A stretch of 64,000 nt of DNA from a virus, in IMG/VR virus record IMGVR_UViG_3300014720_000014, positions 62,001 through 126,000 of that record; one strand, written 5' to 3'. The position numbers and the translations under genes are program-made. Positions 1 through 64,000 of this stretch are shown piece by piece (position 1 is the stretch's first letter; each line of letters opens with the position of its first letter). Below the pieces are notes generated by a model. That model saw nothing but the letters and a program-made list of their open reading frames with translations. It had not been told where the DNA came from and searched no databases.

Positions 1-89
1 GAATTTCCAGAACCGACACTCATTACACCAATAACTTTATTTCTTATTGAGTTGTAATCTGCTTCTTTAATGATATCATTTACAGCCAT
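1..89 (-). CDS. Virion structural/fibre protein, N-terminal fragment (runs off left edge)
   Basis: The reverse strand opens at an ATG at 89 preceded by AGAGGA and stays open to the window edge, giving the first 29 residues (MAVNDIIKEADYNSIRNKVI and a Gly/Ser-rich turn). The pattern of a short N-terminus, then D-Y-N-x-I-x-N-K and GSG, matches the start of the next gene upstream (ILASDFVTLQNKAES then GSGS), so the two are probably paralogous particle proteins. It is the last gene visible in the leftward fibre block. Too little is present to name a function. Confidence 0.55.
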   Translation of the reverse strand, partial: MAVNDIIKEADYNSIRNKVIGVMSVGSGN

Positions 90-113
90 TTAGTCCTCTG
101 ATTTACAAAGTTG

Positions 114-121
114 TATTTAAA
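114..121 (-). promoter_or_regulatory. Possible T4-type late promoter box
   Basis: The reverse strand reads TTTAAATA, close to the T4 late consensus TATAAATA, 25 bases before the ATG at 89. It lies just past the stop of the gene ending at 125. It is weaker than the other boxes in the window and may be chance in A+T-rich DNA. Confidence 0.3.
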
Positions 122-124
122 CTT

Positions 125-1042
125 TTAAGTAGTGGTGATGCTTGAAAGAGAATAGCTAGGACTTGTAATCGCGAATGTTCCAGAAGGTACCATAGTTCCG
201 GATGCTTTCAATTCAGATACTGAGATAGTTAAAGTTCCGTCTACTTGGTCTATTGGTAATACCGTCGATGGTGTATGAGGTGCTACGGCTGGGTCGACAT
301 ATAAATCCGATAATGTAATTCTCAAATACACTGTTGTGGCTGTACCTGACGAGTTATTTACAACATTACATCTAGCCTGTAATCTATAATTATTCGATGA
401 ATACGGAGTACTCAAATTAATTTGATAATACGTTTGATAACTATTAGTTAGTGTATAAAAATTAATAGACGGATCTGTGTCAGAACCAAAAGATCTAGAT
501 CCCGATGTATTAAGTATATTTTTCCACGCATTTACTTGTGAGGTAGGTGATCCGCCTGTTATAGATGATATTACATTAATCTTACCACCGCTATTAAAAA
601 AGTATCTAGCAAGATCTGATGATGCGAATGTAGCTGTTAATTCACATTGGGCAAGATTGGTCCATGTAGCCGATGTTGTAGCAGAACTTATCGAAGATAC
701 TACAGATTGACTAGCTGCTATTACAAACTTGTTAGTAATGGCTGTTTCTAATAACGTGTCATAACTTACTATCGGATAACTAGCTCCATAACCGATTAAA
801 TCACCAGATTGTACTTCTTGGACAGTCGGCACAATACCAGTCTGATGATATCTTATATTAATAATATCATATCTCAAAGCATCCCATTGTGCTTTGGTGA
901 TTTGATTTCCTGTGAAGACATCAGCAGACTGAACAGTCTGACCATATCCTCTGGTTGTAGATCCGGAACCTAATAAAGACTCGGCTTTATTTTGTAGAGT
1001 TACAAAATCAGAAGCTAATATTTGAGAACCTGAACTGGGCAT
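125..1042 (-). CDS. Virion structural (fibre-like) protein, 305 aa
   Basis: I do not recognise a named family. The N-terminal 70 residues contain ILASDFVTLQNKAES, a GSGSTTRGYGQ turn and a QWDALRYDI helix; the first part resembles the adjacent gene fragment at the left edge, suggesting a shared attachment module. The rest is rich in Ser, Thr, Val and Tyr with alternating strands, as in beta-sandwich or beta-helical virion proteins. No signal peptide or membrane segment is visible. It lies two bases after the stop of a large fibre gene, so it is probably in the same late transcript. Role inferred from context and composition: part of the tail fibre or baseplate periphery. Confidence 0.6.
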   Translation of the reverse strand: MPSSGSQILASDFVTLQNKAESLLGSGSTTRGYGQTVQSADVFTGNQITKAQWDALRYDIINIRYHQTGIVPTVQEVQSGDLIGYGASYPIVSYDTLLETAITNKFVIAASQSVVSSISSATTSATWTNLAQCELTATFASSDLARYFFNSGGKINVISSITGGSPTSQVNAWKNILNTSGSRSFGSDTDPSINFYTLTNSYQTYYQINLSTPYSSNNYRLQARCNVVNNSSGTATTVYLRITLSDLYVDPAVAPHTPSTVLPIDQVDGTLTISVSELKASGTMVPSGTFAITSPSYSLSSITTT

Positions 1043-1044
1043 AA

Positions 1045-2841
1045 TTATAAAATTACTGCTTCAATTAATTTTTCGTCGATGTTATCGCTAGATTCTAAAG
1101 CAATAGCAAAAACATCGCTGGAATGATGAACCGCTGCTACAGCGCACCCATCGGTTGAAGCAATTAATTTGTCTCCTTTCTTAATAACTCCAAATACCCT
1201 TACAGGCACCCTACCTTTAAGAGCTACATATACACCACCCTCGAGATCTTTATTCATCATAAAGGCTGGATTTTGACTTATAGCACCTATAGCTCGTTGC
1301 CCCCAAGTGCTTGCTGTTATTTCTTTATCACCACCGATCACTACAACAGTACCTACAGGATATTCCTTATCTGATAGATACTTTTCAGCAAGGTCGGCAT
1401 ATTTTGCAGCCGTTGCTGTACCGTCAAAAATATTAGCTAATAAATTTCCACTTGCATCACGAGCTGCAATAGTATAAGCAGTTTTAGTAGTTTTTGCTGA
1501 TCTATATTGTGTACTTGCTGTTGCACCATTCCAAGCCGGATCAGTAGCAGCATCATTGATTCTCATTCTATCAGTTTTATCTGAGATCCCTATAAACTGA
1601 TTGGCATATATATTTCCGCTGGTATCTCTCACCGGTATAGTAGCCACTGCTGTTCCTGGAATAGCGATAGACGGATCAAGATCGTTTAATTTACTAGCGT
1701 TTGTTGCAGTAGCAGACGACCCAGTAACCGAGCCTGTAAGAGTTCCGACTAAGTTTGCCCCAGCATATCCAATCTGCTTAGTTGTTGCGTTTATCATAAC
1801 AGTATTGTCTGAAGCTAAAAGATTGCCTGTATGTATACCGTTAGTATTTCCTGTTACGTTTCCAGCTAAATTACCTGTGAACAAACTTGCATAAACATTG
1901 TTCCATTTAGAGTTTGTAGCGCCTAGAGAGTAGACATTGTCATTTCCCGGTACTAGACCATTGCTTGTTATAACAGCTATATCTCTTTCATCACTAGTTT
2001 CAACTACTGTGATTCTAAAAGTAATAGGATTTCCTAATCTATTTTCAACTATTACATCATCGCCATTTTCTACTCTAATACGAAGATCATTTCCGTCGCC
2101 GACTTGAAATCCTGGATCTCCGAAAGAAACTTCCGATGAAAAATTATTCTCGCCTACTCTGATATATTGATCGGCCTCAAATCCTCCCAATTTATTAGCA
2201 TTTTGAGATGTTCCCCACATCACATAATCATCTGTAGAAATACCCGAAGCAGACTTTGCTAAAGTAAATCCTTTCTTAATAACGCTGAAATCTTCAATTG
2301 GATTTTGTGAATTATCTAGTGTGAAAGCAACCTTACTGAATATACCAATAACTTTGTTATCAGCTAATATTTTTAAAATAGTATGCGGTCCTACTGAAGT
2401 AGATATTGTACCTTTAACTACAGCAGCGGATACTGTAGAAGATCCTAAATCAGGACTTGCTTCTGGCCCTACTAAAGTAAATTCTGTTCCTGACCATGCA
2501 TAAAGTTGTTTTGCTGAAGAATCCCACCAAAAGTCTCCGGTTGATAAACCGCTAGGCGCTGTTGTGCCTACTTCTGCACCGCCAGCGACTTTGAATCTCG
2601 ATCCGTCATAAAATTTGAGTTTTTTAGAACTAGAATCGTACCACACCTGGCCAGTAATAACCTTAGGAGGAGGTGTAGTATTGGAAAAACTTTCTAGCAA
2701 ATGTAAAAAATTTTCATTTTGTACTTCGCCATAACCTGCGTAATTTTTACCGACAAAACGCAAGTCTGTAGTTGTATCTATAGTACCGTCAGCTACTGAA
2801 ACTAAAAAAGTTCCATTAAATTTGTCTACTTGATATGCCAT
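1045..2841 (-). CDS. Tail fibre protein with GYGE/GQ-WYDS N-terminal module and Peptidase_G2-like C-terminus
   Basis: 598 residues, one of four consecutive paralogous fibres. Residues 1-125 carry the shared module: MAYQVDKFNG, VGKNYAGYGE, NENFLHLLE, GQVWYDSSSKKLKFYDG, then a second copy of the W-YDS motif. The middle is a repetitive beta-rich stalk with GNLAGNVTGN-type repeats. The last 130 residues (YADLAEKYLSD, YPVGTVVVIGG, NPAFMMN, ALKGRVPVRV, IKKGDKL) match the C-terminus of the next gene and resemble the Peptidase_G2/intramolecular-chaperone domain of phage fibres; that family link is from memory. The shared N-terminus probably docks on the baseplate while the C-terminus varies with receptor or aids trimerisation. 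A late-promoter box precedes it at 2869-2876. Confidence 0.75.
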   Translation of the reverse strand: MAYQVDKFNGTFLVSVADGTIDTTTDLRFVGKNYAGYGEVQNENFLHLLESFSNTTPPPKVITGQVWYDSSSKKLKFYDGSRFKVAGGAEVGTTAPSGLSTGDFWWDSSAKQLYAWSGTEFTLVGPEASPDLGSSTVSAAVVKGTISTSVGPHTILKILADNKVIGIFSKVAFTLDNSQNPIEDFSVIKKGFTLAKSASGISTDDYVMWGTSQNANKLGGFEADQYIRVGENNFSSEVSFGDPGFQVGDGNDLRIRVENGDDVIVENRLGNPITFRITVVETSDERDIAVITSNGLVPGNDNVYSLGATNSKWNNVYASLFTGNLAGNVTGNTNGIHTGNLLASDNTVMINATTKQIGYAGANLVGTLTGSVTGSSATATNASKLNDLDPSIAIPGTAVATIPVRDTSGNIYANQFIGISDKTDRMRINDAATDPAWNGATASTQYRSAKTTKTAYTIAARDASGNLLANIFDGTATAAKYADLAEKYLSDKEYPVGTVVVIGGDKEITASTWGQRAIGAISQNPAFMMNKDLEGGVYVALKGRVPVRVFGVIKKGDKLIASTDGCAVAAVHHSSDVFAIALESSDNIDEKLIEAVIL

Positions 2842-2868
2842 AATTTAAATCCAATAAATGTTTAGTAA

Positions 2869-2876
2869 TATTTATC
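2869..2876 (-). promoter_or_regulatory. T4-type late promoter box
   Basis: The reverse strand reads GATAAATA, 28 bases before the ATG at 2841, in the short gap between two fibre genes. It matches the T4 late consensus recognised by RNA polymerase carrying gp55, which is encoded in this window. It would let the three leftmost genes be transcribed separately from the fibres upstream. Confidence 0.6.
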
Positions 2877-2889
2877 TACACATAAAATA

Positions 2890-4989
2890 TTAATTTCTTC
2901 CTACCAAAATCTCAATAATTCCGTCGTTTCCATCAAAATCTTCTAAAGCTTTTCCTACAATTGTACCTATTTGTAGGCTAGAAGCTGGTCTAGCATATCC
3001 ACTTCCGCCGGAAACTAGCATATCTCCTTTTTTGATTTTACCTCTAACTTTGCAGGGAGTTCTGCCTTGTAGTGCTATTGCAACAACATGATCCCCACTA
3101 CAATCCGAATTCATCAGAAAAGCTGGATTAGTAGAAACTACCCCAGCTAATCTATTTGTACCATCCTGTGCTAAAGTAACTTCGTACAATCCTCCGATTT
3201 CAAGAACGGTGCCCGGTCCGTAATCTTGATCTGCAACATAATTTTCTGCTAAATCTGCATATCTGGCCGAAGTAGCAGTACCTCTAAACAAGCCTGTAGT
3301 TTCTACATCATTGAATCCCATATCCAGATACTTATTCATTACCCATTTATTACCTGTGTTTGAATACAATAGAGATGCATTCGCACCATTAATATAAACT
3401 CCAGCACCGTTAGCCTCAGATGCTGTAGATGCAGTGCTAGCAAGATTTATCATCTTGTCTTCAATAGTTAATTCTGTCGAATTAATTGCTGTTAGATTAC
3501 CCTGAACAGTTAAATCACCAGTTATAATAAAATTGCCGTCAGCTGTGATAGACGAGCCCGAAGAAGGTTCTATCGTATTAGTTTCTACTTTTGAACCTAA
3601 GAAATTATTAGCATAAACATTATTAAATTTACCTCCTACTATACCTAAATTAGTAATGTTATCTGCTACTATCGATGGAGCATTTAAACCTCCCATAGAA
3701 AGTGCGGTAGAGGCGTTAACTATTGATAAATCAGGTCCAGTATTCCCTATATCAAATTTAAGTTTTCCAGTAAATGATTTTATCGTTGGTGTGCCCATTG
3801 ATAAAAACATTTTCATTTCGTTTCCTGATCCTACACTGATACCTTGATCAGCTACGTTGAGATTAATTAAAGTGCCTACTGATGTTAAACTTGATATAAG
3901 AACAGTAGCATTTAATGTATTTCCAGTTAACGTTCCGGCTGCTGCAGGAATCGTTACATCATCGGATCCATCAAAATCTACACCATTAATTTTTACAGCA
4001 TTTTCAAACCTCGATGCAGTTGCAGCATTACCGGATAATGAAGCCCCTATGAAAGAATTAGCTTCAACAATATTAAAAGAACTAGTACCTGATTCTGTAG
4101 TAATATTTCCTGTTACATTTCCTACTAGGTCGGCAAATATTGTTCCAGCTGAAAACCCACCTTCGCTATTTCTTGCTACAACTTTTCCTATAACATTAGC
4201 TGAAGTAGCATCAACTGACCATGTAATTTGTGATGATCCGTCGAAATCTGAGCCTAATATATAAGTACCTTTGACCAACTTATTTGTTGTGGATGCTTTT
4301 ATCGTTATATTTTGTTGACCATCGAAAGCAGTTCCGTTAATTAATCTTGGAGTGGCTAATCTGGTTGAATTTTCTGCATTACCTGTAATAGAACCTTTTA
4401 CTTTAGAAGTATTTGATAAATTTATACCAACAATAATGTTTTCACTGATATTAGGTATAAGAGCTTCGTTAGCGATAGTAAACGCAGTAGATGAAATTAT
4501 TCCAATTAATGATCCATCACTTTCAAGAAATATAACTGCTCTATCTTCTCCGGTAGTATCTCTCAATAATCCTGCTCTAGCTCTAGTAGATCCGTATCCG
4601 GGGATAGATTCAGGACCAATAAATGCCCACCCGCTAGGTGTGCGAACATGCAGAGTATTATCTACAGTTCTTAACCATAACGAACCATTAGTAAAATTTG
4701 TTGGGGGTGTAGCCGATAGTCCAGCTGATCCTACTACTGACCAATCATCTCCTGTGTAAACATGTAATAATCTCGATGTTGAGTTATACCAAAGTTGACC
4801 TTGTAATGGGCGAGAAGGAGGTGCATCGTTGTTGAAATTTTCTAAAAGATAGACAAAATTTTCGTTTTGAGTTTCACCGTAACCAACATAGTTTCTACCA
4901 ACTAATCCCAAACTAGTTGATGTGTCGATAGTACCATCTTCTAGGACCAACAGTTGTTGTCCATTGAACTTATTAATTATATACGCCAT
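2890..4989 (-). CDS. Tail fibre protein, paralogue of its neighbours, Peptidase_G2-like C-terminus
   Basis: 699 residues. The N-terminal module is MAYIINKFNG, VGRNYVGYGE, NENFVYLLE, GQLWYNSTSRLLHVYTGDDW, repeated as GSLWLRTVDNTLHV. The central stalk contains repeated INGTAFDGQQNITI and INGVDFDGSDDVTI blocks, then GDLTVQGNLTAINS and TIEDKMINLAS, a unit also seen in the next fibre and in the protein at 51082. The C-terminus (YADLAENYVAD, YGPGTVLEIGG, NPAFLMN, ALQGRTPCKV, IKKGDMLVS) is homologous to that of the gene at 1045-2841. An adsorption fibre attached to the baseplate is inferred from family pattern and location after gp6 and the giant gene. Confidence 0.75.
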   Translation of the reverse strand: MAYIINKFNGQQLLVLEDGTIDTSTSLGLVGRNYVGYGETQNENFVYLLENFNNDAPPSRPLQGQLWYNSTSRLLHVYTGDDWSVVGSAGLSATPPTNFTNGSLWLRTVDNTLHVRTPSGWAFIGPESIPGYGSTRARAGLLRDTTGEDRAVIFLESDGSLIGIISSTAFTIANEALIPNISENIIVGINLSNTSKVKGSITGNAENSTRLATPRLINGTAFDGQQNITIKASTTNKLVKGTYILGSDFDGSSQITWSVDATSANVIGKVVARNSEGGFSAGTIFADLVGNVTGNITTESGTSSFNIVEANSFIGASLSGNAATASRFENAVKINGVDFDGSDDVTIPAAAGTLTGNTLNATVLISSLTSVGTLINLNVADQGISVGSGNEMKMFLSMGTPTIKSFTGKLKFDIGNTGPDLSIVNASTALSMGGLNAPSIVADNITNLGIVGGKFNNVYANNFLGSKVETNTIEPSSGSSITADGNFIITGDLTVQGNLTAINSTELTIEDKMINLASTASTASEANGAGVYINGANASLLYSNTGNKWVMNKYLDMGFNDVETTGLFRGTATSARYADLAENYVADQDYGPGTVLEIGGLYEVTLAQDGTNRLAGVVSTNPAFLMNSDCSGDHVVAIALQGRTPCKVRGKIKKGDMLVSGGSGYARPASSLQIGTIVGKALEDFDGNDGIIEILVGRN

Positions 4990-5008
4990 TTATCTTGCTC
5001 CTATTCTA

Positions 5009-6823
5009 TTATGGCGGTAAGACTGTGTCAGACGTCCACGTCCAAGATCCTGCAATAATAGTAAAAATTTTAATTATTCTTGTGGTGCTAACTGAAGCGC
5101 CGGGGATATTAGCAACCGGAAACGAAACGTTTGTTAGCGCATTGGATGTATTTCCTACTAAATCGGTTAAAAAGGAAGCAGTGGAAAAAGACGGTGGTAG
5201 TGAATTGATATCTAAGGAAGTACTAGAATTGCTGATTAACGAACATAAAATTCTTGCCAATGTTCCATTTCTATATTCAGCTACTGGTGCAAGATTATTT
5301 AAAATATTGTTTATTATGTACGTATTAGATTTACCGTCTGATAAATCAATGCTTAGAACTATGCTTCTAGTTTCTATAGTATTATCTATATATTCTTTTG
5401 TAGCAGCGTCTTGCGCAGCTATAGGATCTGCCATACCTGTAATTCTAGGACTGCCTAACAGTGATACGTTGCCTGTCCCGTCAGGAGATAATTCTATATC
5501 ATAATTACTTGAAACTGTAGAAATTCTATGATTTTGTAATCGCATTTCTACTACCGGTGGTGCGCCTGGTCCTATATTAACCACATTCTGTGCACCAAAA
5601 GATGTAACACCAGGAATACTAGTAATAGCAGATCCGAGGCTGTTTCCGTTAATTACTAGTGTACTACCTATATAAAGAGCCTTACCAGATCCTAAATTTA
5701 AGCTTTCGGAAACATCTAACCAATTGTCTGCTTGAGAATAATTTATTGTTTTGTCAATAGTACCTTTTATTCTTATTCCGGCACCGTCAGCAGTGATATC
5801 AGTTGGACTAGATACATTAGCTATTGTTATTTCTTTATCTTCCACTGTCACGTTGGCGGTATTAATCGTAGTTGTAGTTCCTTCCACGGTCAAATTTCCA
5901 TCTACTACTAAATTTCCGCCAGTGCGAACAGTGCTAGTAGGAAAATCTCCATATAGTTCTATGGTTCTACTAGCTGACTCAATATTAATAGCACTTTCTT
6001 GATTAATACCTTTTCTAACATTTAATATTAAATTTTTATCGCTAGCAGAATTAGAAACAAGAACGTCTCCAGAATTAACAAATAGTCCCATCTGGCCAGC
6101 AGATCCTACAATTATACCTAAATCAGTCGTTATACTAAGTTGACCATTTATAGCGTTTGACGTATCTGTTCTTACATAGTTTGACGCTAACGCCCCTCCG
6201 AGTTTGTCTGAATTAGTGGCTGTGACATTAAACTTTAACCCGGAAAGCGTGCCTGCATTAAATCCTGGCTCTATACTCCCGCTATATCCTATGATTTCAA
6301 TCTTGGGAGTAAAAGAATCCTTAGAAAATATTCCTAACAATATACCATTATTATATAATGATGTAATAACTCTTGTTTGATTTAAGGTATCTAATATACT
6401 ATCAACTTTTAATCCGCTTAATCCTTGTGTTGTTGAATATGCTGGTCCGATCAATATAGGTGACGTCCCATTAAAAAAATAAAGTTGAGAAGCCGCATCA
6501 TTCCACCATAAGTCTCCAATAGATAATGTTTCAGGTTGTGTGGTAGAAATCGTTGCTGAGCTAACCGGAATAAAAGTTAATCCGTTATAAACTTTAAGTT
6601 TATTTTCAGAACTGTCAAACCATATTTGGCCCACTATAGGATGAATAGGTTGAGTGGTGCTAGCAAAATTTTCTAGAATCTTTATTAAATTTTCGTTTAA
6701 AGCTTCACCAAATCCGCTATAATTTTTTCCAATCAATGTAATATCGGTCGACAAGGTATCGATTTGACCGTCTGCTACCGTTGCTACAATTGTTCCATCA
6801 GTTTTATTAATTTGATATGCCAT
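5009..6823 (-). CDS. Tail fibre protein with shared N-terminal module, distinct C-terminus
   Basis: 604 residues. The N-terminus MAYQINKTDG, IGKNYSGFGE, LNENLIKILE, GQIWFDSSENKLKVYNGLTF and a second DLWWNDAASQLYFFNG copy place it in the same paralogous set. Around residues 300-360 it has the GNLTVEGTTTTINTANVTVE unit followed by TADGAGIRIKG. The last 150 residues (DPIAAQDAATKEYIDN, then a Leu/Ser-rich end finishing WTWTSDTVLPP) differ from the other fibres: the Peptidase_G2-like domain is absent. The TKEYID motif is common just before the tip in phage fibres. It sits 13 bases downstream of the collar fibre and is probably co-transcribed with it. Confidence 0.72.
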   Translation of the reverse strand: MAYQINKTDGTIVATVADGQIDTLSTDITLIGKNYSGFGEALNENLIKILENFASTTQPIHPIVGQIWFDSSENKLKVYNGLTFIPVSSATISTTQPETLSIGDLWWNDAASQLYFFNGTSPILIGPAYSTTQGLSGLKVDSILDTLNQTRVITSLYNNGILLGIFSKDSFTPKIEIIGYSGSIEPGFNAGTLSGLKFNVTATNSDKLGGALASNYVRTDTSNAINGQLSITTDLGIIVGSAGQMGLFVNSGDVLVSNSASDKNLILNVRKGINQESAINIESASRTIELYGDFPTSTVRTGGNLVVDGNLTVEGTTTTINTANVTVEDKEITIANVSSPTDITADGAGIRIKGTIDKTINYSQADNWLDVSESLNLGSGKALYIGSTLVINGNSLGSAITSIPGVTSFGAQNVVNIGPGAPPVVEMRLQNHRISTVSSNYDIELSPDGTGNVSLLGSPRITGMADPIAAQDAATKEYIDNTIETRSIVLSIDLSDGKSNTYIINNILNNLAPVAEYRNGTLARILCSLISNSSTSLDINSLPPSFSTASFLTDLVGNTSNALTNVSFPVANIPGASVSTTRIIKIFTIIAGSWTWTSDTVLPP

Positions 6824-6836
6824 GATAAAAACCTAA

Positions 6837-8966
6837 TTAAAATGCAGCAGGTCCTGATCTAATTACATAATTTATAGTTAGATAAGGATTCATAATACCT
6901 ACAGGTGTGCTCAATGTTGTTGTAACTGGTTTCTTAATTCCGCCTGAATCTTTTAAATATTGAGCCTGTCCAGGAGCTGTTGGTCCTAAACCAGAAACAG
7001 CATCAGGATCAACTGTTGTTGTAACTGCTACAGCAGCATAATCCTGTCTTGATGACGACAATGTATGACTATGTTCTGGTAAATTTGCCAATGTTAAAGT
7101 TGCCGAACTCTGACCAGCATCACCGCCTAATTGCTGTGCTTTGATGTCGGGAACTCTGCCTGCTGTTCCTCCACCTGCATCAACATAAGGTCCGCTTAGT
7201 GTTGGAACTGTTCCTGAATTATCCATATTGTCTTTTCCAAGAGCAAATCTTCCTCTAAGGTCGGGTAATCTAAAAGTATTGACACCTAGCAAAGGAGCAG
7301 TTCCGTTATAAATTGTACCTATTACATCATACAGATCAGAATATTTTGCTCTCTCAACTTCGCTACCATCACAGAACAGATATCCATATGGTGCTGTAGC
7401 TCCTGTGTAAGGCAATATGCCACCTATAGGAACTCCTAAATCTCCAACAAATACATCCCTAGACTGTTTTAATAATCCCGACGATGCTGCAGAAGCTTCG
7501 CTTGGTCTATAGGTTAAAACAAAATCACCTTTTTTAGAAATGTTAGGAAATGGTGTATCTTTTCCTGCAATGATGTTTGCAGTAAGAGTAGTATTAAAAA
7601 CTTTTGAAAAACTTCCAACTTGCCCATCAAATTGAATAGCTGGCGAAATAATATCTCCTGCTATAGAAAAACTTGTTATATTTTCTAAAGAGGTAGCGGT
7701 GTTTGCTTTACCACTAATGTTTCCATCTAATACTCCCTCTATAGTTTCAGCAATAATAGTTTTAGCTCTAATAGTATTCCAGCGGCGTAGAGACGTGCCT
7801 AAACTGTAAGCATCGGTCGTTTTAGGCTGTATATTATTAGTTTGTAATACTCCAGAAATATCTGCTCCGTCGCCAACTAACAGATTCTTTGTTATAGCAG
7901 CTCCGCCGGCGGTCCTTAATGATCCATTAGATAAATTCGTACTTACTGTATTGTTGGAGATAATAAGTGTACCGGATAAAGCAATATTACCATTCACATC
8001 TAGGGCTTCTGTTGGTGTAGCTTTATTAATACCTACTGTAGTTTCTACAACTTTTAATATCGTAGCGGGAATTCCATTCCTATTAACCTGAATATCAATT
8101 GAACTACCGGCGGAAGAATTATAGATTCGAGCTGACGTAGACGAGGTAGATAAATTAAATGTTCCGTCTATACCTAAAGTAATACCGTCATTATTTCTTA
8201 CGTTAATACCAAAATCGGTAGTGTTTACCACATCAGTACGTAAAAATTTTCCAGCATCAACTTCTATTCCGGATATATTTAAAGCATTAGCCGTTTTAGC
8301 AGTACCGTATAACGAAGGTAAAAACCCTCCTATAAATTGATCTATTTCGGCAGAAGTAGCTGGATCAGAAATATTAATACCCGATCTAATAATATCAAAT
8401 CCTGAAATTAAAACTTTAGGTGTAAAACTGTCCTTGCTAAAAATAATTACGGGAATATCTGCAATGTAAAAAACTAAAATATACCTAGTTATGTTATCCG
8501 AATCGAATACGCTTTCTACGCTGGGCCCATATCTTAAACCATCTATAGAACTTTCAGAAGGTCCTACTAACAGCCATCTTCCCGGAGTATCTTGTGTGCC
8601 TCCTGTGAAAATTCTTAATTGCTGGTTAGTAGTGTCTACCCATAATTCTCCAACTTTACTCTCTGACACAGACGGTTGTGATGGACCTTTCTGTATCCCG
8701 GAGGCTGCTTTCCAGGATGTGTTATCCCAGATCATTAAAATTCCGTCAGTACTATCGTACCACAACTGACCTTCAACCGGATTGACTGGTTCAGTATCTG
8801 AAGCAAAATTTTCTAATAAAGATAGAAAGTTTTCTGCTATAATTTGTCCATAACCTGTTACATTTCTACCAGGAAATGTTAAACTAGTATCTGTACTTGA
8901 GGTATTATCAAATACAGTGATAGGAGTTTTATTTTGACTATCTGTAAAATTAACTGTATATGGCAT
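6837..8966 (-). CDS. Short tail fibre-like protein with phage tail collar domain (gp12-like)
   Basis: 709 residues. The N-terminal module is shared with the next three fibres (FPGRNVTGYGQ, AENFLSLLENF, GQLWYDSTDGILMIWDN). The C-terminal 190 residues are a phage tail collar domain as in T4 gp12: PIGGILPYTGATAPYGYLFC, YSDLYDVIGTIYNG, TFRLPDLRGRFALG, then LPEHSHTL and NPYLTINYVI. In gp12 a His-x-His pair of this kind binds metal in the receptor-binding head; HSH is present here. The role as a receptor-binding fibre is inferred from the family. The fusion of a collar tip to the shared N-terminal module suggests tips are swapped among these genes. Confidence 0.82.
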   Translation of the reverse strand: MPYTVNFTDSQNKTPITVFDNTSSTDTSLTFPGRNVTGYGQIIAENFLSLLENFASDTEPVNPVEGQLWYDSTDGILMIWDNTSWKAASGIQKGPSQPSVSESKVGELWVDTTNQQLRIFTGGTQDTPGRWLLVGPSESSIDGLRYGPSVESVFDSDNITRYILVFYIADIPVIIFSKDSFTPKVLISGFDIIRSGINISDPATSAEIDQFIGGFLPSLYGTAKTANALNISGIEVDAGKFLRTDVVNTTDFGINVRNNDGITLGIDGTFNLSTSSTSARIYNSSAGSSIDIQVNRNGIPATILKVVETTVGINKATPTEALDVNGNIALSGTLIISNNTVSTNLSNGSLRTAGGAAITKNLLVGDGADISGVLQTNNIQPKTTDAYSLGTSLRRWNTIRAKTIIAETIEGVLDGNISGKANTATSLENITSFSIAGDIISPAIQFDGQVGSFSKVFNTTLTANIIAGKDTPFPNISKKGDFVLTYRPSEASAASSGLLKQSRDVFVGDLGVPIGGILPYTGATAPYGYLFCDGSEVERAKYSDLYDVIGTIYNGTAPLLGVNTFRLPDLRGRFALGKDNMDNSGTVPTLSGPYVDAGGGTAGRVPDIKAQQLGGDAGQSSATLTLANLPEHSHTLSSSRQDYAAVAVTTTVDPDAVSGLGPTAPGQAQYLKDSGGIKKPVTTTLSTPVGIMNPYLTINYVIRSGPAAF

Positions 8967-8969
8967 CTA

Positions 8970-9611
8970 TTATACCTCAGTGAAACCTGTTAGACTTTGA
9001 ATACGTATCGTATAATCAATCTGTAAAAGTCTATTCAAAGATTTTTGTATAGGGTGAAAAACAACATGAGTTAATAATTTTCCCTCACTTGTTTCTTCGT
9101 ATGATTTTAAGCCCAATTCATCAAAAATAAAATTTCCATTCATGTCAGCTGAATTATCGAACGCTTCTTGATCTAATGGTTCGCCGTAATCAAGCAAACA
9201 CGAGATTAGTATATCACTGTAAGTAGCCCCACTTATATGTCTAACCTGCATTTTATTTCTAACTGGGTCTACGTTATTGAGATCATTTTGATCGATTATC
9301 TTTGTATAGGTTTGATTATATAAACTAGAATTTATTCCTATGGTGTTAGGAGTAAGGTAAGTGATTAATCCGGTAGGATCTACTGTGGTCCCCCCTGTAC
9401 CAAAAATCATTTGATAAATCGTACCTTTTCCCTGATTAGATAAAGCGTTAACCATAGCTACGCTCATGTTTTCATAATGAATAGCATTACGTTTATCAAT
9501 AAAAATTTCATTATTTTCAGGATCAAAAATTTTGATATGTCCTTCGAAATGAAATCCACCAAACTCATTAGGTCTAGTATTTTTGTCTAAAATTTCGTTA
9601 TTTTGGGGCAT
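8970..9611 (-). CDS. Baseplate/tail structural protein of unknown family
   Basis: I start it at the ATG at 9611 (MPQNNEILDK, 213 residues) because AAGAGA lies just upstream, and because the longer start at 9635 would sit almost on top of the late promoter box at 9640-9647. The protein has FGGFHFEGHIKIFD near the start, then HYENMSVAMVNALSNQGKG and IYQMIFGTGGTTVDPTG, and ends with a strand-rich segment. There is no signal peptide or membrane span. It lies between the giant baseplate gene and the collar fibre, so it may be an adaptor joining fibres to the baseplate, comparable in place but not clearly in sequence to T4 gp8-gp10. I do not recognise the family with certainty. Confidence 0.6.
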   Translation of the reverse strand: MPQNNEILDKNTRPNEFGGFHFEGHIKIFDPENNEIFIDKRNAIHYENMSVAMVNALSNQGKGTIYQMIFGTGGTTVDPTGLITYLTPNTIGINSSLYNQTYTKIIDQNDLNNVDPVRNKMQVRHISGATYSDILISCLLDYGEPLDQEAFDNSADMNGNFIFDELGLKSYEETSEGKLLTHVVFHPIQKSLNRLLQIDYTIRIQSLTGFTEV

Positions 9612-9639
9612 TTTATTCTCTTGTGGGTCATTCATAGTG

Positions 9640-9647
9640 TATTTATT
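9640..9647 (-). promoter_or_regulatory. T4-type late promoter box overlapping the giant gene's 3' end
   Basis: The reverse strand reads AATAAATA inside the last codons of the 4733-residue gene, 29 bases before the preferred ATG at 9611. It would give the fibre genes a supply of transcript independent of the very long upstream operon. Confidence 0.55.
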
Positions 9648-12600
9648 CAGGTAAACTTGTGTGCTTTTCTGCTATGAATCTAGCTATAGAATTATCATTG
9701 TCTAATAAAGATTTTCCAGATGTAGCGGTAGTTGCACCTCTCTCATACCAAGTTTTACCAGTCCTTGTAATAATTGTTACTCTTGAACCTGCTGCCAACG
9801 ATTTTGTCAGCCTTATAAATCCTGTAGTTCCGTCAACGCTGAATTCAGCCTCTTGAACTATGTCAGCATCTGGACTATAAGGACCACCATTTTCAAACCA
9901 AATTGCCTGTGCATCTTTTTTAAGGCGTCGACCGCCTGCAAAAACCTCTATCTGATCACAGGGACCGTAATCGGTTGGAATAGTGATCCTTTCCCAGAAA
10001 TTACTGTTTATTTCTCCGTCTATTATAGGAGCATAAGAAGAACCTTTACATACAGCAAGGTTGGTGTAATAATAATTACCGTATAGAACAACATTTCTTA
10101 GAGTATAAGAAACAAGGGCACTCCACGTTCCTTTATCTACATACGTTCTGCTAGAATACCATCTTGCTTTATCTGCTGCTATAGGTATAAAATCTAATGG
10201 TCCTACTAATAACGATTCTACACTTACAATACTGTTAGTGGCTAATCTAGTTGCTGCTGGTCCGATTATATTGACTAACCCTCCTACAGCAAATTTTGTA
10301 ATTGTATAATATTCAGGTAATATTTCAATACCGTCAATTTTTACTATTAGATTTTCTTTTATTCCTAACCCTATTTGAATATCAGTTTCAATTTCAAATC
10401 CTGTGCTGCCATCGTATACAAACGATAAGCTACCTTGATAAATTAAATCAACTTTTCCTTGAGATTCATTATACGGAATTATTTCTTCATATCCTACATC
10501 TACTACTTGAGAATTAGCAGCGTGTATTTCTTTTATGGCTGTACCATGAGTACCTCTTCTTAACTGAGATAACACATTTCCAATTTTAGACATATATTCT
10601 ATTCGTTCGCCGTCTATCCAAATTATGCCTGGTAAGTTTCTAGAAGGATACGGTACTCCTAATGACGAGCTGTCGTTTACATTTATGATATTATCATAAT
10701 ACATTAAATCTGAAGTCAAACTTACATCACCTTTTGAAAATCTTGTATATCGATATGTATTCAACATATCTTTATGTATTTCATAGGCACTAGGTAATTC
10801 GTAAATGTCATTAGTAAAAGTTATTGTTTTGATATCATCAGCCGGAGTAGATTCTACATTTAGATAAACAACATTTCGTGGAACAGAAACATAATATTCT
10901 TTTTCTTGAGTTAATCTCATTCCATTTTTATATACCCATACATAGCTAGAAGAAATAGGAGGACGAGATAGTTGATAATGAACTTTGCCTCCAGACTTTT
11001 GATCCGATATTATATCAAACGACGGATATTCACTGAACCATGTAACGTCTATTCTAACATTATCTGTTTCGTCTAATACTGTCATTGGTACCGATGGATC
11101 AATAATTAAATTTCCTCCTACAATTCTATATTCAGATCTTAAATCGTTTTGTACTTTAATTATATCTCCGATCGACAGCACTGAAGAATAAATTGTTAGA
11201 ACTTTAGTTGCGCCATCAAAGACGTAATCAGTAAATATTGTTCTCAAAATATTGTTTATAAAGACTCTTATATTGCTTGGTAAAATTGAACCAGCAGATT
11301 CTAAAGGATCAATACCTAATGTGAATACGTTATTGGTTCCGTCATACACAGCGTACGATGTATCTGATCCTTTTAGTACTCTTCCATCTAATTCAACAAT
11401 CATACTGTTTCTAGCTGAACCTCTTTCTAATTCAACAAAATATTCAAGGTCGAAATTGCGTGTGCTTCCTTCAAACCAAATAGTTTGTGTATTAACTTTT
11501 ATAATAGGTATTTGATTAGAATCGACGTCGCTGGATGATTGTAGAACTACAATTTTAATAATATCGTTTTCATCTGGATAAAATGCTAGTTCGATTAAAG
11601 TTCTATCTGTGGTATCCACAATGCCTGTGCTATCTTTAAATGCTGCATCTACTTGATCTCCGTTGACTGTAACAAATACCGAAGAACTTTCTTGATAATT
11701 TGCATTAGTTAGGAAAAGGTTAGTTGTACCATCTGCAATAAATTCTTGATAATCTAGTATTCCAAGTCCTCCTAAACCTATAGAAATTATTTCTATTAAG
11801 GTGCCGCTCGGAGGAGGTGTGAAAAATTCTACATTATATTCAATAAGATTTAATGCATAATCCACACCAAAATTTTTCTTTATTTTATCAACATAAACAA
11901 AAACAGCATTGTTTTCTAATATTTTTTGTCCAATTGGGAAAAATAATGTTGTTCCATCTCCAAATGAAATTTTAGATTGTAATGGTGCTGCTCCTGATAT
12001 ACGGCTTTGATAAATCTTTATCGAGACGCTGTCCAGAACTTGGCCAGGAATATTCTCTTCCGGAGCTGGGACATGATCCGGTTCTATAAACTTACCTCCC
12101 GAAATCATAATCTCTTCGGGAGTACTTCCTGTAGCTGTCTGATAAATGCTATCTATAACGGACAATGATCCACCCGATAACTTTGTGTCTAATAAATTTT
12201 CATCAGTAATAGTTACTGAACCATCGCTTTCAATAGGACGGAAAATTAAAATATCTCCCGATTCTGTTTGAATGTAAATTCCTATTATTACTGATCTATT
12301 AATACCATCGCCTATAAATGTAGGCATTTCAGCATTTGGATTTACCGCAACTGAAGAATCCCAAGAAGTGGTATAACTCGGATCATCAATTCTTACCGAT
12401 GTATTAGTGCCTGTCCTTTTTAGATATATGTTAATTTCTTGTCCTTGAGCAGGAGTAAATGGTAACTCTACCTGTGTCGTGCTGCCATCGCAAACATGAT
12501 AATAATCTGAAGAAGCTTCTACACTGTCCCAATTATCTGTAAACCATGGTAAAGCATCCCAACCTCCTGTTACATCAAATGTAGTACCTTGTATTTGAAC

Positions 12601-15600
12601 TCCGCCGAAATCAATTCCTGTCATTAATTGATTCAGTTCGTTGCCTATCATACCTGCAGTAGGAGAATAATATTTGTTAATTCTATCAACAGCTGATAAT
12701 AACAAATCATTTATTTCATATGATACGCTAATAATATCACCGTCTGCTGGAGCTACATTGAATGAAAGTTTTCCTCTTAATCTAGAATACGTATCTAAGG
12801 AAGAATAGTAAAAACTTATATTATACTCGTTGCTTAAAACTACCTTATTGTTTTTAAAAATCGTAATTTTTGTTTTATCTCTAGTAGGAGCATAATTTAA
12901 TTCAAATACTGCTGATCTGCCGTTGGCAAAAATTATTTGATTTTTAGAAGGAGTTTGGTAATCGGAATTTTTATTCACTCTATCAAATTTTATACCAAGA
13001 TTAAAACTTCTAATCTTAGATTCGCCTATAATTGCAACTGCCTTAGCTTGACGTGCAGTGGATGGATTTCCTCCCACTAAAGTTATTGTAGGAGCTTTGG
13101 TATATTTTTCACCAGGAGTTAACACTTCAATTCCTGATACCCTACCATTAGACACATAAGCTTTCGCTGTAGCTCCTGTTCCGTTTCCGTCTATCAATAC
13201 CTTAGGGGGTGTTCTGTATTCAGATCCAGAATCATAAATCTCAATAGCAATAATAGAAAATCCCTTATTATCTGCCCAATATTTCCAAGGATATTGATTA
13301 ATCTCTGGTCGGTTTTCATCTATCGAAATTATAGTGCCGTCTGTTTTAGAATAGGCAGGAGGCAAATCAAAATCTGTTTCAGATGATTGATATTCTTCTA
13401 TGTTATCATATCTGCTTATATATTCTCTTATAGTTGTTCTAAAAGGTTTTACTTCATTGATATATTCCTGATAACTTTCTAAATTATCATTCTTGTAATT
13501 AGTCTTTGTTTCAAAAGAACCTATATTATGTGTGGCGTTTAAAAAACTAGTTTTGAAAACCCAGTCAACATACTGCTGCTCTGCTAAAACGTATCGTATG
13601 CTTGAGAAAAAAGAATTATTCCATTCAACAGAATAATCTCCAACAAAAATATCTTCTTTCAAAGCTTTTATAATGTTTCTAAATTCTTTAGAATTGTCAA
13701 CATCATAATCCGTGTCATCAAATGATTTGTCGTTATCGAATCCTATTCCGTAGATAGTTGTATCATATAAAGCAGTGGATAATTGGATAGTTCCATTTTG
13801 TCTGCCTACCAAAGTCCATCTACTAAAAAAATCTGCTCCGGAATTTGCTATCTTTCTAAATACTGCCCATCCTCCTGAGCCATATTCTTTAATTCTAATT
13901 AAATCGTCTTCAACAGTTTGCATAGTGTCTTCATCGAAAACAGTATTCAGTTCGATAGTAATTCTTGTATTTTGTCCGTATCCTGTTAACCACCAATCAC
14001 TGTAATTCCAATACCTAGTTGTATCAAATGCTTGAGATTGGCTTCTAAAAAATACTTTTCTAATATCGTCCCAAGAATAAATGCTCCAAAAATTATCAAT
14101 TTTAGAATCTGATCTAACCAATACTGAAAAATATCTTACAGTAGCATTTATTGTACTATATTTTTTACCTCTATTTGTTACTACTACAGTTATGATTCTT
14201 CCTTGTCCGTCTATATGACATTCTGCCGAGGCATTTATTCCGTCGCCTTGTATACTAATAGGAGGACCTAAATACACCCCCGGTATTTCCTGATTGAATA
14301 ATTCCTTGGGTTTATATCCGAATCCCGAATCAACTATATCTATAGTGTCTAATTCTCCATTCAAGAGATTTGCACGTAAAACAGCTCGTTTGGTTCGTAC
14401 CGTACCTACTGTGAATAGATCGGTATCTGTTTCTACTACGGTATCATATAAATTTAAAACCTCGGCAGGAATTTCATCCTTAGAATTTAGATTTGTAAAG
14501 TCGATTGTATCTACAAATGGTTCTTTCAATAAAACATTGTTGGCACGTTCTGTAAACAGCTTCACTGCTGCTATTCTATCTACAAACATCCCCTGTCTTG
14601 GTCTAAAATTAATTCCGTATTTTTGTTTTTCCGACAAATTAGTATCAGGAACCCTATTACCCATGACATCAAATCCGACCAAACTATCAATCCATTTTCT
14701 TTCTAATTTATCTGCCGGGAGGCTATCGGGTATACCTTCAGTTAACAATTGATATTCGTTATGAATCGAATTTAGTTGTTTTAGATTTTTTCTATATTTT
14801 ATATTCAATAGAGCGGTGTCTGAAGAAATAACTGATTGAAAATTATAAGTTAAAAACTTATCAGAATCAATCATAGCTATAAATGCGATACCAGAGCCTG
14901 CAGGATTATTAATGATTCCAGCTACCTCTGCTGCAGATTTGGTTCTGCCCGGCATATTCGACGGAATTAGTGCTTTATTTGCTACCCAATAATAATACTT
15001 GGTTTCATTTACTAGGCCAGTGGTTTTGCTAAAAAACTGTTTTTGACTATAAATGTTATTATTTGGATATAATGGTTGTCCTGAAATTCCTAAGGCTAAT
15101 CCCTCGTTAGTATCAGCCAATGCAGCCCATTCGCTAGGTAATAATGAAGTTTCTACCCACTCGCATACATCGATGCTGCTTCCAAAAGCCAATTGATTCC
15201 AATTACCTGTTCTATAGGCATAATCTTTCTGTTCGGCATATAACCATTTGGCATTACCAATGTTCCACCATAACTTTCCTACATTTTTTTCATACCACGG
15301 AATGCTTGTGTCGACTACAACATCTTCTGTGCCAAAATTGTAAATAGCCGGATCATAGGGAGTTTTGAATTTAATTTCTTGTTCTGCAACATTTAAAATT
15401 TTTCCTTTAGCAGAATCTACATAATCGACGTCTTGAATTTTAACATTATTAACATTATCATATAATTCTATACTTTGTATTTTTCTAATATCTACTACCG
15501 ATTCTCGAGTTGTTAATGTGTTCCAAGACGACACTGTAGGATCTTTTTTGAACAATCGCACATTACCAACATATTCACCTTCATAAGCTATTACTCCAGA

Positions 15601-18600
15601 AGCATGAGCCACTGGAAGTCTATAAAACGGAGAACCTACAGCGATATATGACCCAACACAATCAACACTAAACCCAAACGACTCGTCGGGAGCTAGAACT
15701 TCTTGTAATTTTTCGGTCAAGAAAAATACTTGATCTTTTTTATCAAACACATAAACACCCCCGGTATAACCTTGTGGGTACGAGAATGTGGTTGCGGATT
15801 TATCAAAAGTTGTTCCTAATAACAAATCAAAGTAAACAGAAAGATTAGACGAAGTATTTCTAGCACCTACAGCTATTTTAGTACCATCTGGACTTATAGA
15901 TACCCCGTAGCCAAAATATTCATTTGGGTATTGTTCGAAACTTTCTAATTTTTGTTTTACTCTAAATTCTGTCAAATTGTCGTCTAAAGACAAAACGTAA
16001 ACCGATCCTTGATCTTGAAAACTTATATCGGATTTTGGACTCGAAACAACTAAATTGTTTCCAGAAGCATCGATATCCATCGAAAAACCAAATTGATCAC
16101 CTGTGCTTATAACTAATCCCGAATCAATGTCCGAGAACGAGCTTATAGATGAAGCATTTATCATTTGAGTTAGGGTATAAACATCGTTAGCATCTCTTAT
16201 GTAAACAAATATCTTTCCAGAAGGAGATGTTGTACTATCTCCCACTTCCACCCATACTGACGAATCTGACGGATTTTCATTATAACTTCTATAAGTAGAA
16301 TCTGCCGCTATTGAAAAACCTTCTAATTTATAATACTGGTATTCTGTGATAGGAGCGCCTTCAACAGACGACACATATCTGACAACTTCACCTTCGATAT
16401 ATTCAACATCCGGGCGCCACATTCCCCTATAATTAGCAAAAAATTGTCCGTCTGCTTCCGGAGCTCCTATTACTAAAATGCTGCCATCGCTGTTCATGGC
16501 CATCGAAGTGCCAAACTTATCGCCCGCTTTTATTAGTTCTGCTATTTGATCATTAGAAAGTAAACCAGTATAAGCAAACTCTAAAGTCGATCCGTCGTCC
16601 TCTAAAGCAACATTAGTAGGTAAAGAACAGTGGGTTGAAATTTTACCAATTTTGACCCATCCAGAATTATCCATCGATAAAGTACTGCCATCAGCTGTAG
16701 AGTCTTCTAATGATGTCCATAGATTCCCTCTTACTCCCTCAGCCTCAGGATCTTGTGCTGCTTGCCAAACTATATCACCCGAATAATACGATGCAAGGGG
16801 ATCATAAATTCCTTTATATCTAATATTTTCTAGATGTTTCCATGTAGAATTTTCATACTTGTAAAGATATACTCTACCAGTATTGTTATAACTGCCTGTG
16901 GCAGACACACTCAGATAATAGCTATTTCCAGATTTACTAATTGATATCTCAGATCCAAAAAATTCATTGTCTGCTGGCCTTGGGCTTATAAATGTTTGAG
17001 ATATAGTATAAGATCCGTTGGCATACTCGTAAATAGAAATAATACCCTGTTGATAATAACCTTCGGCATTACCAGAAGTTAATGCAGGTATTATTTCGGC
17101 TAATTCCCAATCATCAGTATTAATGGCTAATTCTGTACTGCCGTCGGGTAAGGCACTGTTAGCATTTTTAGCCTTCCATAAGCGACCACCATATAAAACA
17201 ATGTCTTCCGGTTCATAAAACTTACTAGGTTCCCATTCTCCTTTATAATTTGAGGTAATACCGCTAGCTAATGGTGCTCCTACTATCAAATATTTTGAAT
17301 CAGGACTTATTGCCATCTTAGATCCAAACGAACCTAAAACATTATTAAAAAATCCAGTAGGAGGAGATACAATCTGTTTTAATTGTAATCCTGTTAATGA
17401 TTCAGCATATACTAAAACTAATCCTGAACCGGGCACACCTGTAATAACATGTTTATTAATGTTATCATAAATTACTTTTTCTCCGGTTCTTAATGGAGTC
17501 GATGTTCCATAATCTGATAAAAATTTAGCACTATACTGTTTTTGTTTTTCTACAACTTCCCATAAATTTTCACCATTATCATCTACAAATATTTTAGATC
17601 CGTTAAAGTATAAAGCTGCCAATCCCTGAGAGATATTTGAATAAGAATCAAATCTGCACTCCGTAAATGCATGAGGGCGTGTTGTGGTACTTGAATCTAA
17701 TTCAGGATCAAGACTAGTGCTAGATACTTCAATTGTAATAGCAACATTGGAAATAGAAATAATTTTAAAAAAGCCAACTAGATTAATTATGTCTCTAAAT
17801 CCGACATAATCATTTACTGCAAAATTATGTCTACGATTAAATTTTATTTCTACACTAGTTGTTGATAATCTGTTAACTCCTTCTAAACTTAATAAAGATA
17901 ATTCGTTTAATCTAAAAACTGTCCAAGAATCTTTATAAAATGTTATCCAGATATGATCATTTTCATTTACAGTGTTAATATCCAGATTAATCAAATCTTC
18001 TATATTCTGAATAACCAGTTCATATTGTCCTATGGAAACATAACCAGCAGTAAATGTAGGTTCGGTTTCAAATGACATAGTGTTGATGTCAACACTATAA
18101 GGAATGGTTGGTATCGTAAAATCTGAAATAGTTAATCTATAATTTTGATCAATATCTATTAAAGATTCATTTTCTTCTATTAAAAATACTTGTGGATTGA
18201 TCTCAAATTTATTTCTTTCGAGTTGTATTTCAACTTCTGTTAGCTGATCAGTTCCTCCTAATCTTCCAAGTAAGAACGCCCATTCTTCATTTAATTCTAT
18301 ACTATCACTTCCAGATCTACTTAACTTTCCAAAAATTTTAGTTATAGAATTATTAGTTCCTTTTTCTTTTATAAATCCCTGATATAATTGAAACTGTGTT
18401 ATAGGATCTTCTGCTAAATTTTGTAAATAATTTCTAGATTGATAACCAACAGTATGACGGGCTAGATCTCTTTGACTTTGACTTACGCCTTCAGAAGAAA
18501 CATCAAAATAATCATAAAACTGATTAATCTTATAATCAAAATTAGGAATCAAAGATTTAGTAGGAGTAGAGTCTAGTTTACTCCAAACATTGTCATCAAA

Positions 18601-21600
18601 AAATTCAGACCCTAATTGATTTTGTAAGCTGACCCAATTATAAGCTTTATAAGTAACAATATCACCTAGTTTATAGTCTTTGTAAGGTTGCCAGGTTTGT
18701 ATGTTTACATTATCAAATATAAATCCTGGGCTCGTATAATCTCCATCCCAGTCTGTAGTTCTAAATCCTTGAACTTTTATTCTTCCCTGTCTATATCCTG
18801 TGGTCTTATCGTAGATGATATCATTAAAAACTGTTCTGTCGTCAAATATCGTAACATGCTCTTTTAGAACATAATACAATTTTAGATAATAGATACCATC
18901 AGAAGTATTAGTTGTTTCAACAGTGATATTTTGATTAGATCTGTTTACATTAATAAATTGTGGTTGAAGAGGTTTTCCGTCTCCTTTTAGAATTCCATAA
19001 TTATAAAAACCATCTAAAATATTATCAGGTACACCCACAGCCATGGTTAAATTTATTTTTTCTGCGGCAGGGCTTAGAGAAATGATCGAACCAATTTCCC
19101 AATTGTGTTTTGTCCAGAACATAAATTCTTTAGAAGATGAAAGCCAATTTTGGCTAGTTTTATTCTGGGGATCGTATCTATCGAAAACGAATCCTATGGA
19201 AATTAAATAATTTTCATAGCCTAATAGAAAATCAATTACTTGTTGGATAGATGTAAACTGTGTCCCGTAACTTAGTTTCTTAACGCTTAAAGTGTTGAAA
19301 ACTCTTCGTCTATAAGCCTCGATAGCACCAACCTTAGGCAAATCATTTAATTTTTTCCAGTTAGCTGGATCAAAAAACTCTCCACTGTTGTGAGTTTTAA
19401 GAGATCTAAAATAATTATTATTATATCTTACTAAAGAACCATTACTGTAGTTTTTATTTTCAATCCACACTGTGAATACTTCACTTATACCGCCGACTGA
19501 TATTAAAGGATCTTTGCTGTTAGGTTGAGCTTGGTAATAATAGAAATAAGGATTAATATCATCATATCCGGTTATTACCCAACCTCCATTGGTCTTTTCT
19601 AATATAACTCCGCTATATGTTATATTGGCGATTGGTGAGCTTATATTAAAAATAATATCGTAATTTTCAGGCGGGATAAAAATACTTGCAGTAGTCGCTG
19701 CAGGGCTTTTACTATCTAATAAGAATTTCTGCTGTTGCTGATCAACAAATCCACTCATTCGATAAGATAATGCTACATCTAAATTATTAATCTTATCTGT
19801 TATTGTGCTAGTGTTTATTCCTTTAGATTTAATGTACGCTACTAGATACTTCAATAATCCAACAGACGGATCATCTAATGAATATTTTGTTATATCATTT
19901 TTAGAGGTAAATGTATATGAATCTTTATTAACTAACTGTCCTAACTGATTCAATACAATTTTCGATCTATCAAAACTGTCAGCTATGAAATCAAAAGGTT
20001 TCATTAAACACATAGCTATAATAATAGCAAAAGGATATTCAGAACTGGATCTCCACGCATATTCAACGGGAGCTGTATCACCTAATACAAACGCACCTTG
20101 ATTATTAATCAAAGAAAAATCTTGCGCTAATCCAGAATCAAGAGGACTTAATAGTTTTCCATCACCATCTACCGGAATGTGATTTAATATGTTAGGTCTA
20201 GCATATCTACTATGTCTTCCTGCTCTATCTCCTTGTCTTATTACACCTGCTTGAAGATCTTCCCATAAAATCAAATTGTTTTTTGTATAAGGTGCAGGAC
20301 CGTATTGTTCTTCCCACCAACTCGGCTGTTGTGAAAATCCTAACATTTCCCATGGGCATCTATGTGGTCGATCTGTATCGTAGAACCATTGATACACACC
20401 TCTCCAATATCCTGGAAGATTGACAGTTTTTGTTGGATCTGTCATGTTTGAATATGTGTAGGTGAAAGAATTTTGACTATCAAAATAGGTATTCAGTGTG
20501 TAATTGATATTTGTATTCTGAATCCATTTAAAAAATTCTTGACTAATAATATAATCAAATTGAGATTTTTTATAAGCACCTACTCCGTAATATCCTGATA
20601 AAATTTGATCTATATCAAAAATACTTCTGTTGTATTCAGCCTTGATGTTGTTATAAATTCTTAGTTCTAATTCTAATAATAATTCATCTCTAAAATCACC
20701 GTATGCAGCAGTTATACTTCCATCATGTCCTATTATCACCTCTCTTGGTTCAATATAGGTGTCATCTATAAATTTTTGAGGGGTATATTTTTTATACAAC
20801 CCCATAGAAGTAGGTGTTGGAGGAATATGATTTGTTGAAGTAGAAATATATTCTCTAATTTCAATAACATCATTGGAGTTTAAATTAACTTTTAAACGTA
20901 CAAATCCAAAAGTAGAATCAAAAATATAATCTCTATCGTTAATCAATTGCTGATTGTTTTGATACACATATACTGCTTTCTTGCTTAATGTAGAAAGATC
21001 AAATTTTTCAGATAGAGAATATGTTTGAATTCCAGTATCTTCTACCACATAAACAATTTTAGAATAAGCTCCAGCCCCTATCATATCACTATCATAGAAT
21101 GGACTGTTTGAATCTTTTGTTTTTGTTAGATTATTAATAACATCATCAACAAAATCAATGATATTATCATTGTATTCTATTTCGATCGCTTTGGCTAAAA
21201 AATTAGATTTAAATTCTGTATAAGCTTTTTTAGAATATTGTATAGATTTTATTATGTTGTGAGTCTTGTCACATAACAACATCATGCTTAACGAAGTCAA
21301 TCCAGAATGCTTAATAAATCTTTTACCGAAAGATTGAAAATTAAACAAATCTCGCAAATTTGAATTTCCCGGAATAGATCCGATCAAGGAATTACTAAAT
21401 TCTAACGCCGATGTTACATGATCTATGGCCTGTCCTAGAGTAAATGATTTTAGAGGATCATTGAACGGATTTTTTTCTAGTCCTATTGGAATTTCATAAA
21501 ATCCTTCTATTGGTTCAAGATCAGCAATAATCTTTAATGAGACTGTAGATTTAGCAGCTATATTTTCTGCAAAAGTAAAAGTATTTCCCTTTATTTCATA

Positions 21601-23844
21601 TGATCCTAAATATCTTTTATCGTTAACATAAACGTTAACGATGCTTTCATCTGACAATTTTGACCAATCAATAGTCTTAAATTCGATTGTATTAGTATCG
21701 TTAACTAAAACTTTACTATCGATAATTGGCTGCAAGTAATCAGTATTCATTTCCAACCAACCATTATCATAAGTGTTGTTGGGATTGAATTTAAAAAAAC
21801 CTGTAGATATATTGATTGTTTTGATTATTTTGTTTTCTACATACTCGACAATGTCAGTATCAAAATTCCAATCAAATTGAATATCACCTACATTGTTAAT
21901 ATTCAGATAACTTAGTTGAAAACCTAATTCCGGATCTACTTTACCTATGCCTTTAGAATAGCCTAATAATTTTGATCCTACAAAGGTACTAGTGGGATAT
22001 GTTGATGGATCCGCAAAGCTAACACCATTTCTATCAAATATATCAAATAGAGGCGGTTGATTTACTGAAGTTTTTTGTTGACTCAACGACCATTTATTGC
22101 CGTCGAAGTAAAACATTTTGCCCCCGTTCTTTTTTCCTCGTCGCACTAATACTCCATCTCCGACATTAGAAATTGTATCTAATGTTTCTCTCAAATGGAT
22201 CTGTTTTATTCCTTGATGAGTTATAAACTCAACTTCGTAAATTTTATTATTAGCCAGCAGATCTGTATCTGCTATGACTAGAATTCTAGCTCCTGCAAAT
22301 AAAAATTCGCCGTCGATATTATATCCTGTACTACCCTCGATTTTTGAAAAAACATCTGTTGTAAAATCATCTAGGTAATCAACAGTATCTTTACTACTAG
22401 CACCATGATTGAATAACTGCAAATTGGCATAAAATTCTACGATGGGTCGTTTAGCCCTAGTAGCTTCTGTTGAATCAAAATCTTGACCTCTCAGCTGAAA
22501 TGATTTTTCAAGGACAGCTCGGTGAAACCATCTATTATATCTACTCCAAGGATTCCTATCTAAACTATCTCTAGCTATAGTGATGTAGTCTTTGTAGGTA
22601 GGATACGTTGCGGCATCGTCAAACGGTTCAGTATCAAACCCTGCATTATCAAATAAAATCTCTGGCACATCCGAAGTAAGCACCGGCGATATTAAATCAT
22701 TGAATCGAGTTAAGGTGATAGCCCTGCCTACACCCTCAACTAACCAAGTATCCACAGAATACTTTGTTGGCGAAACGCTTCCTTTAAATTCAACTACCAT
22801 ACCATTAGAAAATTCTATACCATTACTTGAGGTATAAGAACTTTTTCCAACGATTTCTTGATCAACATTGATAAACGTGTTAGCTTCGATATCAGCAATT
22901 ATAAATCTACCAAAACAATCAGGTGTAATTAAACTTTGATAATACAGAACATCAGGGGCATCATATGGAACAGTAAAAGTCAAGGTTCCATTTTCTATGC
23001 CATTATTTGTAACCCCTTTGCTGTATTCTAAAGCATCGCCAGAGGAAGCTGGCTCTAAATATTCCCAATCCTCGCTATCTATAGTAATAGAACTGCCGTC
23101 GCTTGGAGAAATATCTCGTTTAGCTCTCCATAATTTTGAATCGTATACTGCTAAACTCCCTGCAGGATATCCAAACGACGGAATGAATATTAACGAACCT
23201 GTATCAAAATTGGTTCTAATAGAAAATCCCTGTCCCGGTACATTAATTCTAAACTTATAAGTTTGTCCTCTATACAATGTTAATGTTGGATTGTTAGTAT
23301 ACGAGTCGGGTGTAAAGATAAAGCTATTAGCTGTGCTTCCTAAAACTACTTTATATGTACTAGTAATATTAGCACTCTGTCCGAGTATAGGAATGCTAGG
23401 CGGGCCGCTTGGTACCCAATAGTATTCTCGATAATTTACAAATTTATCCCAATCGATAGGAGGATTCCATGTGTAATGTGTTTGTTCTGTTATCTTATCA
23501 TCGCGTTCATCGTCATTAGCAAAAAATTTTAATTGATTCTTAAAATCTATATAATCATAAAAATTTTCTATTTTATCATGTGTTTTATAAATTACGCCAG
23601 GTTCTAATTGATATCTACTTCTCAATGTATCGTCGGTATCAACATATATGTCAGAGCCATTAAATGTTTTACCGTATCTTCTTCCTATATAACCAACGAC
23701 TTTATCTAAAACCCCAGGTTGGACCAGGGGATCTAATACTCCTGATAAAAACTTATCGTTCGTATCAGTTTGAAAAACTGTAGGCAATAATTCTACAGTT
23801 CTTCTTATAGGAATTTTGCTATCTGGATAAAATTTATCTGCCAT
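9643..23844 (-). CDS. Giant (4733 aa) baseplate/fibre structural protein with FG-GAP-like propeller
   Basis: A single 14.2-kb frame directly downstream of gp6, where T4 has gp7; equivalence is positional only. It opens with VELLPTVFQTDTNDKFLSGV and GYIGRRYGKTFNGSDIY. About residues 2170-2745 hold at least six FG-GAP-like repeats (FGSKMAISPDSKYLIVGAP, FGTSMAMNSDGSILVIGAPE, FGYGVSISPDGTKIAVGA, FGFSVDCVGSYIAVGSP), the pattern of integrin-type beta-propellers. Modules of the form Y-x-G-x-W-x-P...Y...D-x-V-x-Y...W lie between blades and elsewhere, like small carbohydrate-binding (CBM5/12-like) domains. The last ~1300 residues carry repeated 80-90-residue beta domains (VFVTVNGDQVD, VWVYKNGMRL, PPSGTLIEI). 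No frameshift is seen. It is probably a trimeric or wedge-associated structural protein; function is inferred. Confidence 0.72.
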   Translation of the reverse strand: MADKFYPDSKIPIRRTVELLPTVFQTDTNDKFLSGVLDPLVQPGVLDKVVGYIGRRYGKTFNGSDIYVDTDDTLRSRYQLEPGVIYKTHDKIENFYDYIDFKNQLKFFANDDERDDKITEQTHYTWNPPIDWDKFVNYREYYWVPSGPPSIPILGQSANITSTYKVVLGSTANSFIFTPDSYTNNPTLTLYRGQTYKFRINVPGQGFSIRTNFDTGSLIFIPSFGYPAGSLAVYDSKLWRAKRDISPSDGSSITIDSEDWEYLEPASSGDALEYSKGVTNNGIENGTLTFTVPYDAPDVLYYQSLITPDCFGRFIIADIEANTFINVDQEIVGKSSYTSSNGIEFSNGMVVEFKGSVSPTKYSVDTWLVEGVGRAITLTRFNDLISPVLTSDVPEILFDNAGFDTEPFDDAATYPTYKDYITIARDSLDRNPWSRYNRWFHRAVLEKSFQLRGQDFDSTEATRAKRPIVEFYANLQLFNHGASSKDTVDYLDDFTTDVFSKIEGSTGYNIDGEFLFAGARILVIADTDLLANNKIYEVEFITHQGIKQIHLRETLDTISNVGDGVLVRRGKKNGGKMFYFDGNKWSLSQQKTSVNQPPLFDIFDRNGVSFADPSTYPTSTFVGSKLLGYSKGIGKVDPELGFQLSYLNINNVGDIQFDWNFDTDIVEYVENKIIKTINISTGFFKFNPNNTYDNGWLEMNTDYLQPIIDSKVLVNDTNTIEFKTIDWSKLSDESIVNVYVNDKRYLGSYEIKGNTFTFAENIAAKSTVSLKIIADLEPIEGFYEIPIGLEKNPFNDPLKSFTLGQAIDHVTSALEFSNSLIGSIPGNSNLRDLFNFQSFGKRFIKHSGLTSLSMMLLCDKTHNIIKSIQYSKKAYTEFKSNFLAKAIEIEYNDNIIDFVDDVINNLTKTKDSNSPFYDSDMIGAGAYSKIVYVVEDTGIQTYSLSEKFDLSTLSKKAVYVYQNNQQLINDRDYIFDSTFGFVRLKVNLNSNDVIEIREYISTSTNHIPPTPTSMGLYKKYTPQKFIDDTYIEPREVIIGHDGSITAAYGDFRDELLLELELRIYNNIKAEYNRSIFDIDQILSGYYGVGAYKKSQFDYIISQEFFKWIQNTNINYTLNTYFDSQNSFTYTYSNMTDPTKTVNLPGYWRGVYQWFYDTDRPHRCPWEMLGFSQQPSWWEEQYGPAPYTKNNLILWEDLQAGVIRQGDRAGRHSRYARPNILNHIPVDGDGKLLSPLDSGLAQDFSLINNQGAFVLGDTAPVEYAWRSSSEYPFAIIIAMCLMKPFDFIADSFDRSKIVLNQLGQLVNKDSYTFTSKNDITKYSLDDPSVGLLKYLVAYIKSKGINTSTITDKINNLDVALSYRMSGFVDQQQQKFLLDSKSPAATTASIFIPPENYDIIFNISSPIANITYSGVILEKTNGGWVITGYDDINPYFYYYQAQPNSKDPLISVGGISEVFTVWIENKNYSNGSLVRYNNNYFRSLKTHNSGEFFDPANWKKLNDLPKVGAIEAYRRRVFNTLSVKKLSYGTQFTSIQQVIDFLLGYENYLISIGFVFDRYDPQNKTSQNWLSSSKEFMFWTKHNWEIGSIISLSPAAEKINLTMAVGVPDNILDGFYNYGILKGDGKPLQPQFINVNRSNQNITVETTNTSDGIYYLKLYYVLKEHVTIFDDRTVFNDIIYDKTTGYRQGRIKVQGFRTTDWDGDYTSPGFIFDNVNIQTWQPYKDYKLGDIVTYKAYNWVSLQNQLGSEFFDDNVWSKLDSTPTKSLIPNFDYKINQFYDYFDVSSEGVSQSQRDLARHTVGYQSRNYLQNLAEDPITQFQLYQGFIKEKGTNNSITKIFGKLSRSGSDSIELNEEWAFLLGRLGGTDQLTEVEIQLERNKFEINPQVFLIEENESLIDIDQNYRLTISDFTIPTIPYSVDINTMSFETEPTFTAGYVSIGQYELVIQNIEDLINLDINTVNENDHIWITFYKDSWTVFRLNELSLLSLEGVNRLSTTSVEIKFNRRHNFAVNDYVGFRDIINLVGFFKIISISNVAITIEVSSTSLDPELDSSTTTRPHAFTECRFDSYSNISQGLAALYFNGSKIFVDDNGENLWEVVEKQKQYSAKFLSDYGTSTPLRTGEKVIYDNINKHVITGVPGSGLVLVYAESLTGLQLKQIVSPPTGFFNNVLGSFGSKMAISPDSKYLIVGAPLASGITSNYKGEWEPSKFYEPEDIVLYGGRLWKAKNANSALPDGSTELAINTDDWELAEIIPALTSGNAEGYYQQGIISIYEYANGSYTISQTFISPRPADNEFFGSEISISKSGNSYYLSVSATGSYNNTGRVYLYKYENSTWKHLENIRYKGIYDPLASYYSGDIVWQAAQDPEAEGVRGNLWTSLEDSTADGSTLSMDNSGWVKIGKISTHCSLPTNVALEDDGSTLEFAYTGLLSNDQIAELIKAGDKFGTSMAMNSDGSILVIGAPEADGQFFANYRGMWRPDVEYIEGEVVRYVSSVEGAPITEYQYYKLEGFSIAADSTYRSYNENPSDSSVWVEVGDSTTSPSGKIFVYIRDANDVYTLTQMINASSISSFSDIDSGLVISTGDQFGFSMDIDASGNNLVVSSPKSDISFQDQGSVYVLSLDDNLTEFRVKQKLESFEQYPNEYFGYGVSISPDGTKIAVGARNTSSNLSVYFDLLLGTTFDKSATTFSYPQGYTGGVYVFDKKDQVFFLTEKLQEVLAPDESFGFSVDCVGSYIAVGSPFYRLPVAHASGVIAYEGEYVGNVRLFKKDPTVSSWNTLTTRESVVDIRKIQSIELYDNVNNVKIQDVDYVDSAKGKILNVAEQEIKFKTPYDPAIYNFGTEDVVVDTSIPWYEKNVGKLWWNIGNAKWLYAEQKDYAYRTGNWNQLAFGSSIDVCEWVETSLLPSEWAALADTNEGLALGISGQPLYPNNNIYSQKQFFSKTTGLVNETKYYYWVANKALIPSNMPGRTKSAAEVAGIINNPAGSGIAFIAMIDSDKFLTYNFQSVISSDTALLNIKYRKNLKQLNSIHNEYQLLTEGIPDSLPADKLERKWIDSLVGFDVMGNRVPDTNLSEKQKYGINFRPRQGMFVDRIAAVKLFTERANNVLLKEPFVDTIDFTNLNSKDEIPAEVLNLYDTVVETDTDLFTVGTVRTKRAVLRANLLNGELDTIDIVDSGFGYKPKELFNQEIPGVYLGPPISIQGDGINASAECHIDGQGRIITVVVTNRGKKYSTINATVRYFSVLVRSDSKIDNFWSIYSWDDIRKVFFRSQSQAFDTTRYWNYSDWWLTGYGQNTRITIELNTVFDEDTMQTVEDDLIRIKEYGSGGWAVFRKIANSGADFFSRWTLVGRQNGTIQLSTALYDTTIYGIGFDNDKSFDDTDYDVDNSKEFRNIIKALKEDIFVGDYSVEWNNSFFSSIRYVLAEQQYVDWVFKTSFLNATHNIGSFETKTNYKNDNLESYQEYINEVKPFRTTIREYISRYDNIEEYQSSETDFDLPPAYSKTDGTIISIDENRPEINQYPWKYWADNKGFSIIAIEIYDSGSEYRTPPKVLIDGNGTGATAKAYVSNGRVSGIEVLTPGEKYTKAPTITLVGGNPSTARQAKAVAIIGESKIRSFNLGIKFDRVNKNSDYQTPSKNQIIFANGRSAVFELNYAPTRDKTKITIFKNNKVVLSNEYNISFYYSSLDTYSRLRGKLSFNVAPADGDIISVSYEINDLLLSAVDRINKYYSPTAGMIGNELNQLMTGIDFGGVQIQGTTFDVTGGWDALPWFTDNWDSVEASSDYYHVCDGSTTQVELPFTPAQGQEINIYLKRTGTNTSVRIDDPSYTTSWDSSVAVNPNAEMPTFIGDGINRSVIIGIYIQTESGDILIFRPIESDGSVTITDENLLDTKLSGGSLSVIDSIYQTATGSTPEEIMISGGKFIEPDHVPAPEENIPGQVLDSVSIKIYQSRISGAAPLQSKISFGDGTTLFFPIGQKILENNAVFVYVDKIKKNFGVDYALNLIEYNVEFFTPPPSGTLIEIISIGLGGLGILDYQEFIADGTTNLFLTNANYQESSSVFVTVNGDQVDAAFKDSTGIVDTTDRTLIELAFYPDENDIIKIVVLQSSSDVDSNQIPIIKVNTQTIWFEGSTRNFDLEYFVELERGSARNSMIVELDGRVLKGSDTSYAVYDGTNNVFTLGIDPLESAGSILPSNIRVFINNILRTIFTDYVFDGATKVLTIYSSVLSIGDIIKVQNDLRSEYRIVGGNLIIDPSVPMTVLDETDNVRIDVTWFSEYPSFDIISDQKSGGKVHYQLSRPPISSSYVWVYKNGMRLTQEKEYYVSVPRNVVYLNVESTPADDIKTITFTNDIYELPSAYEIHKDMLNTYRYTRFSKGDVSLTSDLMYYDNIINVNDSSSLGVPYPSRNLPGIIWIDGERIEYMSKIGNVLSQLRRGTHGTAIKEIHAANSQVVDVGYEEIIPYNESQGKVDLIYQGSLSFVYDGSTGFEIETDIQIGLGIKENLIVKIDGIEILPEYYTITKFAVGGLVNIIGPAATRLATNSIVSVESLLVGPLDFIPIAADKARWYSSRTYVDKGTWSALVSYTLRNVVLYGNYYYTNLAVCKGSSYAPIIDGEINSNFWERITIPTDYGPCDQIEVFAGGRRLKKDAQAIWFENGGPYSPDADIVQEAEFSVDGTTGFIRLTKSLAAGSRVTIITRTGKTWYERGATTATSGKSLLDNDNSIARFIAEKHTSLPE

Positions 23845-23847
23845 ATT

Positions 23848-26800
23848 TTATGTCACCGTAATTACATTTTCAACATTCGAGCCGATTTCAGCCGCAGTTA
23901 TAGCTGATACAATTTCTATGTCATCAACTGTTGCTCCACTTATTAAGATTTCATCAGCTTTACTTTGAATTTCAAATAGACTACCAAAAACTTGATTTGC
24001 CTGTTTAGGTACAATTACAATATTACTAAGATCAGGCGATGTCGAATTCAAAATATAAGTTGTTAGCTCACCGATATAAAATCTATCGCCGAAATCCCAA
24101 TTATTAATATCAAAGAAATTGTTTATAGCCTGTATAACTCTAACTTTTAAATCGTTGTCGTTTACTGTTTGATTGGGATTTTTAACAACCTTAAAGGTAG
24201 CCTGTAATTTAGAATCTGCTTTTGCACCAAATAATATTTTAAATTTTACAGGATGAAAAACAATTTCATCACTTATTGATTTTATAGATAAAAGATTGCT
24301 TCCAAACGTTGTTCTTAACGAATCAGTAGAAGGAGGTTCTGGTTCTATCGAAGAACCCCCTGCAAGATAAATTCTAAAAGATTCATCATAAGATCTTGTT
24401 AATAAAAACAAATCAATAATATTACTAGAACTAGGATCTATTCTCCTATCAACACTGGCATTATGAATATATTGAAATTTAAGGTCCCTTCTTCCGTATA
24501 CTGCCTTATATGTTCTATCCAAATCAAACGTATTAGTAGTTCTATTGATTTTCTTAACAACGTCTTCATCTACATCATAAAAATATATCAATTGTCCATC
24601 GGGATACTTTACTGTATCATTAAAATCGACATCGGATTCTCTTTCTTCTACCAATATAAATTGGTTTGAATTGTCTAATAAAGCATAGATTGTCGTGCCA
24701 AAATCGTCGGTAGTTTCTTTAAAAAATAAAAAGTTTAATTGTTGATCATTTCCTACTACATTTTCAAATGCCTCTGGATTATCTATTACTCCGTCATCAT
24801 CAGAATCGTAAAAAGACAATTTGATTTCGTTAGTACTTTCGTAGCCATCCTCAAATTTTATAGTATCTGAAATTTCAAAAGAAATATTCTGTCGTAGTTG
24901 TGATACAAAAGTACTATCCGTATTGATACTTAGAATCTTGATCTGATCCTTAACAACATTGCCTAATTTATCGTTGTATTTTTTTTCTGCAGGATCAAAA
25001 TAAAATCTATTTTGTTCTATACTACCAAATACATAATTTAATTTTCTAATTCTAACAATATACCTATCTAAATTTTTAACAAAAGCTATCACCCACGACG
25101 AGTCAACGCTGGTATTAGAAGTATCGCCGGCCTTACCTAGTGTAAAATTGCCAATTAAATCTATATTGGCTGCTGTAATAATATTCCATTCAGAATTTAC
25201 CGTGTTATAACGTAAGCCAAAATTTAAATTTTGACTGGCTTGATTCACTATTTCATTTTCTAATGCGAGACTTAAATCTGATCTAAATCTTGGCACAATT
25301 CTAGATGCTATCGCTCCGCTGGGCACAAGATCGCTGAAGGTTATCGGCCCTTGACCGTTTGGCAAAACTCCTCTATTAGCATTAGTGCCATCACCTACTA
25401 CCTTGATTACTTTAGTCCATAAAACTGTAGATTGATCGATGTCTGAAGTGTCAAGATCTACTAGCACACCTTTCTTAAAGGCTTTGTCAGTAGGAGGAAT
25501 AAATTTAACAGAGGCGCCGGGGTACAGATATTTTAAATTATTAGTTGAATAACTACCAACCTGCAATAATGCATTATCAACAATATTTTTGAAATATCCA
25601 GTTGAAGTATTAGAAGTTATAGATTGCCAAATTGTATTTGTATCTGTGAATAAAATTTTATCAAATTTTGTAAAATAAAAATTATATACATCTGTGTCAT
25701 TAAAGATAGGTTCTACAGATCTGCGAATAAAATTAATAATATCTATTCTATTATCAAATTTAAATGTTAACGAATCTTCATATTCTTCTTTATAGATATA
25801 TCCGTCATCACAAAAAACATTAACACTGCTATACTTTCCTGATGCATCAATAATATCAAAATTTCTACTTATTCCGCTAGATGTTCTATTGATTGATTTA
25901 ATTTTAACAATATTTTGAGAACTCAATAGTGGTGCTAGATTATAATCTTCTGCTGTGATCATTCTATTTTGTGTATAGTATGTTGCAGGAGCATTTGTTC
26001 TTATGGTATCTATATCTTCAGAAGCTGCAGAATTGGCCACGGTTGATTGCAGAGCAAGACCTATTGTAAGTGTATGTGAAACTCCTTGTTTGTTTACATA
26101 ACTTACACCTATATTAATACCTCGCATTTCTGTAGGATAGATTGTGTACGACAATCCATTACTAGTTCTATAATATAATCTAAATGAGCCTTGGGGGAGA
26201 TTTCCATATACTCCGTCAGCAAAAACTAAATCAATACTGTCATTTTCTTTAGAGTTAATGGCATAGATATTTCTAATATTTTGAGTTATACTATTATAGG
26301 CAATGTTGTTCCCTGTTAGGGAACTTACTTTAGTCCATTCTTCTAATTGAACTCCTGCAGAATTCAAACTAAACAACCAAACATCATTGTTATTAATATT
26401 AGCTGCATCTACAGCGATTCGTTCGTTAGTTTTTGGTACTTCTACGTTAAAATCTGCTAATTCTAAAATGCCTTGTTTAAACATCAAGAAAAACCCTGTG
26501 TTAGCACTTCCCGGTCCTGTTCCATCATTTCTATAAATGAAACCTAATTGATTACCGGGCACTGGCGGTTCTTCGTATATGGTTTCGCTGTTTTTGAATG
26601 CCGTGGAAATTATTTCAAAACTCATACCTCTAGCTGCAACTGTTTTAGTAAAGTTAAACAAAGGAATGTCAGTGCTGGCAGTTCTAAATCTATACTGTTC
26701 GGTAGGAATTCCTTGCACCACTGCAGATCCCTGACTTCTTCCGAACTCAGTATTATCTGCCATAGCGGAATTTAATACTATTAAAAATTGTTCTAACCAA

Positions 26801-27252
26801 TTTGTATTTGTTGGATCGTTCCAGCTTATAATCTGTTGCGCTAAATTTTTTCCATTGCTGTCAACAATATCCTCAGTGGTTGTAACATTAACAAACTTAA
26901 GCAATCCACTGCTTGCAATATTTCTTTTAGCATTATAGGACAACATCCTTGCTATTCTTAATACACTGTCTTTTGTCTCGGCTAATTCTATAAAATTTTC
27001 TCTACTAGCTAGATCTATTCTAAATGCTAGACTCTGTCCGAGAAATGCGATCGCATCTATTAAAGCAAGGTATTCAGAACTTTCAATGTAATCATTAAAA
27101 TCTTCTGGATAATTTTCTCTAAGATACGTGATAATCACTCTGCGTAGATTTTCAAAGTCGTAGCTTTTGAAATCCGCATTTTTAAAGGTCTGGTATATTC
27201 TGGTCCAGTCCTGATTTAAAATTAAATTATTTTGTCTGCTAGTAGTAGTCAT
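23848..27252 (-). CDS. 6: Baseplate wedge protein gp6
   Basis: 1134 residues, longer than T4 gp6 (660). The N-terminus has the recognisable gp6 pattern: SYDFENLRRVIITYLRENYP, DFNDYIESSEYLALIDAIAF, LGQSLAFRIDLASRENFIEL, then RIARMLSYNAKRN. Gp6 dimers connect neighbouring wedges into the ring around the baseplate hub. Later segments (EDYNLAPLLSSQNIVKI, KILFGAKADSKLQATFKVV, VIQAINNFFDINNWDFGD) match the J-like core of contractile baseplates. The stop precedes the giant gene start by three bases, and gp25 lies just upstream, the same neighbourhood seen in other contractile tails. The extra length lies mainly in the middle and is unexplained. Confidence 0.9.
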   Translation of the reverse strand: MTTTSRQNNLILNQDWTRIYQTFKNADFKSYDFENLRRVIITYLRENYPEDFNDYIESSEYLALIDAIAFLGQSLAFRIDLASRENFIELAETKDSVLRIARMLSYNAKRNIASSGLLKFVNVTTTEDIVDSNGKNLAQQIISWNDPTNTNWLEQFLIVLNSAMADNTEFGRSQGSAVVQGIPTEQYRFRTASTDIPLFNFTKTVAARGMSFEIISTAFKNSETIYEEPPVPGNQLGFIYRNDGTGPGSANTGFFLMFKQGILELADFNVEVPKTNERIAVDAANINNNDVWLFSLNSAGVQLEEWTKVSSLTGNNIAYNSITQNIRNIYAINSKENDSIDLVFADGVYGNLPQGSFRLYYRTSNGLSYTIYPTEMRGINIGVSYVNKQGVSHTLTIGLALQSTVANSAASEDIDTIRTNAPATYYTQNRMITAEDYNLAPLLSSQNIVKIKSINRTSSGISRNFDIIDASGKYSSVNVFCDDGYIYKEEYEDSLTFKFDNRIDIINFIRRSVEPIFNDTDVYNFYFTKFDKILFTDTNTIWQSITSNTSTGYFKNIVDNALLQVGSYSTNNLKYLYPGASVKFIPPTDKAFKKGVLVDLDTSDIDQSTVLWTKVIKVVGDGTNANRGVLPNGQGPITFSDLVPSGAIASRIVPRFRSDLSLALENEIVNQASQNLNFGLRYNTVNSEWNIITAANIDLIGNFTLGKAGDTSNTSVDSSWVIAFVKNLDRYIVRIRKLNYVFGSIEQNRFYFDPAEKKYNDKLGNVVKDQIKILSINTDSTFVSQLRQNISFEISDTIKFEDGYESTNEIKLSFYDSDDDGVIDNPEAFENVVGNDQQLNFLFFKETTDDFGTTIYALLDNSNQFILVEERESDVDFNDTVKYPDGQLIYFYDVDEDVVKKINRTTNTFDLDRTYKAVYGRRDLKFQYIHNASVDRRIDPSSSNIIDLFLLTRSYDESFRIYLAGGSSIEPEPPSTDSLRTTFGSNLLSIKSISDEIVFHPVKFKILFGAKADSKLQATFKVVKNPNQTVNDNDLKVRVIQAINNFFDINNWDFGDRFYIGELTTYILNSTSPDLSNIVIVPKQANQVFGSLFEIQSKADEILISGATVDDIEIVSAITAAEIGSNVENVITVT

Positions 27253-27282
27253 ATACCATATTTACCTTAGAAAATTATCTGA

Positions 27283-27720
27283 TCAGATAATGATAGAATT
27301 GTTCCTGTCAAAATTTAAAGTCATTCTTTCATTTATATTAAAAGGAATATAAGTGATATCTGCCTGTATTCTAATTCCCTGATCTGTGCTGTCGATTTGC
27401 ACTTCATTGACCGCAATTCTAGGATCATAATTAATAATAGCCTCAACATCTTTTGCTATGATGTTTTGCACGTCATCGGTGAACGGCTCAAATAATACGT
27501 CCCATATAACTGTTCCGAATTCAGGATTTTCTAATTTCTCACCTTTGCGAATATAAAAATGATTGATAATATCCTGCTTAACAATATCAATATCATAAAG
27601 TTTATAATTTTTAGATGAGGCATTTGAACTGAACCCTTTGTATGTGAATACGCCTTGATCTTCAGTAACGACTGCACTGGTTGCCGTTACTACACGTTGA
27701 TTATATAATCTAGTTGTCAT
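27283..27720 (-). CDS. 25: Baseplate wedge protein gp25
   Basis: 145 residues, close to T4 gp25 (132). Diagnostic features are DIDIVKQDIINHFYIRKGEK-like N-terminal half, NPEFGTVIWDVLFEPFTDD (the conserved EP motif of the gp25/GPW family, here E-P-F rather than E-P-R) and INYDPRIAVNEVQI, then a final IPFNINERMTLNF strand. Gp25 forms part of the wedge core that touches the first sheath ring. It overlaps the stop of gp5 by one base, showing tight coupling within the baseplate operon. Confidence 0.9.
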   Translation of the reverse strand: MTTRLYNQRVVTATSAVVTEDQGVFTYKGFSSNASSKNYKLYDIDIVKQDIINHFYIRKGEKLENPEFGTVIWDVLFEPFTDDVQNIIAKDVEAIINYDPRIAVNEVQIDSTDQGIRIQADITYIPFNINERMTLNFDRNNSIII

Positions 27721-29309
27721 TATTCTAATTCCCTATCTGTATTTTCTGGTGCTAATTGGTCTGGAGCTTGATTTTCGTGTAGAGCCCATGGTTCATGCAT
27801 CGGAATCCGCTTCATTATGCTTTCTACTGGTTCGGCCTGATATCTTTTTTCCCAACCTTCGGTAAATTTTGTTGTTACGTTTTTATGTACTGTCAGTGGT
27901 TCTAATGGCTTAGCTGCTGTTGCTGGCGCGGCTGTTGGACCATTCATATCAATCCTTGTAGCTGTTTCTTTATAACGCCCGCCGACCTTCAAATTAGCAT
28001 TTCCGCCCGCTTGTAAATTTTGATTACCTTCTGTTTTAATATCCAGATTTCCAGTTGTAGTAATCTTAGTGTTAGCAGTAATTACATGTTCGTAATTATT
28101 TCCTACTGTAATTTTACCATCGTTTCCTACTAATACTTCCCAATCTGTTCCGGCCTCTTGCCGTATTCTACCTTCAATAGATTTCATGTTTATATTTCTA
28201 CCGGCTTCAAGATTTATATCTCTATCAGCTTTAATATTGATGTCATTCTCGGTATGAATACTGATGCTATCTTCAGCATAGATGTCGATTTTTCCATTAC
28301 TAGTTAATTCTATCCAGGTAGTACCTCTGGCATTTCCTATGTAGATAATATCTTCACTGTTGTGTAAAAGAATCTGATGTCCGGTTCTTGTTCTTATTCT
28401 AAAATGTTCCCCGTATGGTATAGTAGGTTGACTTTTTGACGGACTCGGTTCTTCTAAAAGATCTATATACTTTACTGGTCCTTCCGCTGCGGATTTTTCT
28501 CTGTGATATCTGTCATCTCCGTCATCCATAACCAATTGAGTTCCGCCTAATCTACTTACAGGAATAGGATCTGATTTATCATCATTTTTTCCTACGATTG
28601 CTTTTTTAGCATTTAGACGTCTGTCAATAGGTCCGGGTGTTGAAATACCAAAAACCATCCCTGGGGCTTCTCTACGGGGTGTTGATGTAGAAACTCCCCT
28701 AACATCATCTTCTAAAAGTCCTTGTTCAAGAAATCGATCTGCAATCGGATGAACGACCCTAGAAATGTTTTCTGGATCAATTTCTTGAACTTCTCCATTG
28801 ATCCTCTTATTAATTTCTGCTACCGGTAGGGGCTGAGAAGTGTTTCCATATCTAGTTTTATCATCTGCATCTAAGGCATTTTTTGTTGTGCCTGCTATCG
28901 CAGGTACCATATGGTTAATCAATCTTCCTGGAACACAAGCGAACCAATAACCTTGACTAGGATCTCCGTCAACAAACAGTACAAGAACATTTACTCCGAT
29001 ATCAGGAGGTACAAACCACATACCATAACTTTTTTGTGTATCGTTATAGCCGTCTAAGGTAGATGCGGTTCCATCATTCTTACCCATGAATTCAAATGGA
29101 GTGTATCCGAAAAATGGAGATGCGTATTTTACATTGTAAATCTGAGAATCTTCTCCGGGATCGTTGTTTTGATCTTTTAATAGACTAACTTCTAGGGATC
29201 CCATAAAGGTGGGATCTAAATGACTTATTACTCTTGCAATATAAATGCCTGTGGTAAGTCCACCTGTTCTTCCTTCGTTTTCAGCTGACGGTCTTGTTAA
29301 CTGCGCCAT
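27720..29309 (-). CDS. 5: Baseplate central spike/hub protein gp5, no lysozyme domain
   Basis: 529 residues. Residues about 20-140 form the gp5 OB-fold (YIARVISHLDPTFMGSLEVS, YASPFFGYTPFEF, YGMWFVPPDIGVNVLVLFVD, GYWFACVPG). A linker follows, and residues about 330-455 are short repeats (IDIYAEDSISIHTENDINI, LEAGRNINMKS, NLDIKTEGNQNLQAGG) typical of the triple-stranded beta-helix of the cell-puncturing needle. T4 gp5 has a lysozyme domain between these two parts; no such domain is visible here, as in other marine T4-like phages. The protein would sit at the tail tip. It is the start of the gp5-gp25-gp6 run. Confidence 0.88.
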   Translation of the reverse strand: MAQLTRPSAENEGRTGGLTTGIYIARVISHLDPTFMGSLEVSLLKDQNNDPGEDSQIYNVKYASPFFGYTPFEFMGKNDGTASTLDGYNDTQKSYGMWFVPPDIGVNVLVLFVDGDPSQGYWFACVPGRLINHMVPAIAGTTKNALDADDKTRYGNTSQPLPVAEINKRINGEVQEIDPENISRVVHPIADRFLEQGLLEDDVRGVSTSTPRREAPGMVFGISTPGPIDRRLNAKKAIVGKNDDKSDPIPVSRLGGTQLVMDDGDDRYHREKSAAEGPVKYIDLLEEPSPSKSQPTIPYGEHFRIRTRTGHQILLHNSEDIIYIGNARGTTWIELTSNGKIDIYAEDSISIHTENDINIKADRDINLEAGRNINMKSIEGRIRQEAGTDWEVLVGNDGKITVGNNYEHVITANTKITTTGNLDIKTEGNQNLQAGGNANLKVGGRYKETATRIDMNGPTAAPATAAKPLEPLTVHKNVTTKFTEGWEKRYQAEPVESIMKRIPMHEPWALHENQAPDQLAPENTDRELE

Positions 29310-29317
29310 ATTCTTCC

Positions 29318-31900
29318 TTAGTTTTGTCCTAGATCTCTATAATATCTAAATCCCACTCTTCTTTCTGCTGTATTCGATGTGGTTACAGTTTTCGCTTTAG
29401 CTGAAGGTGAAGAAGGTTTTGAATTAGCAACCGACGATGCATCTCCCGAAGATTGCGTAGAAGAATTACTGTTCGTATCAGTGATAACAGATTGTCTAGG
29501 TGCTTCTTCTTCTCCTACTTCTGTTGCATTATTATTAGATGAAGAAGTTGTCAATGATGTTTCGCCGTCTATCTTCTTATTCGCTTCTGGGCCCTGCGGA
29601 CCTGGCATTCTTACACATTTTAATTTTTGTTTCCACATGCCGTCTGAAAAAGTATTTTCAACTAAATTTACACGATAAATTCCGCCAAACGGACTTTCTT
29701 TCCCTGCAACTGAAAAATCATATAATCCTGTAACTTCATTGATATCTGCCGGGGTTCTAAAACTCAAATAGATGTAAACATTTCCTGATTCATAATTCAT
29801 AGTTCCATCATTGGTAATTTGACTGGTATCAGATGGAGAAGTGGCAAAATAATTTCCTATACCACTGTCAACCAACCAATATGGATCTCCCATAATCTCT
29901 AAATCAATAGATACTAAATCTGCACTACCGCCACTGATAAATGCCTGTTGAAAATTTTCGGCGATATTTTGTTCGGTAGTTTTATCTGGGTTTCCTCCCT
30001 TGTATCCTTTTAGAAGTCTTGCATCTCTTTTAGTTCTAGCTCGACCGGCATGCGCTGCCTGAGCTGCAGGTGCTTGACCTTTTCCAGTTTGTGTAGTTTT
30101 ATTTTTTTGTTCTGAGAGTTTTTGATCTTGATTACTAGTTTTTGCAGCTTGATTTTCCGAAACAGGATTCGATCCTGTAAAAAAAAGATTATTGATATTA
30201 ATATCAAATTTTAATACATCTACATTTTGACCTGTATATATGTATTGATATTCTTTGACGATTTTCTTCATTAGTTCTGCATATCCAAAAGGTGCAGAAT
30301 TAACATTGCTATAAATGCTTTGATGAACATAATAAGGCACTACTCTATATGTTATTTTTCTAGCATAATCTCCAACTAAAGGATCTAAATTAAGTAATTC
30401 CATTTGCGCATCTAATTTGAACCACTTATAAAATCCCTCAGGCGTAGTTCCAAATCCCCCTTTATCTTTTGATAGAATAGCCCGTTTGGCATAATCGGAA
30501 CTCAGCACGACTTGATTAATGATAGAGGTCAGTGTCTCTCCTTGTCCAAATTGAAAAGCTCTTGCTTTAGGATCTATGGTCATACCATCTCTTTTTACCA
30601 CTCCGGTCGCCGAATCGTATTGATCTCCTGCACGTTTAAAAAGGATGTTGCCGCCTCTTAACTGATTATAACCTAAACTTGCTTCTCCTATTTCGTTAAC
30701 AGGTAAATCACTTTGTTCTGTATCTGTGGCTCCGCCTGAGATTGTAATATTACTAGATGCCAGCGGATTTACTGTTGCTTTTTTATCTGCGGGGGGACTT
30801 CCTGCAGAGGAATACCAATCGCTTGACAATTTAGGAAACTGCACTGAATAAACATCTGGTATTGAAATTCTTTCTTCTTGAACTAATTTTTTTTCATTTC
30901 TATTCAATACCGAAGAAAGGCTATCCTTACTAGATTGCAAAACCTCAACTACATTACCTTTACCGTTAAGATCTCCGGAAATTTTAAGATCATTATAAGT
31001 GACATTGATTGCACTAGAAAAAGCTTGATGATTATAAGGAAAGGCTTCAACTGCATACGTCGATCCTCCTTCGTTTACTGAAAACTTCATCGTAGCTAAT
31101 CGCAAAACAAAAAACTTAGGAACTATAGATTTTATAATTTTACCTAATTCGTCATAGCCTATTATATCCATTCTTAAAACATAAGGAGTATTGTCGAGAT
31201 AACTTAAGAACCCGGCTTTAATTGCTGCGTTCTGCATACTCTGTAAAAGTAATCCCATAGAGTGAGGTTCAACTATTTCAAAAGTAAATTTTATTGCGTT
31301 GGTATTGCCGGTTTTTTCATTCGATCCTATCACACAATTCATCTGGAAGTTGTTTACAAAATATTCCGGAGCTCCGAAGAATGTATTCACTCGCTGAGAA
31401 TCAAATCTTCCTCCAGAAGAAAAAACTATGTTTTGCAATGCTTGGGGACTTGATCTATAACTATCTGGATTGTTTAGTTGTGCAGGAGTAAGAGCAGCCA
31501 ATGTCCATAACACAGAATAAGAAGCAAATTGCTCCATGGGATTGTCAACTATACTAGGCAAACGTTTGATAGCATAAGACGCTGTGGTTCTATTGCTTGG
31601 CACGGTAGAAGAATTACCGTTTATCAACGCATCTGTAGCTCTCGGTTCGGCAAAATTTGTTATAATCTGTGCCTGCCCTAAACCTAATACCGATCCTCCT
31701 GGAACGTTTACTATAGGAGTACCATCTGGTTTTTTAGCAATAGATTCGTTGCCGAGATCTCTTGTTAATGCTAAACGATTAGCACCTCCTTCGCCGAATC
31801 CGGATGATTCTGTTAAATTTTTATTTAAAGCTTCATTTCTAGCTCTTGCTGCCGCTTGTTGCTCTGGAGTCCATTCTTTTGTCGGTGGGCCGAAGGTCAT
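29318..31900 (-). CDS. Probable baseplate hub protein (860 aa), candidate gp27 counterpart
   Basis: I recognise this as a type of large structural protein that T4-like marine phages carry beside gp5, but not a named T4 family. Key segments are EPHSMGLLLQSMQNAAIKAG and NTPYVLRMDIIGYDELGK (about residues 210-260), then GSTYAVEAFPYNHQAFS, and a second beta-rich half (YRVVPYYVHQSIYSN, FDININNLFFTGSNPVSE, VSIDLEIMGDPYWL). The last 90 residues are Ser/Asn/Thr-rich low complexity. A hub role like gp27, which holds the gp5 spike, is inferred from position between gp53 and gp5 and from the lack of a gp27 gene elsewhere in the block. Confidence 0.6.
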   Translation of the reverse strand: MTFGPPTKEWTPEQQAAARARNEALNKNLTESSGFGEGGANRLALTRDLGNESIAKKPDGTPIVNVPGGSVLGLGQAQIITNFAEPRATDALINGNSSTVPSNRTTASYAIKRLPSIVDNPMEQFASYSVLWTLAALTPAQLNNPDSYRSSPQALQNIVFSSGGRFDSQRVNTFFGAPEYFVNNFQMNCVIGSNEKTGNTNAIKFTFEIVEPHSMGLLLQSMQNAAIKAGFLSYLDNTPYVLRMDIIGYDELGKIIKSIVPKFFVLRLATMKFSVNEGGSTYAVEAFPYNHQAFSSAINVTYNDLKISGDLNGKGNVVEVLQSSKDSLSSVLNRNEKKLVQEERISIPDVYSVQFPKLSSDWYSSAGSPPADKKATVNPLASSNITISGGATDTEQSDLPVNEIGEASLGYNQLRGGNILFKRAGDQYDSATGVVKRDGMTIDPKARAFQFGQGETLTSIINQVVLSSDYAKRAILSKDKGGFGTTPEGFYKWFKLDAQMELLNLDPLVGDYARKITYRVVPYYVHQSIYSNVNSAPFGYAELMKKIVKEYQYIYTGQNVDVLKFDININNLFFTGSNPVSENQAAKTSNQDQKLSEQKNKTTQTGKGQAPAAQAAHAGRARTKRDARLLKGYKGGNPDKTTEQNIAENFQQAFISGGSADLVSIDLEIMGDPYWLVDSGIGNYFATSPSDTSQITNDGTMNYESGNVYIYLSFRTPADINEVTGLYDFSVAGKESPFGGIYRVNLVENTFSDGMWKQKLKCVRMPGPQGPEANKKIDGETSLTTSSSNNNATEVGEEEAPRQSVITDTNSNSSTQSSGDASSVANSKPSSPSAKAKTVTTSNTAERRVGFRYYRDLGQN

Positions 31901-31901
31901 C

Positions 31902-32201
31902 TTAGACTCCTAAGAATTTTTCTAAGTTGCTTTTCTTAGGAAGATAAATGACCTTACCTGGCACAAAATCGTAGATAGGATCTTTGATAACACTTAAATT
32001 TCTTTGTATTAATACCCACCACAATTTAGAATTGTTATAAACATCGTAGGCAAGAAGATCAGGACGATGCTTATAATGATTTTCTATAACATATTGAAAA
32101 TCATCCTTTTCAGCAGGTATAGGTCTAATTTCTAATAATTCTAAATATAAAGAATTCTGTGGGGTTGAAGACCAAGGACTCCCGTTGCCATAAATTGCCA
32201 T
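31902..32201 (-). CDS. 53: Baseplate wedge protein gp53
   Basis: 99 residues. The C-terminal part has the gp53/LysM-like pattern: YKHRPDLLAYDVYNNSKLWW, VLIQRNLSVIKDPIYDFVPG and KVIYLPKKSNLEKFL. T4 gp53 (about 196 residues) clamps the wedge around the hub; this shorter form is usual in marine relatives. Its ATG overlaps the stop of gp48 by one base (TAATG), so translation is probably coupled. Confidence 0.85.
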   Translation of the reverse strand: MAIYGNGSPWSSTPQNSLYLELLEIRPIPAEKDDFQYVIENHYKHRPDLLAYDVYNNSKLWWVLIQRNLSVIKDPIYDFVPGKVIYLPKKSNLEKFLGV

Positions 32202-33322
32202 TAGATGTATCCTACTCCTTCGTTTTTAGCCATCGCGCCGGTGGCATAATCTTTTAGATTAAATTGTCTCATTCTTTGTCTATTGTATATAGGAGATACA
32301 GTAACAGATATTGTGCTCATTACTGGCACCCAGGTATTAGTACCAAATGTATTACATCTAATATAATTTGTATCATCCTTAAGGTCTACCGAAAACGATT
32401 TAACTATAACTGGAACTTTATCAAATATACTAGATCCATATCCGGTAAGATTGCATATTAATGGCGGGGCTCCGGCATATTCGCCTTGGCCAAAAAACAT
32501 TTTAGTGGCTGTCTTAAAGAATGTTGTGGCAGCTATCCAATAAGCTGCGTCTGTTTCAGTTTCGCAACTGAAATCTCCGCTGATTTGAATATCGTCCACC
32601 ATACTTCCTTTGTAAGCATAATTGGTGTAATTACTATGAACAGTGTTTATAGCTGTATAATCCGCCTTGGTGGAAACGGTTATATTAGGCATATAAGGCC
32701 AAACAACACCGCCTGTTTCTTCTAAAACTTTAAATAATCCACTGTTAAACAAATTCCATTGACAAGTTATTCTTACCCTCCAATCATTTTTAGCGCCAGG
32801 TTCTAACTGTATGGCTGTGCCTTGTTTTATAAATGCTTCTGCTCCGGCAGGAATATTTGCTCCTCTTCTTAGGCTAAGTATATTGTTGAGAGTTCCTGCT
32901 GCTGCACTGATATTTGTAGCTAACCCTTGTAATCCGCCTGCTAAATTGCCTCCGGTGAGTTTACTGATACTGCCGGCAATATCGGCAGTAAGATTAGAAG
33001 TCGATCCTGCAACAGATTGTAATGAATCTAAAACTTTGTTAGCATTGCTAGTAACGCTGTTTCCTATTCCTCTCAAGGCTGTCTGGCCAGCGACTCCTAC
33101 GCTACCGAAACCGCCATTTTGGAATCCGCCACCGGTGCTGGCTAGGCCATTAAGTCCGGAATTCAGTCCTCCGGACAATTGTGAAATTTTACTATCTAAG
33201 TTTGCTTTTGATACTTTAGAGCTTATATCAGGTATTGCGGTAGAAAGAGCGTTGGTAGTTCTAGATGTAACTTCTGATATACCTGCAACTAACTTAGCTA
33301 AAGGATTAATGGATAAGGGCAT
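32201..33322 (-). CDS. 48: Baseplate tail-tube cap protein gp48-like
   Basis: 373 residues. Residues 1-160 are low-complexity Ser/Gly/Asn/Leu sequence with amphipathic helices. The C-terminal half matches the tube-like domain of gp48/gp54: WRVRITCQWNLFNSGLFKVL, GGVVWPYMPNITVSTKADY, NYTNYAYKGSMVDDIQISGD, AAYWIAATTFFKTATKMFFG, PPLICNLTGYGSSIFDKVPV, and a final YNRQRMRQFNLKDY. These proteins sit on the hub and start tail-tube polymerisation. gp54 cannot be excluded, but the C-terminal G-x-x-x-x-N-E-G-V-G-Y-I end fits gp48 better. It is the first gene of the leftward operon and has a late-promoter box 29 bases upstream. Confidence 0.75.
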   Translation of the reverse strand: MPLSINPLAKLVAGISEVTSRTTNALSTAIPDISSKVSKANLDSKISQLSGGLNSGLNGLASTGGGFQNGGFGSVGVAGQTALRGIGNSVTSNANKVLDSLQSVAGSTSNLTADIAGSISKLTGGNLAGGLQGLATNISAAAGTLNNILSLRRGANIPAGAEAFIKQGTAIQLEPGAKNDWRVRITCQWNLFNSGLFKVLEETGGVVWPYMPNITVSTKADYTAINTVHSNYTNYAYKGSMVDDIQISGDFSCETETDAAYWIAATTFFKTATKMFFGQGEYAGAPPLICNLTGYGSSIFDKVPVIVKSFSVDLKDDTNYIRCNTFGTNTWVPVMSTISVTVSPIYNRQRMRQFNLKDYATGAMAKNEGVGYI

Positions 33323-33350
33323 TTTGAGCAGATTTCCTAGTCATATAGTC

Positions 33351-33358
33351 TATTTATT
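33351..33358 (-). promoter_or_regulatory. T4-type late promoter box of the baseplate operon
   Basis: The reverse strand reads AATAAATA 29 bases before the ATG of gp48. This is the only good box before the first leftward gene and probably drives the roughly 24-kb run from gp48 through the giant structural gene. Confidence 0.6.
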
Positions 33359-33406
33359 ATGACAAAAATGTGCTATTATATTAATAACTACGGAGATTTA
33401 CATTTA

Positions 33407-34249
33407 ATGAATGTACCTAAAATAAAATACCTAACTAACAAAGACTTATTGAAAGAAATACATTTAAGTAAAAATACATATTGTTCCTTTACTAAAAGTG
33501 AATATTCAGAATACGATCTTATCGTGTCTAATTTAGAAAAACTGAATATCAGAACTATCGCTGAGGCTAAAAGAAATCGAGCTTCTAGGCTAGCTAAAGA
33601 AGCGCACGAGGCCGCAGTATTAGCAGGCGGTAAAAAACTACCTGCAAAAGATTTTGAAATAGATTATAAAAAAATTAACAAACACGATTTAGTATTCCGT
33701 GTTATGACATTTGAACACGTACCGCTGGCACCGGGTCGAAAAAAGACTCTTAAAAATACTGCAGACAGTCATGAAAAAGTTAATTTTCCTCCATTTCAAC
33801 ATTGGAAATTTGATGATAACGACAATCTTATCTGCGTAGGTAAAAGCCATTGGAAGGGCGGATTAAAAACCGGAACCTTCAATAAAGAACACGGGCAGAT
33901 GACTAACAACCTAGCTCGCATGTTTTTAAAATTGTGTGATCGTTATGCTACTAGAGGCAACGTTCGAGGTTATACCTACAACGACGAAATGAAAGGCCAG
34001 GCCATTCTTCAACTAACTCAAATAGGACTACAATTCGATGAAAGCAAATCAGATAATCCTTTTGCTTACTATACTGCTGCTGTTACTAATTCATTCGTTA
34101 GAATTATCAACATTGAGAAGCGTAATCAAAACATTAGAGACGATATTCTAGAAATGAATGGTATGAACCCAAGCTGGACTCGCCAAAATAGTAGCGGCGG
34201 TCCTAGCACAGCTCCCGGTCCTGTGTCGGATGGTAATGATTGGGATTGA
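33407..34249 (+). CDS. 55: Late-transcription sigma factor gp55
   Basis: 280 residues from the ATG at 33407, which follows CGGAGATTTACATTTA; an earlier ATG at 33359 lacks a ribosome site. The N-terminus VPKIKYLTNKDLLKEI aligns with T4 gp55 PKYNYVNNKELLQAI. The sigma core lies near residues 180-250: TNNLARMFLKLCDRYATRGN, VRGYTYNDEMKGQAILQLTQ, FDESKSDNPFAYYTAAVTNS, FVRIINIEKRNQNIRDDILE. Between them are about 140 extra residues with a basic helix and GKSHWKGGLKTGTFNKEHG, not in T4 gp55 (185 residues). The T4 C-terminal clamp-binding motif SLDFL is absent; the protein ends DGNDWD. It directs host polymerase to TATAAATA boxes, which occur throughout the window. Confidence 0.88.
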   Translation: MNVPKIKYLTNKDLLKEIHLSKNTYCSFTKSEYSEYDLIVSNLEKLNIRTIAEAKRNRASRLAKEAHEAAVLAGGKKLPAKDFEIDYKKINKHDLVFRVMTFEHVPLAPGRKKTLKNTADSHEKVNFPPFQHWKFDDNDNLICVGKSHWKGGLKTGTFNKEHGQMTNNLARMFLKLCDRYATRGNVRGYTYNDEMKGQAILQLTQIGLQFDESKSDNPFAYYTAAVTNSFVRIINIEKRNQNIRDDILEMNGMNPSWTRQNSSGGPSTAPGPVSDGNDWD

Positions 34250-34280
34250 AAATACAAACTAAAGGCTGTAAAATTATTTT

Positions 34281-35294
34281 ATGAAGAATCTTTTTAAGAA
34301 GGCGGCGGCATTCACAGACATACATTTTGGTCTAAAGAGTGGTAGTAGGACACACAATCAAGATTGCGAAGATTTTGTAGATTGGTTTTGTGAAACTGCT
34401 AAAACTGAAGGTTGCGAAACTGCTATTTTTCTCGGCGACTGGCATCACAATCGTTCTACTACTGATGTCAGTACCATGAACTACACGGTGTCAAATTTAG
34501 AAACACTTAATAATTCATTCAATCGTGTTTTTCTCATCATGGGGAATCATGATGAGTATTACAAGGATAAACGAGAAATACACAGCTTAGAATTCGCTAG
34601 ATTGTTTCCAAATATAACTGTGGTTAATCAGACCTTCACAGAAGGCGATGTTACTATTATGCCTTGGCTAATAGGAGAAGAATGGAAAGACATACCTCGC
34701 ATCAAAAGTCGCTACATGTTTGGACATCTTGAATTACCGCATTTTTATATGAATGCTATGGTGCAGATGCCCGACCACGGGCAATTACAAACCACACATT
34801 TTACTAACCAAGAATATGTATTCACAGGACATTTTCACAAACGTCAAACTAAAGGCAATATAATTTATATAGGCAATGCTTTTCCTCACAATTATGCAGA
34901 CTCGGGCGACGACGATAGAGGTATGATGATACTAGAGTGGGGCAAAGAGCCTGTATACAAAACGTGGCCTGGACAACCAATTTATAGGACTTACAAGTTA
35001 AGCCAAATTATAGATGCTCCTGAAAAATTACTGCGTGAAAAAATGCATTGTAGAGTATCTATTGATTTGCCTATTACATTTGAAGAAGCTAATTTTATCA
35101 AAGAACAGTTTATTCCGCAATATAATTTGCGTGAATTAATGTTAATTCCAGAAAAAGTTGAAGTAGATTCTACACACGTACCTATCGATATAAATTTCGA
35201 AAGTGTAGATACGATAGTAATGAATCAAATTAATTCTATCGATAGCGACAGCTATGATAAAAAAATATTATTAGAAATATACAATAATCTATGA
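34281..35294 (+). CDS. 47: Recombination endonuclease subunit gp47 (Mre11/SbcD-like)
   Basis: 337 residues. All metallophosphoesterase motifs are visible: D13-x-H15 in FTDIHFG, G-D53-W-H55 in LGDWHH, GNHD at 88-91, GH in MFGHLE, and GHFHKRQ. Gp47 forms the Mre11-type nuclease with gp46, resecting DNA ends for recombination-dependent replication. Its stop overlaps the start of gp46 by ATGA, as expected for subunits made together. It follows gp55 by 31 bases; the same genes neighbour each other in T4. Confidence 0.93.
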   Translation: MKNLFKKAAAFTDIHFGLKSGSRTHNQDCEDFVDWFCETAKTEGCETAIFLGDWHHNRSTTDVSTMNYTVSNLETLNNSFNRVFLIMGNHDEYYKDKREIHSLEFARLFPNITVVNQTFTEGDVTIMPWLIGEEWKDIPRIKSRYMFGHLELPHFYMNAMVQMPDHGQLQTTHFTNQEYVFTGHFHKRQTKGNIIYIGNAFPHNYADSGDDDRGMMILEWGKEPVYKTWPGQPIYRTYKLSQIIDAPEKLLREKMHCRVSIDLPITFEEANFIKEQFIPQYNLRELMLIPEKVEVDSTHVPIDINFESVDTIVMNQINSIDSDSYDKKILLEIYNNL

Positions 35295-37072
35295 CGATTA
35301 AAATAAAAAATCTCACAGTTAAAAACTTTATGAGCGTGGGCAATCAAACCCAGGCTATCGATTTTGATCGTGGACAGCTGACCTTGGTCTTAGGTGAAAA
35401 TCTAGATCTAGGAGGTGATGACTCTGGTGCCCGAAATGGAACAGGCAAAACTACAATCATCAACGGACTGAGCTACGCTATCTACGGTCAAGCCCTAACT
35501 AACATCAAACGTGATAATCTTATCAATAAGATCAACGGAAAAAACATGTTAGTCGCTGTTAGTTTTGAGAAGGATGGGGTTAGTTATCATATCGAACGAG
35601 GTAGAAAACCTAACTTACTAAAGTTTAGTATAGATGGTCAAGAACAAGAATTAAAAGATCTAGACGAAAGCCAGGGAGATTCTAGAGAAACGCAAAAAGC
35701 TATCGAAACGGTTTTTCAAATGAGCCACGACATGTTCAAACATATTGTAGCTCTTAATACTTACACTGAACCATTCCTTAGTCAAAAGTCTGCAGATCAA
35801 AGAGCGATTATCGAACAACTGCTGGGTATAACTATGTTATCCGAAAAAGCGGAACTTCTCAAAGAATCGATAAGAATATCAAAAGATACCATCTCGACTG
35901 AAAACACTAGAATTGAAACAGTGAAAGCATCAAACGAACGCATACAACAAAGCATCGAAACATTAGAGCGTAAACAGAAATTATGGGAAGAGCAGAAAGA
36001 AACTTCTCTAGAGAATATTCGAAAAAGCATAGATAGACTCAATGATATTGACATTGATCATGAAGTAGAAAATCAAAAATCTCTAGCCGAATGGAACAAA
36101 TCTAAAAAAGAAATCGATAATCTTAATTCTTTAATGGCTAAACAAACTAGTGCGCTAGAAAAAGAACAAAAGGTATTAGACAAATTAGAAAAAGAGTTGA
36201 TAAGTTTAGGTAATCATAAATGTCATACCTGCGGACAAGATTTACATGATAACAAACATTATGAACTATTATCAACTAAAGCACAACAACTAGAAGAAAG
36301 TAAAGGTTCAATTAGCGAACACCTAGAAGAATTATCTACTCTTAACGAAGCATTGGCATTATTAGGAGATTTAGGTGATTGTCCCAAAGTGCATTACGAT
36401 AATTTAGAACAGGCATTAAATCATAAGAATACATTAAGTGGTCTTGAAAAAGATCTAACTATCAAAGAATCAGAAGAAAACCCGTATGATGAACAGATAT
36501 TAGAATTAAAGACTACCGCTGTACAAGAAATCGATTGGAATTATCTAAATGAACTAGTTAAAATCAAAGAGCATCAAGAATTTTTATACAAACTATTAAC
36601 TAACAAAGATAGTTTTGTACGTAAACGCATCATCGATCAGAATCTTGCGTTCTTGAATCAACGATTAACACACTATCTAGATCGAATTGGACTACCTCAC
36701 ATTGTAGAATTTCAAAACGATCTATCTGTGATAATCACACAGCTAGGTCAGGATTTAGATTTTGATAATCTAAGTCGCGGGGAAAGAAACAGATTAATAT
36801 TAAGTCTAAGTTGGGCATTTAGAGATGTATGGGAAAATTTATATCAAAACATCAATTTATTGTTTATTGACGAATTAGTAGATAGTGGCATGGATGCAAG
36901 CGGAGTTGAAAGCTCTATTGCTGTGCTTAAACGTATGACCCGTGAGAGAGAGAAAAATGTATTCTTAATTTCTCACAGAGACGACTTAACAAGTAGAGTA
37001 AATCATGTGTTAAAAGTGATTAAAGAAAACGGATTTACCAGTTATTCAACAGATATAGAAATAATATCATGA
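35291..37072 (+). CDS. 46: Recombination endonuclease subunit gp46 (Rad50/SbcC-like ATPase)
   Basis: 593 residues. Walker A is GARNGTGKTT at 46-55. Two long coiled-coil arms (about 170-290 and 325-430) flank a CHTC zinc-hook. The ABC signature LSRGERNRLILSLSWAF and Walker B INLLFIDELVDSG are near the C-terminus, followed by the ISHRDD switch motif. Gp46 uses ATP to tether DNA ends and control gp47. It starts inside gp47's stop (ATGA) and its own stop overlaps the next start in the same way. Confidence 0.94.
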   Translation: MTIKIKNLTVKNFMSVGNQTQAIDFDRGQLTLVLGENLDLGGDDSGARNGTGKTTIINGLSYAIYGQALTNIKRDNLINKINGKNMLVAVSFEKDGVSYHIERGRKPNLLKFSIDGQEQELKDLDESQGDSRETQKAIETVFQMSHDMFKHIVALNTYTEPFLSQKSADQRAIIEQLLGITMLSEKAELLKESIRISKDTISTENTRIETVKASNERIQQSIETLERKQKLWEEQKETSLENIRKSIDRLNDIDIDHEVENQKSLAEWNKSKKEIDNLNSLMAKQTSALEKEQKVLDKLEKELISLGNHKCHTCGQDLHDNKHYELLSTKAQQLEESKGSISEHLEELSTLNEALALLGDLGDCPKVHYDNLEQALNHKNTLSGLEKDLTIKESEENPYDEQILELKTTAVQEIDWNYLNELVKIKEHQEFLYKLLTNKDSFVRKRIIDQNLAFLNQRLTHYLDRIGLPHIVEFQNDLSVIITQLGQDLDFDNLSRGERNRLILSLSWAFRDVWENLYQNINLLFIDELVDSGMDASGVESSIAVLKRMTREREKNVFLISHRDDLTSRVNHVLKVIKENGFTSYSTDIEIIS

Positions 37073-37299
37073 GCAGCGAATCCCACAATAAGATGATAGA
37101 AGCTTTTCAACAATACTTCAAATATCAAGATAGATTTGAATATAATGGGGCTGACGATTCTGGTGCGAAGGCCAGGGTTTGGTTATCAGAAATTCGTAAA
37201 CAGGCAAGTATTAGGCGAATAGAAATTCAAGTAAGAAGGCAAGAAGCAAAAAAAGCCAGAAATGGTCGCAATGGAAGGCCTCCTAAAATAACTAAATGA
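37069..37299 (+). CDS. Small basic protein, possibly histone H1/Hc1-like
   Basis: 76 residues, strongly basic at the C-terminus. The pattern NKMIEAFQQYFKYQDRF, GAKARVWLSEIRKQASIRRI, EIQVRRQEAKKARNGRNG matches in outline the small Hc1-like proteins of many marine phages (helix, Ala/Gly break, A-R-x-x-L-x-E-I-R-K, R-R-x-E-I-Q, basic tail). That assignment is from recalled family pattern. If right, it would bind DNA non-specifically, perhaps protecting recombination intermediates. Its ATG overlaps the gp46 stop (ATGA) and the next gene follows its stop immediately, so it belongs to the recombination operon. Confidence 0.55.
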   Translation: MSSESHNKMIEAFQQYFKYQDRFEYNGADDSGAKARVWLSEIRKQASIRRIEIQVRRQEAKKARNGRNGRPPKITK

Positions 37300-37734
37300 G
37301 TGCTGTGGACGTATCAAAATCGACCAATAAACGAAATACCAGAAGGCTACATTGGCTTTGTATATCTCATCACCAATCTACAAACCGGGCAAAAGTACAT
37401 AGGCAAGAAATTAGCACAATTTAAACGTACTAAACCACCACTCAAAGGCAAAAAACTTAAACGTAGAAGCACAGTAGAAAGCGATTGGCGCGATTACTGG
37501 GGTTCTTCTGATAGGTTAAACGCAGACGTCCAAGCATTAGGTCCGGAAAATTTCACTAGAGAAATACTTTATCTTTGTAAATCCAAGGCAGAAATGTCAT
37601 ATCTAGAGGCAAGAGAGCAATTTGAACGCAGGGTTTTAGAATCTGACGACTATTATAATGGCATTATAAACGTCAGAGTTGGCGGTTCAAACATACTTAG
37701 ACAGCGTCTCGAAGAACATAAAAAGGCAAAATAA
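37300..37734 (+). CDS. GIY-YIG-type nuclease-like protein
   Basis: 144 residues starting with GTG directly after the preceding TGA. The core is GFVYLITNLQTGQKYIGKKL (residues 19-38), a variant of the GIY...YIG motif, followed by KRRSTVESDWRDYWGSSDRL and LGPENFTREILYLCKSKAEM, then LEAREQFERRVL. The R/W/S-S-D arrangement is the form typical of small phage GIY-YIG proteins. Domain, not target, is recognisable; no DNA-recognition domain is appended, so it may be a resolvase or repair nuclease rather than a homing enzyme. Its place at the end of the gp47-gp46 operon favours a recombination role, but this is inference. Confidence 0.7.
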   Translation: MLWTYQNRPINEIPEGYIGFVYLITNLQTGQKYIGKKLAQFKRTKPPLKGKKLKRRSTVESDWRDYWGSSDRLNADVQALGPENFTREILYLCKSKAEMSYLEAREQFERRVLESDDYYNGIINVRVGGSNILRQRLEEHKKAK

Positions 37735-38206
37735 CGCGGTTTTTTGGCTGGCGCAGGCCTTAATCTCATGCGCTCTAAACCTGGTCAATCGTGGTCGCAG
37801 GGACGGAATTCCATGCCGCAATGGTACTCAACTACTACCCATTTATGGATGAAGATCGCTTAAAACCTGCGATTTAGTTGTTTGAAAAGGATAAACAAAG
37901 GTAAAAAGAAGGGAGAAAACCCCTACGTATACAAAGATGTTAGCGTATGTTTGTATACCGCCGTCATATGAAGACATGGCTCGAGGTACCGGATGACCGC
38001 CTCTGCAATGCCATAACGCTAAGTGGTATTGTTCAACTCGGATAATATTTTTTTCGCCCGGCAACGGGCGAAGTGTGGCTGAACAATCTGGATAATCTTA
38101 AATTGCGCTTCGCGCAAAAAAATTTTAGAACATCTCTAAAATTTAAAAAAGAAAAAAGTGCGTTGAGCGCAAGCGAAAACGCAAACGAGCGTAAGCTCGT
38201 TATCAC
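37735..38206 (+). ncRNA. Gene-free structured region, candidate noncoding RNA or origin
   Basis: No convincing gene lies here. The right half holds consecutive perfect hairpins: an 8-bp outer stem (38028-38035 with 38080-38087) enclosing CGCCCG-GCAA-CGGGCG (38055-38070), TTGCGC-TTC-GCGCAA (38103-38117), AAATTTTAGA paired with TCTAAAATTT (38120-38144), TGCGTT with AACGCA (38159-38183) and AACGAGC-GTAA-GCTCGTT (38184-38201). GCAA and GTAA are GNRA tetraloops, typical of folded RNA. The late promoter of the next gene follows directly. It could be a 3' UTR, a free small RNA, or a replication origin; the strand is assumed from flanking genes. Confidence 0.45.
37927..37958. repeat. Inverted repeat with 9-bp perfect arms
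   Basis: GTATACAAA at 37927-37935 and TTTGTATAC at 37950-37958 are exact reverse complements around a 14-base loop, inside the gene-free region. It could be a protein-binding site or a hairpin; no T-tract follows, so it is not a simple terminator. Confidence 0.7.
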
Positions 38207-38218
38207 GATAAATAAATA
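38207..38218 (+). promoter_or_regulatory. T4-type late promoter, two overlapping boxes
   Basis: GATAAATA at 38207-38214 and AATAAATA at 38211-38218 overlap, 25-36 bases before the ATG at 38243. The ribosome site AGGAA follows at 38229. It is the start of the late head-gene region. Confidence 0.65.
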
Positions 38219-38242
38219 AACTGTGCATAGGAATTCCTAATA

Positions 38243-39256
38243 ATGAGAATCAACGAAATAATTTTTGAAAATACCTTGTCTGAAGGTCCTCTATTAAACA
38301 AAGTAGGTGCTGGTATAGGCAAAGCAGTAGGAGGCACTGCCAAAGCTGTAGGAGCAGTAGCAGGTGGCGTTGCAGGAATTCCTGGAGCTATTGCCAAAGG
38401 TTTTAGAGCAGGCAAATCTACTGTAAGCGGTGCTGGAGACGAGCCTAAATCATCTGGAGGAGTCGGTGCAGGCATAGCCAAAGGGTTGGCAGGTGGCGGA
38501 TCAACTGCTGCTGGCAGTGATGCTGCGGGAGATCCGGGAGCAGAAACTGCTGCCAAGACTTTACAACAACAGGTAGATAAGCTCAGCCCAGAAACCAAAC
38601 AAGAATTATTAAAGACTTTACAGGCCAGCAGTGAAAAAGATCAAACAGCTGCAGCAAAGCCTGCTGCACAAAACCCAGATGCTGAGCCTGCTGCTAAATC
38701 AAGTACCGCAGCAACACCGGCCACAGGAGCAGGTACAGCCACAGCAGGAACCACTGCTGCTGGTAAACCAAGGGTAGAACCAACTTTGGCAGCACCAGCT
38801 GCGGCCGCTGCATCAACTTCGGCTTCTGCACAGAAAACATCTCCTGCACAAGGTCAAGCATCTTCAGATCCTTATGAAATTATCAAAGGGCAGGTTAGAA
38901 AAGCTCAGGGAGGTACCAAACCAGTTCCTGACAATTTACTGCAGAGCATCAATACAGACATTGCTCGCATGGGTAAAGGCGACAAAGACATGGGCGCCAA
39001 TGTTGGACAGCGCATTCTTCAATTGGCCAAACAAGGATATGATGTTAAAAATGCACAGACACAGTTCATAGGTGCTTCGAAACAATTAACACAGAGTGTA
39101 TATCGTGCGATTTCTAACATGCTTAAAGAACACGGATTAGCATGGAGTGATTTAAACTTAAAAATCACACTGGTAGAAGGTGTCAGCGAATATGTGTTGA
39201 TATCTGAACTGAGACCATTAACAGAAAACAAAATCCAACTTTACAGAGTTAAATGA
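38243..39256 (+). CDS. Candidate internal head protein with capsid-targeting-like N-terminus (337 aa)
   Basis: I know no named family. The first residues MRINEIIFE resemble the T4 capsid-targeting peptide MKTYQEFIAE of internal proteins, with I7-F8-E9 fitting the gp21 cleavage rule (I/L)-x-E. Next comes a Gly/Ala-rich stretch with glycine-zipper character (GAGIGKAVGGTAKAVGAVAG, about residues 23-60), then a long Ala/Pro/Thr low-complexity linker (about 60-205), then a folded C-terminus (YEIIKGQVRKAQGG, DIARMGKGDKDMGANVGQRI, LKEHGLAWSDLNLKITLVEG). If packaged and cleaved it would be injected with DNA. It is late-promoted and overlaps the next gene by ATGA. Confidence 0.6.
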   Translation: MRINEIIFENTLSEGPLLNKVGAGIGKAVGGTAKAVGAVAGGVAGIPGAIAKGFRAGKSTVSGAGDEPKSSGGVGAGIAKGLAGGGSTAAGSDAAGDPGAETAAKTLQQQVDKLSPETKQELLKTLQASSEKDQTAAAKPAAQNPDAEPAAKSSTAATPATGAGTATAGTTAAGKPRVEPTLAAPAAAAASTSASAQKTSPAQGQASSDPYEIIKGQVRKAQGGTKPVPDNLLQSINTDIARMGKGDKDMGANVGQRILQLAKQGYDVKNAQTQFIGASKQLTQSVYRAISNMLKEHGLAWSDLNLKITLVEGVSEYVLISELRPLTENKIQLYRVK

Positions 39257-39720
39257 AAATCAGAGAACTGATAGTTGAAGCCCCGCTGGACAGTACTGGG
39301 TCTGTGGTAGGTAAGGGAGTCGGTCAAGGCGCCTATGGTGCAGGCTATGCGGCAGGCAAGATCGCCAGTAAGTTTGGATCTTCTCAAACACCTAACACAA
39401 ATCAAGGACGATCAGCTAACGTACTGACAGCTATAGGCAGGGGTATTAAAAGTGGCACGATGAAATGGGCCACTGGCAAAGGCGATGACCTCTCTAAAGA
39501 TCAAAATGCTGATACTGTGCGCAGGATAATCAACAGGAAATCAGTGCCACAAGACGAACTGGATCAATTGATCAGCAGTTTCCCCAGCTTGAAACTAGGT
39601 TGGAAAGTAGATAGGAATGCCGCCACGTTGGCCTTGAACAAGTATAAGAAAGGTCAAGCTCTAGACGGCAATGATGTTAACAGTCTTAAACTAGTGTTAC
39701 AAGATCTAGAAGAAGCTTAA
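39253..39720 (+). CDS. Second candidate internal head protein with the same N-terminal tag (155 aa)
   Basis: The N-terminus MKIRELIVEA has the same layout as the preceding gene: Met, a charged residue, Ile, Glu at position 5, two hydrophobic residues, and Glu at position 9, so I7-V8-E9 could be cut by gp21. A Gly/Ala segment (VGKGVGQGAYGAGYAAGKIA, about 18-37) follows, then basic and helical sequence (ADTVRRIINRKSVPQDELDQ) and an acidic C-terminus. It starts in the stop of the gene before it. Its 3' end overlaps by 15 bases the end of the leftward 67-residue gene. Function inferred from the tag only. Confidence 0.6.
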   Translation: MKIRELIVEAPLDSTGSVVGKGVGQGAYGAGYAAGKIASKFGSSQTPNTNQGRSANVLTAIGRGIKSGTMKWATGKGDDLSKDQNADTVRRIINRKSVPQDELDQLISSFPSLKLGWKVDRNAATLALNKYKKGQALDGNDVNSLKLVLQDLEEA

Positions 39721-39909
39721 ACCGGTTTTTTTGGTAGTTTCTAGATTGTCTTTGATTATTTCTGCTATGATAGCACGTTCTTCATGGCTGAGATGCATGA
39801 CTTCAGAATAGCTCATACCTCGCATGTACCAACAGACCCGTAAGGCTTCCTTTTTAATCTCTCGTGCCTCTTTGTCAAGTTTATCCGCTTCCTGTAAGAT
39901 CTCCGGCAA
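39706..39909 (-). CDS. Small protein downstream of gp26, possible hub assembly factor
   Basis: 67 residues: a charged N-terminal helix, then VCWYMRGMSYSEVMHLSHEE and RAIIAEIIKDNLETTKKTGL. This W-Y-M-R-G-M-S-Y signature recurs in small genes after gp26 in T4-like phages, some labelled gp51 or tail-assembly chaperone; I am not certain which name applies. The start is eight bases after the gp26 stop, so the two form a unit. T4 gp51 (249 residues) acts in hub assembly, but this protein is far shorter. Confidence 0.55.
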   Translation of the reverse strand: MPEILQEADKLDKEAREIKKEALRVCWYMRGMSYSEVMHLSHEERAIIAEIIKDNLETTKKTGLSFF

Positions 39910-39917
39910 CGAGAGTC

Positions 39918-40787
39918 TTAAGATCTTACTGCGAAAAAATTTGACTGATCCATGGTAATGTTGATTTCGTATTCGTGCTGACAGTCGTTGCAGGCAACTT
40001 TCTGTGTTTTTAACTCAATCTTGTTTTTCATTTCCATTACATGGTCGTTGATCTTGTTGAAGATTTCACTGGTGGAATTATTGATAAATTCTTCAATCAT
40101 GGTTCGATCATCAACCACACCATCTGGAGTTTCGATGCTGTGTATGCAGCCACAGACGATGTCCACTGTGAGTTCTGTCAACTTTAAAAAGCTTTGACCA
40201 AATCTTTCAATCTTTTCTTCTTCAGGCAGTGTTTCATCAGTTACAGTGGCGAATATTCGCTGTTGTTCTAAAGCTCTGATAGCAGCTTTGGTGCTTTCTT
40301 TGTAGTTGTAAGGTCTGATATTAACTTTCAACGGAGGCATGTCGATCTGAGCTTGATATTTAAAATTCTGTACTTGATTTAGATATATCACGATGTCAAA
40401 TACATAGTCATTGAGATGCTCGCAGGAAGGACAGTTAGCACTGACTTCCATGTCTTTGCCATAGGTTGCTACTCGTATGGCCATTAATGCTGCGTCAAGA
40501 TCGATGCTGGGCATCTGCCATGGATCTTTGATAGCAGGAATACAGCTCTTGATCAATTCCACAGTGGCTTGACCATTTAACAGTGCGTCCGGAGTTTTAA
40601 GAATCAGCTCGTCTTTGGCAGTCATAGCATAGACAGGATATTCTCCGGTGCTGCTGAGATCCAATGCGCCTGGCGGATAAAATTCACCTTGAGAAGGCAA
40701 TTTTAAAAATATCTTGGGTTGCCTAAAATAATTTGATAAAGGGTTGATCTTAGGTCTATTAACTGCGCTGTCTTGCAAATCTGACAT
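39918..40787 (-). CDS. 26: Baseplate hub protein gp26-like
   Basis: 289 residues from the ATG at 40787 (MSDLQDSAVNRPK), preceded by GGAGACAAATA. A longer reading from 40865 would run through both late promoters and is rejected. The protein matches the T4 gp26 family: FLKLPSQGEFYPPG, ELILKTPDALLNGQATVELI, IPAIKDPW, VATYGKDMEV. Two Cys pairs, CPSC (119-122) and CNDC (266-269), could bind zinc. Gp26 is needed to build the baseplate hub. It and its small partner are the only leftward genes inside the rightward head block. Confidence 0.82.
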   Translation of the reverse strand: MSDLQDSAVNRPKINPLSNYFRQPKIFLKLPSQGEFYPPGALDLSSTGEYPVYAMTAKDELILKTPDALLNGQATVELIKSCIPAIKDPWQMPSIDLDAALMAIRVATYGKDMEVSANCPSCEHLNDYVFDIVIYLNQVQNFKYQAQIDMPPLKVNIRPYNYKESTKAAIRALEQQRIFATVTDETLPEEEKIERFGQSFLKLTELTVDIVCGCIHSIETPDGVVDDRTMIEEFINNSTSEIFNKINDHVMEMKNKIELKTQKVACNDCQHEYEINITMDQSNFFAVRS

Positions 40788-40798
40788 TATTTGTCTCC

Positions 40799-40806
40799 GA
40801 TAAATA
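40799..40806 (+). promoter_or_regulatory. T4-type late promoter for the head block
   Basis: GATAAATA, 46 bases before the ATG at 40852. It forms a divergent pair with the leftward box at 40819-40826; the two predicted transcripts overlap by a few tens of bases at their 5' ends. Confidence 0.6.
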
Positions 40807-40818
40807 TTAATACGTAGA

Positions 40819-40826
40819 TATTTATA
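40819..40826 (-). promoter_or_regulatory. T4 late promoter, exact consensus, driving gp26
   Basis: The reverse strand reads TATAAATA, the perfect T4 late box, 32 bases before the gp26 ATG at 40787. Confidence 0.7.
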
Positions 40827-40851
40827 TGCGTATTTTTCTGGAAAAATTAAT

Positions 40852-43788
40852 ATGGCAGAAGTCACAGGCGATATTGGCGGTCAATCGGTAGAACTTAACA
40901 ACGCAGCTACAGAAGCAACTTTAAAACAACTGTTGCAGACTACCATAGCTATGGCCCAAAAAATGGGCGTAGATGTTAAGAAACAGGCCGATATGGAAAA
41001 AGAAATGAAAAAATTCTTTGACCAGCTCGACAAATCAAACAAAGGACTCAAAGACTCTAGAAAACTGCGAGAAGATGAAGCCAAGGCTCTGGAAAAAGCT
41101 GCCGCTGCTAAAAAACGTGAACAGGAACTGGCACAAAAAGCTGAAATGGTCACTGTGGGATTGTACAGAGGCCTAAATGTAGCTGCTGAAAGTGCTATGG
41201 CATTCGCCAACAAGCTCACAGGTGTTATGAGCAGTTTTGCCAACATGGGCAGCAGTCTCACAGGTGCAGCATCCACTTTTAACAACATACCTATAATTGG
41301 AGGAATGTTGGCCAATGTGTTTGGAGCAGTGGCGACATCGTCGGAAAAATTACAAGCCAGTTTTAAAACAGCCAGTTCTGTTGGTGCTACATTTGGAGGC
41401 AGCATTAGACAAATGGTGGCCAATGCCAGCCAGGCCGGATTGACTTTTGAACAGTTTTCTAATGTGATCAGAAACAACAGCGAAGATTTGGCTAGACTCG
41501 GAGGAACGACCACAGAAGGTGCTAAACGGTTAGCAGGTCTGTCAAAATCTCTGAAACAAACAGGATTACAAGATGATCTAGCACGACTTGGATTTACGTC
41601 TGAAGACATAGCTAACGGCATGGCTTCTGTGACTGGTAGACTTTATAGAGGCATAGGAGTAAGAGCTGGTCAGGAAGGAGAAGCTGCCAAAGTCGGTGCT
41701 AACTATCTTAAAAATTTAACAGCCATCTCAGCTATCACAGGTAAGAACAGAGAAGAGATGGAAAAAGAAGCTGCGCAGAGAATGTCAGATTCCAAGTACC
41801 GTGCTATGTTTGCCAAGTTAGATTCAAAAAGCAGAGCTGAGATGGAACTGTTAATGGACAGTTTACCTCCTGGACTGCAAAAAGGAGTGAGAGAAATCAT
41901 CGCTACTGGCACTGCGCAAAGCGATGAAGCTCAGGCAGTGATGTACATGTATGGCGATATTGCACAATCGGCAATGGGCATGCATCAATCCATAAGAAGA
42001 ACTAATCAAGTAACTCAAGAACAGAGATTGGCATTTGATGATACACTAAGAGCCACAGCTAAAGCACAAGACAAAGCACTCAAAGCAGGTACGGGAGCTA
42101 TTACCACCCAGATGACATATGTGGGGGGCGTGGCAGGCGATCTAGGTGTGGAAATGCAAAACGTTGCAGAACAGTCAGGCAACGTAAGACAATCTCAAGA
42201 AAAGCTTAACAAAGACCTCAAAGATGGTGCAGAAGCAGCCAAAGAACACAAAGACAGTCTCGATCCTGCACAGATAGTTAGAATGCAACAGGAAATAGCC
42301 AAGACATCTAACGAGTTCAATATTTTATTAGCACAATATCTTCCAAAATTACAAGAAGCATTTACAATGTTAGCTAACTTTGTAAAGGAGTATTTGGTAC
42401 CAGCATTTGATTTCTTTATGAAATATCTAAAAGAAGCAGTTATAGTAATTGGAGGTTTGATAGTTGTACTGACAGCGATTAAAAAAGTAGCAGAAGCTAT
42501 TCAAGCATATAAAACATTTAAAGAATTAGGTAAGGAAAGAGGATCTCCCGTTAATCCTATGTACACCATAGATGCCGGCAAAGGAGGAGGACCTGCAACT
42601 CCCGAAAGTCCAGAAGATCGTAGAAAACGTAGAGAAGGACAAAGAGACAAATTAAAAAGTGCTAAAACTGCCGGTCGCCTTGTGAAAGGAGTAGCAGGAT
42701 TAGGTGCTGTCGTATCGGCAGGTATGCTATACAGCGATATCTCAGACATCAACGAACGAGAACAAGCAGGAGATATTTCAGCAGAACAGGCAAAGATGGA
42801 AAAAGGTGGTGCCGTGGGTAGCGCAGCAGGTGGTACTGGTGGAGCTGTTGGCGGAGCTATAGCCGGAGCAGCGATCGGTTCGGTGGTTCCGGTAATAGGA
42901 ACAGCTATCGGAGGAGTCATCGGGGCCGCGTTAGGTGGATGGATAGGCAGCAACTTAGGGGAACAGCTAGGAACAGCAGTGGCTAAACCTACAATGACTC
43001 CAGAATGGATGAAGGTTAATGGACCTAACATCAAAGCATGGGCTGATGCTGTGGCAAAAGGTGCATATAAATTTGAACAAGTTCCTGACATTTATAAAGG
43101 ACACGTAAAAGATCTCTTAGATAAAAGAGGCAGCGGCGGAGCTACTCCACCGGTTTCAGCAACAGCAGGTAGTCCTAAATTAAATGAATCAGTACCAGCA
43201 GCACCCGCTAAAAAGGAAGAAGCCAAACCTGCTAAGGATGCCAAGGCCGCTGACAAAAGCGCCGCTCCTAAAAAGGACGATAAAAAAGCCGAAGATCCTA
43301 GAATTAACTTTAATACCAATGCAGAAAGCTTATTAACATCATTTGCTGAAAAAGAAGGCACTCTAGGTGAAATTAAGACTTATAAAAAAGAAGAACTTGA
43401 CAAACTAAATCGAGAATTACAAAAATCAAATAATAAAACAGATACATCATCAAGCAGTGGTCAGATTAAATCACCAACGAATCAAAAAATCGATGACAGC
43501 AAACAAAAAATGGTAAATGAGATGCTGAAAGAAGGTGATGCTAATGCTCAAAAATTAAAAGAGGCGGAATCTGAACGCGACAAAGCAATGAGAAAAGCAT
43601 TAGAAGAGGATACACTACTACCAGGACAGATTTCGCCAAGCAGTCAAATATCTTCATTAGACCTACTTGCTGAATTAAATAGTAATATGTCCCAATTAGT
43701 GAAGATCAGCAAAGAACAAAAAGATATAAATGAACGCCAACTCAATGCTACAAGAGGGTTGACCAATGATTTGTTTGCATCAGTTTAA
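40852..43788 (+). CDS. Probable tail tape-measure protein (978 aa)
   Basis: No catalytic motif is seen. The N-terminal 110 residues form a charged coiled coil (KKQADMEKEMKKFFDQLDKS). A mostly helical Ala/Gly/Ser-rich region follows. Membrane-like segments occur at about 520-540 (EAVIVIGGLIVVLTAIKKVA), and a long glycine-zipper stretch at about 655-700 (GAVGGAIAGAAIGSVVPVIG). The C-terminus is Lys/Ala/Asp-rich and disordered, then helical. This layout suits a tape measure, which sets tail length and is ejected to form a channel. At about 0.15 nm per residue, 978 residues would give a tail near 145 nm. Placement just before the portal gene is noted; an internal or injected protein is the alternative. 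Confidence 0.6.
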   Translation: MAEVTGDIGGQSVELNNAATEATLKQLLQTTIAMAQKMGVDVKKQADMEKEMKKFFDQLDKSNKGLKDSRKLREDEAKALEKAAAAKKREQELAQKAEMVTVGLYRGLNVAAESAMAFANKLTGVMSSFANMGSSLTGAASTFNNIPIIGGMLANVFGAVATSSEKLQASFKTASSVGATFGGSIRQMVANASQAGLTFEQFSNVIRNNSEDLARLGGTTTEGAKRLAGLSKSLKQTGLQDDLARLGFTSEDIANGMASVTGRLYRGIGVRAGQEGEAAKVGANYLKNLTAISAITGKNREEMEKEAAQRMSDSKYRAMFAKLDSKSRAEMELLMDSLPPGLQKGVREIIATGTAQSDEAQAVMYMYGDIAQSAMGMHQSIRRTNQVTQEQRLAFDDTLRATAKAQDKALKAGTGAITTQMTYVGGVAGDLGVEMQNVAEQSGNVRQSQEKLNKDLKDGAEAAKEHKDSLDPAQIVRMQQEIAKTSNEFNILLAQYLPKLQEAFTMLANFVKEYLVPAFDFFMKYLKEAVIVIGGLIVVLTAIKKVAEAIQAYKTFKELGKERGSPVNPMYTIDAGKGGGPATPESPEDRRKRREGQRDKLKSAKTAGRLVKGVAGLGAVVSAGMLYSDISDINEREQAGDISAEQAKMEKGGAVGSAAGGTGGAVGGAIAGAAIGSVVPVIGTAIGGVIGAALGGWIGSNLGEQLGTAVAKPTMTPEWMKVNGPNIKAWADAVAKGAYKFEQVPDIYKGHVKDLLDKRGSGGATPPVSATAGSPKLNESVPAAPAKKEEAKPAKDAKAADKSAAPKKDDKKAEDPRINFNTNAESLLTSFAEKEGTLGEIKTYKKEELDKLNRELQKSNNKTDTSSSSGQIKSPTNQKIDDSKQKMVNEMLKEGDANAQKLKEAESERDKAMRKALEEDTLLPGQISPSSQISSLDLLAELNSNMSQLVKISKEQKDINERQLNATRGLTNDLFASV

Positions 43789-43797
43789 GGACCTAAT

Positions 43798-45504
43798 ATG
43801 AGTTGGAAGAAATACTTTACACCTGTTAAGATAGATAACTCTGGAGGAAATCTCAGCCCTATAAGTGGCCGTGGCCGCCCAGGACCAGCTCGTTCAAATT
43901 ATTCATCTTTTTTACCCGATGTATATGCAGGTGCACCAAATCGTGTTGAGCGTTATATGCAATACGATACTATGGATATGGACAGCGAAGTTAATGCTGC
44001 ATTAGATATACTAGCTGAATTCTGCACACAGAAAGACAAAGAAAACGCTACTCCTTTTACTACTTTTTTCAAAGGACAACCGACTGCTACTGAAGTTAAA
44101 TTGTTAAAAGATTCTTTGCAAAAATGGTGCAAAGAACAGCAATTTGAAACTAGAATATTTAGAATATTTAGAAATTCTATGAAGTACGGCGACTGTTTCT
44201 TTGTAAGAGATCCTGAAACTAAAAAATGGTTATTTGTCGACGCTGCCAAAGTTTCAAAAATCATAGTTAACGAAAGTGAAGGTAAAATTCCGGAGCAATA
44301 TGTTATTCGTGATATTAATTTTAATTTCAAAGAGATGATAGCAGTTACTCCGCACGGCACGACAAATACGGCACCTAGCGGAACTAGTTCATATACTTCA
44401 GGTGGCGGATTTGGAAGAGGCATGGTAGGTACAGCTGCCCAACCTCCAGGAACGAGATTTCAAAATCAGGCAAACGAAATATCCATAGATGCAAAAAATG
44501 TTGTACACATTAGTTTAAGTGAAGGTCTAGATAACAACTATCCTTTTGGAAATTCAATTCTAGAATCCGTGTTCAAAGTCTACAAGCAGAAAGAACTGCT
44601 TGAAGATGCTATCATTATCTATCGTATACAACGTGCTCCTGAGAGACGTATTTTTTATGTAGACGTGGGAAATATGCCAGCACACATGGCTATGAGTTTT
44701 GTTGAACGTGTTAAAAACGAAATCCAACAGCGTCGTATTCCTTCATCAACAGGTGGCGGACAAAATGTCATAGACGCCAGTTATAATCCATTAAGTGTAA
44801 ACGAAGATTACTTTTTCCCACAGACAGCAGAAGGTCGTGGATCTAAAGTTGAAACATTACCGGGTGGTACTAATCTAGGTGAAATTACAGATTTACGTTA
44901 TTTCACTAATAAGTTATTTCGTGCTCTACGTATACCAGCCAGCTATTTGCCTACAGCCATTGATGAGCAACCAAATACTATATCAGATGGAAAAGTTGGA
45001 ACAGCTTATATTCAAGAACTGAGATTCAATGAGTATTGCAAACGATTGCAGAGCATGATTGTAGAAACATTTGATTTAGAATTTAAGTTATGGCTTACAC
45101 ATCAAGGAATAAGTATAGATTCAAGTTTGTTTGAATTAAAATTTAATTCTCCCCAAAATTTCGCAGCATATAGGCAATCTGAATTAGATACAGCACGAGC
45201 AGCTACTTTCAGTCAAGTCGTGCAAATTCCACATCTAAGCAAACGTTTTGCTATGAAACGATTCCTAGGAATGTCAGAAGAAGAAATCAAAGAAAATGAA
45301 AGATTATGGAGAGAAGAAAATGGATCTAATCTCAAACCAGATGCAGATTCGCAGAGTCAATTAAGGAGCATAGGAATAACACCGGGTACCATGGCTGCTG
45401 ATATGTCAGCACAAACAGCAGAAGCACCTCCGGAGATGGCAGCAGCGGCCGAACCAGGAGCAGCAGGTGCTGAAACAGCAGCAGAACAAACTCCAACTCA
45501 ATAA
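43798..45504 (+). CDS. 20: Portal vertex protein gp20
   Basis: 568 residues, near T4 gp20 (524). Characteristic segments are VERYMQYDTMDMDSEVNAAL, DILAEFCTQKDKENATPF, FRIFRNSMKYGDCFFVRDPE, LSEGLDNNYPFGNSILESVF, KQKELLEDAIIIYRIQRAPE, RRIFYVDVGNMPAHMAMSFV and LRYFTNKLFRALRIPASYLP. Twelve copies form the portal through which DNA enters and leaves. The last 50 residues are an Ala/Glu/Pro-rich tail. An AAGGA ribosome site precedes the ATG. Nearby genes give the usual T4 order toward gp21, gp22 and gp23. Confidence 0.95.
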   Translation: MSWKKYFTPVKIDNSGGNLSPISGRGRPGPARSNYSSFLPDVYAGAPNRVERYMQYDTMDMDSEVNAALDILAEFCTQKDKENATPFTTFFKGQPTATEVKLLKDSLQKWCKEQQFETRIFRIFRNSMKYGDCFFVRDPETKKWLFVDAAKVSKIIVNESEGKIPEQYVIRDINFNFKEMIAVTPHGTTNTAPSGTSSYTSGGGFGRGMVGTAAQPPGTRFQNQANEISIDAKNVVHISLSEGLDNNYPFGNSILESVFKVYKQKELLEDAIIIYRIQRAPERRIFYVDVGNMPAHMAMSFVERVKNEIQQRRIPSSTGGGQNVIDASYNPLSVNEDYFFPQTAEGRGSKVETLPGGTNLGEITDLRYFTNKLFRALRIPASYLPTAIDEQPNTISDGKVGTAYIQELRFNEYCKRLQSMIVETFDLEFKLWLTHQGISIDSSLFELKFNSPQNFAAYRQSELDTARAATFSQVVQIPHLSKRFAMKRFLGMSEEEIKENERLWREENGSNLKPDADSQSQLRSIGITPGTMAADMSAQTAEAPPEMAAAAEPGAAGAETAAEQTPTQ

Positions 45505-45510
45505 TAAATA
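45503..45510 (+). promoter_or_regulatory. Possible late promoter box at the portal gene's stop
   Basis: AATAAATA overlaps the end of gp20 and lies only five bases before the next ATG at 45515, too close for a normal leader. It may serve downstream genes or be chance. Confidence 0.35.
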
Positions 45511-45514
45511 AAGT

Positions 45515-45766
45515 ATGCTTCTAAACGAATTTTTTTATTTTAACGAAAAAAATAATGATTTTGCTAACGATCGTAGATACGATTCTAGCAAAGATAGTTC
45601 TATCGTTAAAAAAACTGATACTAGAAAAATGCGTTTAACACTTGGACAGATCAATCAACTTAGATTACAAGCAGAAGCCCATCAATTAGAAACAGAATCT
45701 GAGCTGGGGTTTATAAGACAAATGTATGGAACTCCAGTTGGTGAAGAAGCAGCATCTACAGAATAA
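45515..45766 (+). CDS. Small prohead core-like protein (83 aa)
   Basis: A basic and acidic mix with MLLNEFFYFNEKN at the start, then TDTRKMRLTLGQINQLRLQA and ETESELGFIRQMYGTP. Small genes in this spot after gp20 in T4-like phages encode prohead core proteins (T4 gp67/gp68); the link is positional. The N-terminus shares Met, Leu, Asn, Glu5 then hydrophobic residues with the two tagged proteins at 38243 and 39253, but has no (I/L)-x-E at the same place. No ribosome site is seen, so it may be coupled to gp20. Its end overlaps the next gene by 41 bases. Confidence 0.6.
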   Translation: MLLNEFFYFNEKNNDFANDRRYDSSKDSSIVKKTDTRKMRLTLGQINQLRLQAEAHQLETESELGFIRQMYGTPVGEEAASTE

Positions 45767-46382
45767 TCCGGGCTTTGTATTAGGCAACGGAATCAGTCGA
45801 CTTAAAGTCGATCCGCAATCTCTACTAACCAAAGGTATTGTATATGGTTGCAATGCTCAATATAGAGAATATAATCCTCATTATCTCGTAGCAGTTGACG
45901 TAAAAATGGTCAACGAAATAATAGAATCGGGCTATCATAAAAAACATCAAGTTTGGACTAACCCTAACAAAGGAATTAAAACCAAAAACGGTATTAATTT
46001 CTTTAGTCCGCACAAAGGTTGGAGCTCCGGACCTACGGCTTTATGGTATGCTGCCACACAAGGACACGGTAGTATATACATTTTTGGGTTTGATTATCAG
46101 GGATTAAACGGTAAATTTAACAATGTCTATGCAGACACATTTAACTATAAAAAGTCTACAGATTCAGCTACATACTATGGAAATTGGCTCAGCCAAACTG
46201 AAAAAGTAATCAGAGAATATAGGCACATAAGATTCTTTAGAATAGTAGAACCAGGATCATTTATACCCGATAAATTAGGTCCAAATCTAACCAACCTCAG
46301 TCATATAAACTTTGATGAATTTGAAAACATTTATCAAGGAACTATATATTCAAATCAAAACGATCAAAAAACTACCATTTAA
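45726..46382 (+). CDS. Protein with GNG-S-R and YGCN motifs, possible sugar/nucleotide-binding fold
   Basis: 218 residues. The fold-like motifs are GFVLGNGISRL (residues 16-26), GIVYGCNAQYREYNPHYLVA (37-56) with D58, then SSGPTALWYAATQGHGSIYI and FGFDYQG. A GNG-S turn followed by a G-x-N motif and a D after 'YLVAVD' resembles the DUF115/Maf-like proteins that bind sugar nucleotides, but the match is loose and from memory. The position between a core-like protein and the prohead core gene is unusual for an enzyme; in some T4-like genomes conserved unknowns occupy it. Start at 45726 gives 41 bases of overlap; GTG 45741 is a possible alternative. Confidence 0.6.
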   Translation: MELQLVKKQHLQNNPGFVLGNGISRLKVDPQSLLTKGIVYGCNAQYREYNPHYLVAVDVKMVNEIIESGYHKKHQVWTNPNKGIKTKNGINFFSPHKGWSSGPTALWYAATQGHGSIYIFGFDYQGLNGKFNNVYADTFNYKKSTDSATYYGNWLSQTEKVIREYRHIRFFRIVEPGSFIPDKLGPNLTNLSHINFDEFENIYQGTIYSNQNDQKTTI

Positions 46383-46402
46383 AGTGTTTTTTAAATCTGC
46401 GT

Positions 46403-46410
46403 ATTAAATA
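46403..46410 (+). promoter_or_regulatory. Possible late promoter before the core protein gene
   Basis: ATTAAATA, 34 bases before the ATG at 46444, with AAGGAG just upstream of the start. One base off the usual box, so moderate support. Confidence 0.4.
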
Positions 46411-46443
46411 AAGCACAGCCTTGACAATTAAGGAGAATCTAAC

Positions 46444-47298
46444 ATGGCAGACAACAAATTATTGCAACAGATGCTTGAGCATCTGGTGAACGATGATCAG
46501 CAAAAAGCTGAAGAACTATTCCACGAGTATGTAGTAGCGAAATCTCGTGAAATCTACGAAAGCTTAATCGATTCTGAAATCGCAGAAGAAGCAGAAGAGG
46601 ACGATGAAGACGAAGATGAAGAAATGGATGAAGCTGCTAAATCTGAAAAAGAAGAAGATGAAGAAGATCTAGACGAAGAATTTGAAGATATCGCTATCGA
46701 AGCAGACGACGAAGAAATGGGCGGTATGGGCGGAGACGCAACAGATGACCTAGAAGGTGATTTAGAAATGGGCGGCGAAGAAGGCGAAAAAAGCGAAGAA
46801 GAGCTTTTCATGGATTTAGAGTCTATCGTTGACGAACTACAGGCCAAATTCGACGAGCTTAAGGGCGATGACATGAGCGACATGGGCGATGATGACATGG
46901 GCGGCATGGACGACAAAATGAAAGACGATTTCGATCTAGAAACAGTCCGTGAGTATGTAGAAAAAGTTCCAGCCGGACATGGCGCAGAAAAGAAGGGCGC
47001 AGGCGAAAAAGCTGACAGCACAAAATCCGTTATTGATAACATGAAGAACGATATGGGCGGTACCACTGCAAATATTTTAAGTGGACGCGATGGTGCTTCT
47101 GGTTCTGAAACAGGCGCTTTGAAAGGCAACGGCCTTTTAAAAGGCAAAGCACAAGAAGACAATGCTGGTAATATCAATGTTCCAGGCGGTAAAGCAGGCG
47201 GTGCTTTCTCTACCAAAGAGCCAGGACATGGCGCTGAAAAGAAAGGCGCAGCTGAACAAGCTGATAACAAGCAAAGCCTTTTCCGTGGTCGTAGATAA
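46444..47298 (+). CDS. Acidic prohead core (scaffold-associated) protein
   Basis: 284 residues. Residues 1-40 form a helix (ADNKLLQQMLEHLVNDDQQK). Residues about 40-170 are dominated by Glu/Asp, with Met/Gly patches (GGMGGDATDDLEGDLEMGGE). Two copies of PxGHGAEKKGAxExAD occur in the C-terminal half (nt about 46974-47020 and 47223-47265). Small acidic core proteins such as T4 gp67/gp68 are cleaved by gp21 and lost or retained as peptides; that role is inferred from position before gp21 and from composition. A strong ribosome site AAGGAG precedes the start. Confidence 0.65.
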   Translation: MADNKLLQQMLEHLVNDDQQKAEELFHEYVVAKSREIYESLIDSEIAEEAEEDDEDEDEEMDEAAKSEKEEDEEDLDEEFEDIAIEADDEEMGGMGGDATDDLEGDLEMGGEEGEKSEEELFMDLESIVDELQAKFDELKGDDMSDMGDDDMGGMDDKMKDDFDLETVREYVEKVPAGHGAEKKGAGEKADSTKSVIDNMKNDMGGTTANILSGRDGASGSETGALKGNGLLKGKAQEDNAGNINVPGGKAGGAFSTKEPGHGAEKKGAAEQADNKQSLFRGRR

Positions 47299-47310
47299 TA
47301 GGACGTATAG

Positions 47311-47940
47311 GTGAAAACTACTCTATCAGAACATTTGAGTTTTGATCAGGCTAAGATTGTCTTAGAGCGAGATGAGAGCAGCGACGGCAAAAAGTCGCTG
47401 CACTTAAACGGGATTTGCATTCAGGGCGATATCCGCAATGCAAATCAACGTGTTTATTCTTCTCAAGAAATTGGCAGGGCTGTCAAGACGCTCAATGAAC
47501 AGATCGCTGGTGGATACTCCGTTCTTGGAGAAGTTGATCATCCTCAGGATTTAAAAATCAATCTAGATCGTGTTAGTCATATGATTACCAAGATGTGGAT
47601 GGACGGTCCTAACGGCTACGGAAAACTTAAAGTACTCCCCACTCCAATGGGTCAATTAGTTTCGACTATGTTGGAGTCGGGAGTTAAGTTGGGAGTAAGT
47701 AGTAGAGGCTCAGGCGAAGTAGATGGTAGTGGTAATGTTCAAGGATTTGAAATTATCACAGTTGACGTAGTAGCACAACCTTCCGCTCCGGGAGCATACC
47801 CAACACCAGTTTATGAACACTTGATGAACAACACAGGTGGCTATCAGGCATATAAAATAGCACAAGAAGTTCAAGGCGATCCACAGGCACAGAAATACCT
47901 AGCAGAGAGTCTGAAGAAAATTATTTCTAGACTCAGATAA
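47311..47940 (+). CDS. 21: Prohead maturation protease gp21
   Basis: 209 residues beginning with GTG 12 bases after the core-protein stop. Family features: LHLNGICIQGDIRNANQRVY, GGYSVLGEVDHPQDLKINLD (His77 likely catalytic), VSHMITKMWMDGPNGYGKLK, KLGVSSRGSGEVDG (Ser130 or 131 likely nucleophile) and DVVAQPSAPGAY. Gp21 cuts head proteins after (I/L)-x-E during maturation and also cuts internal proteins. T4 gp21 is similar in length (212). Confidence 0.93.
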   Translation: MKTTLSEHLSFDQAKIVLERDESSDGKKSLHLNGICIQGDIRNANQRVYSSQEIGRAVKTLNEQIAGGYSVLGEVDHPQDLKINLDRVSHMITKMWMDGPNGYGKLKVLPTPMGQLVSTMLESGVKLGVSSRGSGEVDGSGNVQGFEIITVDVVAQPSAPGAYPTPVYEHLMNNTGGYQAYKIAQEVQGDPQAQKYLAESLKKIISRLR

Positions 47941-47953
47941 CAAGGAGAATCAC

Positions 47954-49045
47954 ATGTTAGATATCGTAAAACAGTTGTTTGAAAACAATGTGATTTCCGA
48001 AGAGATCAAATCGGAAATTGAATCCGCTTGGCAAAGCAGAATTCAAGAAAACCGTGATCAAGTCACTGCTGAACTACGTGAAGAATTTGCACAGAAATAC
48101 GAACATGACAAGAGCGCAATGGTAGAAGCTGTTGAAGCTATGTTATCAGATCGTCTACAAGCAGAACTAGGAGAGTTAGCTGAAGATCGTCAAGGTCTTA
48201 TCGAAGCTCGTGCCAAGTACGCAAAGAAAATGAAAGATGATGCAACCGCTATGGAAGCATTTGTCCTAAATAATCTTAAAAAAGAACTAGCAGAACTACA
48301 CGAAGATCGTAAAGCAGTAGCAGATAATGTTGCTAAATTTGAATCTTTCATCGTGGATGCACTAGCGAAAGAAATCGCAGAATTCCACACAGACAAAAAA
48401 GACCTAGCAGAAACTAAGGTTCGCCTAGTTCGCGAGAGCAAGGCTAAGTTTGAAGCTGTAAAGAAAGAATTTATTGAGCGTTCGTCTAAGATCGTACAAG
48501 AAACAGTCTCTAAAGGACTGCGTTCTGAAATGACTCAGCTACGCGAAGACATTGAAGCAGCCCGTAAAAATGACTTTGGTCGCAGAATTTTTGAATCTTT
48601 TGCAAGCGAATACGCTGCAAGTCATCTTAATGAAAAATCTGAAACAGCAAAACTATTGAAAGTAGTTGCTGTAAAAGAATCTGAATTAGAAGAGGCAGCA
48701 AAAATTGTTGCAGAAACACAAAAACTAGTAGAAAGTAAAGAAACAGAATTACGTGTCGCCAAAGATATGAGTGTTCGCAAAGAAGTTATGAGCGAATTGC
48801 TTGGACCATTAACTGGAGATAAGCGTTCTGTAATGAACGAATTACTAGAATCTGTTCAAACTGAAAAGCTACGTACAGCTTTCGACAAATACCTACCAGC
48901 AGTAATGAATGGTGGAACACCGGCGAAGAAAGTACTATCAGAAGGCAAAGAAATTACAGGCGATAAGCAGGCACCTACAATCGGCGGAGAGGAAAAAACC
49001 GCTGAAATTTTTGACATCCGCAGGCTTGCGGGACTAAAAGTTTAA
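47954..49045 (+). CDS. 22: Prohead scaffold protein gp22
   Basis: 363 residues, almost entirely helical and charged (AELREEFAQKYEHDKSAMVE, DIEAARKNDFGRRIFESFAS), as in T4 gp22. The FGRRIFESFASEYAASHLNE segment is the conserved part of the family. The scaffold shapes the prohead and is degraded by gp21, located just upstream. A ribosome site AAGGAG precedes its ATG, and the capsid gene follows after 11 bases. Confidence 0.92.
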   Translation: MLDIVKQLFENNVISEEIKSEIESAWQSRIQENRDQVTAELREEFAQKYEHDKSAMVEAVEAMLSDRLQAELGELAEDRQGLIEARAKYAKKMKDDATAMEAFVLNNLKKELAELHEDRKAVADNVAKFESFIVDALAKEIAEFHTDKKDLAETKVRLVRESKAKFEAVKKEFIERSSKIVQETVSKGLRSEMTQLREDIEAARKNDFGRRIFESFASEYAASHLNEKSETAKLLKVVAVKESELEEAAKIVAETQKLVESKETELRVAKDMSVRKEVMSELLGPLTGDKRSVMNELLESVQTEKLRTAFDKYLPAVMNGGTPAKKVLSEGKEITGDKQAPTIGGEEKTAEIFDIRRLAGLKV

Positions 49046-49056
49046 GGAGAACTATA

Positions 49057-50226
49057 ATGTCACAACTACTCGAGTCACGCTGGTCGGAAACCAAAGAGGC
49101 ACTATTAGAAGGCCTACAAGGTAACAAGCGTCAAGTTATGGCAACAACTCTAGAGAATACTCGCAAGTATTTGGCAGAGTCTGCCACTGCTGGTGCTACA
49201 TCCGCCGGTAATGTTGCAACACTAAATCGTGTGATCCTACCAGTGATCAGACGTGTAATGCCAACCGTTATTGCTAACGAGTTGGTAGGCGTACAGCCAT
49301 TAACTGGACCAGTCGGTCAAATCCATACCCTACGTGTTCGCTATGCAGATACATTTGCTGGCACCGTTGGCGGAGCTACCGTAGCTGGTGAAGAGGCATT
49401 AAGCCCATTCAAGATTGCAGAAGGCTATTCTGGTACAACAGTTGGTAAACCTGCTGCTACAGCGGCACTAGAAGGTGTTGCTGGAAATAGACTAAGCATT
49501 CAAATCTTGAAGCAAACTGTAGAAGCTAAGACCAGAAAGCTATCAGCTCGCTGGACATTTGAAGCTGCTCAGGATGCACAAGCACAACAAGGTATCGATA
49601 TTGAAGCTGAAATCATGGCTGCTTTAGCACAAGAAATCACTGCTGAAATCGATCAAGAAGTTCTACGTAGCCTAGCTACATTGAGCTCGACAGTTTTAAC
49701 ATACGATCAAGCTGCTGTATCTGGTACAGCAACATTTGTTGGTGATGAGCATGCAGCTTTAGCTGTTCAAATCAACCGTGCTGCTAACTTGATTGCTCAG
49801 CGTACACGTCGTGGTGCTGGTAATTGGGCCGTTGTATCCCCAACTACACTAACATTGCTACAAAGCGCAACAACTTCTGCATTCGCAAGAACCACAGAAG
49901 GTACGTTTGAAGCACCTACAAACACCAAGTTTGTTGGTACATTGAACAGCGCAATGAAAGTATATGTTAACACATATGCTGAAAACGACAACGTTTTAGT
50001 TGGATACAAAGGATCCAGCGAAAGCGATGCAGCAGCATTCTACTGCCCATACATTCCATTGATGAGCAGCGGTGTTGTTCTAGATCCATCAACCTTCGAA
50101 CCAGTCGTATCATTCATGACACGTTATGGTTATGTTGAGTTGACAAATACAGCTTCGTCTCTAGGTAATGCAGCTGACTACCTAGCAACTGTTGCTGTAA
50201 CATCTGCAAATCTACGTTTTGCTTAA
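49057..50226 (+). CDS. 23: Major capsid protein gp23
   Basis: 389 residues, shorter than T4 gp23 (521). Features include LNRVILPVIRRVMPTVIANE, LVGVQPLTGPVGQIHTLRVR, KARTRKLSARWTFEAAQDAQ-type E-loop/helix and EIDQEVLRSLATL. LAE at 39-41 followed by SATAGATSAG fits a gp21 cleavage site, releasing about 41 residues. The shortness means the T4 insertion domain is largely missing. An AAGGAG ribosome site precedes the start and a strong terminator follows. Confidence 0.95.
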   Translation: MSQLLESRWSETKEALLEGLQGNKRQVMATTLENTRKYLAESATAGATSAGNVATLNRVILPVIRRVMPTVIANELVGVQPLTGPVGQIHTLRVRYADTFAGTVGGATVAGEEALSPFKIAEGYSGTTVGKPAATAALEGVAGNRLSIQILKQTVEAKTRKLSARWTFEAAQDAQAQQGIDIEAEIMAALAQEITAEIDQEVLRSLATLSSTVLTYDQAAVSGTATFVGDEHAALAVQINRAANLIAQRTRRGAGNWAVVSPTTLTLLQSATTSAFARTTEGTFEAPTNTKFVGTLNSAMKVYVNTYAENDNVLVGYKGSSESDAAAFYCPYIPLMSSGVVLDPSTFEPVVSFMTRYGYVELTNTASSLGNAADYLATVAVTSANLRFA

Positions 50227-50250
50227 TTCGTAAGAATAGTAAACGTTTGC

Positions 50251-50275
50251 AAAAAGCCCCGAAAGGGGCTTTTTG
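50251..50275 (+). terminator. Rho-independent terminator after gp23
   Basis: AAAAAGCCCC-GAAA-GGGGCTTTTT: a perfect G+C-rich stem with a GAAA tetraloop, ending in a T-run. It ends the head operon 25 bases after gp23. It would limit read-through into the fibre genes. Confidence 0.92.
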
Positions 50276-50280
50276 TTTGG

Positions 50281-50288
50281 TGTAAATA
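50281..50288 (+). promoter_or_regulatory. Possible late promoter before the 90-aa gene
   Basis: TGTAAATA lies just after the gp23 terminator, close before the ATG at 50294; the spacing is short, so support is weak. Confidence 0.3.
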
Positions 50289-50293
50289 TCAGC

Positions 50294-50563
50294 ATGCATA
50301 TCGAAAGCGAAAAAGATTTTCCAGAATTACGCAGACAATTTTTTGTTTGGCGAAAAAGATTTCCTATGTTTATTCATGACGTTCATCAAATAGAACACAT
50401 CATAGAAGAACATATTCAAAAATATAGTATAGCACTAGTTCATTATAGACAAAGGCACAGCACATCATATCTAGAAATCGCACAGAAAGAAATAGATGAA
50501 ATAAACAGAGTATTATCTACTGTTGGTAAATTGGAACTTATGGCTCTACTGTCCGAAAGATAA
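50294..50563 (+). CDS. Conserved-looking small helical protein of unknown function (89 aa)
   Basis: Preferred start is the ATG at 50294 (MHIESEKDFPELRRQFFVWR) because an in-frame upstream ATG at 50273 lies inside the terminator. The protein has an amphipathic helix with Arg/Lys and Trp (FFVWRKRFPMFIHDVHQIEH) and a charged C-terminal helix (EIAQKEIDEINRVLSTVGKL). No known motif is seen. It may be a small chaperone or structural factor; I do not recognise it. Confidence 0.6.
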   Translation: MHIESEKDFPELRRQFFVWRKRFPMFIHDVHQIEHIIEEHIQKYSIALVHYRQRHSTSYLEIAQKEIDEINRVLSTVGKLELMALLSER

Positions 50564-50566
50564 ATA
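50559..50566 (+). promoter_or_regulatory. T4-type late promoter of the fibre region
   Basis: GATAAATA overlapping the end of the preceding gene, followed by about 97 bases of leader before the ATG at 50664. Confidence 0.6.
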
Positions 50567-50663
50567 CATTGTCTATATATGGACCGCATATTGCGGACTT
50601 ATGCTGTACCCACAGCGTAGCGGCTAGAACCCGCATTAGACTTCTAATTAAAGGAGAAAACAA
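50567..50663 (+). promoter_or_regulatory. Long structured leader
   Basis: Two small perfect hairpins occur: CCGCA-TAT-TGCGG (50584-50596) and GCTGT-ACCC-ACAGC (50603-50616). The ribosome site AAAGGAG precedes the ATG. The leader is much longer than others in the window (mostly below 40 bases), so it may stabilise the transcript. Confidence 0.45.
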
Positions 50664-51068
50664 ATGGGACGTCCATTAAGAAAAGATGTAAATGGTGTCG
50701 ATGTCATCGGCACACCAGCCAGCAATACCGGAGTAAGAGTAGAAGCATTTTTTGGAGGCGCAGCTTACACTGATGCCACATTTAATCCAGCCACAAATTA
50801 CGCTTATATCTATAAGCAAAGAGGAGCTAAAACCTTTGTTGTGCAAAATCAGGCAGGTGCTAAATCCGAACCTCTCGTATTGCAATCTGTAATACCAGCG
50901 GCCAACGGACAGATGAGGTTAAATGGATTTATTGGAGGCAATGGATCGGCTCCAACACCTTTAGCAAAAATTACCAAGCGTGTAGCAATTGATTTCTCTG
51001 GTAATCGATACACATGGCAGCTAGTTAATGATTCAACTAGCGATTATATCGCCTTAACAGCTCTATAA
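50664..51068 (+). CDS. Small virion structural protein (134 aa)
   Basis: Starts MGRPLRKDVNGVDVIGTPAS, then alternating beta-strands (TNYAYIYKQRGAKTFVVQNQ, YTWQLVNDSTSDYIALTAL). Highly expressed features (late promoter, strong AAAGGAG site, structured leader) suggest an abundant particle protein, perhaps a head decoration or neck component. I do not recognise the family; no membrane span or signal peptide is visible. Confidence 0.6.
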   Translation: MGRPLRKDVNGVDVIGTPASNTGVRVEAFFGGAAYTDATFNPATNYAYIYKQRGAKTFVVQNQAGAKSEPLVLQSVIPAANGQMRLNGFIGGNGSAPTPLAKITKRVAIDFSGNRYTWQLVNDSTSDYIALTAL

Positions 51069-51081
51069 TTAAGGAAAAGTG

Positions 51082-52158
51082 ATGGGACAGTTTCTCCGCG
51101 TCAACGGTGATTATAATATTAAAACAGCAGAAGGTGCTAAAATTACCTTTGATACTGGACCTGCTAGCAGTGGCGGGTCGGTGCGTATCACAGGAAATCT
51201 TGTAGTAGAAGGCGAAACAATTTCTGTTGAAGCAGCAAATTTAAATGTTGTAGATAATATTATTACATTGAACGATGGAGAAACTGGAGCAGGAGTAACA
51301 TTAATTTATTCAGGTATAGAAATTGATAGAGGAACAAGTGCAGCCGTATCGTTTCTTTACAACGAAACAGACGACACTTGGTTATTTGGAAACAATTCTG
51401 CTCCCGGACCTTTTAATTTTGATGAAAGTAATATTAGAGTAAGACGGATTAAGACTAATGCTACCACGGACGATGGAGATCTTACTTTAATCGGTACAGG
51501 TACAGGTGTCGTAAAAGTTATAGGTACAGATACTTATGAAGATCAAGTCACGCACGACGATGATATTCCAAACAAGAAATATGTAGATGATTCTATCTTA
51601 AATAATCCAACTTTCCAGATTGTAGCTCCACAAAGTCAAGATACTAGAGTTACAATTGCTGATAAAGAAATCACTCCAAACGTAGCAGGTCAACAAGGAT
51701 CTTTGGCATTTTTTACTGCTGAAACAGGATTTAGTACCTACGGCGAAAGCGCCGTATCGGTTATTGTAGATAATAGTTTAATTGCTCAATTTTATCCTAA
51801 TAGATTAGAAGTAGGCGATTTAGAATTTGCAGGTGGTATAGATCGAAACGAAATAACCAGCAGAGCAGGTATAACTAACGAAAATATCATCATACGAACC
51901 CAGGGTACTGGTAAATTACAGACTAATTATGCTTTACAATTAGAAAGAATCGGCACCAGCGGTGAAAGTCCTCCCCTAGCCGCACCATTTACACCCGTTA
52001 CTCCTGCCTATGTCAGTGGCAGTACATTGTTGTATGCTGCAAGTCCGGCAATTGGTCAAACTGGTTTATGGTTTGTGAATGACAGTACCGATGCAACAAA
52101 ACGTACTGGAGAATTAATAAGTAAAAATAAAGCATTGGTGTTTGCGATGCTTTTTTAA
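51082..52158 (+). CDS. Fibre-like structural protein (358 aa)
   Basis: I start it at the ATG at 51082 (MGQFLRVNGDYNIKTAEGAK) after the AAGGA site, not the GTG one codon earlier. It has the unit GNLVVEGETISVEAANLNVV, DNIITLNDGETGAGVTL and YSGIEIDRG near residue 40-100, also seen in the leftward fibre at 5009-6823 (GNLTVEGTTTTINTANVTVE). A second part (NPTFQIVAPQSQDTRVTIAD) may be a stalk or tip. It is the first of the rightward fibre proteins. Role inferred from shared modules. Confidence 0.6.
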   Translation: MGQFLRVNGDYNIKTAEGAKITFDTGPASSGGSVRITGNLVVEGETISVEAANLNVVDNIITLNDGETGAGVTLIYSGIEIDRGTSAAVSFLYNETDDTWLFGNNSAPGPFNFDESNIRVRRIKTNATTDDGDLTLIGTGTGVVKVIGTDTYEDQVTHDDDIPNKKYVDDSILNNPTFQIVAPQSQDTRVTIADKEITPNVAGQQGSLAFFTAETGFSTYGESAVSVIVDNSLIAQFYPNRLEVGDLEFAGGIDRNEITSRAGITNENIIIRTQGTGKLQTNYALQLERIGTSGESPPLAAPFTPVTPAYVSGSTLLYAASPAIGQTGLWFVNDSTDATKRTGELISKNKALVFAMLF

Positions 52159-52167
52159 GAGGCAGAT

Positions 52168-52602
52168 ATGATAAGAAATTATGAAAATCCAGAAGGAACA
52201 ATATTTTTAATTGATTCTTCTTCAGTAACAATTCCTGTAAAAGTGTTTACAGGATCTACTAACGGTTCGCCGATAGGAACCTCATTACCGGTAGGACATC
52301 CTGAAGGTCCAGGATCTTCAGTGTCTCGATCGCATGCAATAACAACTATAGCATTTTGTAATACAGCAGCACCAAACAGTTCTGACGAAACTATTAATTC
52401 AGTAAATGTAAATGTGTATCTAGTAAGACGAGGACAATCATATGTTGCTGGAAATTTAATAGTAAGCAATTTAACAGTACCTGCAGGCGAAACTGTATTC
52501 TTTTCTGAAGAAAGAGTTGTATTAGACGGAGGAGACGAAATTTGGGTAGGTACATCTTCATCAGCTAGACTTTCTGTTACTGTGAGCGCATTACCAGTAT
52601 GA
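52168..52602 (+). CDS. Small beta-rich structural protein (144 aa)
   Basis: Starts MIRNYENPEGTIFLIDSSSV. The C-terminal half has a beta-sandwich look: NSVNVNVYLVRRGQSYVAGN, LIVSNLTVPAGETVFFSEER, VLDGGDEIWVGTSSSARLSV. The order of strands with a central P-A-G-E-T and a final S-V-T-V-S resembles the 110-residue protein at 55462-55794, so both may be the same fold. It ends in the start of the next gene (ATGA). Confidence 0.55.
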   Translation: MIRNYENPEGTIFLIDSSSVTIPVKVFTGSTNGSPIGTSLPVGHPEGPGSSVSRSHAITTIAFCNTAAPNSSDETINSVNVNVYLVRRGQSYVAGNLIVSNLTVPAGETVFFSEERVVLDGGDEIWVGTSSSARLSVTVSALPV

Positions 52603-53174
52603 AATTCCTAAAAACAAAAAATATTTCTAAATTTAGCATCAATGATCGTGCTCTAATTTATTATCCTGGAGGAAACGGACCAGGTAATAGAATAGTAATG
52701 AATGCTAAAGGCGGATTAATGCTACCTAAAGGCAGCACTGCTGAAAGGCCGCAACTTACCAGCGTGAGACAGCCTACAGATGCCAACGGTACACTTAGAT
52801 ATAATACATCTTTAAATATCTTAGAAGCGTATGTTGGTGGTTCTTGGGTTACTGTAGCTAGCTCATTAGCAGGCGCAATTACAAAACAAACCTTAGGACC
52901 GGGCGATGGAGTAGAAACGGTGTTTGGACCGTTAAACGCAAGTTATGTTAGTTCTTATTCTGCTAGTGCAGATAATATAATCGTATTAGTGGAAAATGTA
53001 ATGCAGATTTCCACAACTAACTATTCTGTTCAGCAGAGTGTTAGCGGTAGCTTAACAGGTCCCAATGCTCCTTATGCAGACGGTTGGTATGTAAAATTTA
53101 CATCAGCAGTTCCGGCCACAGGCGGAATGGGAAATCCAGTTTACGTAACTATCTATTACGGGTACGCTAATTAA
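52599..53174 (+). CDS. Fibre-like protein with AERP-RYNT module (191 aa)
   Basis: Residues 40-90 hold LPKGSTAERPQL, GTLRYNTSLNILEAYVGGSW, a module also present at the C-terminus of the next two proteins (VIPSGTDAERRVSPE with GETRWNTDQQYLECFDGTIW, and VPPRGTNAERP with GMTRYNTNSKALEIWDGTTW). The rest is beta-rich (FGPLNASYVSSYSASADNII, VYVTIYYGYAN). It starts in the previous stop (ATGA). It probably contributes to fibre or adhesin structure. Confidence 0.6.
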   Translation: MKFLKTKNISKFSINDRALIYYPGGNGPGNRIVMNAKGGLMLPKGSTAERPQLTSVRQPTDANGTLRYNTSLNILEAYVGGSWVTVASSLAGAITKQTLGPGDGVETVFGPLNASYVSSYSASADNIIVLVENVMQISTTNYSVQQSVSGSLTGPNAPYADGWYVKFTSAVPATGGMGNPVYVTIYYGYAN

Positions 53175-53176
53175 TC

Positions 53177-54271
53177 ATGAGTCAAATAGGACGTATAGGC
53201 GGTCAGGTTTTAACAGACAACCTACTACGAGCAGGGGTAGATCTAGCCTTTGAAACAGATCTTTTATATCTAGATGTTACAAATAGACGAATAGGTATCA
53301 AAGATTCTACTCCCTCATACGAACTTGACGTAAATTCAAATATAAAAACCACTGATCTAACAGTTGACACACAGGTCGCAACAGGTAATCTAAGAATAAA
53401 CACAAATACAATCTCAACATTGGTGGGAGGTATTTCAGTTTTTATCGCAGGATCAGAACTATTCCATGATAGATTAACCACTGCAAGTTTAATTTTTGAT
53501 GATAATAAAATTAGTTCTATAAGTAATTCTAATATTATTTTTGACCCTAATGGATCAGGTACAGTAGATATTAAATCTAGCACTGACATAACTGGAGACT
53601 TAGCAGTTTCTGGAAATATAAACATGGCTGGTGATTTAACAGGAATAGCGAATATCATAATTGGTGATCAAACTATAGATACAGTTACTGTAAACACCGA
53701 TTTTACACAAAGTATAATTCCTGGAGATGATCTAACATATGCATTAGGCGCGGACGCAGCAGATTCGAGCCCTAGAAGATGGGCTCAAATTTATGCACCA
53801 GATTGGAACAATATTATAAATGCTGCAGGATGGGCTGGAAGCGGAATAAATCCGTTATCAGTCACCGTCAGCGAACAACTAAAATTAGATGGTGTTATCA
53901 ATAAAATATCTGGCCTTCAATCTAATGAGGATGTGATATTAAATCCCGACACAGGTATAACTTTCATAGAAAGAACTAAATGGGAAAACAATGACATTAC
54001 AAACCTTAATAATACTCCTATAACGTTGGCAAGTACCGGTATAGGTTATACCAGAGTCATAGGTACTGATGCCATGGTTATTCCCTCAGGCACAGATGCA
54101 GAAAGACGAGTATCCCCAGAATTAGGTGAAACTCGTTGGAACACAGATCAACAATATCTAGAATGTTTCGATGGTACCATATGGACAGTATCTATCGGTG
54201 GTGGTGGTGGTACTGTGACCGTTGCTGATATGGACGAATTAAGCAACATCTATACCCTCATGCTAGGTTAA
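53177..54271 (+). CDS. Fibre protein, paralogue A (364 aa)
   Basis: N-terminus MSQIGRIGGQVLTDNLLRAG, VDLAFETDLLYLDVTNRRIG matches the next gene closely. The centre has repeated short strands (GDLAVSGNINMAGDLTGIAN, DQTIDTVTVNTDFTQSIIPG) typical of a trimeric stalk, and the end has the AERP/RWNT module. Its C-terminus (TVADMDELSNIYTLMLG) has the same ending, with TLMLG, as paralogue B's ALTLG. The pair likely arose by duplication. Confidence 0.7.
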   Translation: MSQIGRIGGQVLTDNLLRAGVDLAFETDLLYLDVTNRRIGIKDSTPSYELDVNSNIKTTDLTVDTQVATGNLRINTNTISTLVGGISVFIAGSELFHDRLTTASLIFDDNKISSISNSNIIFDPNGSGTVDIKSSTDITGDLAVSGNINMAGDLTGIANIIIGDQTIDTVTVNTDFTQSIIPGDDLTYALGADAADSSPRRWAQIYAPDWNNIINAAGWAGSGINPLSVTVSEQLKLDGVINKISGLQSNEDVILNPDTGITFIERTKWENNDITNLNNTPITLASTGIGYTRVIGTDAMVIPSGTDAERRVSPELGETRWNTDQQYLECFDGTIWTVSIGGGGGTVTVADMDELSNIYTLMLG

Positions 54272-54283
54272 TTTTCCATTCTG

Positions 54284-54291
54284 TATAAATA
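54284..54291 (+). promoter_or_regulatory. T4 late promoter, exact consensus
   Basis: TATAAATA, followed by a leader of about 113 bases to the ATG at 54405. It gives paralogue B its own strong promoter. Confidence 0.68.
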
Positions 54292-54404
54292 CTACTAATC
54301 GCAATTAATGACCATTTTTGCGAGATCCGACTGTGGTATACCGGCAAAGAGCGTTAGCTGAAAATCAGGTAATCCGTGCAACACGGTGTTAATTTGGAGA
54401 GCTA
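54292..54404 (+). promoter_or_regulatory. Long leader of paralogue B
   Basis: Contains CCGTG-CAA-CACGG (54374-54386) and ends with GGAGAG before the ATG. Length and structure resemble the leader at 50567-50663, but the sequence is not obviously shared. Confidence 0.4.
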
Positions 54405-55457
54405 ATGGCTATTGGTCGTATTTCCGGTCAGCTCTTGAAGTCGAACTTGCTCCGTGCGGGCGAGAATCTGGCTTTCGAGACAGACCTTCTCTATTTGGAT
54501 GTTGTCAACTCTCGCATCGGGATCAAGACAGCAACTCCTACGAATACACTCCAAGTTAACGGTCATACAAGAACAACAAATCTCACTGTAGACAGTAATT
54601 TAAATGTAGGAAATTTAAATTTCACAGGCAATACAATAACCAGTAATACTTCTACTATTGCTTTTGCAGCCTCTGCAGGAGAAGCAACTGTTTACCATGC
54701 TAGATTACAGATAGATGATTTACAATTACAAGGTAATATCATTTCTACTACTGTTTCTAACAGTTCAATAGAAATAGACCCCAACGGAACCGGCACTGTT
54801 AATATTATTGCAAATACTAATATTACAGGAAATTTAAATGTTTCTGGAAATATAAATGCCACAGGCAATGTAGTGATAGGCGGAAACATACAGATCGGCG
54901 ATGCTCTTACAGACAATATAGTCATTAATGCTTCTATACGAAGCGATTTAGTTCCGCAAACCGACAACACATATGATTTAGGATCGGCTACATTTAGATG
55001 GAGGGCAATCTATGCCTATGATCTTTATACCGATGCATTAAATGTACCGTTGTTGGATGTCGGAAATTTGATGTTTAGAGACAATGAAATTACCACAACT
55101 ACCGGCCAAGATTTATACATTGATGGCAACGGCGCAGGCGGTGTGAGATTAGGTAATTTTAGAATAGTAGATAATGTAATTACTAATGTAGCATCGAATC
55201 AAATTACACAAATAGTTCAAAGCGGTACCGGATATTTTAAGATTGCTGGTACTAATGGATTCGTTCCGCCGCGCGGAACAAACGCTGAAAGACCTAGTGC
55301 TTATGCAGTATTGGGTATGACTAGATATAATACTAATTCAAAGGCTTTGGAAATTTGGGACGGAACTACATGGGCTAGTCCTGCAGGTGTGTCTGGATCA
55401 GTCAGTGCTGCACAGGCAGAAGATATCGCAATAGCATGGGCGTTAACACTAGGATAA
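54405..55457 (+). CDS. Fibre protein, paralogue B (350 aa), G+C-rich 5' end
   Basis: N-terminus MAIGRISGQLLKSNLLRAGE, NLAFETDLLYLDVVNSRIGI is nearly the same as paralogue A at 53177, while the stalk differs and carries GNLNVSGNINATGNVVIGGN repeats. The final part has the AERP/RYNT module and ends ALTLG. The first 135 bases are about 50% G+C by my count against about a third afterwards, with TTC, CTC and GAG codons unlike neighbours. The gene has its own late promoter and long leader. Fibre or adhesin role inferred. Confidence 0.7.
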   Translation: MAIGRISGQLLKSNLLRAGENLAFETDLLYLDVVNSRIGIKTATPTNTLQVNGHTRTTNLTVDSNLNVGNLNFTGNTITSNTSTIAFAASAGEATVYHARLQIDDLQLQGNIISTTVSNSSIEIDPNGTGTVNIIANTNITGNLNVSGNINATGNVVIGGNIQIGDALTDNIVINASIRSDLVPQTDNTYDLGSATFRWRAIYAYDLYTDALNVPLLDVGNLMFRDNEITTTTGQDLYIDGNGAGGVRLGNFRIVDNVITNVASNQITQIVQSGTGYFKIAGTNGFVPPRGTNAERPSAYAVLGMTRYNTNSKALEIWDGTTWASPAGVSGSVSAAQAEDIAIAWALTLG

Positions 55458-55461
55458 GAAA

Positions 55462-55794
55462 ATGCCAACAGTATTCAAACATAGTTTAGTAACACAAATA
55501 GGAACCAGTCCAGTGGATGTGGTAGAAATTGGCGCAGGAGTTAGAGCTACTGTAATAGGTTGTAACTTAGCTAATACAACACCATATGATACTGTAATAG
55601 CGGATGTTCAGGTTGTTGGAGAAGATACAACTACGAGTTATTATATCAAAGGACTTGCTATACCTCCTAATACATCTGTTAAGGTTATTACACAAGGTGA
55701 AAAGTTAATACTACCTCAAAATACTTTTTTAAGAGTTACAACAGATGTAGTAGATAGCATAGATGCCACAGTCAGTTATGTAGAGATTTCTTAA
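55462..55794 (+). CDS. Small beta-sandwich-like structural protein (110 aa)
   Basis: Starts MPTVFKHSLVTQIGTSPVDV; strands include RATVIGCNLANTTPYDTVIA, TSYYIKGLAIPPNTSVKVIT and FLRVTTDVVDSIDATVSYVE. The fold looks like that of the 144-residue protein at 52168. Such small proteins in phage tail regions act as fibre adaptors or head-tail accessory units, but I cannot name it. Confidence 0.55.
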   Translation: MPTVFKHSLVTQIGTSPVDVVEIGAGVRATVIGCNLANTTPYDTVIADVQVVGEDTTTSYYIKGLAIPPNTSVKVITQGEKLILPQNTFLRVTTDVVDSIDATVSYVEIS

Positions 55795-55804
55795 GGAGAA
55801 TAAG

Positions 55805-56170
55805 ATGACAAGTCCATATTATTTAGGTACAACGCCCATTGAAGGACTAGGCGATAGCCCACGTTATTGGTATGCTCTTAGAAGAAATCAAGATGGTGAA
55901 TTATTTTTTGTTAGAAGCGATCAGATTTTAGATAAAGATGCTTACGAATTAAACATTCCAGGACCTCCTGAAGAAGATTATACGGATTTTGAAGCAGGTG
56001 TTGATTTTTTTGATGGCATTGATGCGAATCATGAAAAACCCAAAGCTAATATGTTCTATACTCAATATAAGTGGGACGACAGGTCGTTGTTTTTTTATGT
56101 AGATAATGAAGGTATGTTTATAGTTCGTATCAATAACGGATATTCGTACCCCACAGGCATTTCATCATAA
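55805..56170 (+). CDS. Small acidic structural protein (121 aa)
   Basis: Starts MTSPYYLGTTPIEGLGDSPR; contains RYWYALRRNQDGELFFVRSD, KWDDRSLFFYVDNEGMFIVR and YSYPTGISS. Rich in Asp, Glu and aromatic residues. The AAGGAG site lies directly upstream. It precedes the large fibre gene by 13 bases and may be an adaptor or tail-tip part; unrecognised. Confidence 0.55.
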   Translation: MTSPYYLGTTPIEGLGDSPRYWYALRRNQDGELFFVRSDQILDKDAYELNIPGPPEEDYTDFEAGVDFFDGIDANHEKPKANMFYTQYKWDDRSLFFYVDNEGMFIVRINNGYSYPTGISS

Positions 56171-56183
56171 TTAGGAAATTAGA

Positions 56184-59100
56184 ATGGCAGAGTTTAAAAT
56201 AACACGATTTAGATATACCTGGAGAGAAGCCTGGAGCGGTAGCTCTGTCACGTATTATAAAGATGATGTTGTGTTTTATCAAGGTTCAGCATATGTCTGT
56301 ATAAGACAACATACTTCCAGTGTGTTCAATGATGCACAATTATATACTGCTCCTGGAGATACATTTGCCAGCCCGGGCTGGGTTAAGATGGCAGATGGTC
56401 GAAAATGGAACGGAGCCTGGACTGCTGCCACAAGATACGATTCGGGTGCCATAGTTTATGTTGGCGGTAATTTATATCTTTGTATAGATTCTCATGTTTC
56501 TGGTACTAATTTCCTTGAAAATGTTTTAGATTGGGACATATTAGCAGTTGGTTATAATTTTAGAAATACATGGGCACCTTCTACTAGATATAGAGTGGGA
56601 GATGTAGTCAGATACAACGGTTATACATATCAATGTGTATTAGAACACGACTCGTCAACGATAGCTAACGGAATTTCTGTTGGTAATAATGATGCGCAAG
56701 ACGACAGCACTCTAGAAACATGGACCCCAGTAGTAGCCAATTATACCTATATAGGTACATGGCAATCTAATACTAGATATAGATTCAATGATCTAGTAAG
56801 ATACGGCGGGTCTATTTTAAAATGTACGATAGAACACACGTCTGCACTGGCAATAACTAGCAGCAACTTTACAACGTATTTGGCGGGATTTAATTATTCA
56901 GACGAGTGGGATGACGGTACTTACTACGCTGTAGGTGATGTCGTACGCAAGGGTGGAATATTGTATGTTGCCACAGCCAACAGTCAAAACAGTGAACCGG
57001 GTATAAGTGTAATCTTACAAGAAGGCAACCCAGACTGGACAGCGATAAGCAAAGCGGTAAATTGGACCGGCATTTATAATCCCACAGCATTAATAGCATA
57101 CAATGAAGGTGATTTAGTTAGAAGAGGCGGATCTTTATGGGTATCGTTGACTGACCAAATCAATGACGATAGTACTCTAATGCCGTTTGATACATCAAAT
57201 TGGCAACCAGTCATACCTGCTCAAAATTATAGAGGATCTTGGAATCCGTCCGCCACTTACAATTTATATGATATAGTTTATTGGAGAGGTGTAGCCTATA
57301 GTGCTAACACTCCACATGCTAGTTCGTTTGAAAATTTTCCAGGGGACAACGGTTCAGGATTTAATTATTGGGATATCGTAGTCATCGGAGATGAAGATGC
57401 TGCACTAAGTCAATTAGGCGATTTATTAACTTATAACTTACAAAGAAATATCATATATGCAGGCGGCCAACAATATGTATTAGGAGATACCAGTACATTA
57501 GGACCAACAAACCTTCAAGTGGGGAACGAAGATGAAGTTCTAATTGTAAATAATTCTTCAGGAGATCTCGGCTACGCAGTGTGGGGAGAACAATCTCGAG
57601 CGTTCTATGTCAGAGTAGATGGAGTAGACGATGACACGGATCCAAATAGAGGTACAAACTATTTTAAACCTTATAAGACCGTGAAATTTGCTCTCGAACA
57701 GGCAGATGATGGTTATTCTGGATATACTTCTGTAAAGGTAAGCACAGGTACATATGAAGAATTTCTTCCGTTGATAGTTCCAGTCAGGACTGCTGTGTTA
57801 GGCGATGAACTGCGGGGAGTAACAATTAAACCTAATCCTCCTATCGAGGCGCTAGCTCAAGATGCACAATATACTTTAGACACTTTGACTAGATTGGGAT
57901 TAATTTTAGGTGATGTCATACAAGGATCTTTAATTACTCCTACTGTAGGTAATACTATTACACAGAATACATCAGTTACTTCTACATCCAGTATAGCGAC
58001 AGATGCTGATCAAATATGGGCTGACATAATTACAGTTATTGATTATCTAGTGAACGACATTGGAAGTTATCCTACAGTCACAGGACACAATGTAGAAGCC
58101 GTTGACAGTGCAACTGTAAATGCAATTCACTGTTTGAATAATAATAGAAACTTTTTAAAAGAAGAAGCTATACAGTTCATGGTAGTCAATCATCCAAACT
58201 ATAGCTTTGATACAGTAAAGTGTCGAAGAGACATTGATAGATATATTGATTCGTTGATTTATGATCTTAGATTTCCAGGCAATTATAAATCTGTATTAGC
58301 AGGTAGATATTACGCAAACGCTGTAACTGGTTCTGCACACGAAGATATGTTTTATGTTAGAGACACGACTGGCGTCAGAAATATGACTCTTCGAGGACTT
58401 ACTGGAACATTACCTGCACTACAAGAAGGAGAATCTTACAGTATTCCAACTGGAGGAGCTTTCGTCAGTTTAGATCCGGGATGGGGACCTGATGATGAGA
58501 AAGTGTGGATCACTTCTAGATCGTGCTATGTGCAAAACGTTACTACTTTTGGCACAGCAGCGATAGGACAAAAAATTGATGGAGCATTGCATAATGGCGG
58601 AAATCGATCCATAGTCTCTAATGATTTTACACAAGTTGTTTCAGACGGTATCGGCGCTTGGGTAGCCAATGGCGGTAGGGCAGAATTAGTTTCTGTGTTT
58701 ACTTATTATGCACACATTGGAATGTTTGCTCAAGATGGTGGAGTTATCCGTGCTACTAACGGCAATAGTTCATACGGAGATTTTGGAACTGTCGCGGACG
58801 GCATTGATCCAAATGAAGTAGTAAAATATGGATATTTGAACACTAGAACAGAACAGGCTCAAGTTGAATCGGCATTCGCAGGAGAAATTTTAGATTATAT
58901 TTTAGCATTAGAATTTTCTAATGCCGGACAAAATTACACAACTGCATCTTATTCAATTGAAAGTTCAGGCACAGGCGCAGTGGCCGTACAGGAAGAAATC
59001 AGAGACAACGCCATGTTCGAAGTGCAGCTTTTAGATGCAGGAGCAGGATTTACCCAATACGGAAATCAGGCACAGATTGGCAACGAATTAACCATTACCT

Positions 59101-61712
59101 TAGCTACATCTGAAACTGTCGAAGAAGCTGAAATCTTAGGAATGAGAATCATCATAATCTCAGGTGAAGGTACAGGACAATACGGTTATGTACAGGCATA
59201 CAGTGATCTTACAAAGGTATGTACAGTCTACCGTGAAAGCGATGGACAACCCGGATGGGATCATATATTACCAGGCACACCGGCTTCAGCTCTTTTGACC
59301 ACAGGTTCTAGATATCGTATTGAACCAAGGATCACATTTAACGAACCTCCATACTCAGCGACCGAAGTAACATTGGGTTCATCTAATTCTTGGGCTGCTG
59401 CTGTGTACGGAGAGACCAGCGAAACATTTACTGCGGTTACCGGAACCTTAGGAACAGGACCAGTGATTGATGTCATTCCTGCAGCGGCTGAATTTACTGT
59501 GATTAAAACAGGAAGAAGCTATAGTGTTGTAATATCTAATGGCGGTGCAGGCTATGCTGCCGACGATACCATCATCATAGACGGTGGCGATGTTGGTGGA
59601 ATTTCTGGAGAACATGATATATTAATAACAGTGTTAACTACTTCAGAAGACAGCACTAATTCGATTTTGACTTTTGAAATCGCAGACAATTCTTTAATCG
59701 CAGACAGCGGCAAATTTATATTAACACCGTCCTCAGGACATTTTGGTAGATATTCTTCCGATGGGGATACTTGGACTTCGTTTGATCTACCTGTTGACGG
59801 AAATTGGAAATGTTTAGCAGCAGGAAATAACAGATTCGTAGCTGTTAGTTCTGGTTCGAATAATGCTGCCAGCAGCACCAATGGTATAGATTGGACTGCG
59901 AGGACCATGCCGAATTCAAGAAACTGGAATGGGGTTGTTTATGGTAAGCCTTCTACCGCAGCCACAGGGATTTTCGTAGCGGTATCAGGAAACTTAAACT
60001 CAGCAGCATATTCTATCAACGGAACAACGTGGTTCGGAGCAACCATGCCAACTTTTGGAGATTCAACACTAAACGAATATGTAGATATAGCGTTTGGTTA
60101 CGATAAATTTGTTGCGTTAGCCAATTCAGGTAATTTAGCCGCAGTAGGTACATGGAACGGAACATCTCTGACATGGCAAGGAACCATAATGGATGTGGTG
60201 GCAGATTCCTCATCTAAGGATTGGACCAGCATAGCATACGGTAATAGAAGATTTGTAGCAGTATCATCCACTGGCGATATAGGATATAGTTTTGATGGAA
60301 TAGATTGGTATGCAGGCGGACAAATGCCCTCACAAGACGGATCAACCGCACATTTTTGGAAGCAGATCAGATACGGTCAAGGCGTATTTTTTGCCGTAGG
60401 CGATACTGGCATGCGAGTAGTCGGAGACGACGCCACTTCCGGTATCAATACTTTTGCCGCATCGTCATATGACGGAATTGTGTGGACATCGAGAACGTTG
60501 GTTTCAGAATTAGATTGGGGGGTTGTTGCATTCGGCAATCCAGATGTAACTATAGGAGATAGTACATTATCTAATAATCTACCTGTGTGGATAACTGCAC
60601 CGACCACATCAAGCAATAAACTAAACTACATTCAAATAGGTGCTAGAGCACTGGGTAGAGCAGTGGTAGAAGGAACCGGTTTAAGTCTGATAAAAATATG
60701 GGAACCGGGCAGCAATTATACTTCAGATCCAACATTTACTGTTATAGATCCTAGTAAAACTGAAGAGCCAGTGTATAGAACAAGATTAGCTGACGGTGTG
60801 TTAGCGCAGCCTACATTCACTAGCAGAGGTACTGCTTATAAAACCAGTACAACGTATGTAACGGTGCAAGGAGATGGATTCGCAGATATAACACCTAATG
60901 GTAGATTTATCACAATCGATGGGCTGACATTGATGCCTGGCCCTGGAGCTCAATTTTATATAGGCGGAAGAGAAGACTATTTTAATGCTGTAATAGTAGG
61001 AATCAACGAAACAGTAGACGAAAATGGGGGTATCAGATCGACATTCCAAGTAAGTCCTAGACCAGATTTAGCAGACAATTTAGAACACGGAATGGAAATC
61101 GTTATTAGAGAATTATACAGCCAAGTTAGGATCACGGGTCATGATTTCTTAGACGTTGGTACTGGTAATTTTGAAGAAACAAATTATCCCGATTTATATA
61201 TAGATTATGAATTTTCAACTCAACCTTTCCAAGAAGTTAATAACTTAAATGGTGGTCGTGTATTCTATACCTCGACAGATCAAGACGGTAATTTTAGAGC
61301 AGGCGAACAATTTGCTGTAGAACAAGCCACTGGAGTTATTACAATTAGTGCAGATTTTTTCGATCTAGAAGGATTGACAGAACTAAGATTAGCAGGTATT
61401 AATGTTGGATCAACTGCGATTATTAGAGAATTTTCTAAGGATCCATTATTCTTACAAAATTCAAATAATGTCATACCAACACAACGAGCCATTAGAGGCT
61501 ATTTACAATCTAGATTGAATATCGGAGGCGAGGATTTATTAACTCCTAGTTTCATCGCAGGAACTGTTAGAGTAGGACCAAATCTCATAAACAGTACCGC
61601 AGCCTTAACTGTGCTTATACCGATAATGGCAAATTTTGAAGGCAACGGAGTAGGAATAAGTGGAAGTATGTTAGCACAGACTATGTTCTTTAGAAGTTTT
61701 GGACAGGACTAA
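56184..61712 (+). CDS. Large multidomain fibre/adhesin with CBM-like array and Asp-box propeller (1842 aa)
   Basis: Residues 1-400 are seven tandem ~55-residue modules of the pattern W-x-x-x-x-x-Y-x-x-G/D-D-x-V-x-Y...Y-x-C/A...W (NTWAPSTRYRVGDVVRYNGY, GTWQSNTRYRFNDLVRYGGS), resembling CBM5/12-like sugar-binding domains. Residues ~470-950 look like a beta-helix (FALEQADDGYSGYTSVKVST). Residues ~1190-1460 have six Asp-box-like repeats (SSDGDTW, STNGIDW, SINGTTW, SFDGIDW, SYDGIVW) with FVAVS strands, the BNR/sialidase pattern. The end (FYTSTDQDGNFRAGEQFAVE, QRAIRGYLQSRL) is a widespread marine-phage fibre terminus. Receptor binding to surface glycans is inferred; no catalytic residues were identified. 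Confidence 0.75.
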   Translation: MAEFKITRFRYTWREAWSGSSVTYYKDDVVFYQGSAYVCIRQHTSSVFNDAQLYTAPGDTFASPGWVKMADGRKWNGAWTAATRYDSGAIVYVGGNLYLCIDSHVSGTNFLENVLDWDILAVGYNFRNTWAPSTRYRVGDVVRYNGYTYQCVLEHDSSTIANGISVGNNDAQDDSTLETWTPVVANYTYIGTWQSNTRYRFNDLVRYGGSILKCTIEHTSALAITSSNFTTYLAGFNYSDEWDDGTYYAVGDVVRKGGILYVATANSQNSEPGISVILQEGNPDWTAISKAVNWTGIYNPTALIAYNEGDLVRRGGSLWVSLTDQINDDSTLMPFDTSNWQPVIPAQNYRGSWNPSATYNLYDIVYWRGVAYSANTPHASSFENFPGDNGSGFNYWDIVVIGDEDAALSQLGDLLTYNLQRNIIYAGGQQYVLGDTSTLGPTNLQVGNEDEVLIVNNSSGDLGYAVWGEQSRAFYVRVDGVDDDTDPNRGTNYFKPYKTVKFALEQADDGYSGYTSVKVSTGTYEEFLPLIVPVRTAVLGDELRGVTIKPNPPIEALAQDAQYTLDTLTRLGLILGDVIQGSLITPTVGNTITQNTSVTSTSSIATDADQIWADIITVIDYLVNDIGSYPTVTGHNVEAVDSATVNAIHCLNNNRNFLKEEAIQFMVVNHPNYSFDTVKCRRDIDRYIDSLIYDLRFPGNYKSVLAGRYYANAVTGSAHEDMFYVRDTTGVRNMTLRGLTGTLPALQEGESYSIPTGGAFVSLDPGWGPDDEKVWITSRSCYVQNVTTFGTAAIGQKIDGALHNGGNRSIVSNDFTQVVSDGIGAWVANGGRAELVSVFTYYAHIGMFAQDGGVIRATNGNSSYGDFGTVADGIDPNEVVKYGYLNTRTEQAQVESAFAGEILDYILALEFSNAGQNYTTASYSIESSGTGAVAVQEEIRDNAMFEVQLLDAGAGFTQYGNQAQIGNELTITLATSETVEEAEILGMRIIIISGEGTGQYGYVQAYSDLTKVCTVYRESDGQPGWDHILPGTPASALLTTGSRYRIEPRITFNEPPYSATEVTLGSSNSWAAAVYGETSETFTAVTGTLGTGPVIDVIPAAAEFTVIKTGRSYSVVISNGGAGYAADDTIIIDGGDVGGISGEHDILITVLTTSEDSTNSILTFEIADNSLIADSGKFILTPSSGHFGRYSSDGDTWTSFDLPVDGNWKCLAAGNNRFVAVSSGSNNAASSTNGIDWTARTMPNSRNWNGVVYGKPSTAATGIFVAVSGNLNSAAYSINGTTWFGATMPTFGDSTLNEYVDIAFGYDKFVALANSGNLAAVGTWNGTSLTWQGTIMDVVADSSSKDWTSIAYGNRRFVAVSSTGDIGYSFDGIDWYAGGQMPSQDGSTAHFWKQIRYGQGVFFAVGDTGMRVVGDDATSGINTFAASSYDGIVWTSRTLVSELDWGVVAFGNPDVTIGDSTLSNNLPVWITAPTTSSNKLNYIQIGARALGRAVVEGTGLSLIKIWEPGSNYTSDPTFTVIDPSKTEEPVYRTRLADGVLAQPTFTSRGTAYKTSTTYVTVQGDGFADITPNGRFITIDGLTLMPGPGAQFYIGGREDYFNAVIVGINETVDENGGIRSTFQVSPRPDLADNLEHGMEIVIRELYSQVRITGHDFLDVGTGNFEETNYPDLYIDYEFSTQPFQEVNNLNGGRVFYTSTDQDGNFRAGEQFAVEQATGVITISADFFDLEGLTELRLAGINVGSTAIIREFSKDPLFLQNSNNVIPTQRAIRGYLQSRLNIGGEDLLTPSFIAGTVRVGPNLINSTAALTVLIPIMANFEGNGVGISGSMLAQTMFFRSFGQD

Positions 61713-61719
61713 TAATTTT

Positions 61720-61727
61720 GGTAAATA
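61720..61727 (+). promoter_or_regulatory. Weak late-box-like sequence before the last gene
   Basis: GGTAAATA, 20 bases before the ATG at 61747. Only the TAAATA core matches; may be chance. Confidence 0.25.
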
Positions 61728-61746
61728 TTAATATTCGGAGTTTAAG

Positions 61747-64000
61747 ATGGCAGAATTTAAATTAGGTAGAATTAGATTTGTATGGAAAGGTGCATGGGCT
61801 ACCGCTACCACCTATTACAAAGACGATGTAATTAGATTTGGTGGCAAGGTTTATCTATGCGCCATAGGTCATACAGCGTCTGCTGATTTTAACACAGATC
61901 TTGATGTCAGTCCTAGCAAATGGAGTTTAATGAGCGACGGACAAAGATGGAGAGATGAATGGACTACCTCAACTACATATGAAGAAGGGGATCTTGTCAA
62001 GTATGGCGGCACTGTATACATCTGTATCGATGGCCATGTTTCTGCTGCCACAGCTAGCCTAGGACTTGAAAATAATTCTTCAGACTGGAACACGTATGTT
62101 GAAGGATTTGATTGGAAAAATGATTGGTCTATTTCAACTAGATACAAATTCAACGACATAGTTAGATACAGCGGTATCAATTATGTCTGTATAACTGGAC
62201 ATACTTCGGCCGGTACTGCTTCGGCAGGATTAGAAGTCGATAGTGCAAGTTGGCAAGTTTTTACTCAAGGTCAAGAATATAAAGGAACTTGGGGTGCGGC
62301 CTTAAGATACAAATTAAATGATATTGTTAAATATGGCGCTGGACTATGGATATGTACTACTCCCCATACATCAGCGGTATTTTCTACAGATATTTCAAAT
62401 TGGACTCAATTTGTTGAAGGATTTGAGTTTGAAAATGATTGGAATTCTGGCACAGTATATCAGCCAGGCGATATCGTCAAATACGGCGGATATCAATATG
62501 TTGCTAAAACTGTACACAATAACAGTAATCCTATCACAGGCACAGCTAATTGGGATTTATTTTCTCAAGGGCTAAAATATCAATCTGATTGGTCAAACAC
62601 CACATCATATAAAATCGGCGAAGTTGTAAAACTAAACGGATACATTTATCTTGCTACAGTAGACAGTCCAGCATATTCATTGACCGTAACTGCAGTTGAC
62701 GGTATAACCGATAGATTCACTACCAGTGATACCACAGGTCTAGTAGCAGGAATGACAGTAAGATTTATCGGATCGACATTTGGCGGAGTGTTTACTGGCG
62801 GAAGATATTATATTAGACAGGTAGTAAACGGAACCCAATTTACTATTTCAACCACATCTGGCGGATCACTGTTTAATGCATCGGCAGGTGCAGGATCAAT
62901 GACTGCTAATATCTCGGCAGAACCTCCAAACTCTAGCTATTGGAATACTTTGTCCACAGGAATATATTGGAGAGGAGAGTGGACCGATGATACAGAATAC
63001 AATGTAGGCGATGCTGTTAGATATAATGCCAGTTCTTATATTTGTACATTATCCCATAGGTCCGAAGGCGATGATGGATCTACATTAGGCACAGCAGGAG
63101 GCGGCCAAGCCAATAGCAGACCTGACTTAGATACTGCAGGTACATATTGGAGTTTATTATCTAGCGGTAGTGAAACTGAAATATTAACCACAGTAGGCGA
63201 TCTAGTTTATTACGGCGGAGCAGGACCTACCAGATTACCAGTAGGTACAGAAGGCCAGATTTTAAGAGTAGGCTCAGCCGGTGTTCCTGAATGGGTAACA
63301 TGGGGTAAGACTGATAATGTTTACTACGTGTCTACGATTGGAGAAGATAGACCCTTCCCAGCCTGCGGTGCAACGTTGGACAAACCATGGGCATCGATAC
63401 GCTATGCCTGCGAGCAAGTAGAAAAAGGACCAAGAAATCCTAATTCACAACACTTATTAGAACTTAATAGAGCTTTTTTACAAAAAGAAATTACTGCTTG
63501 GATCAGGTATCAAATTACCAATAGTATCGCTCCTTTCACTCCCGCTTTTGATTACGACGAATACAAATGCGAGCGAGATGTAGGATTCATAATCGATAGA
63601 TTGATCTGGGATATAGGGCATGGCGGCAATTTGAAAATACGATCTGCAGCACTAAGTTTCGTAGGAGCATTCGGTGAAGACGGCGAATTCAGTAGCCCTG
63701 TGGAAAATGCAACTTATGTCACATTAGCAGCGGAAGCAGATGAAGGCATAGCAGCCTACGAATATCTAAAAACCATAGTAGCAGACGTATTAGCTAACGA
63801 AGAACCATCTATAGTTTATCAAACTTTGGCCTTAGATTCCTCTGCTGTGGTTAGTCAATATATTAATACAGACTATGTAGCCGAATCTGGAATTACTGAT
63901 ACCACGGATGCACTTATAGACATAGTTATTACAGCATTAACAGATCAAGATTCAAGCAATGTTCCTGCTAGGGTGGTTCCAAATAACTCTATTCTAGTAA
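61747..64000 (+). CDS. Large fibre/adhesin, paralogue of the preceding gene (runs off right edge)
   Basis: The frame is open from the ATG at 61747 (after CGGAG) to the window edge, at least 751 residues, with no stop in view. MAEFKLGRIRFVWKGAWATA parallels MAEFKITRFRYTWREAWSGS of the preceding gene. Residues 1-470 hold seven CBM5/12-like modules (DEWTTSTTYEEGDLVKYGGT, NDWSISTRYKFNDIVRYSGI, NDWNSGTVYQPGDIVKYGGY). The sixth contains an 80-residue insert (about 311-395, YYIRQVVNGTQFTISTTSGG). The region from about residue 520 (VYYVSTIGEDRPFPACGATL) begins the beta-helix-like domain seen in the paralogue. The end is missing, so tip domains are unknown. Confidence 0.75.
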   Translation, partial: MAEFKLGRIRFVWKGAWATATTYYKDDVIRFGGKVYLCAIGHTASADFNTDLDVSPSKWSLMSDGQRWRDEWTTSTTYEEGDLVKYGGTVYICIDGHVSAATASLGLENNSSDWNTYVEGFDWKNDWSISTRYKFNDIVRYSGINYVCITGHTSAGTASAGLEVDSASWQVFTQGQEYKGTWGAALRYKLNDIVKYGAGLWICTTPHTSAVFSTDISNWTQFVEGFEFENDWNSGTVYQPGDIVKYGGYQYVAKTVHNNSNPITGTANWDLFSQGLKYQSDWSNTTSYKIGEVVKLNGYIYLATVDSPAYSLTVTAVDGITDRFTTSDTTGLVAGMTVRFIGSTFGGVFTGGRYYIRQVVNGTQFTISTTSGGSLFNASAGAGSMTANISAEPPNSSYWNTLSTGIYWRGEWTDDTEYNVGDAVRYNASSYICTLSHRSEGDDGSTLGTAGGGQANSRPDLDTAGTYWSLLSSGSETEILTTVGDLVYYGGAGPTRLPVGTEGQILRVGSAGVPEWVTWGKTDNVYYVSTIGEDRPFPACGATLDKPWASIRYACEQVEKGPRNPNSQHLLELNRAFLQKEITAWIRYQITNSIAPFTPAFDYDEYKCERDVGFIIDRLIWDIGHGGNLKIRSAALSFVGAFGEDGEFSSPVENATYVTLAAEADEGIAAYEYLKTIVADVLANEEPSIVYQTLALDSSAVVSQYINTDYVAESGITDTTDALIDIVITALTDQDSSNVPARVVPNNSILV

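Follow-up and report, generated by a model that had tools for sequence, protein, structure and literature searches.

Two adjacent phage genes with candidate capsid-targeting tags beside a T4-type head module

Organization of the locus

The window, which is the whole stretch of DNA that was analysed (64,000 bases), corresponds to bases 62001-126000 of a 195,370-base IMG/VR record, and other parts of this record were also examined. The window contains a T4-type head module that consists of genes encoding a portal protein, a gp67-like protein, an S77 prohead protease, a gp22-like scaffold, and the major capsid protein gp23 (Table 1). The protease matches Pfam Peptidase_S77 with 85 bits, which bears out the statement of an earlier reading of these letters (the sequence-only reading) that gp21 is encoded in the same genome, and its closest isolate relatives are jumbo phages such as Phosso, SCTP-2, Atu_ph07, and PA5oct (51-57% identity). 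A Pfam search gave no match for either the gp67-like or the gp22-like gene. The gp23 proteins of the window and its relatives have L[ASN]E/SA where T4 gp23 has LTE/A (FLTE/AEIGG, NC_000866; a slash marks the point of cleavage, actual or proposed).

The two genes that are the subject of this study, A and B, overlap by 4 bases and are flanked by a GIY-YIG-like gene on one side and by the gp26-like hub gene, on the opposite strand, on the other side. Both open reading frames, with the starts MRINEIIFE (A) and MKIRELIVE (B), were found where the sequence-only reading had placed them. The approximately 500 bases upstream of A (37735-38242) hold no clear gene. The sequence GATAAATA is located 36 bases upstream of the A start and has one mismatch to the T4 late promoter; it was given no weight because sites with one mismatch are common (217 in the window). 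Elsewhere in the window, the minus strand contains a 4733-aa ORF (9643-23844), which is unusually long for a phage protein.

Table 1. Coordinates of genes A and B, of their predicted segments, and of neighbouring genes in the window.
Feature	Coordinates	Strand	Remarks
Gene A	38243..39256	+	337 aa; MRINEIIFE tag, NTLSE/GP second site, glycine-zipper segment, low-complexity middle, helical C-terminal region
A tag, residues 1-9 (M-R-I-N-E-I-I-F-E)	38243..38269	+	candidate site 1
A residues 10-14 (NTLSE), candidate site 2 (L-S-E/G-P)	38270..38284	+	predicted mature N-terminus Gly15
A residues 15-55, Gly/Ala-rich, glycine-zipper-like	38285..38407	+	predicted helix, low confidence
A residues 210-296, helical region	38870..39130	+	fair confidence, block pLDDT mostly 71-88
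Gene B	39253..39720	+	155 aa; tag MKIRELIVE/AP, disordered linker, four-helix C-terminal domain
B tag, residues 1-9	39253..39279	+	cut predicted after Glu9
gp26-like baseplate hub protein	39918..40865	-	PF12322; right-hand slot border
gp20 portal protein	43798..45504	+	anchor for fetching relatives
gp67-like acidic protein	46444-47298		named from position and sequence character
gp21-type prohead protease (Peptidase_S77)	47311..47940	+	presumed cutter
gp22-like scaffold	47954-49045		named from position and sequence character
gp23 major capsid protein	49057..50226	+	KYLAE/SATAGATSAG conserved, fits same L-x-E rule

Tags, cleavage sites and the conserved slot of A and B

The translations of A and B both have Glu at position 5, hydrophobic residues at positions 6-8, and I-x-E at positions 7-9, as was described in the sequence-only reading, and the Gly/Ala-rich stretches behind the tags and the dissimilar C-termini described there were likewise seen. 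That reading also matched the two starts to the tag of the T4 internal proteins, which is MKTYQEFIAE/A in ipII and ipIII (NC_000866). The tags are similar, but the T4 tag is 10 residues long with Glu at position 6, so the match is shifted by one residue. T4 gp21 cleaves after [L/I]-X-E, and in the T4 IPIII tag residues 4 and 7 count for targeting and residues 8 and 10 for processing (PMC9026906). When shifted by one, these key residues correspond to positions 3, 6, 7, and 9 of the A and B tags, which are hydrophobic or Glu.

The motif match in A and B is beyond chance. Within the 195-kb record, the strict motif MxxxEhhxE is found at 4 of 157 first ATGs and at 0 of 2116 internal starts (Fisher P 2e-5), and the four starts are those of A, B, and the ORFs at record positions 22939 (MRAKEFIIE) and 25010 (MRAKEFILE). 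A slightly looser form of the motif, counted in the portal surroundings of 80 related contigs and in one B relative, was found at 25 of 865 first starts and 7 of 4638 internal starts (P 7e-15, with related and therefore non-independent sequences). Additionally, the ORF at 150904 of the record starts with MKTFKEYLAES, which is close to the T4 internal proteins, and its product (MKTFKEYLAE/S) matches PHROG families annotated as virion structural protein (3e-5) and internal head protein (0.001). The best reading of the tag is that it is of the capsid-targeting type and that the S77 protease encoded by the phage would cleave it at [I/L]-x-E.

Gene A has a further [LI]xE site at residues 12-14 (LSE/GP) that the sequence-only reading overlooked. 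Among 20 A-type slot proteins (19 relatives and A of the window), site 1 fits [LI]xE in 18 and site 2 in all 20; in L051 and L074 site 1 is lost and site 2 is kept. The A-type site 2 is mostly [LI]xE/[GAKR]P with variable spacing, and a 10-sequence alignment of A-type proteins shows no variation at L12, E14, and P16 and almost none at E9 and G15. Since site 2 is the better conserved, mature A probably starts at Gly15 and not at residue 10; the start at residue 10 that had been expected of both proteins is retained for B. The predicted structure of A is mostly of low confidence, with a possible helix (17-45, low confidence) in the Gly/Ala-rich segment. This possible helix and the glycine-zipper segment lie directly behind the predicted cut and are followed by the long low-complexity middle. 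A stretch related to residues 279-321 of A is present in L074, and the slot protein of distant relatives (L084 and L089) looks membrane-spanning.

The relatives of B keep the tag, and the remainder of the protein is 17-22% identical outside L003. In one relative the site of the B-slot protein is one residue earlier, and the B-slot proteins of L027 and L030 keep MR[FI]KE[IL] and lack Glu9. The first half of B is predicted to be disordered and the C-terminal four-helix domain has a pLDDT of about 85; a fold search of B against BFVD and PDB gave nothing below E 0.08.

In relatives, the A and B families occupy the same conserved slot, next to tail and portal genes. An A-type slot protein is found in most relatives whose upstream sequence extends far enough and a B-type protein in several, often alongside, and the tag, when sought in the head-region proteins of the relatives, is present at the same locus. 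A view of these proteins as variable cargo is not supported; the slot recurs in most of the relatives that could be compared over this region, and the A-type protein does not have the variable presence among close relatives of an accessory gene. A search of A and B against 50,697 phage records (E<=1) gave no match, so no isolate with direct homologues is usable, and nothing meaningful was matched in Pfam or PHROGs, with neither protein fitting a known inhibitor or effector family. In some relatives a long protein that is absent from this place in the window is encoded upstream of A (L016:1371-2855, L023:467-2119, L042:2258-4153, and L058:3627-6101). These long proteins have internal [LI]xE/[AG]P sites with Gly-rich stretches behind them, and they are possibly cut into several pieces.

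Spread of the tag and its cargo

The reach of the tag is wider than the sequence-only reading proposed. A scan of IMG/VR found the dialect MRAxEFIxE in at least 120 stretches, compared to 10 for the permuted MRAxFEIxE, and the dialect M[KR]INEI[ILM]xE (also written M[KR]INEI[IL]xE) in at least 120 stretches, compared to 4 for its permuted form. Among the matches listed, 143 of 146 in the MRA set and 119 of 122 in the M[KR]INEI set head a frame that is >=60 codons long or runs off the contig (5 of 10 for the permuted MRA control), and in the MRA set the previous stop is a median of 8 codons away. In both sets, the fixed tag positions are encoded by freely varying synonymous codons, which indicates that selection acts on the peptide. 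The sequences behind the tag form about 30 (MRA) and 43 (M[KR]INEI) unrelated clusters among the matches listed. When the tag is removed, 44 of the 118 M[KR]INEI-tagged proteins among the matches listed have an MRA-tagged homologue, and the dialects are therefore exchangeable on the same cargo. The earlier suggestion of one tag on unrelated mature parts holds for the wider tag, which related genomes carry on many unrelated cargoes as well as at the A and B locus, and A and B themselves differ too.

Domains found in tagged proteins include ParB_N (just under the cut-off), DUF6267, GP88, and the polyvalent-protein domain LPD23, which is above its cut-off in one tagged protein of a related contig. 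In the record that contains the window, the protein encoded at 25010-26080 (L006:6010-7080; tag MRAKEFILE) has a HAD phosphatase domain related to polynucleotide kinase (phrog_415, 4e-12). T4 turns such an end-healing phosphatase against a host anticodon nuclease, and given this T4 counterpart, a head-packed end-healing phosphatase would be notable. The tagged protein at 22939-23883 (L006:3939-4883) has a Cys/Trp-rich C-terminal module, ACYHKVRSRYKVWPSAYASGALVQCRKK, that is also found in 365 phage records, nearly all of them cyanophages, and in some of these it lies within a protein annotated as structural. The tagged proteins L344:10295-10921, L151:4535-5239, and L138:2376-3158 appear by eye to be kinase-like or ADP-ribosyltransferase-like, and a Pfam search gave no match for them.

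Several other possibilities were rejected. Cleavage of tagged polyproteins at internal GVAE-like sites was discarded because such sites are rarer in MRA-tagged proteins than in the background. Depletion of [IL]xE in the mature cargo (obs/exp 0.71, z -2.2) was considered as a mark of protease exposure and is weak and non-specific, as [IL]..E is equally depleted. T7-like phages were considered as tag hosts; a T7-type portal is present in 1 of 38 records and the tag match in that record is a 28-aa chance frame. A tail-sheath search, which had no positive control, gave no match.

S77 is present in all 8 of the tag-bearing records of >=150 kb that were tested (seven MRA and one M[KR]INEI), with Gp23 in all seven of the MRA records, and two control records of >=150 kb are without S77. 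Neither S77 nor Gp23 was found in any of 30 MRA-tagged records of 30-130 kb (1.7 Mb in total), of which about 5 would be estimated to have it if the records were random pieces of ~345 kb genomes. Short tagged pieces may miss S77, since the MRA genes of the genome studied here are ~75 kb from its head genes. This absence is explained only if the tag genes are far from the head genes, and it is possible that tags are also found in phages that do not have S77.

Evidence from virions is available for PA5oct, which has the same 9-residue tag type and related T4-like head genes. According to its GenBank record, EST35_0150 (MKINDIITE/GYYN), encoded directly after the portal gene, and EST35_0238 (MKIKDILVE/SDEY) are virion proteins by ESI-MS/MS, and a third tagged protein, EST35_0271, was undetected in the virion by this method (2 of 3 tagged proteins detected). 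Because many PA5oct proteins were detected, this demonstrates that tagged virion proteins exist and not that they are enriched. The mature parts of EST35_0150 and EST35_0238 are unrelated to those of A and B. The mature start of gp23, E/SATAGATSAGNVAT, has look-alikes (E/NASVGATSSGSVATV) right behind the tag on small unrelated proteins in L159 and L169, and a further look-alike, ETASAGASSAGGIASV, lies inside the MS-detected PA5oct protein EST35_0203 (L226:2633-4129).

Proposed role of A and B and relation to known systems

It is proposed that A and B are tagged proteins of the prohead interior, that their propeptides are cut by S77, and that the mature forms are kept in the head and probably ejected; we give this reading a probability of roughly 0.7. 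The first 9 (B) or 14 (A) residues would act as a capsid-targeting propeptide that binds the prohead core at assembly. S77 would then cut after [I/L]-x-E, at Glu9 in B and most likely at Glu14 in A, perhaps at Glu9 also. Mature A and B would remain in the head with the DNA, and their ejection at infection is probable. Targeting, cleavage, packaging, and ejection are steps that we infer from sequence.

This arrangement resembles that of T4 IPI-III in having a short tag with a conserved acidic residue, a hydrophobic pair, and an [I/L]-x-E end, in the unrelated mature parts, and in the presence of an S77 protease and a gp23-type head in the same genome. T4 IPI also resembles the design of A, as it starts with MKTFKEF... 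and has an I-T-E site only further in (NC_000866). The differences are that the tag is 9 residues long here and 10 in T4, that A has a second site, and that the conserved slot of A and B adjoins the hub and portal genes whereas the T4 genes are near e and tRNA genes. Additionally, the wider group described here has far more cargo families, and the mature parts are without homology to the T4 internal proteins.

The sequence-only reading went further and suggested that A and B could be host-takeover effectors, which would make them injected counter-defence proteins like T4 IPI-III and the slot an effector hotspot. T4 Ip1-3 have only the leader in common and act as accessory proteins that inhibit type IV restriction enzymes (PMC12373910), other tagged proteins have LPD23, ParB_N, or HAD/PNK-like domains, and mature A and B diverge fast, as seen in the B identities. 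However, most relatives for which sufficient sequence is available keep the slot and its A-type protein, frequently together with B, A is a low-complexity protein with a glycine zipper and no match to an enzyme or known inhibitor, and the fold search with B was empty; an effector role for these two proteins is thus considered unlikely. The conserved slot favours a core head-internal or DNA-entry role, and together with the glycine zipper of A it makes a structural or DNA-entry role likelier than counter-defence.

It also seems improbable that A and B belong to the prohead core or scaffold and, as happens to T4 gp22, gp67, and gp68, are broken down by the protease and lost from the head, in which case they would not be ejected. 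Both genes are close to those for the portal and the core, the core proteins of T4 are processed to fragments, and the slot neighbours in L023, L042, and L058 hold their internal sites as if for multi-piece cutting, but the gp67-like and gp22-like genes already fill these roles and the strongly N-terminal sites of A and B fit the removal of a propeptide. Quite unlikely is a different use of the N-terminal motif, such as tail or baseplate docking with an incidental I-x-E, for even though A and B adjoin the baseplate hub and tape-measure-like genes, the PA5oct and Phosso homologues of the MKTFKEYLAE protein keep the start and not the E site, L027 and L030 do the same with respect to Glu9, and S77 was not found in the shorter tagged records, unrelated cargoes retain Glu9 and the [LI]-x-E spacing, neither of which a docking helix would need, site 2 of A follows this rule again at variable spacing, and the gene for EST35_0150, a tagged virion protein, lies next to the portal gene, in the position of T4 gp67.

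Packaging of tagged proteins in the head, which is the reading that we prefer, has parallels in other phages. In SPN3US and phiKZ, head-protein propeptides are cut after Glu by a gp21-related protease and the mature forms are ejected (PMC9026906, PMC10052503). These belong to another phage group and differ in the details of the motif, with no common 9-residue tag shown. Some tailed phages inject polyvalent proteins, and the tagged LPD23 protein of the related contig carries a domain of this kind; A and B are without such a domain. A review has proposed the capsid-targeting sequence as a possibly general route by which T4-like phages pack various proteins (PMC9026906). The general packing idea has thus been proposed already, and we could not find a description of the extent of the tag, its exchangeable dialects, or the double site. 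The full-text literature that was searched, with subscription papers and preprints outside its scope, contained the T4 and giant-phage systems and no description of the 9-residue tag or its spread.

On balance, we lean slightly towards the view that aquatic and jumbo T4-like phages have a common head-loading code, M-[KR]-h-x-[ED]-h-h-x-E, with interchangeable dialects and dozens of unrelated cargoes including enzymes, several per genome, such that the injected proteome may be predictable from sequence. Should the tag direct proteins into the head, candidate packaged or injected proteins could be listed by a simple search across a large and mostly uncultured phage group. If this is true, the T4 capsid-targeting sequence, which has been characterised in T4 and its near relatives, would extend to distant jumbo and aquatic lineages, and a second pair of tag and protease would be available for loading proteins into heads.
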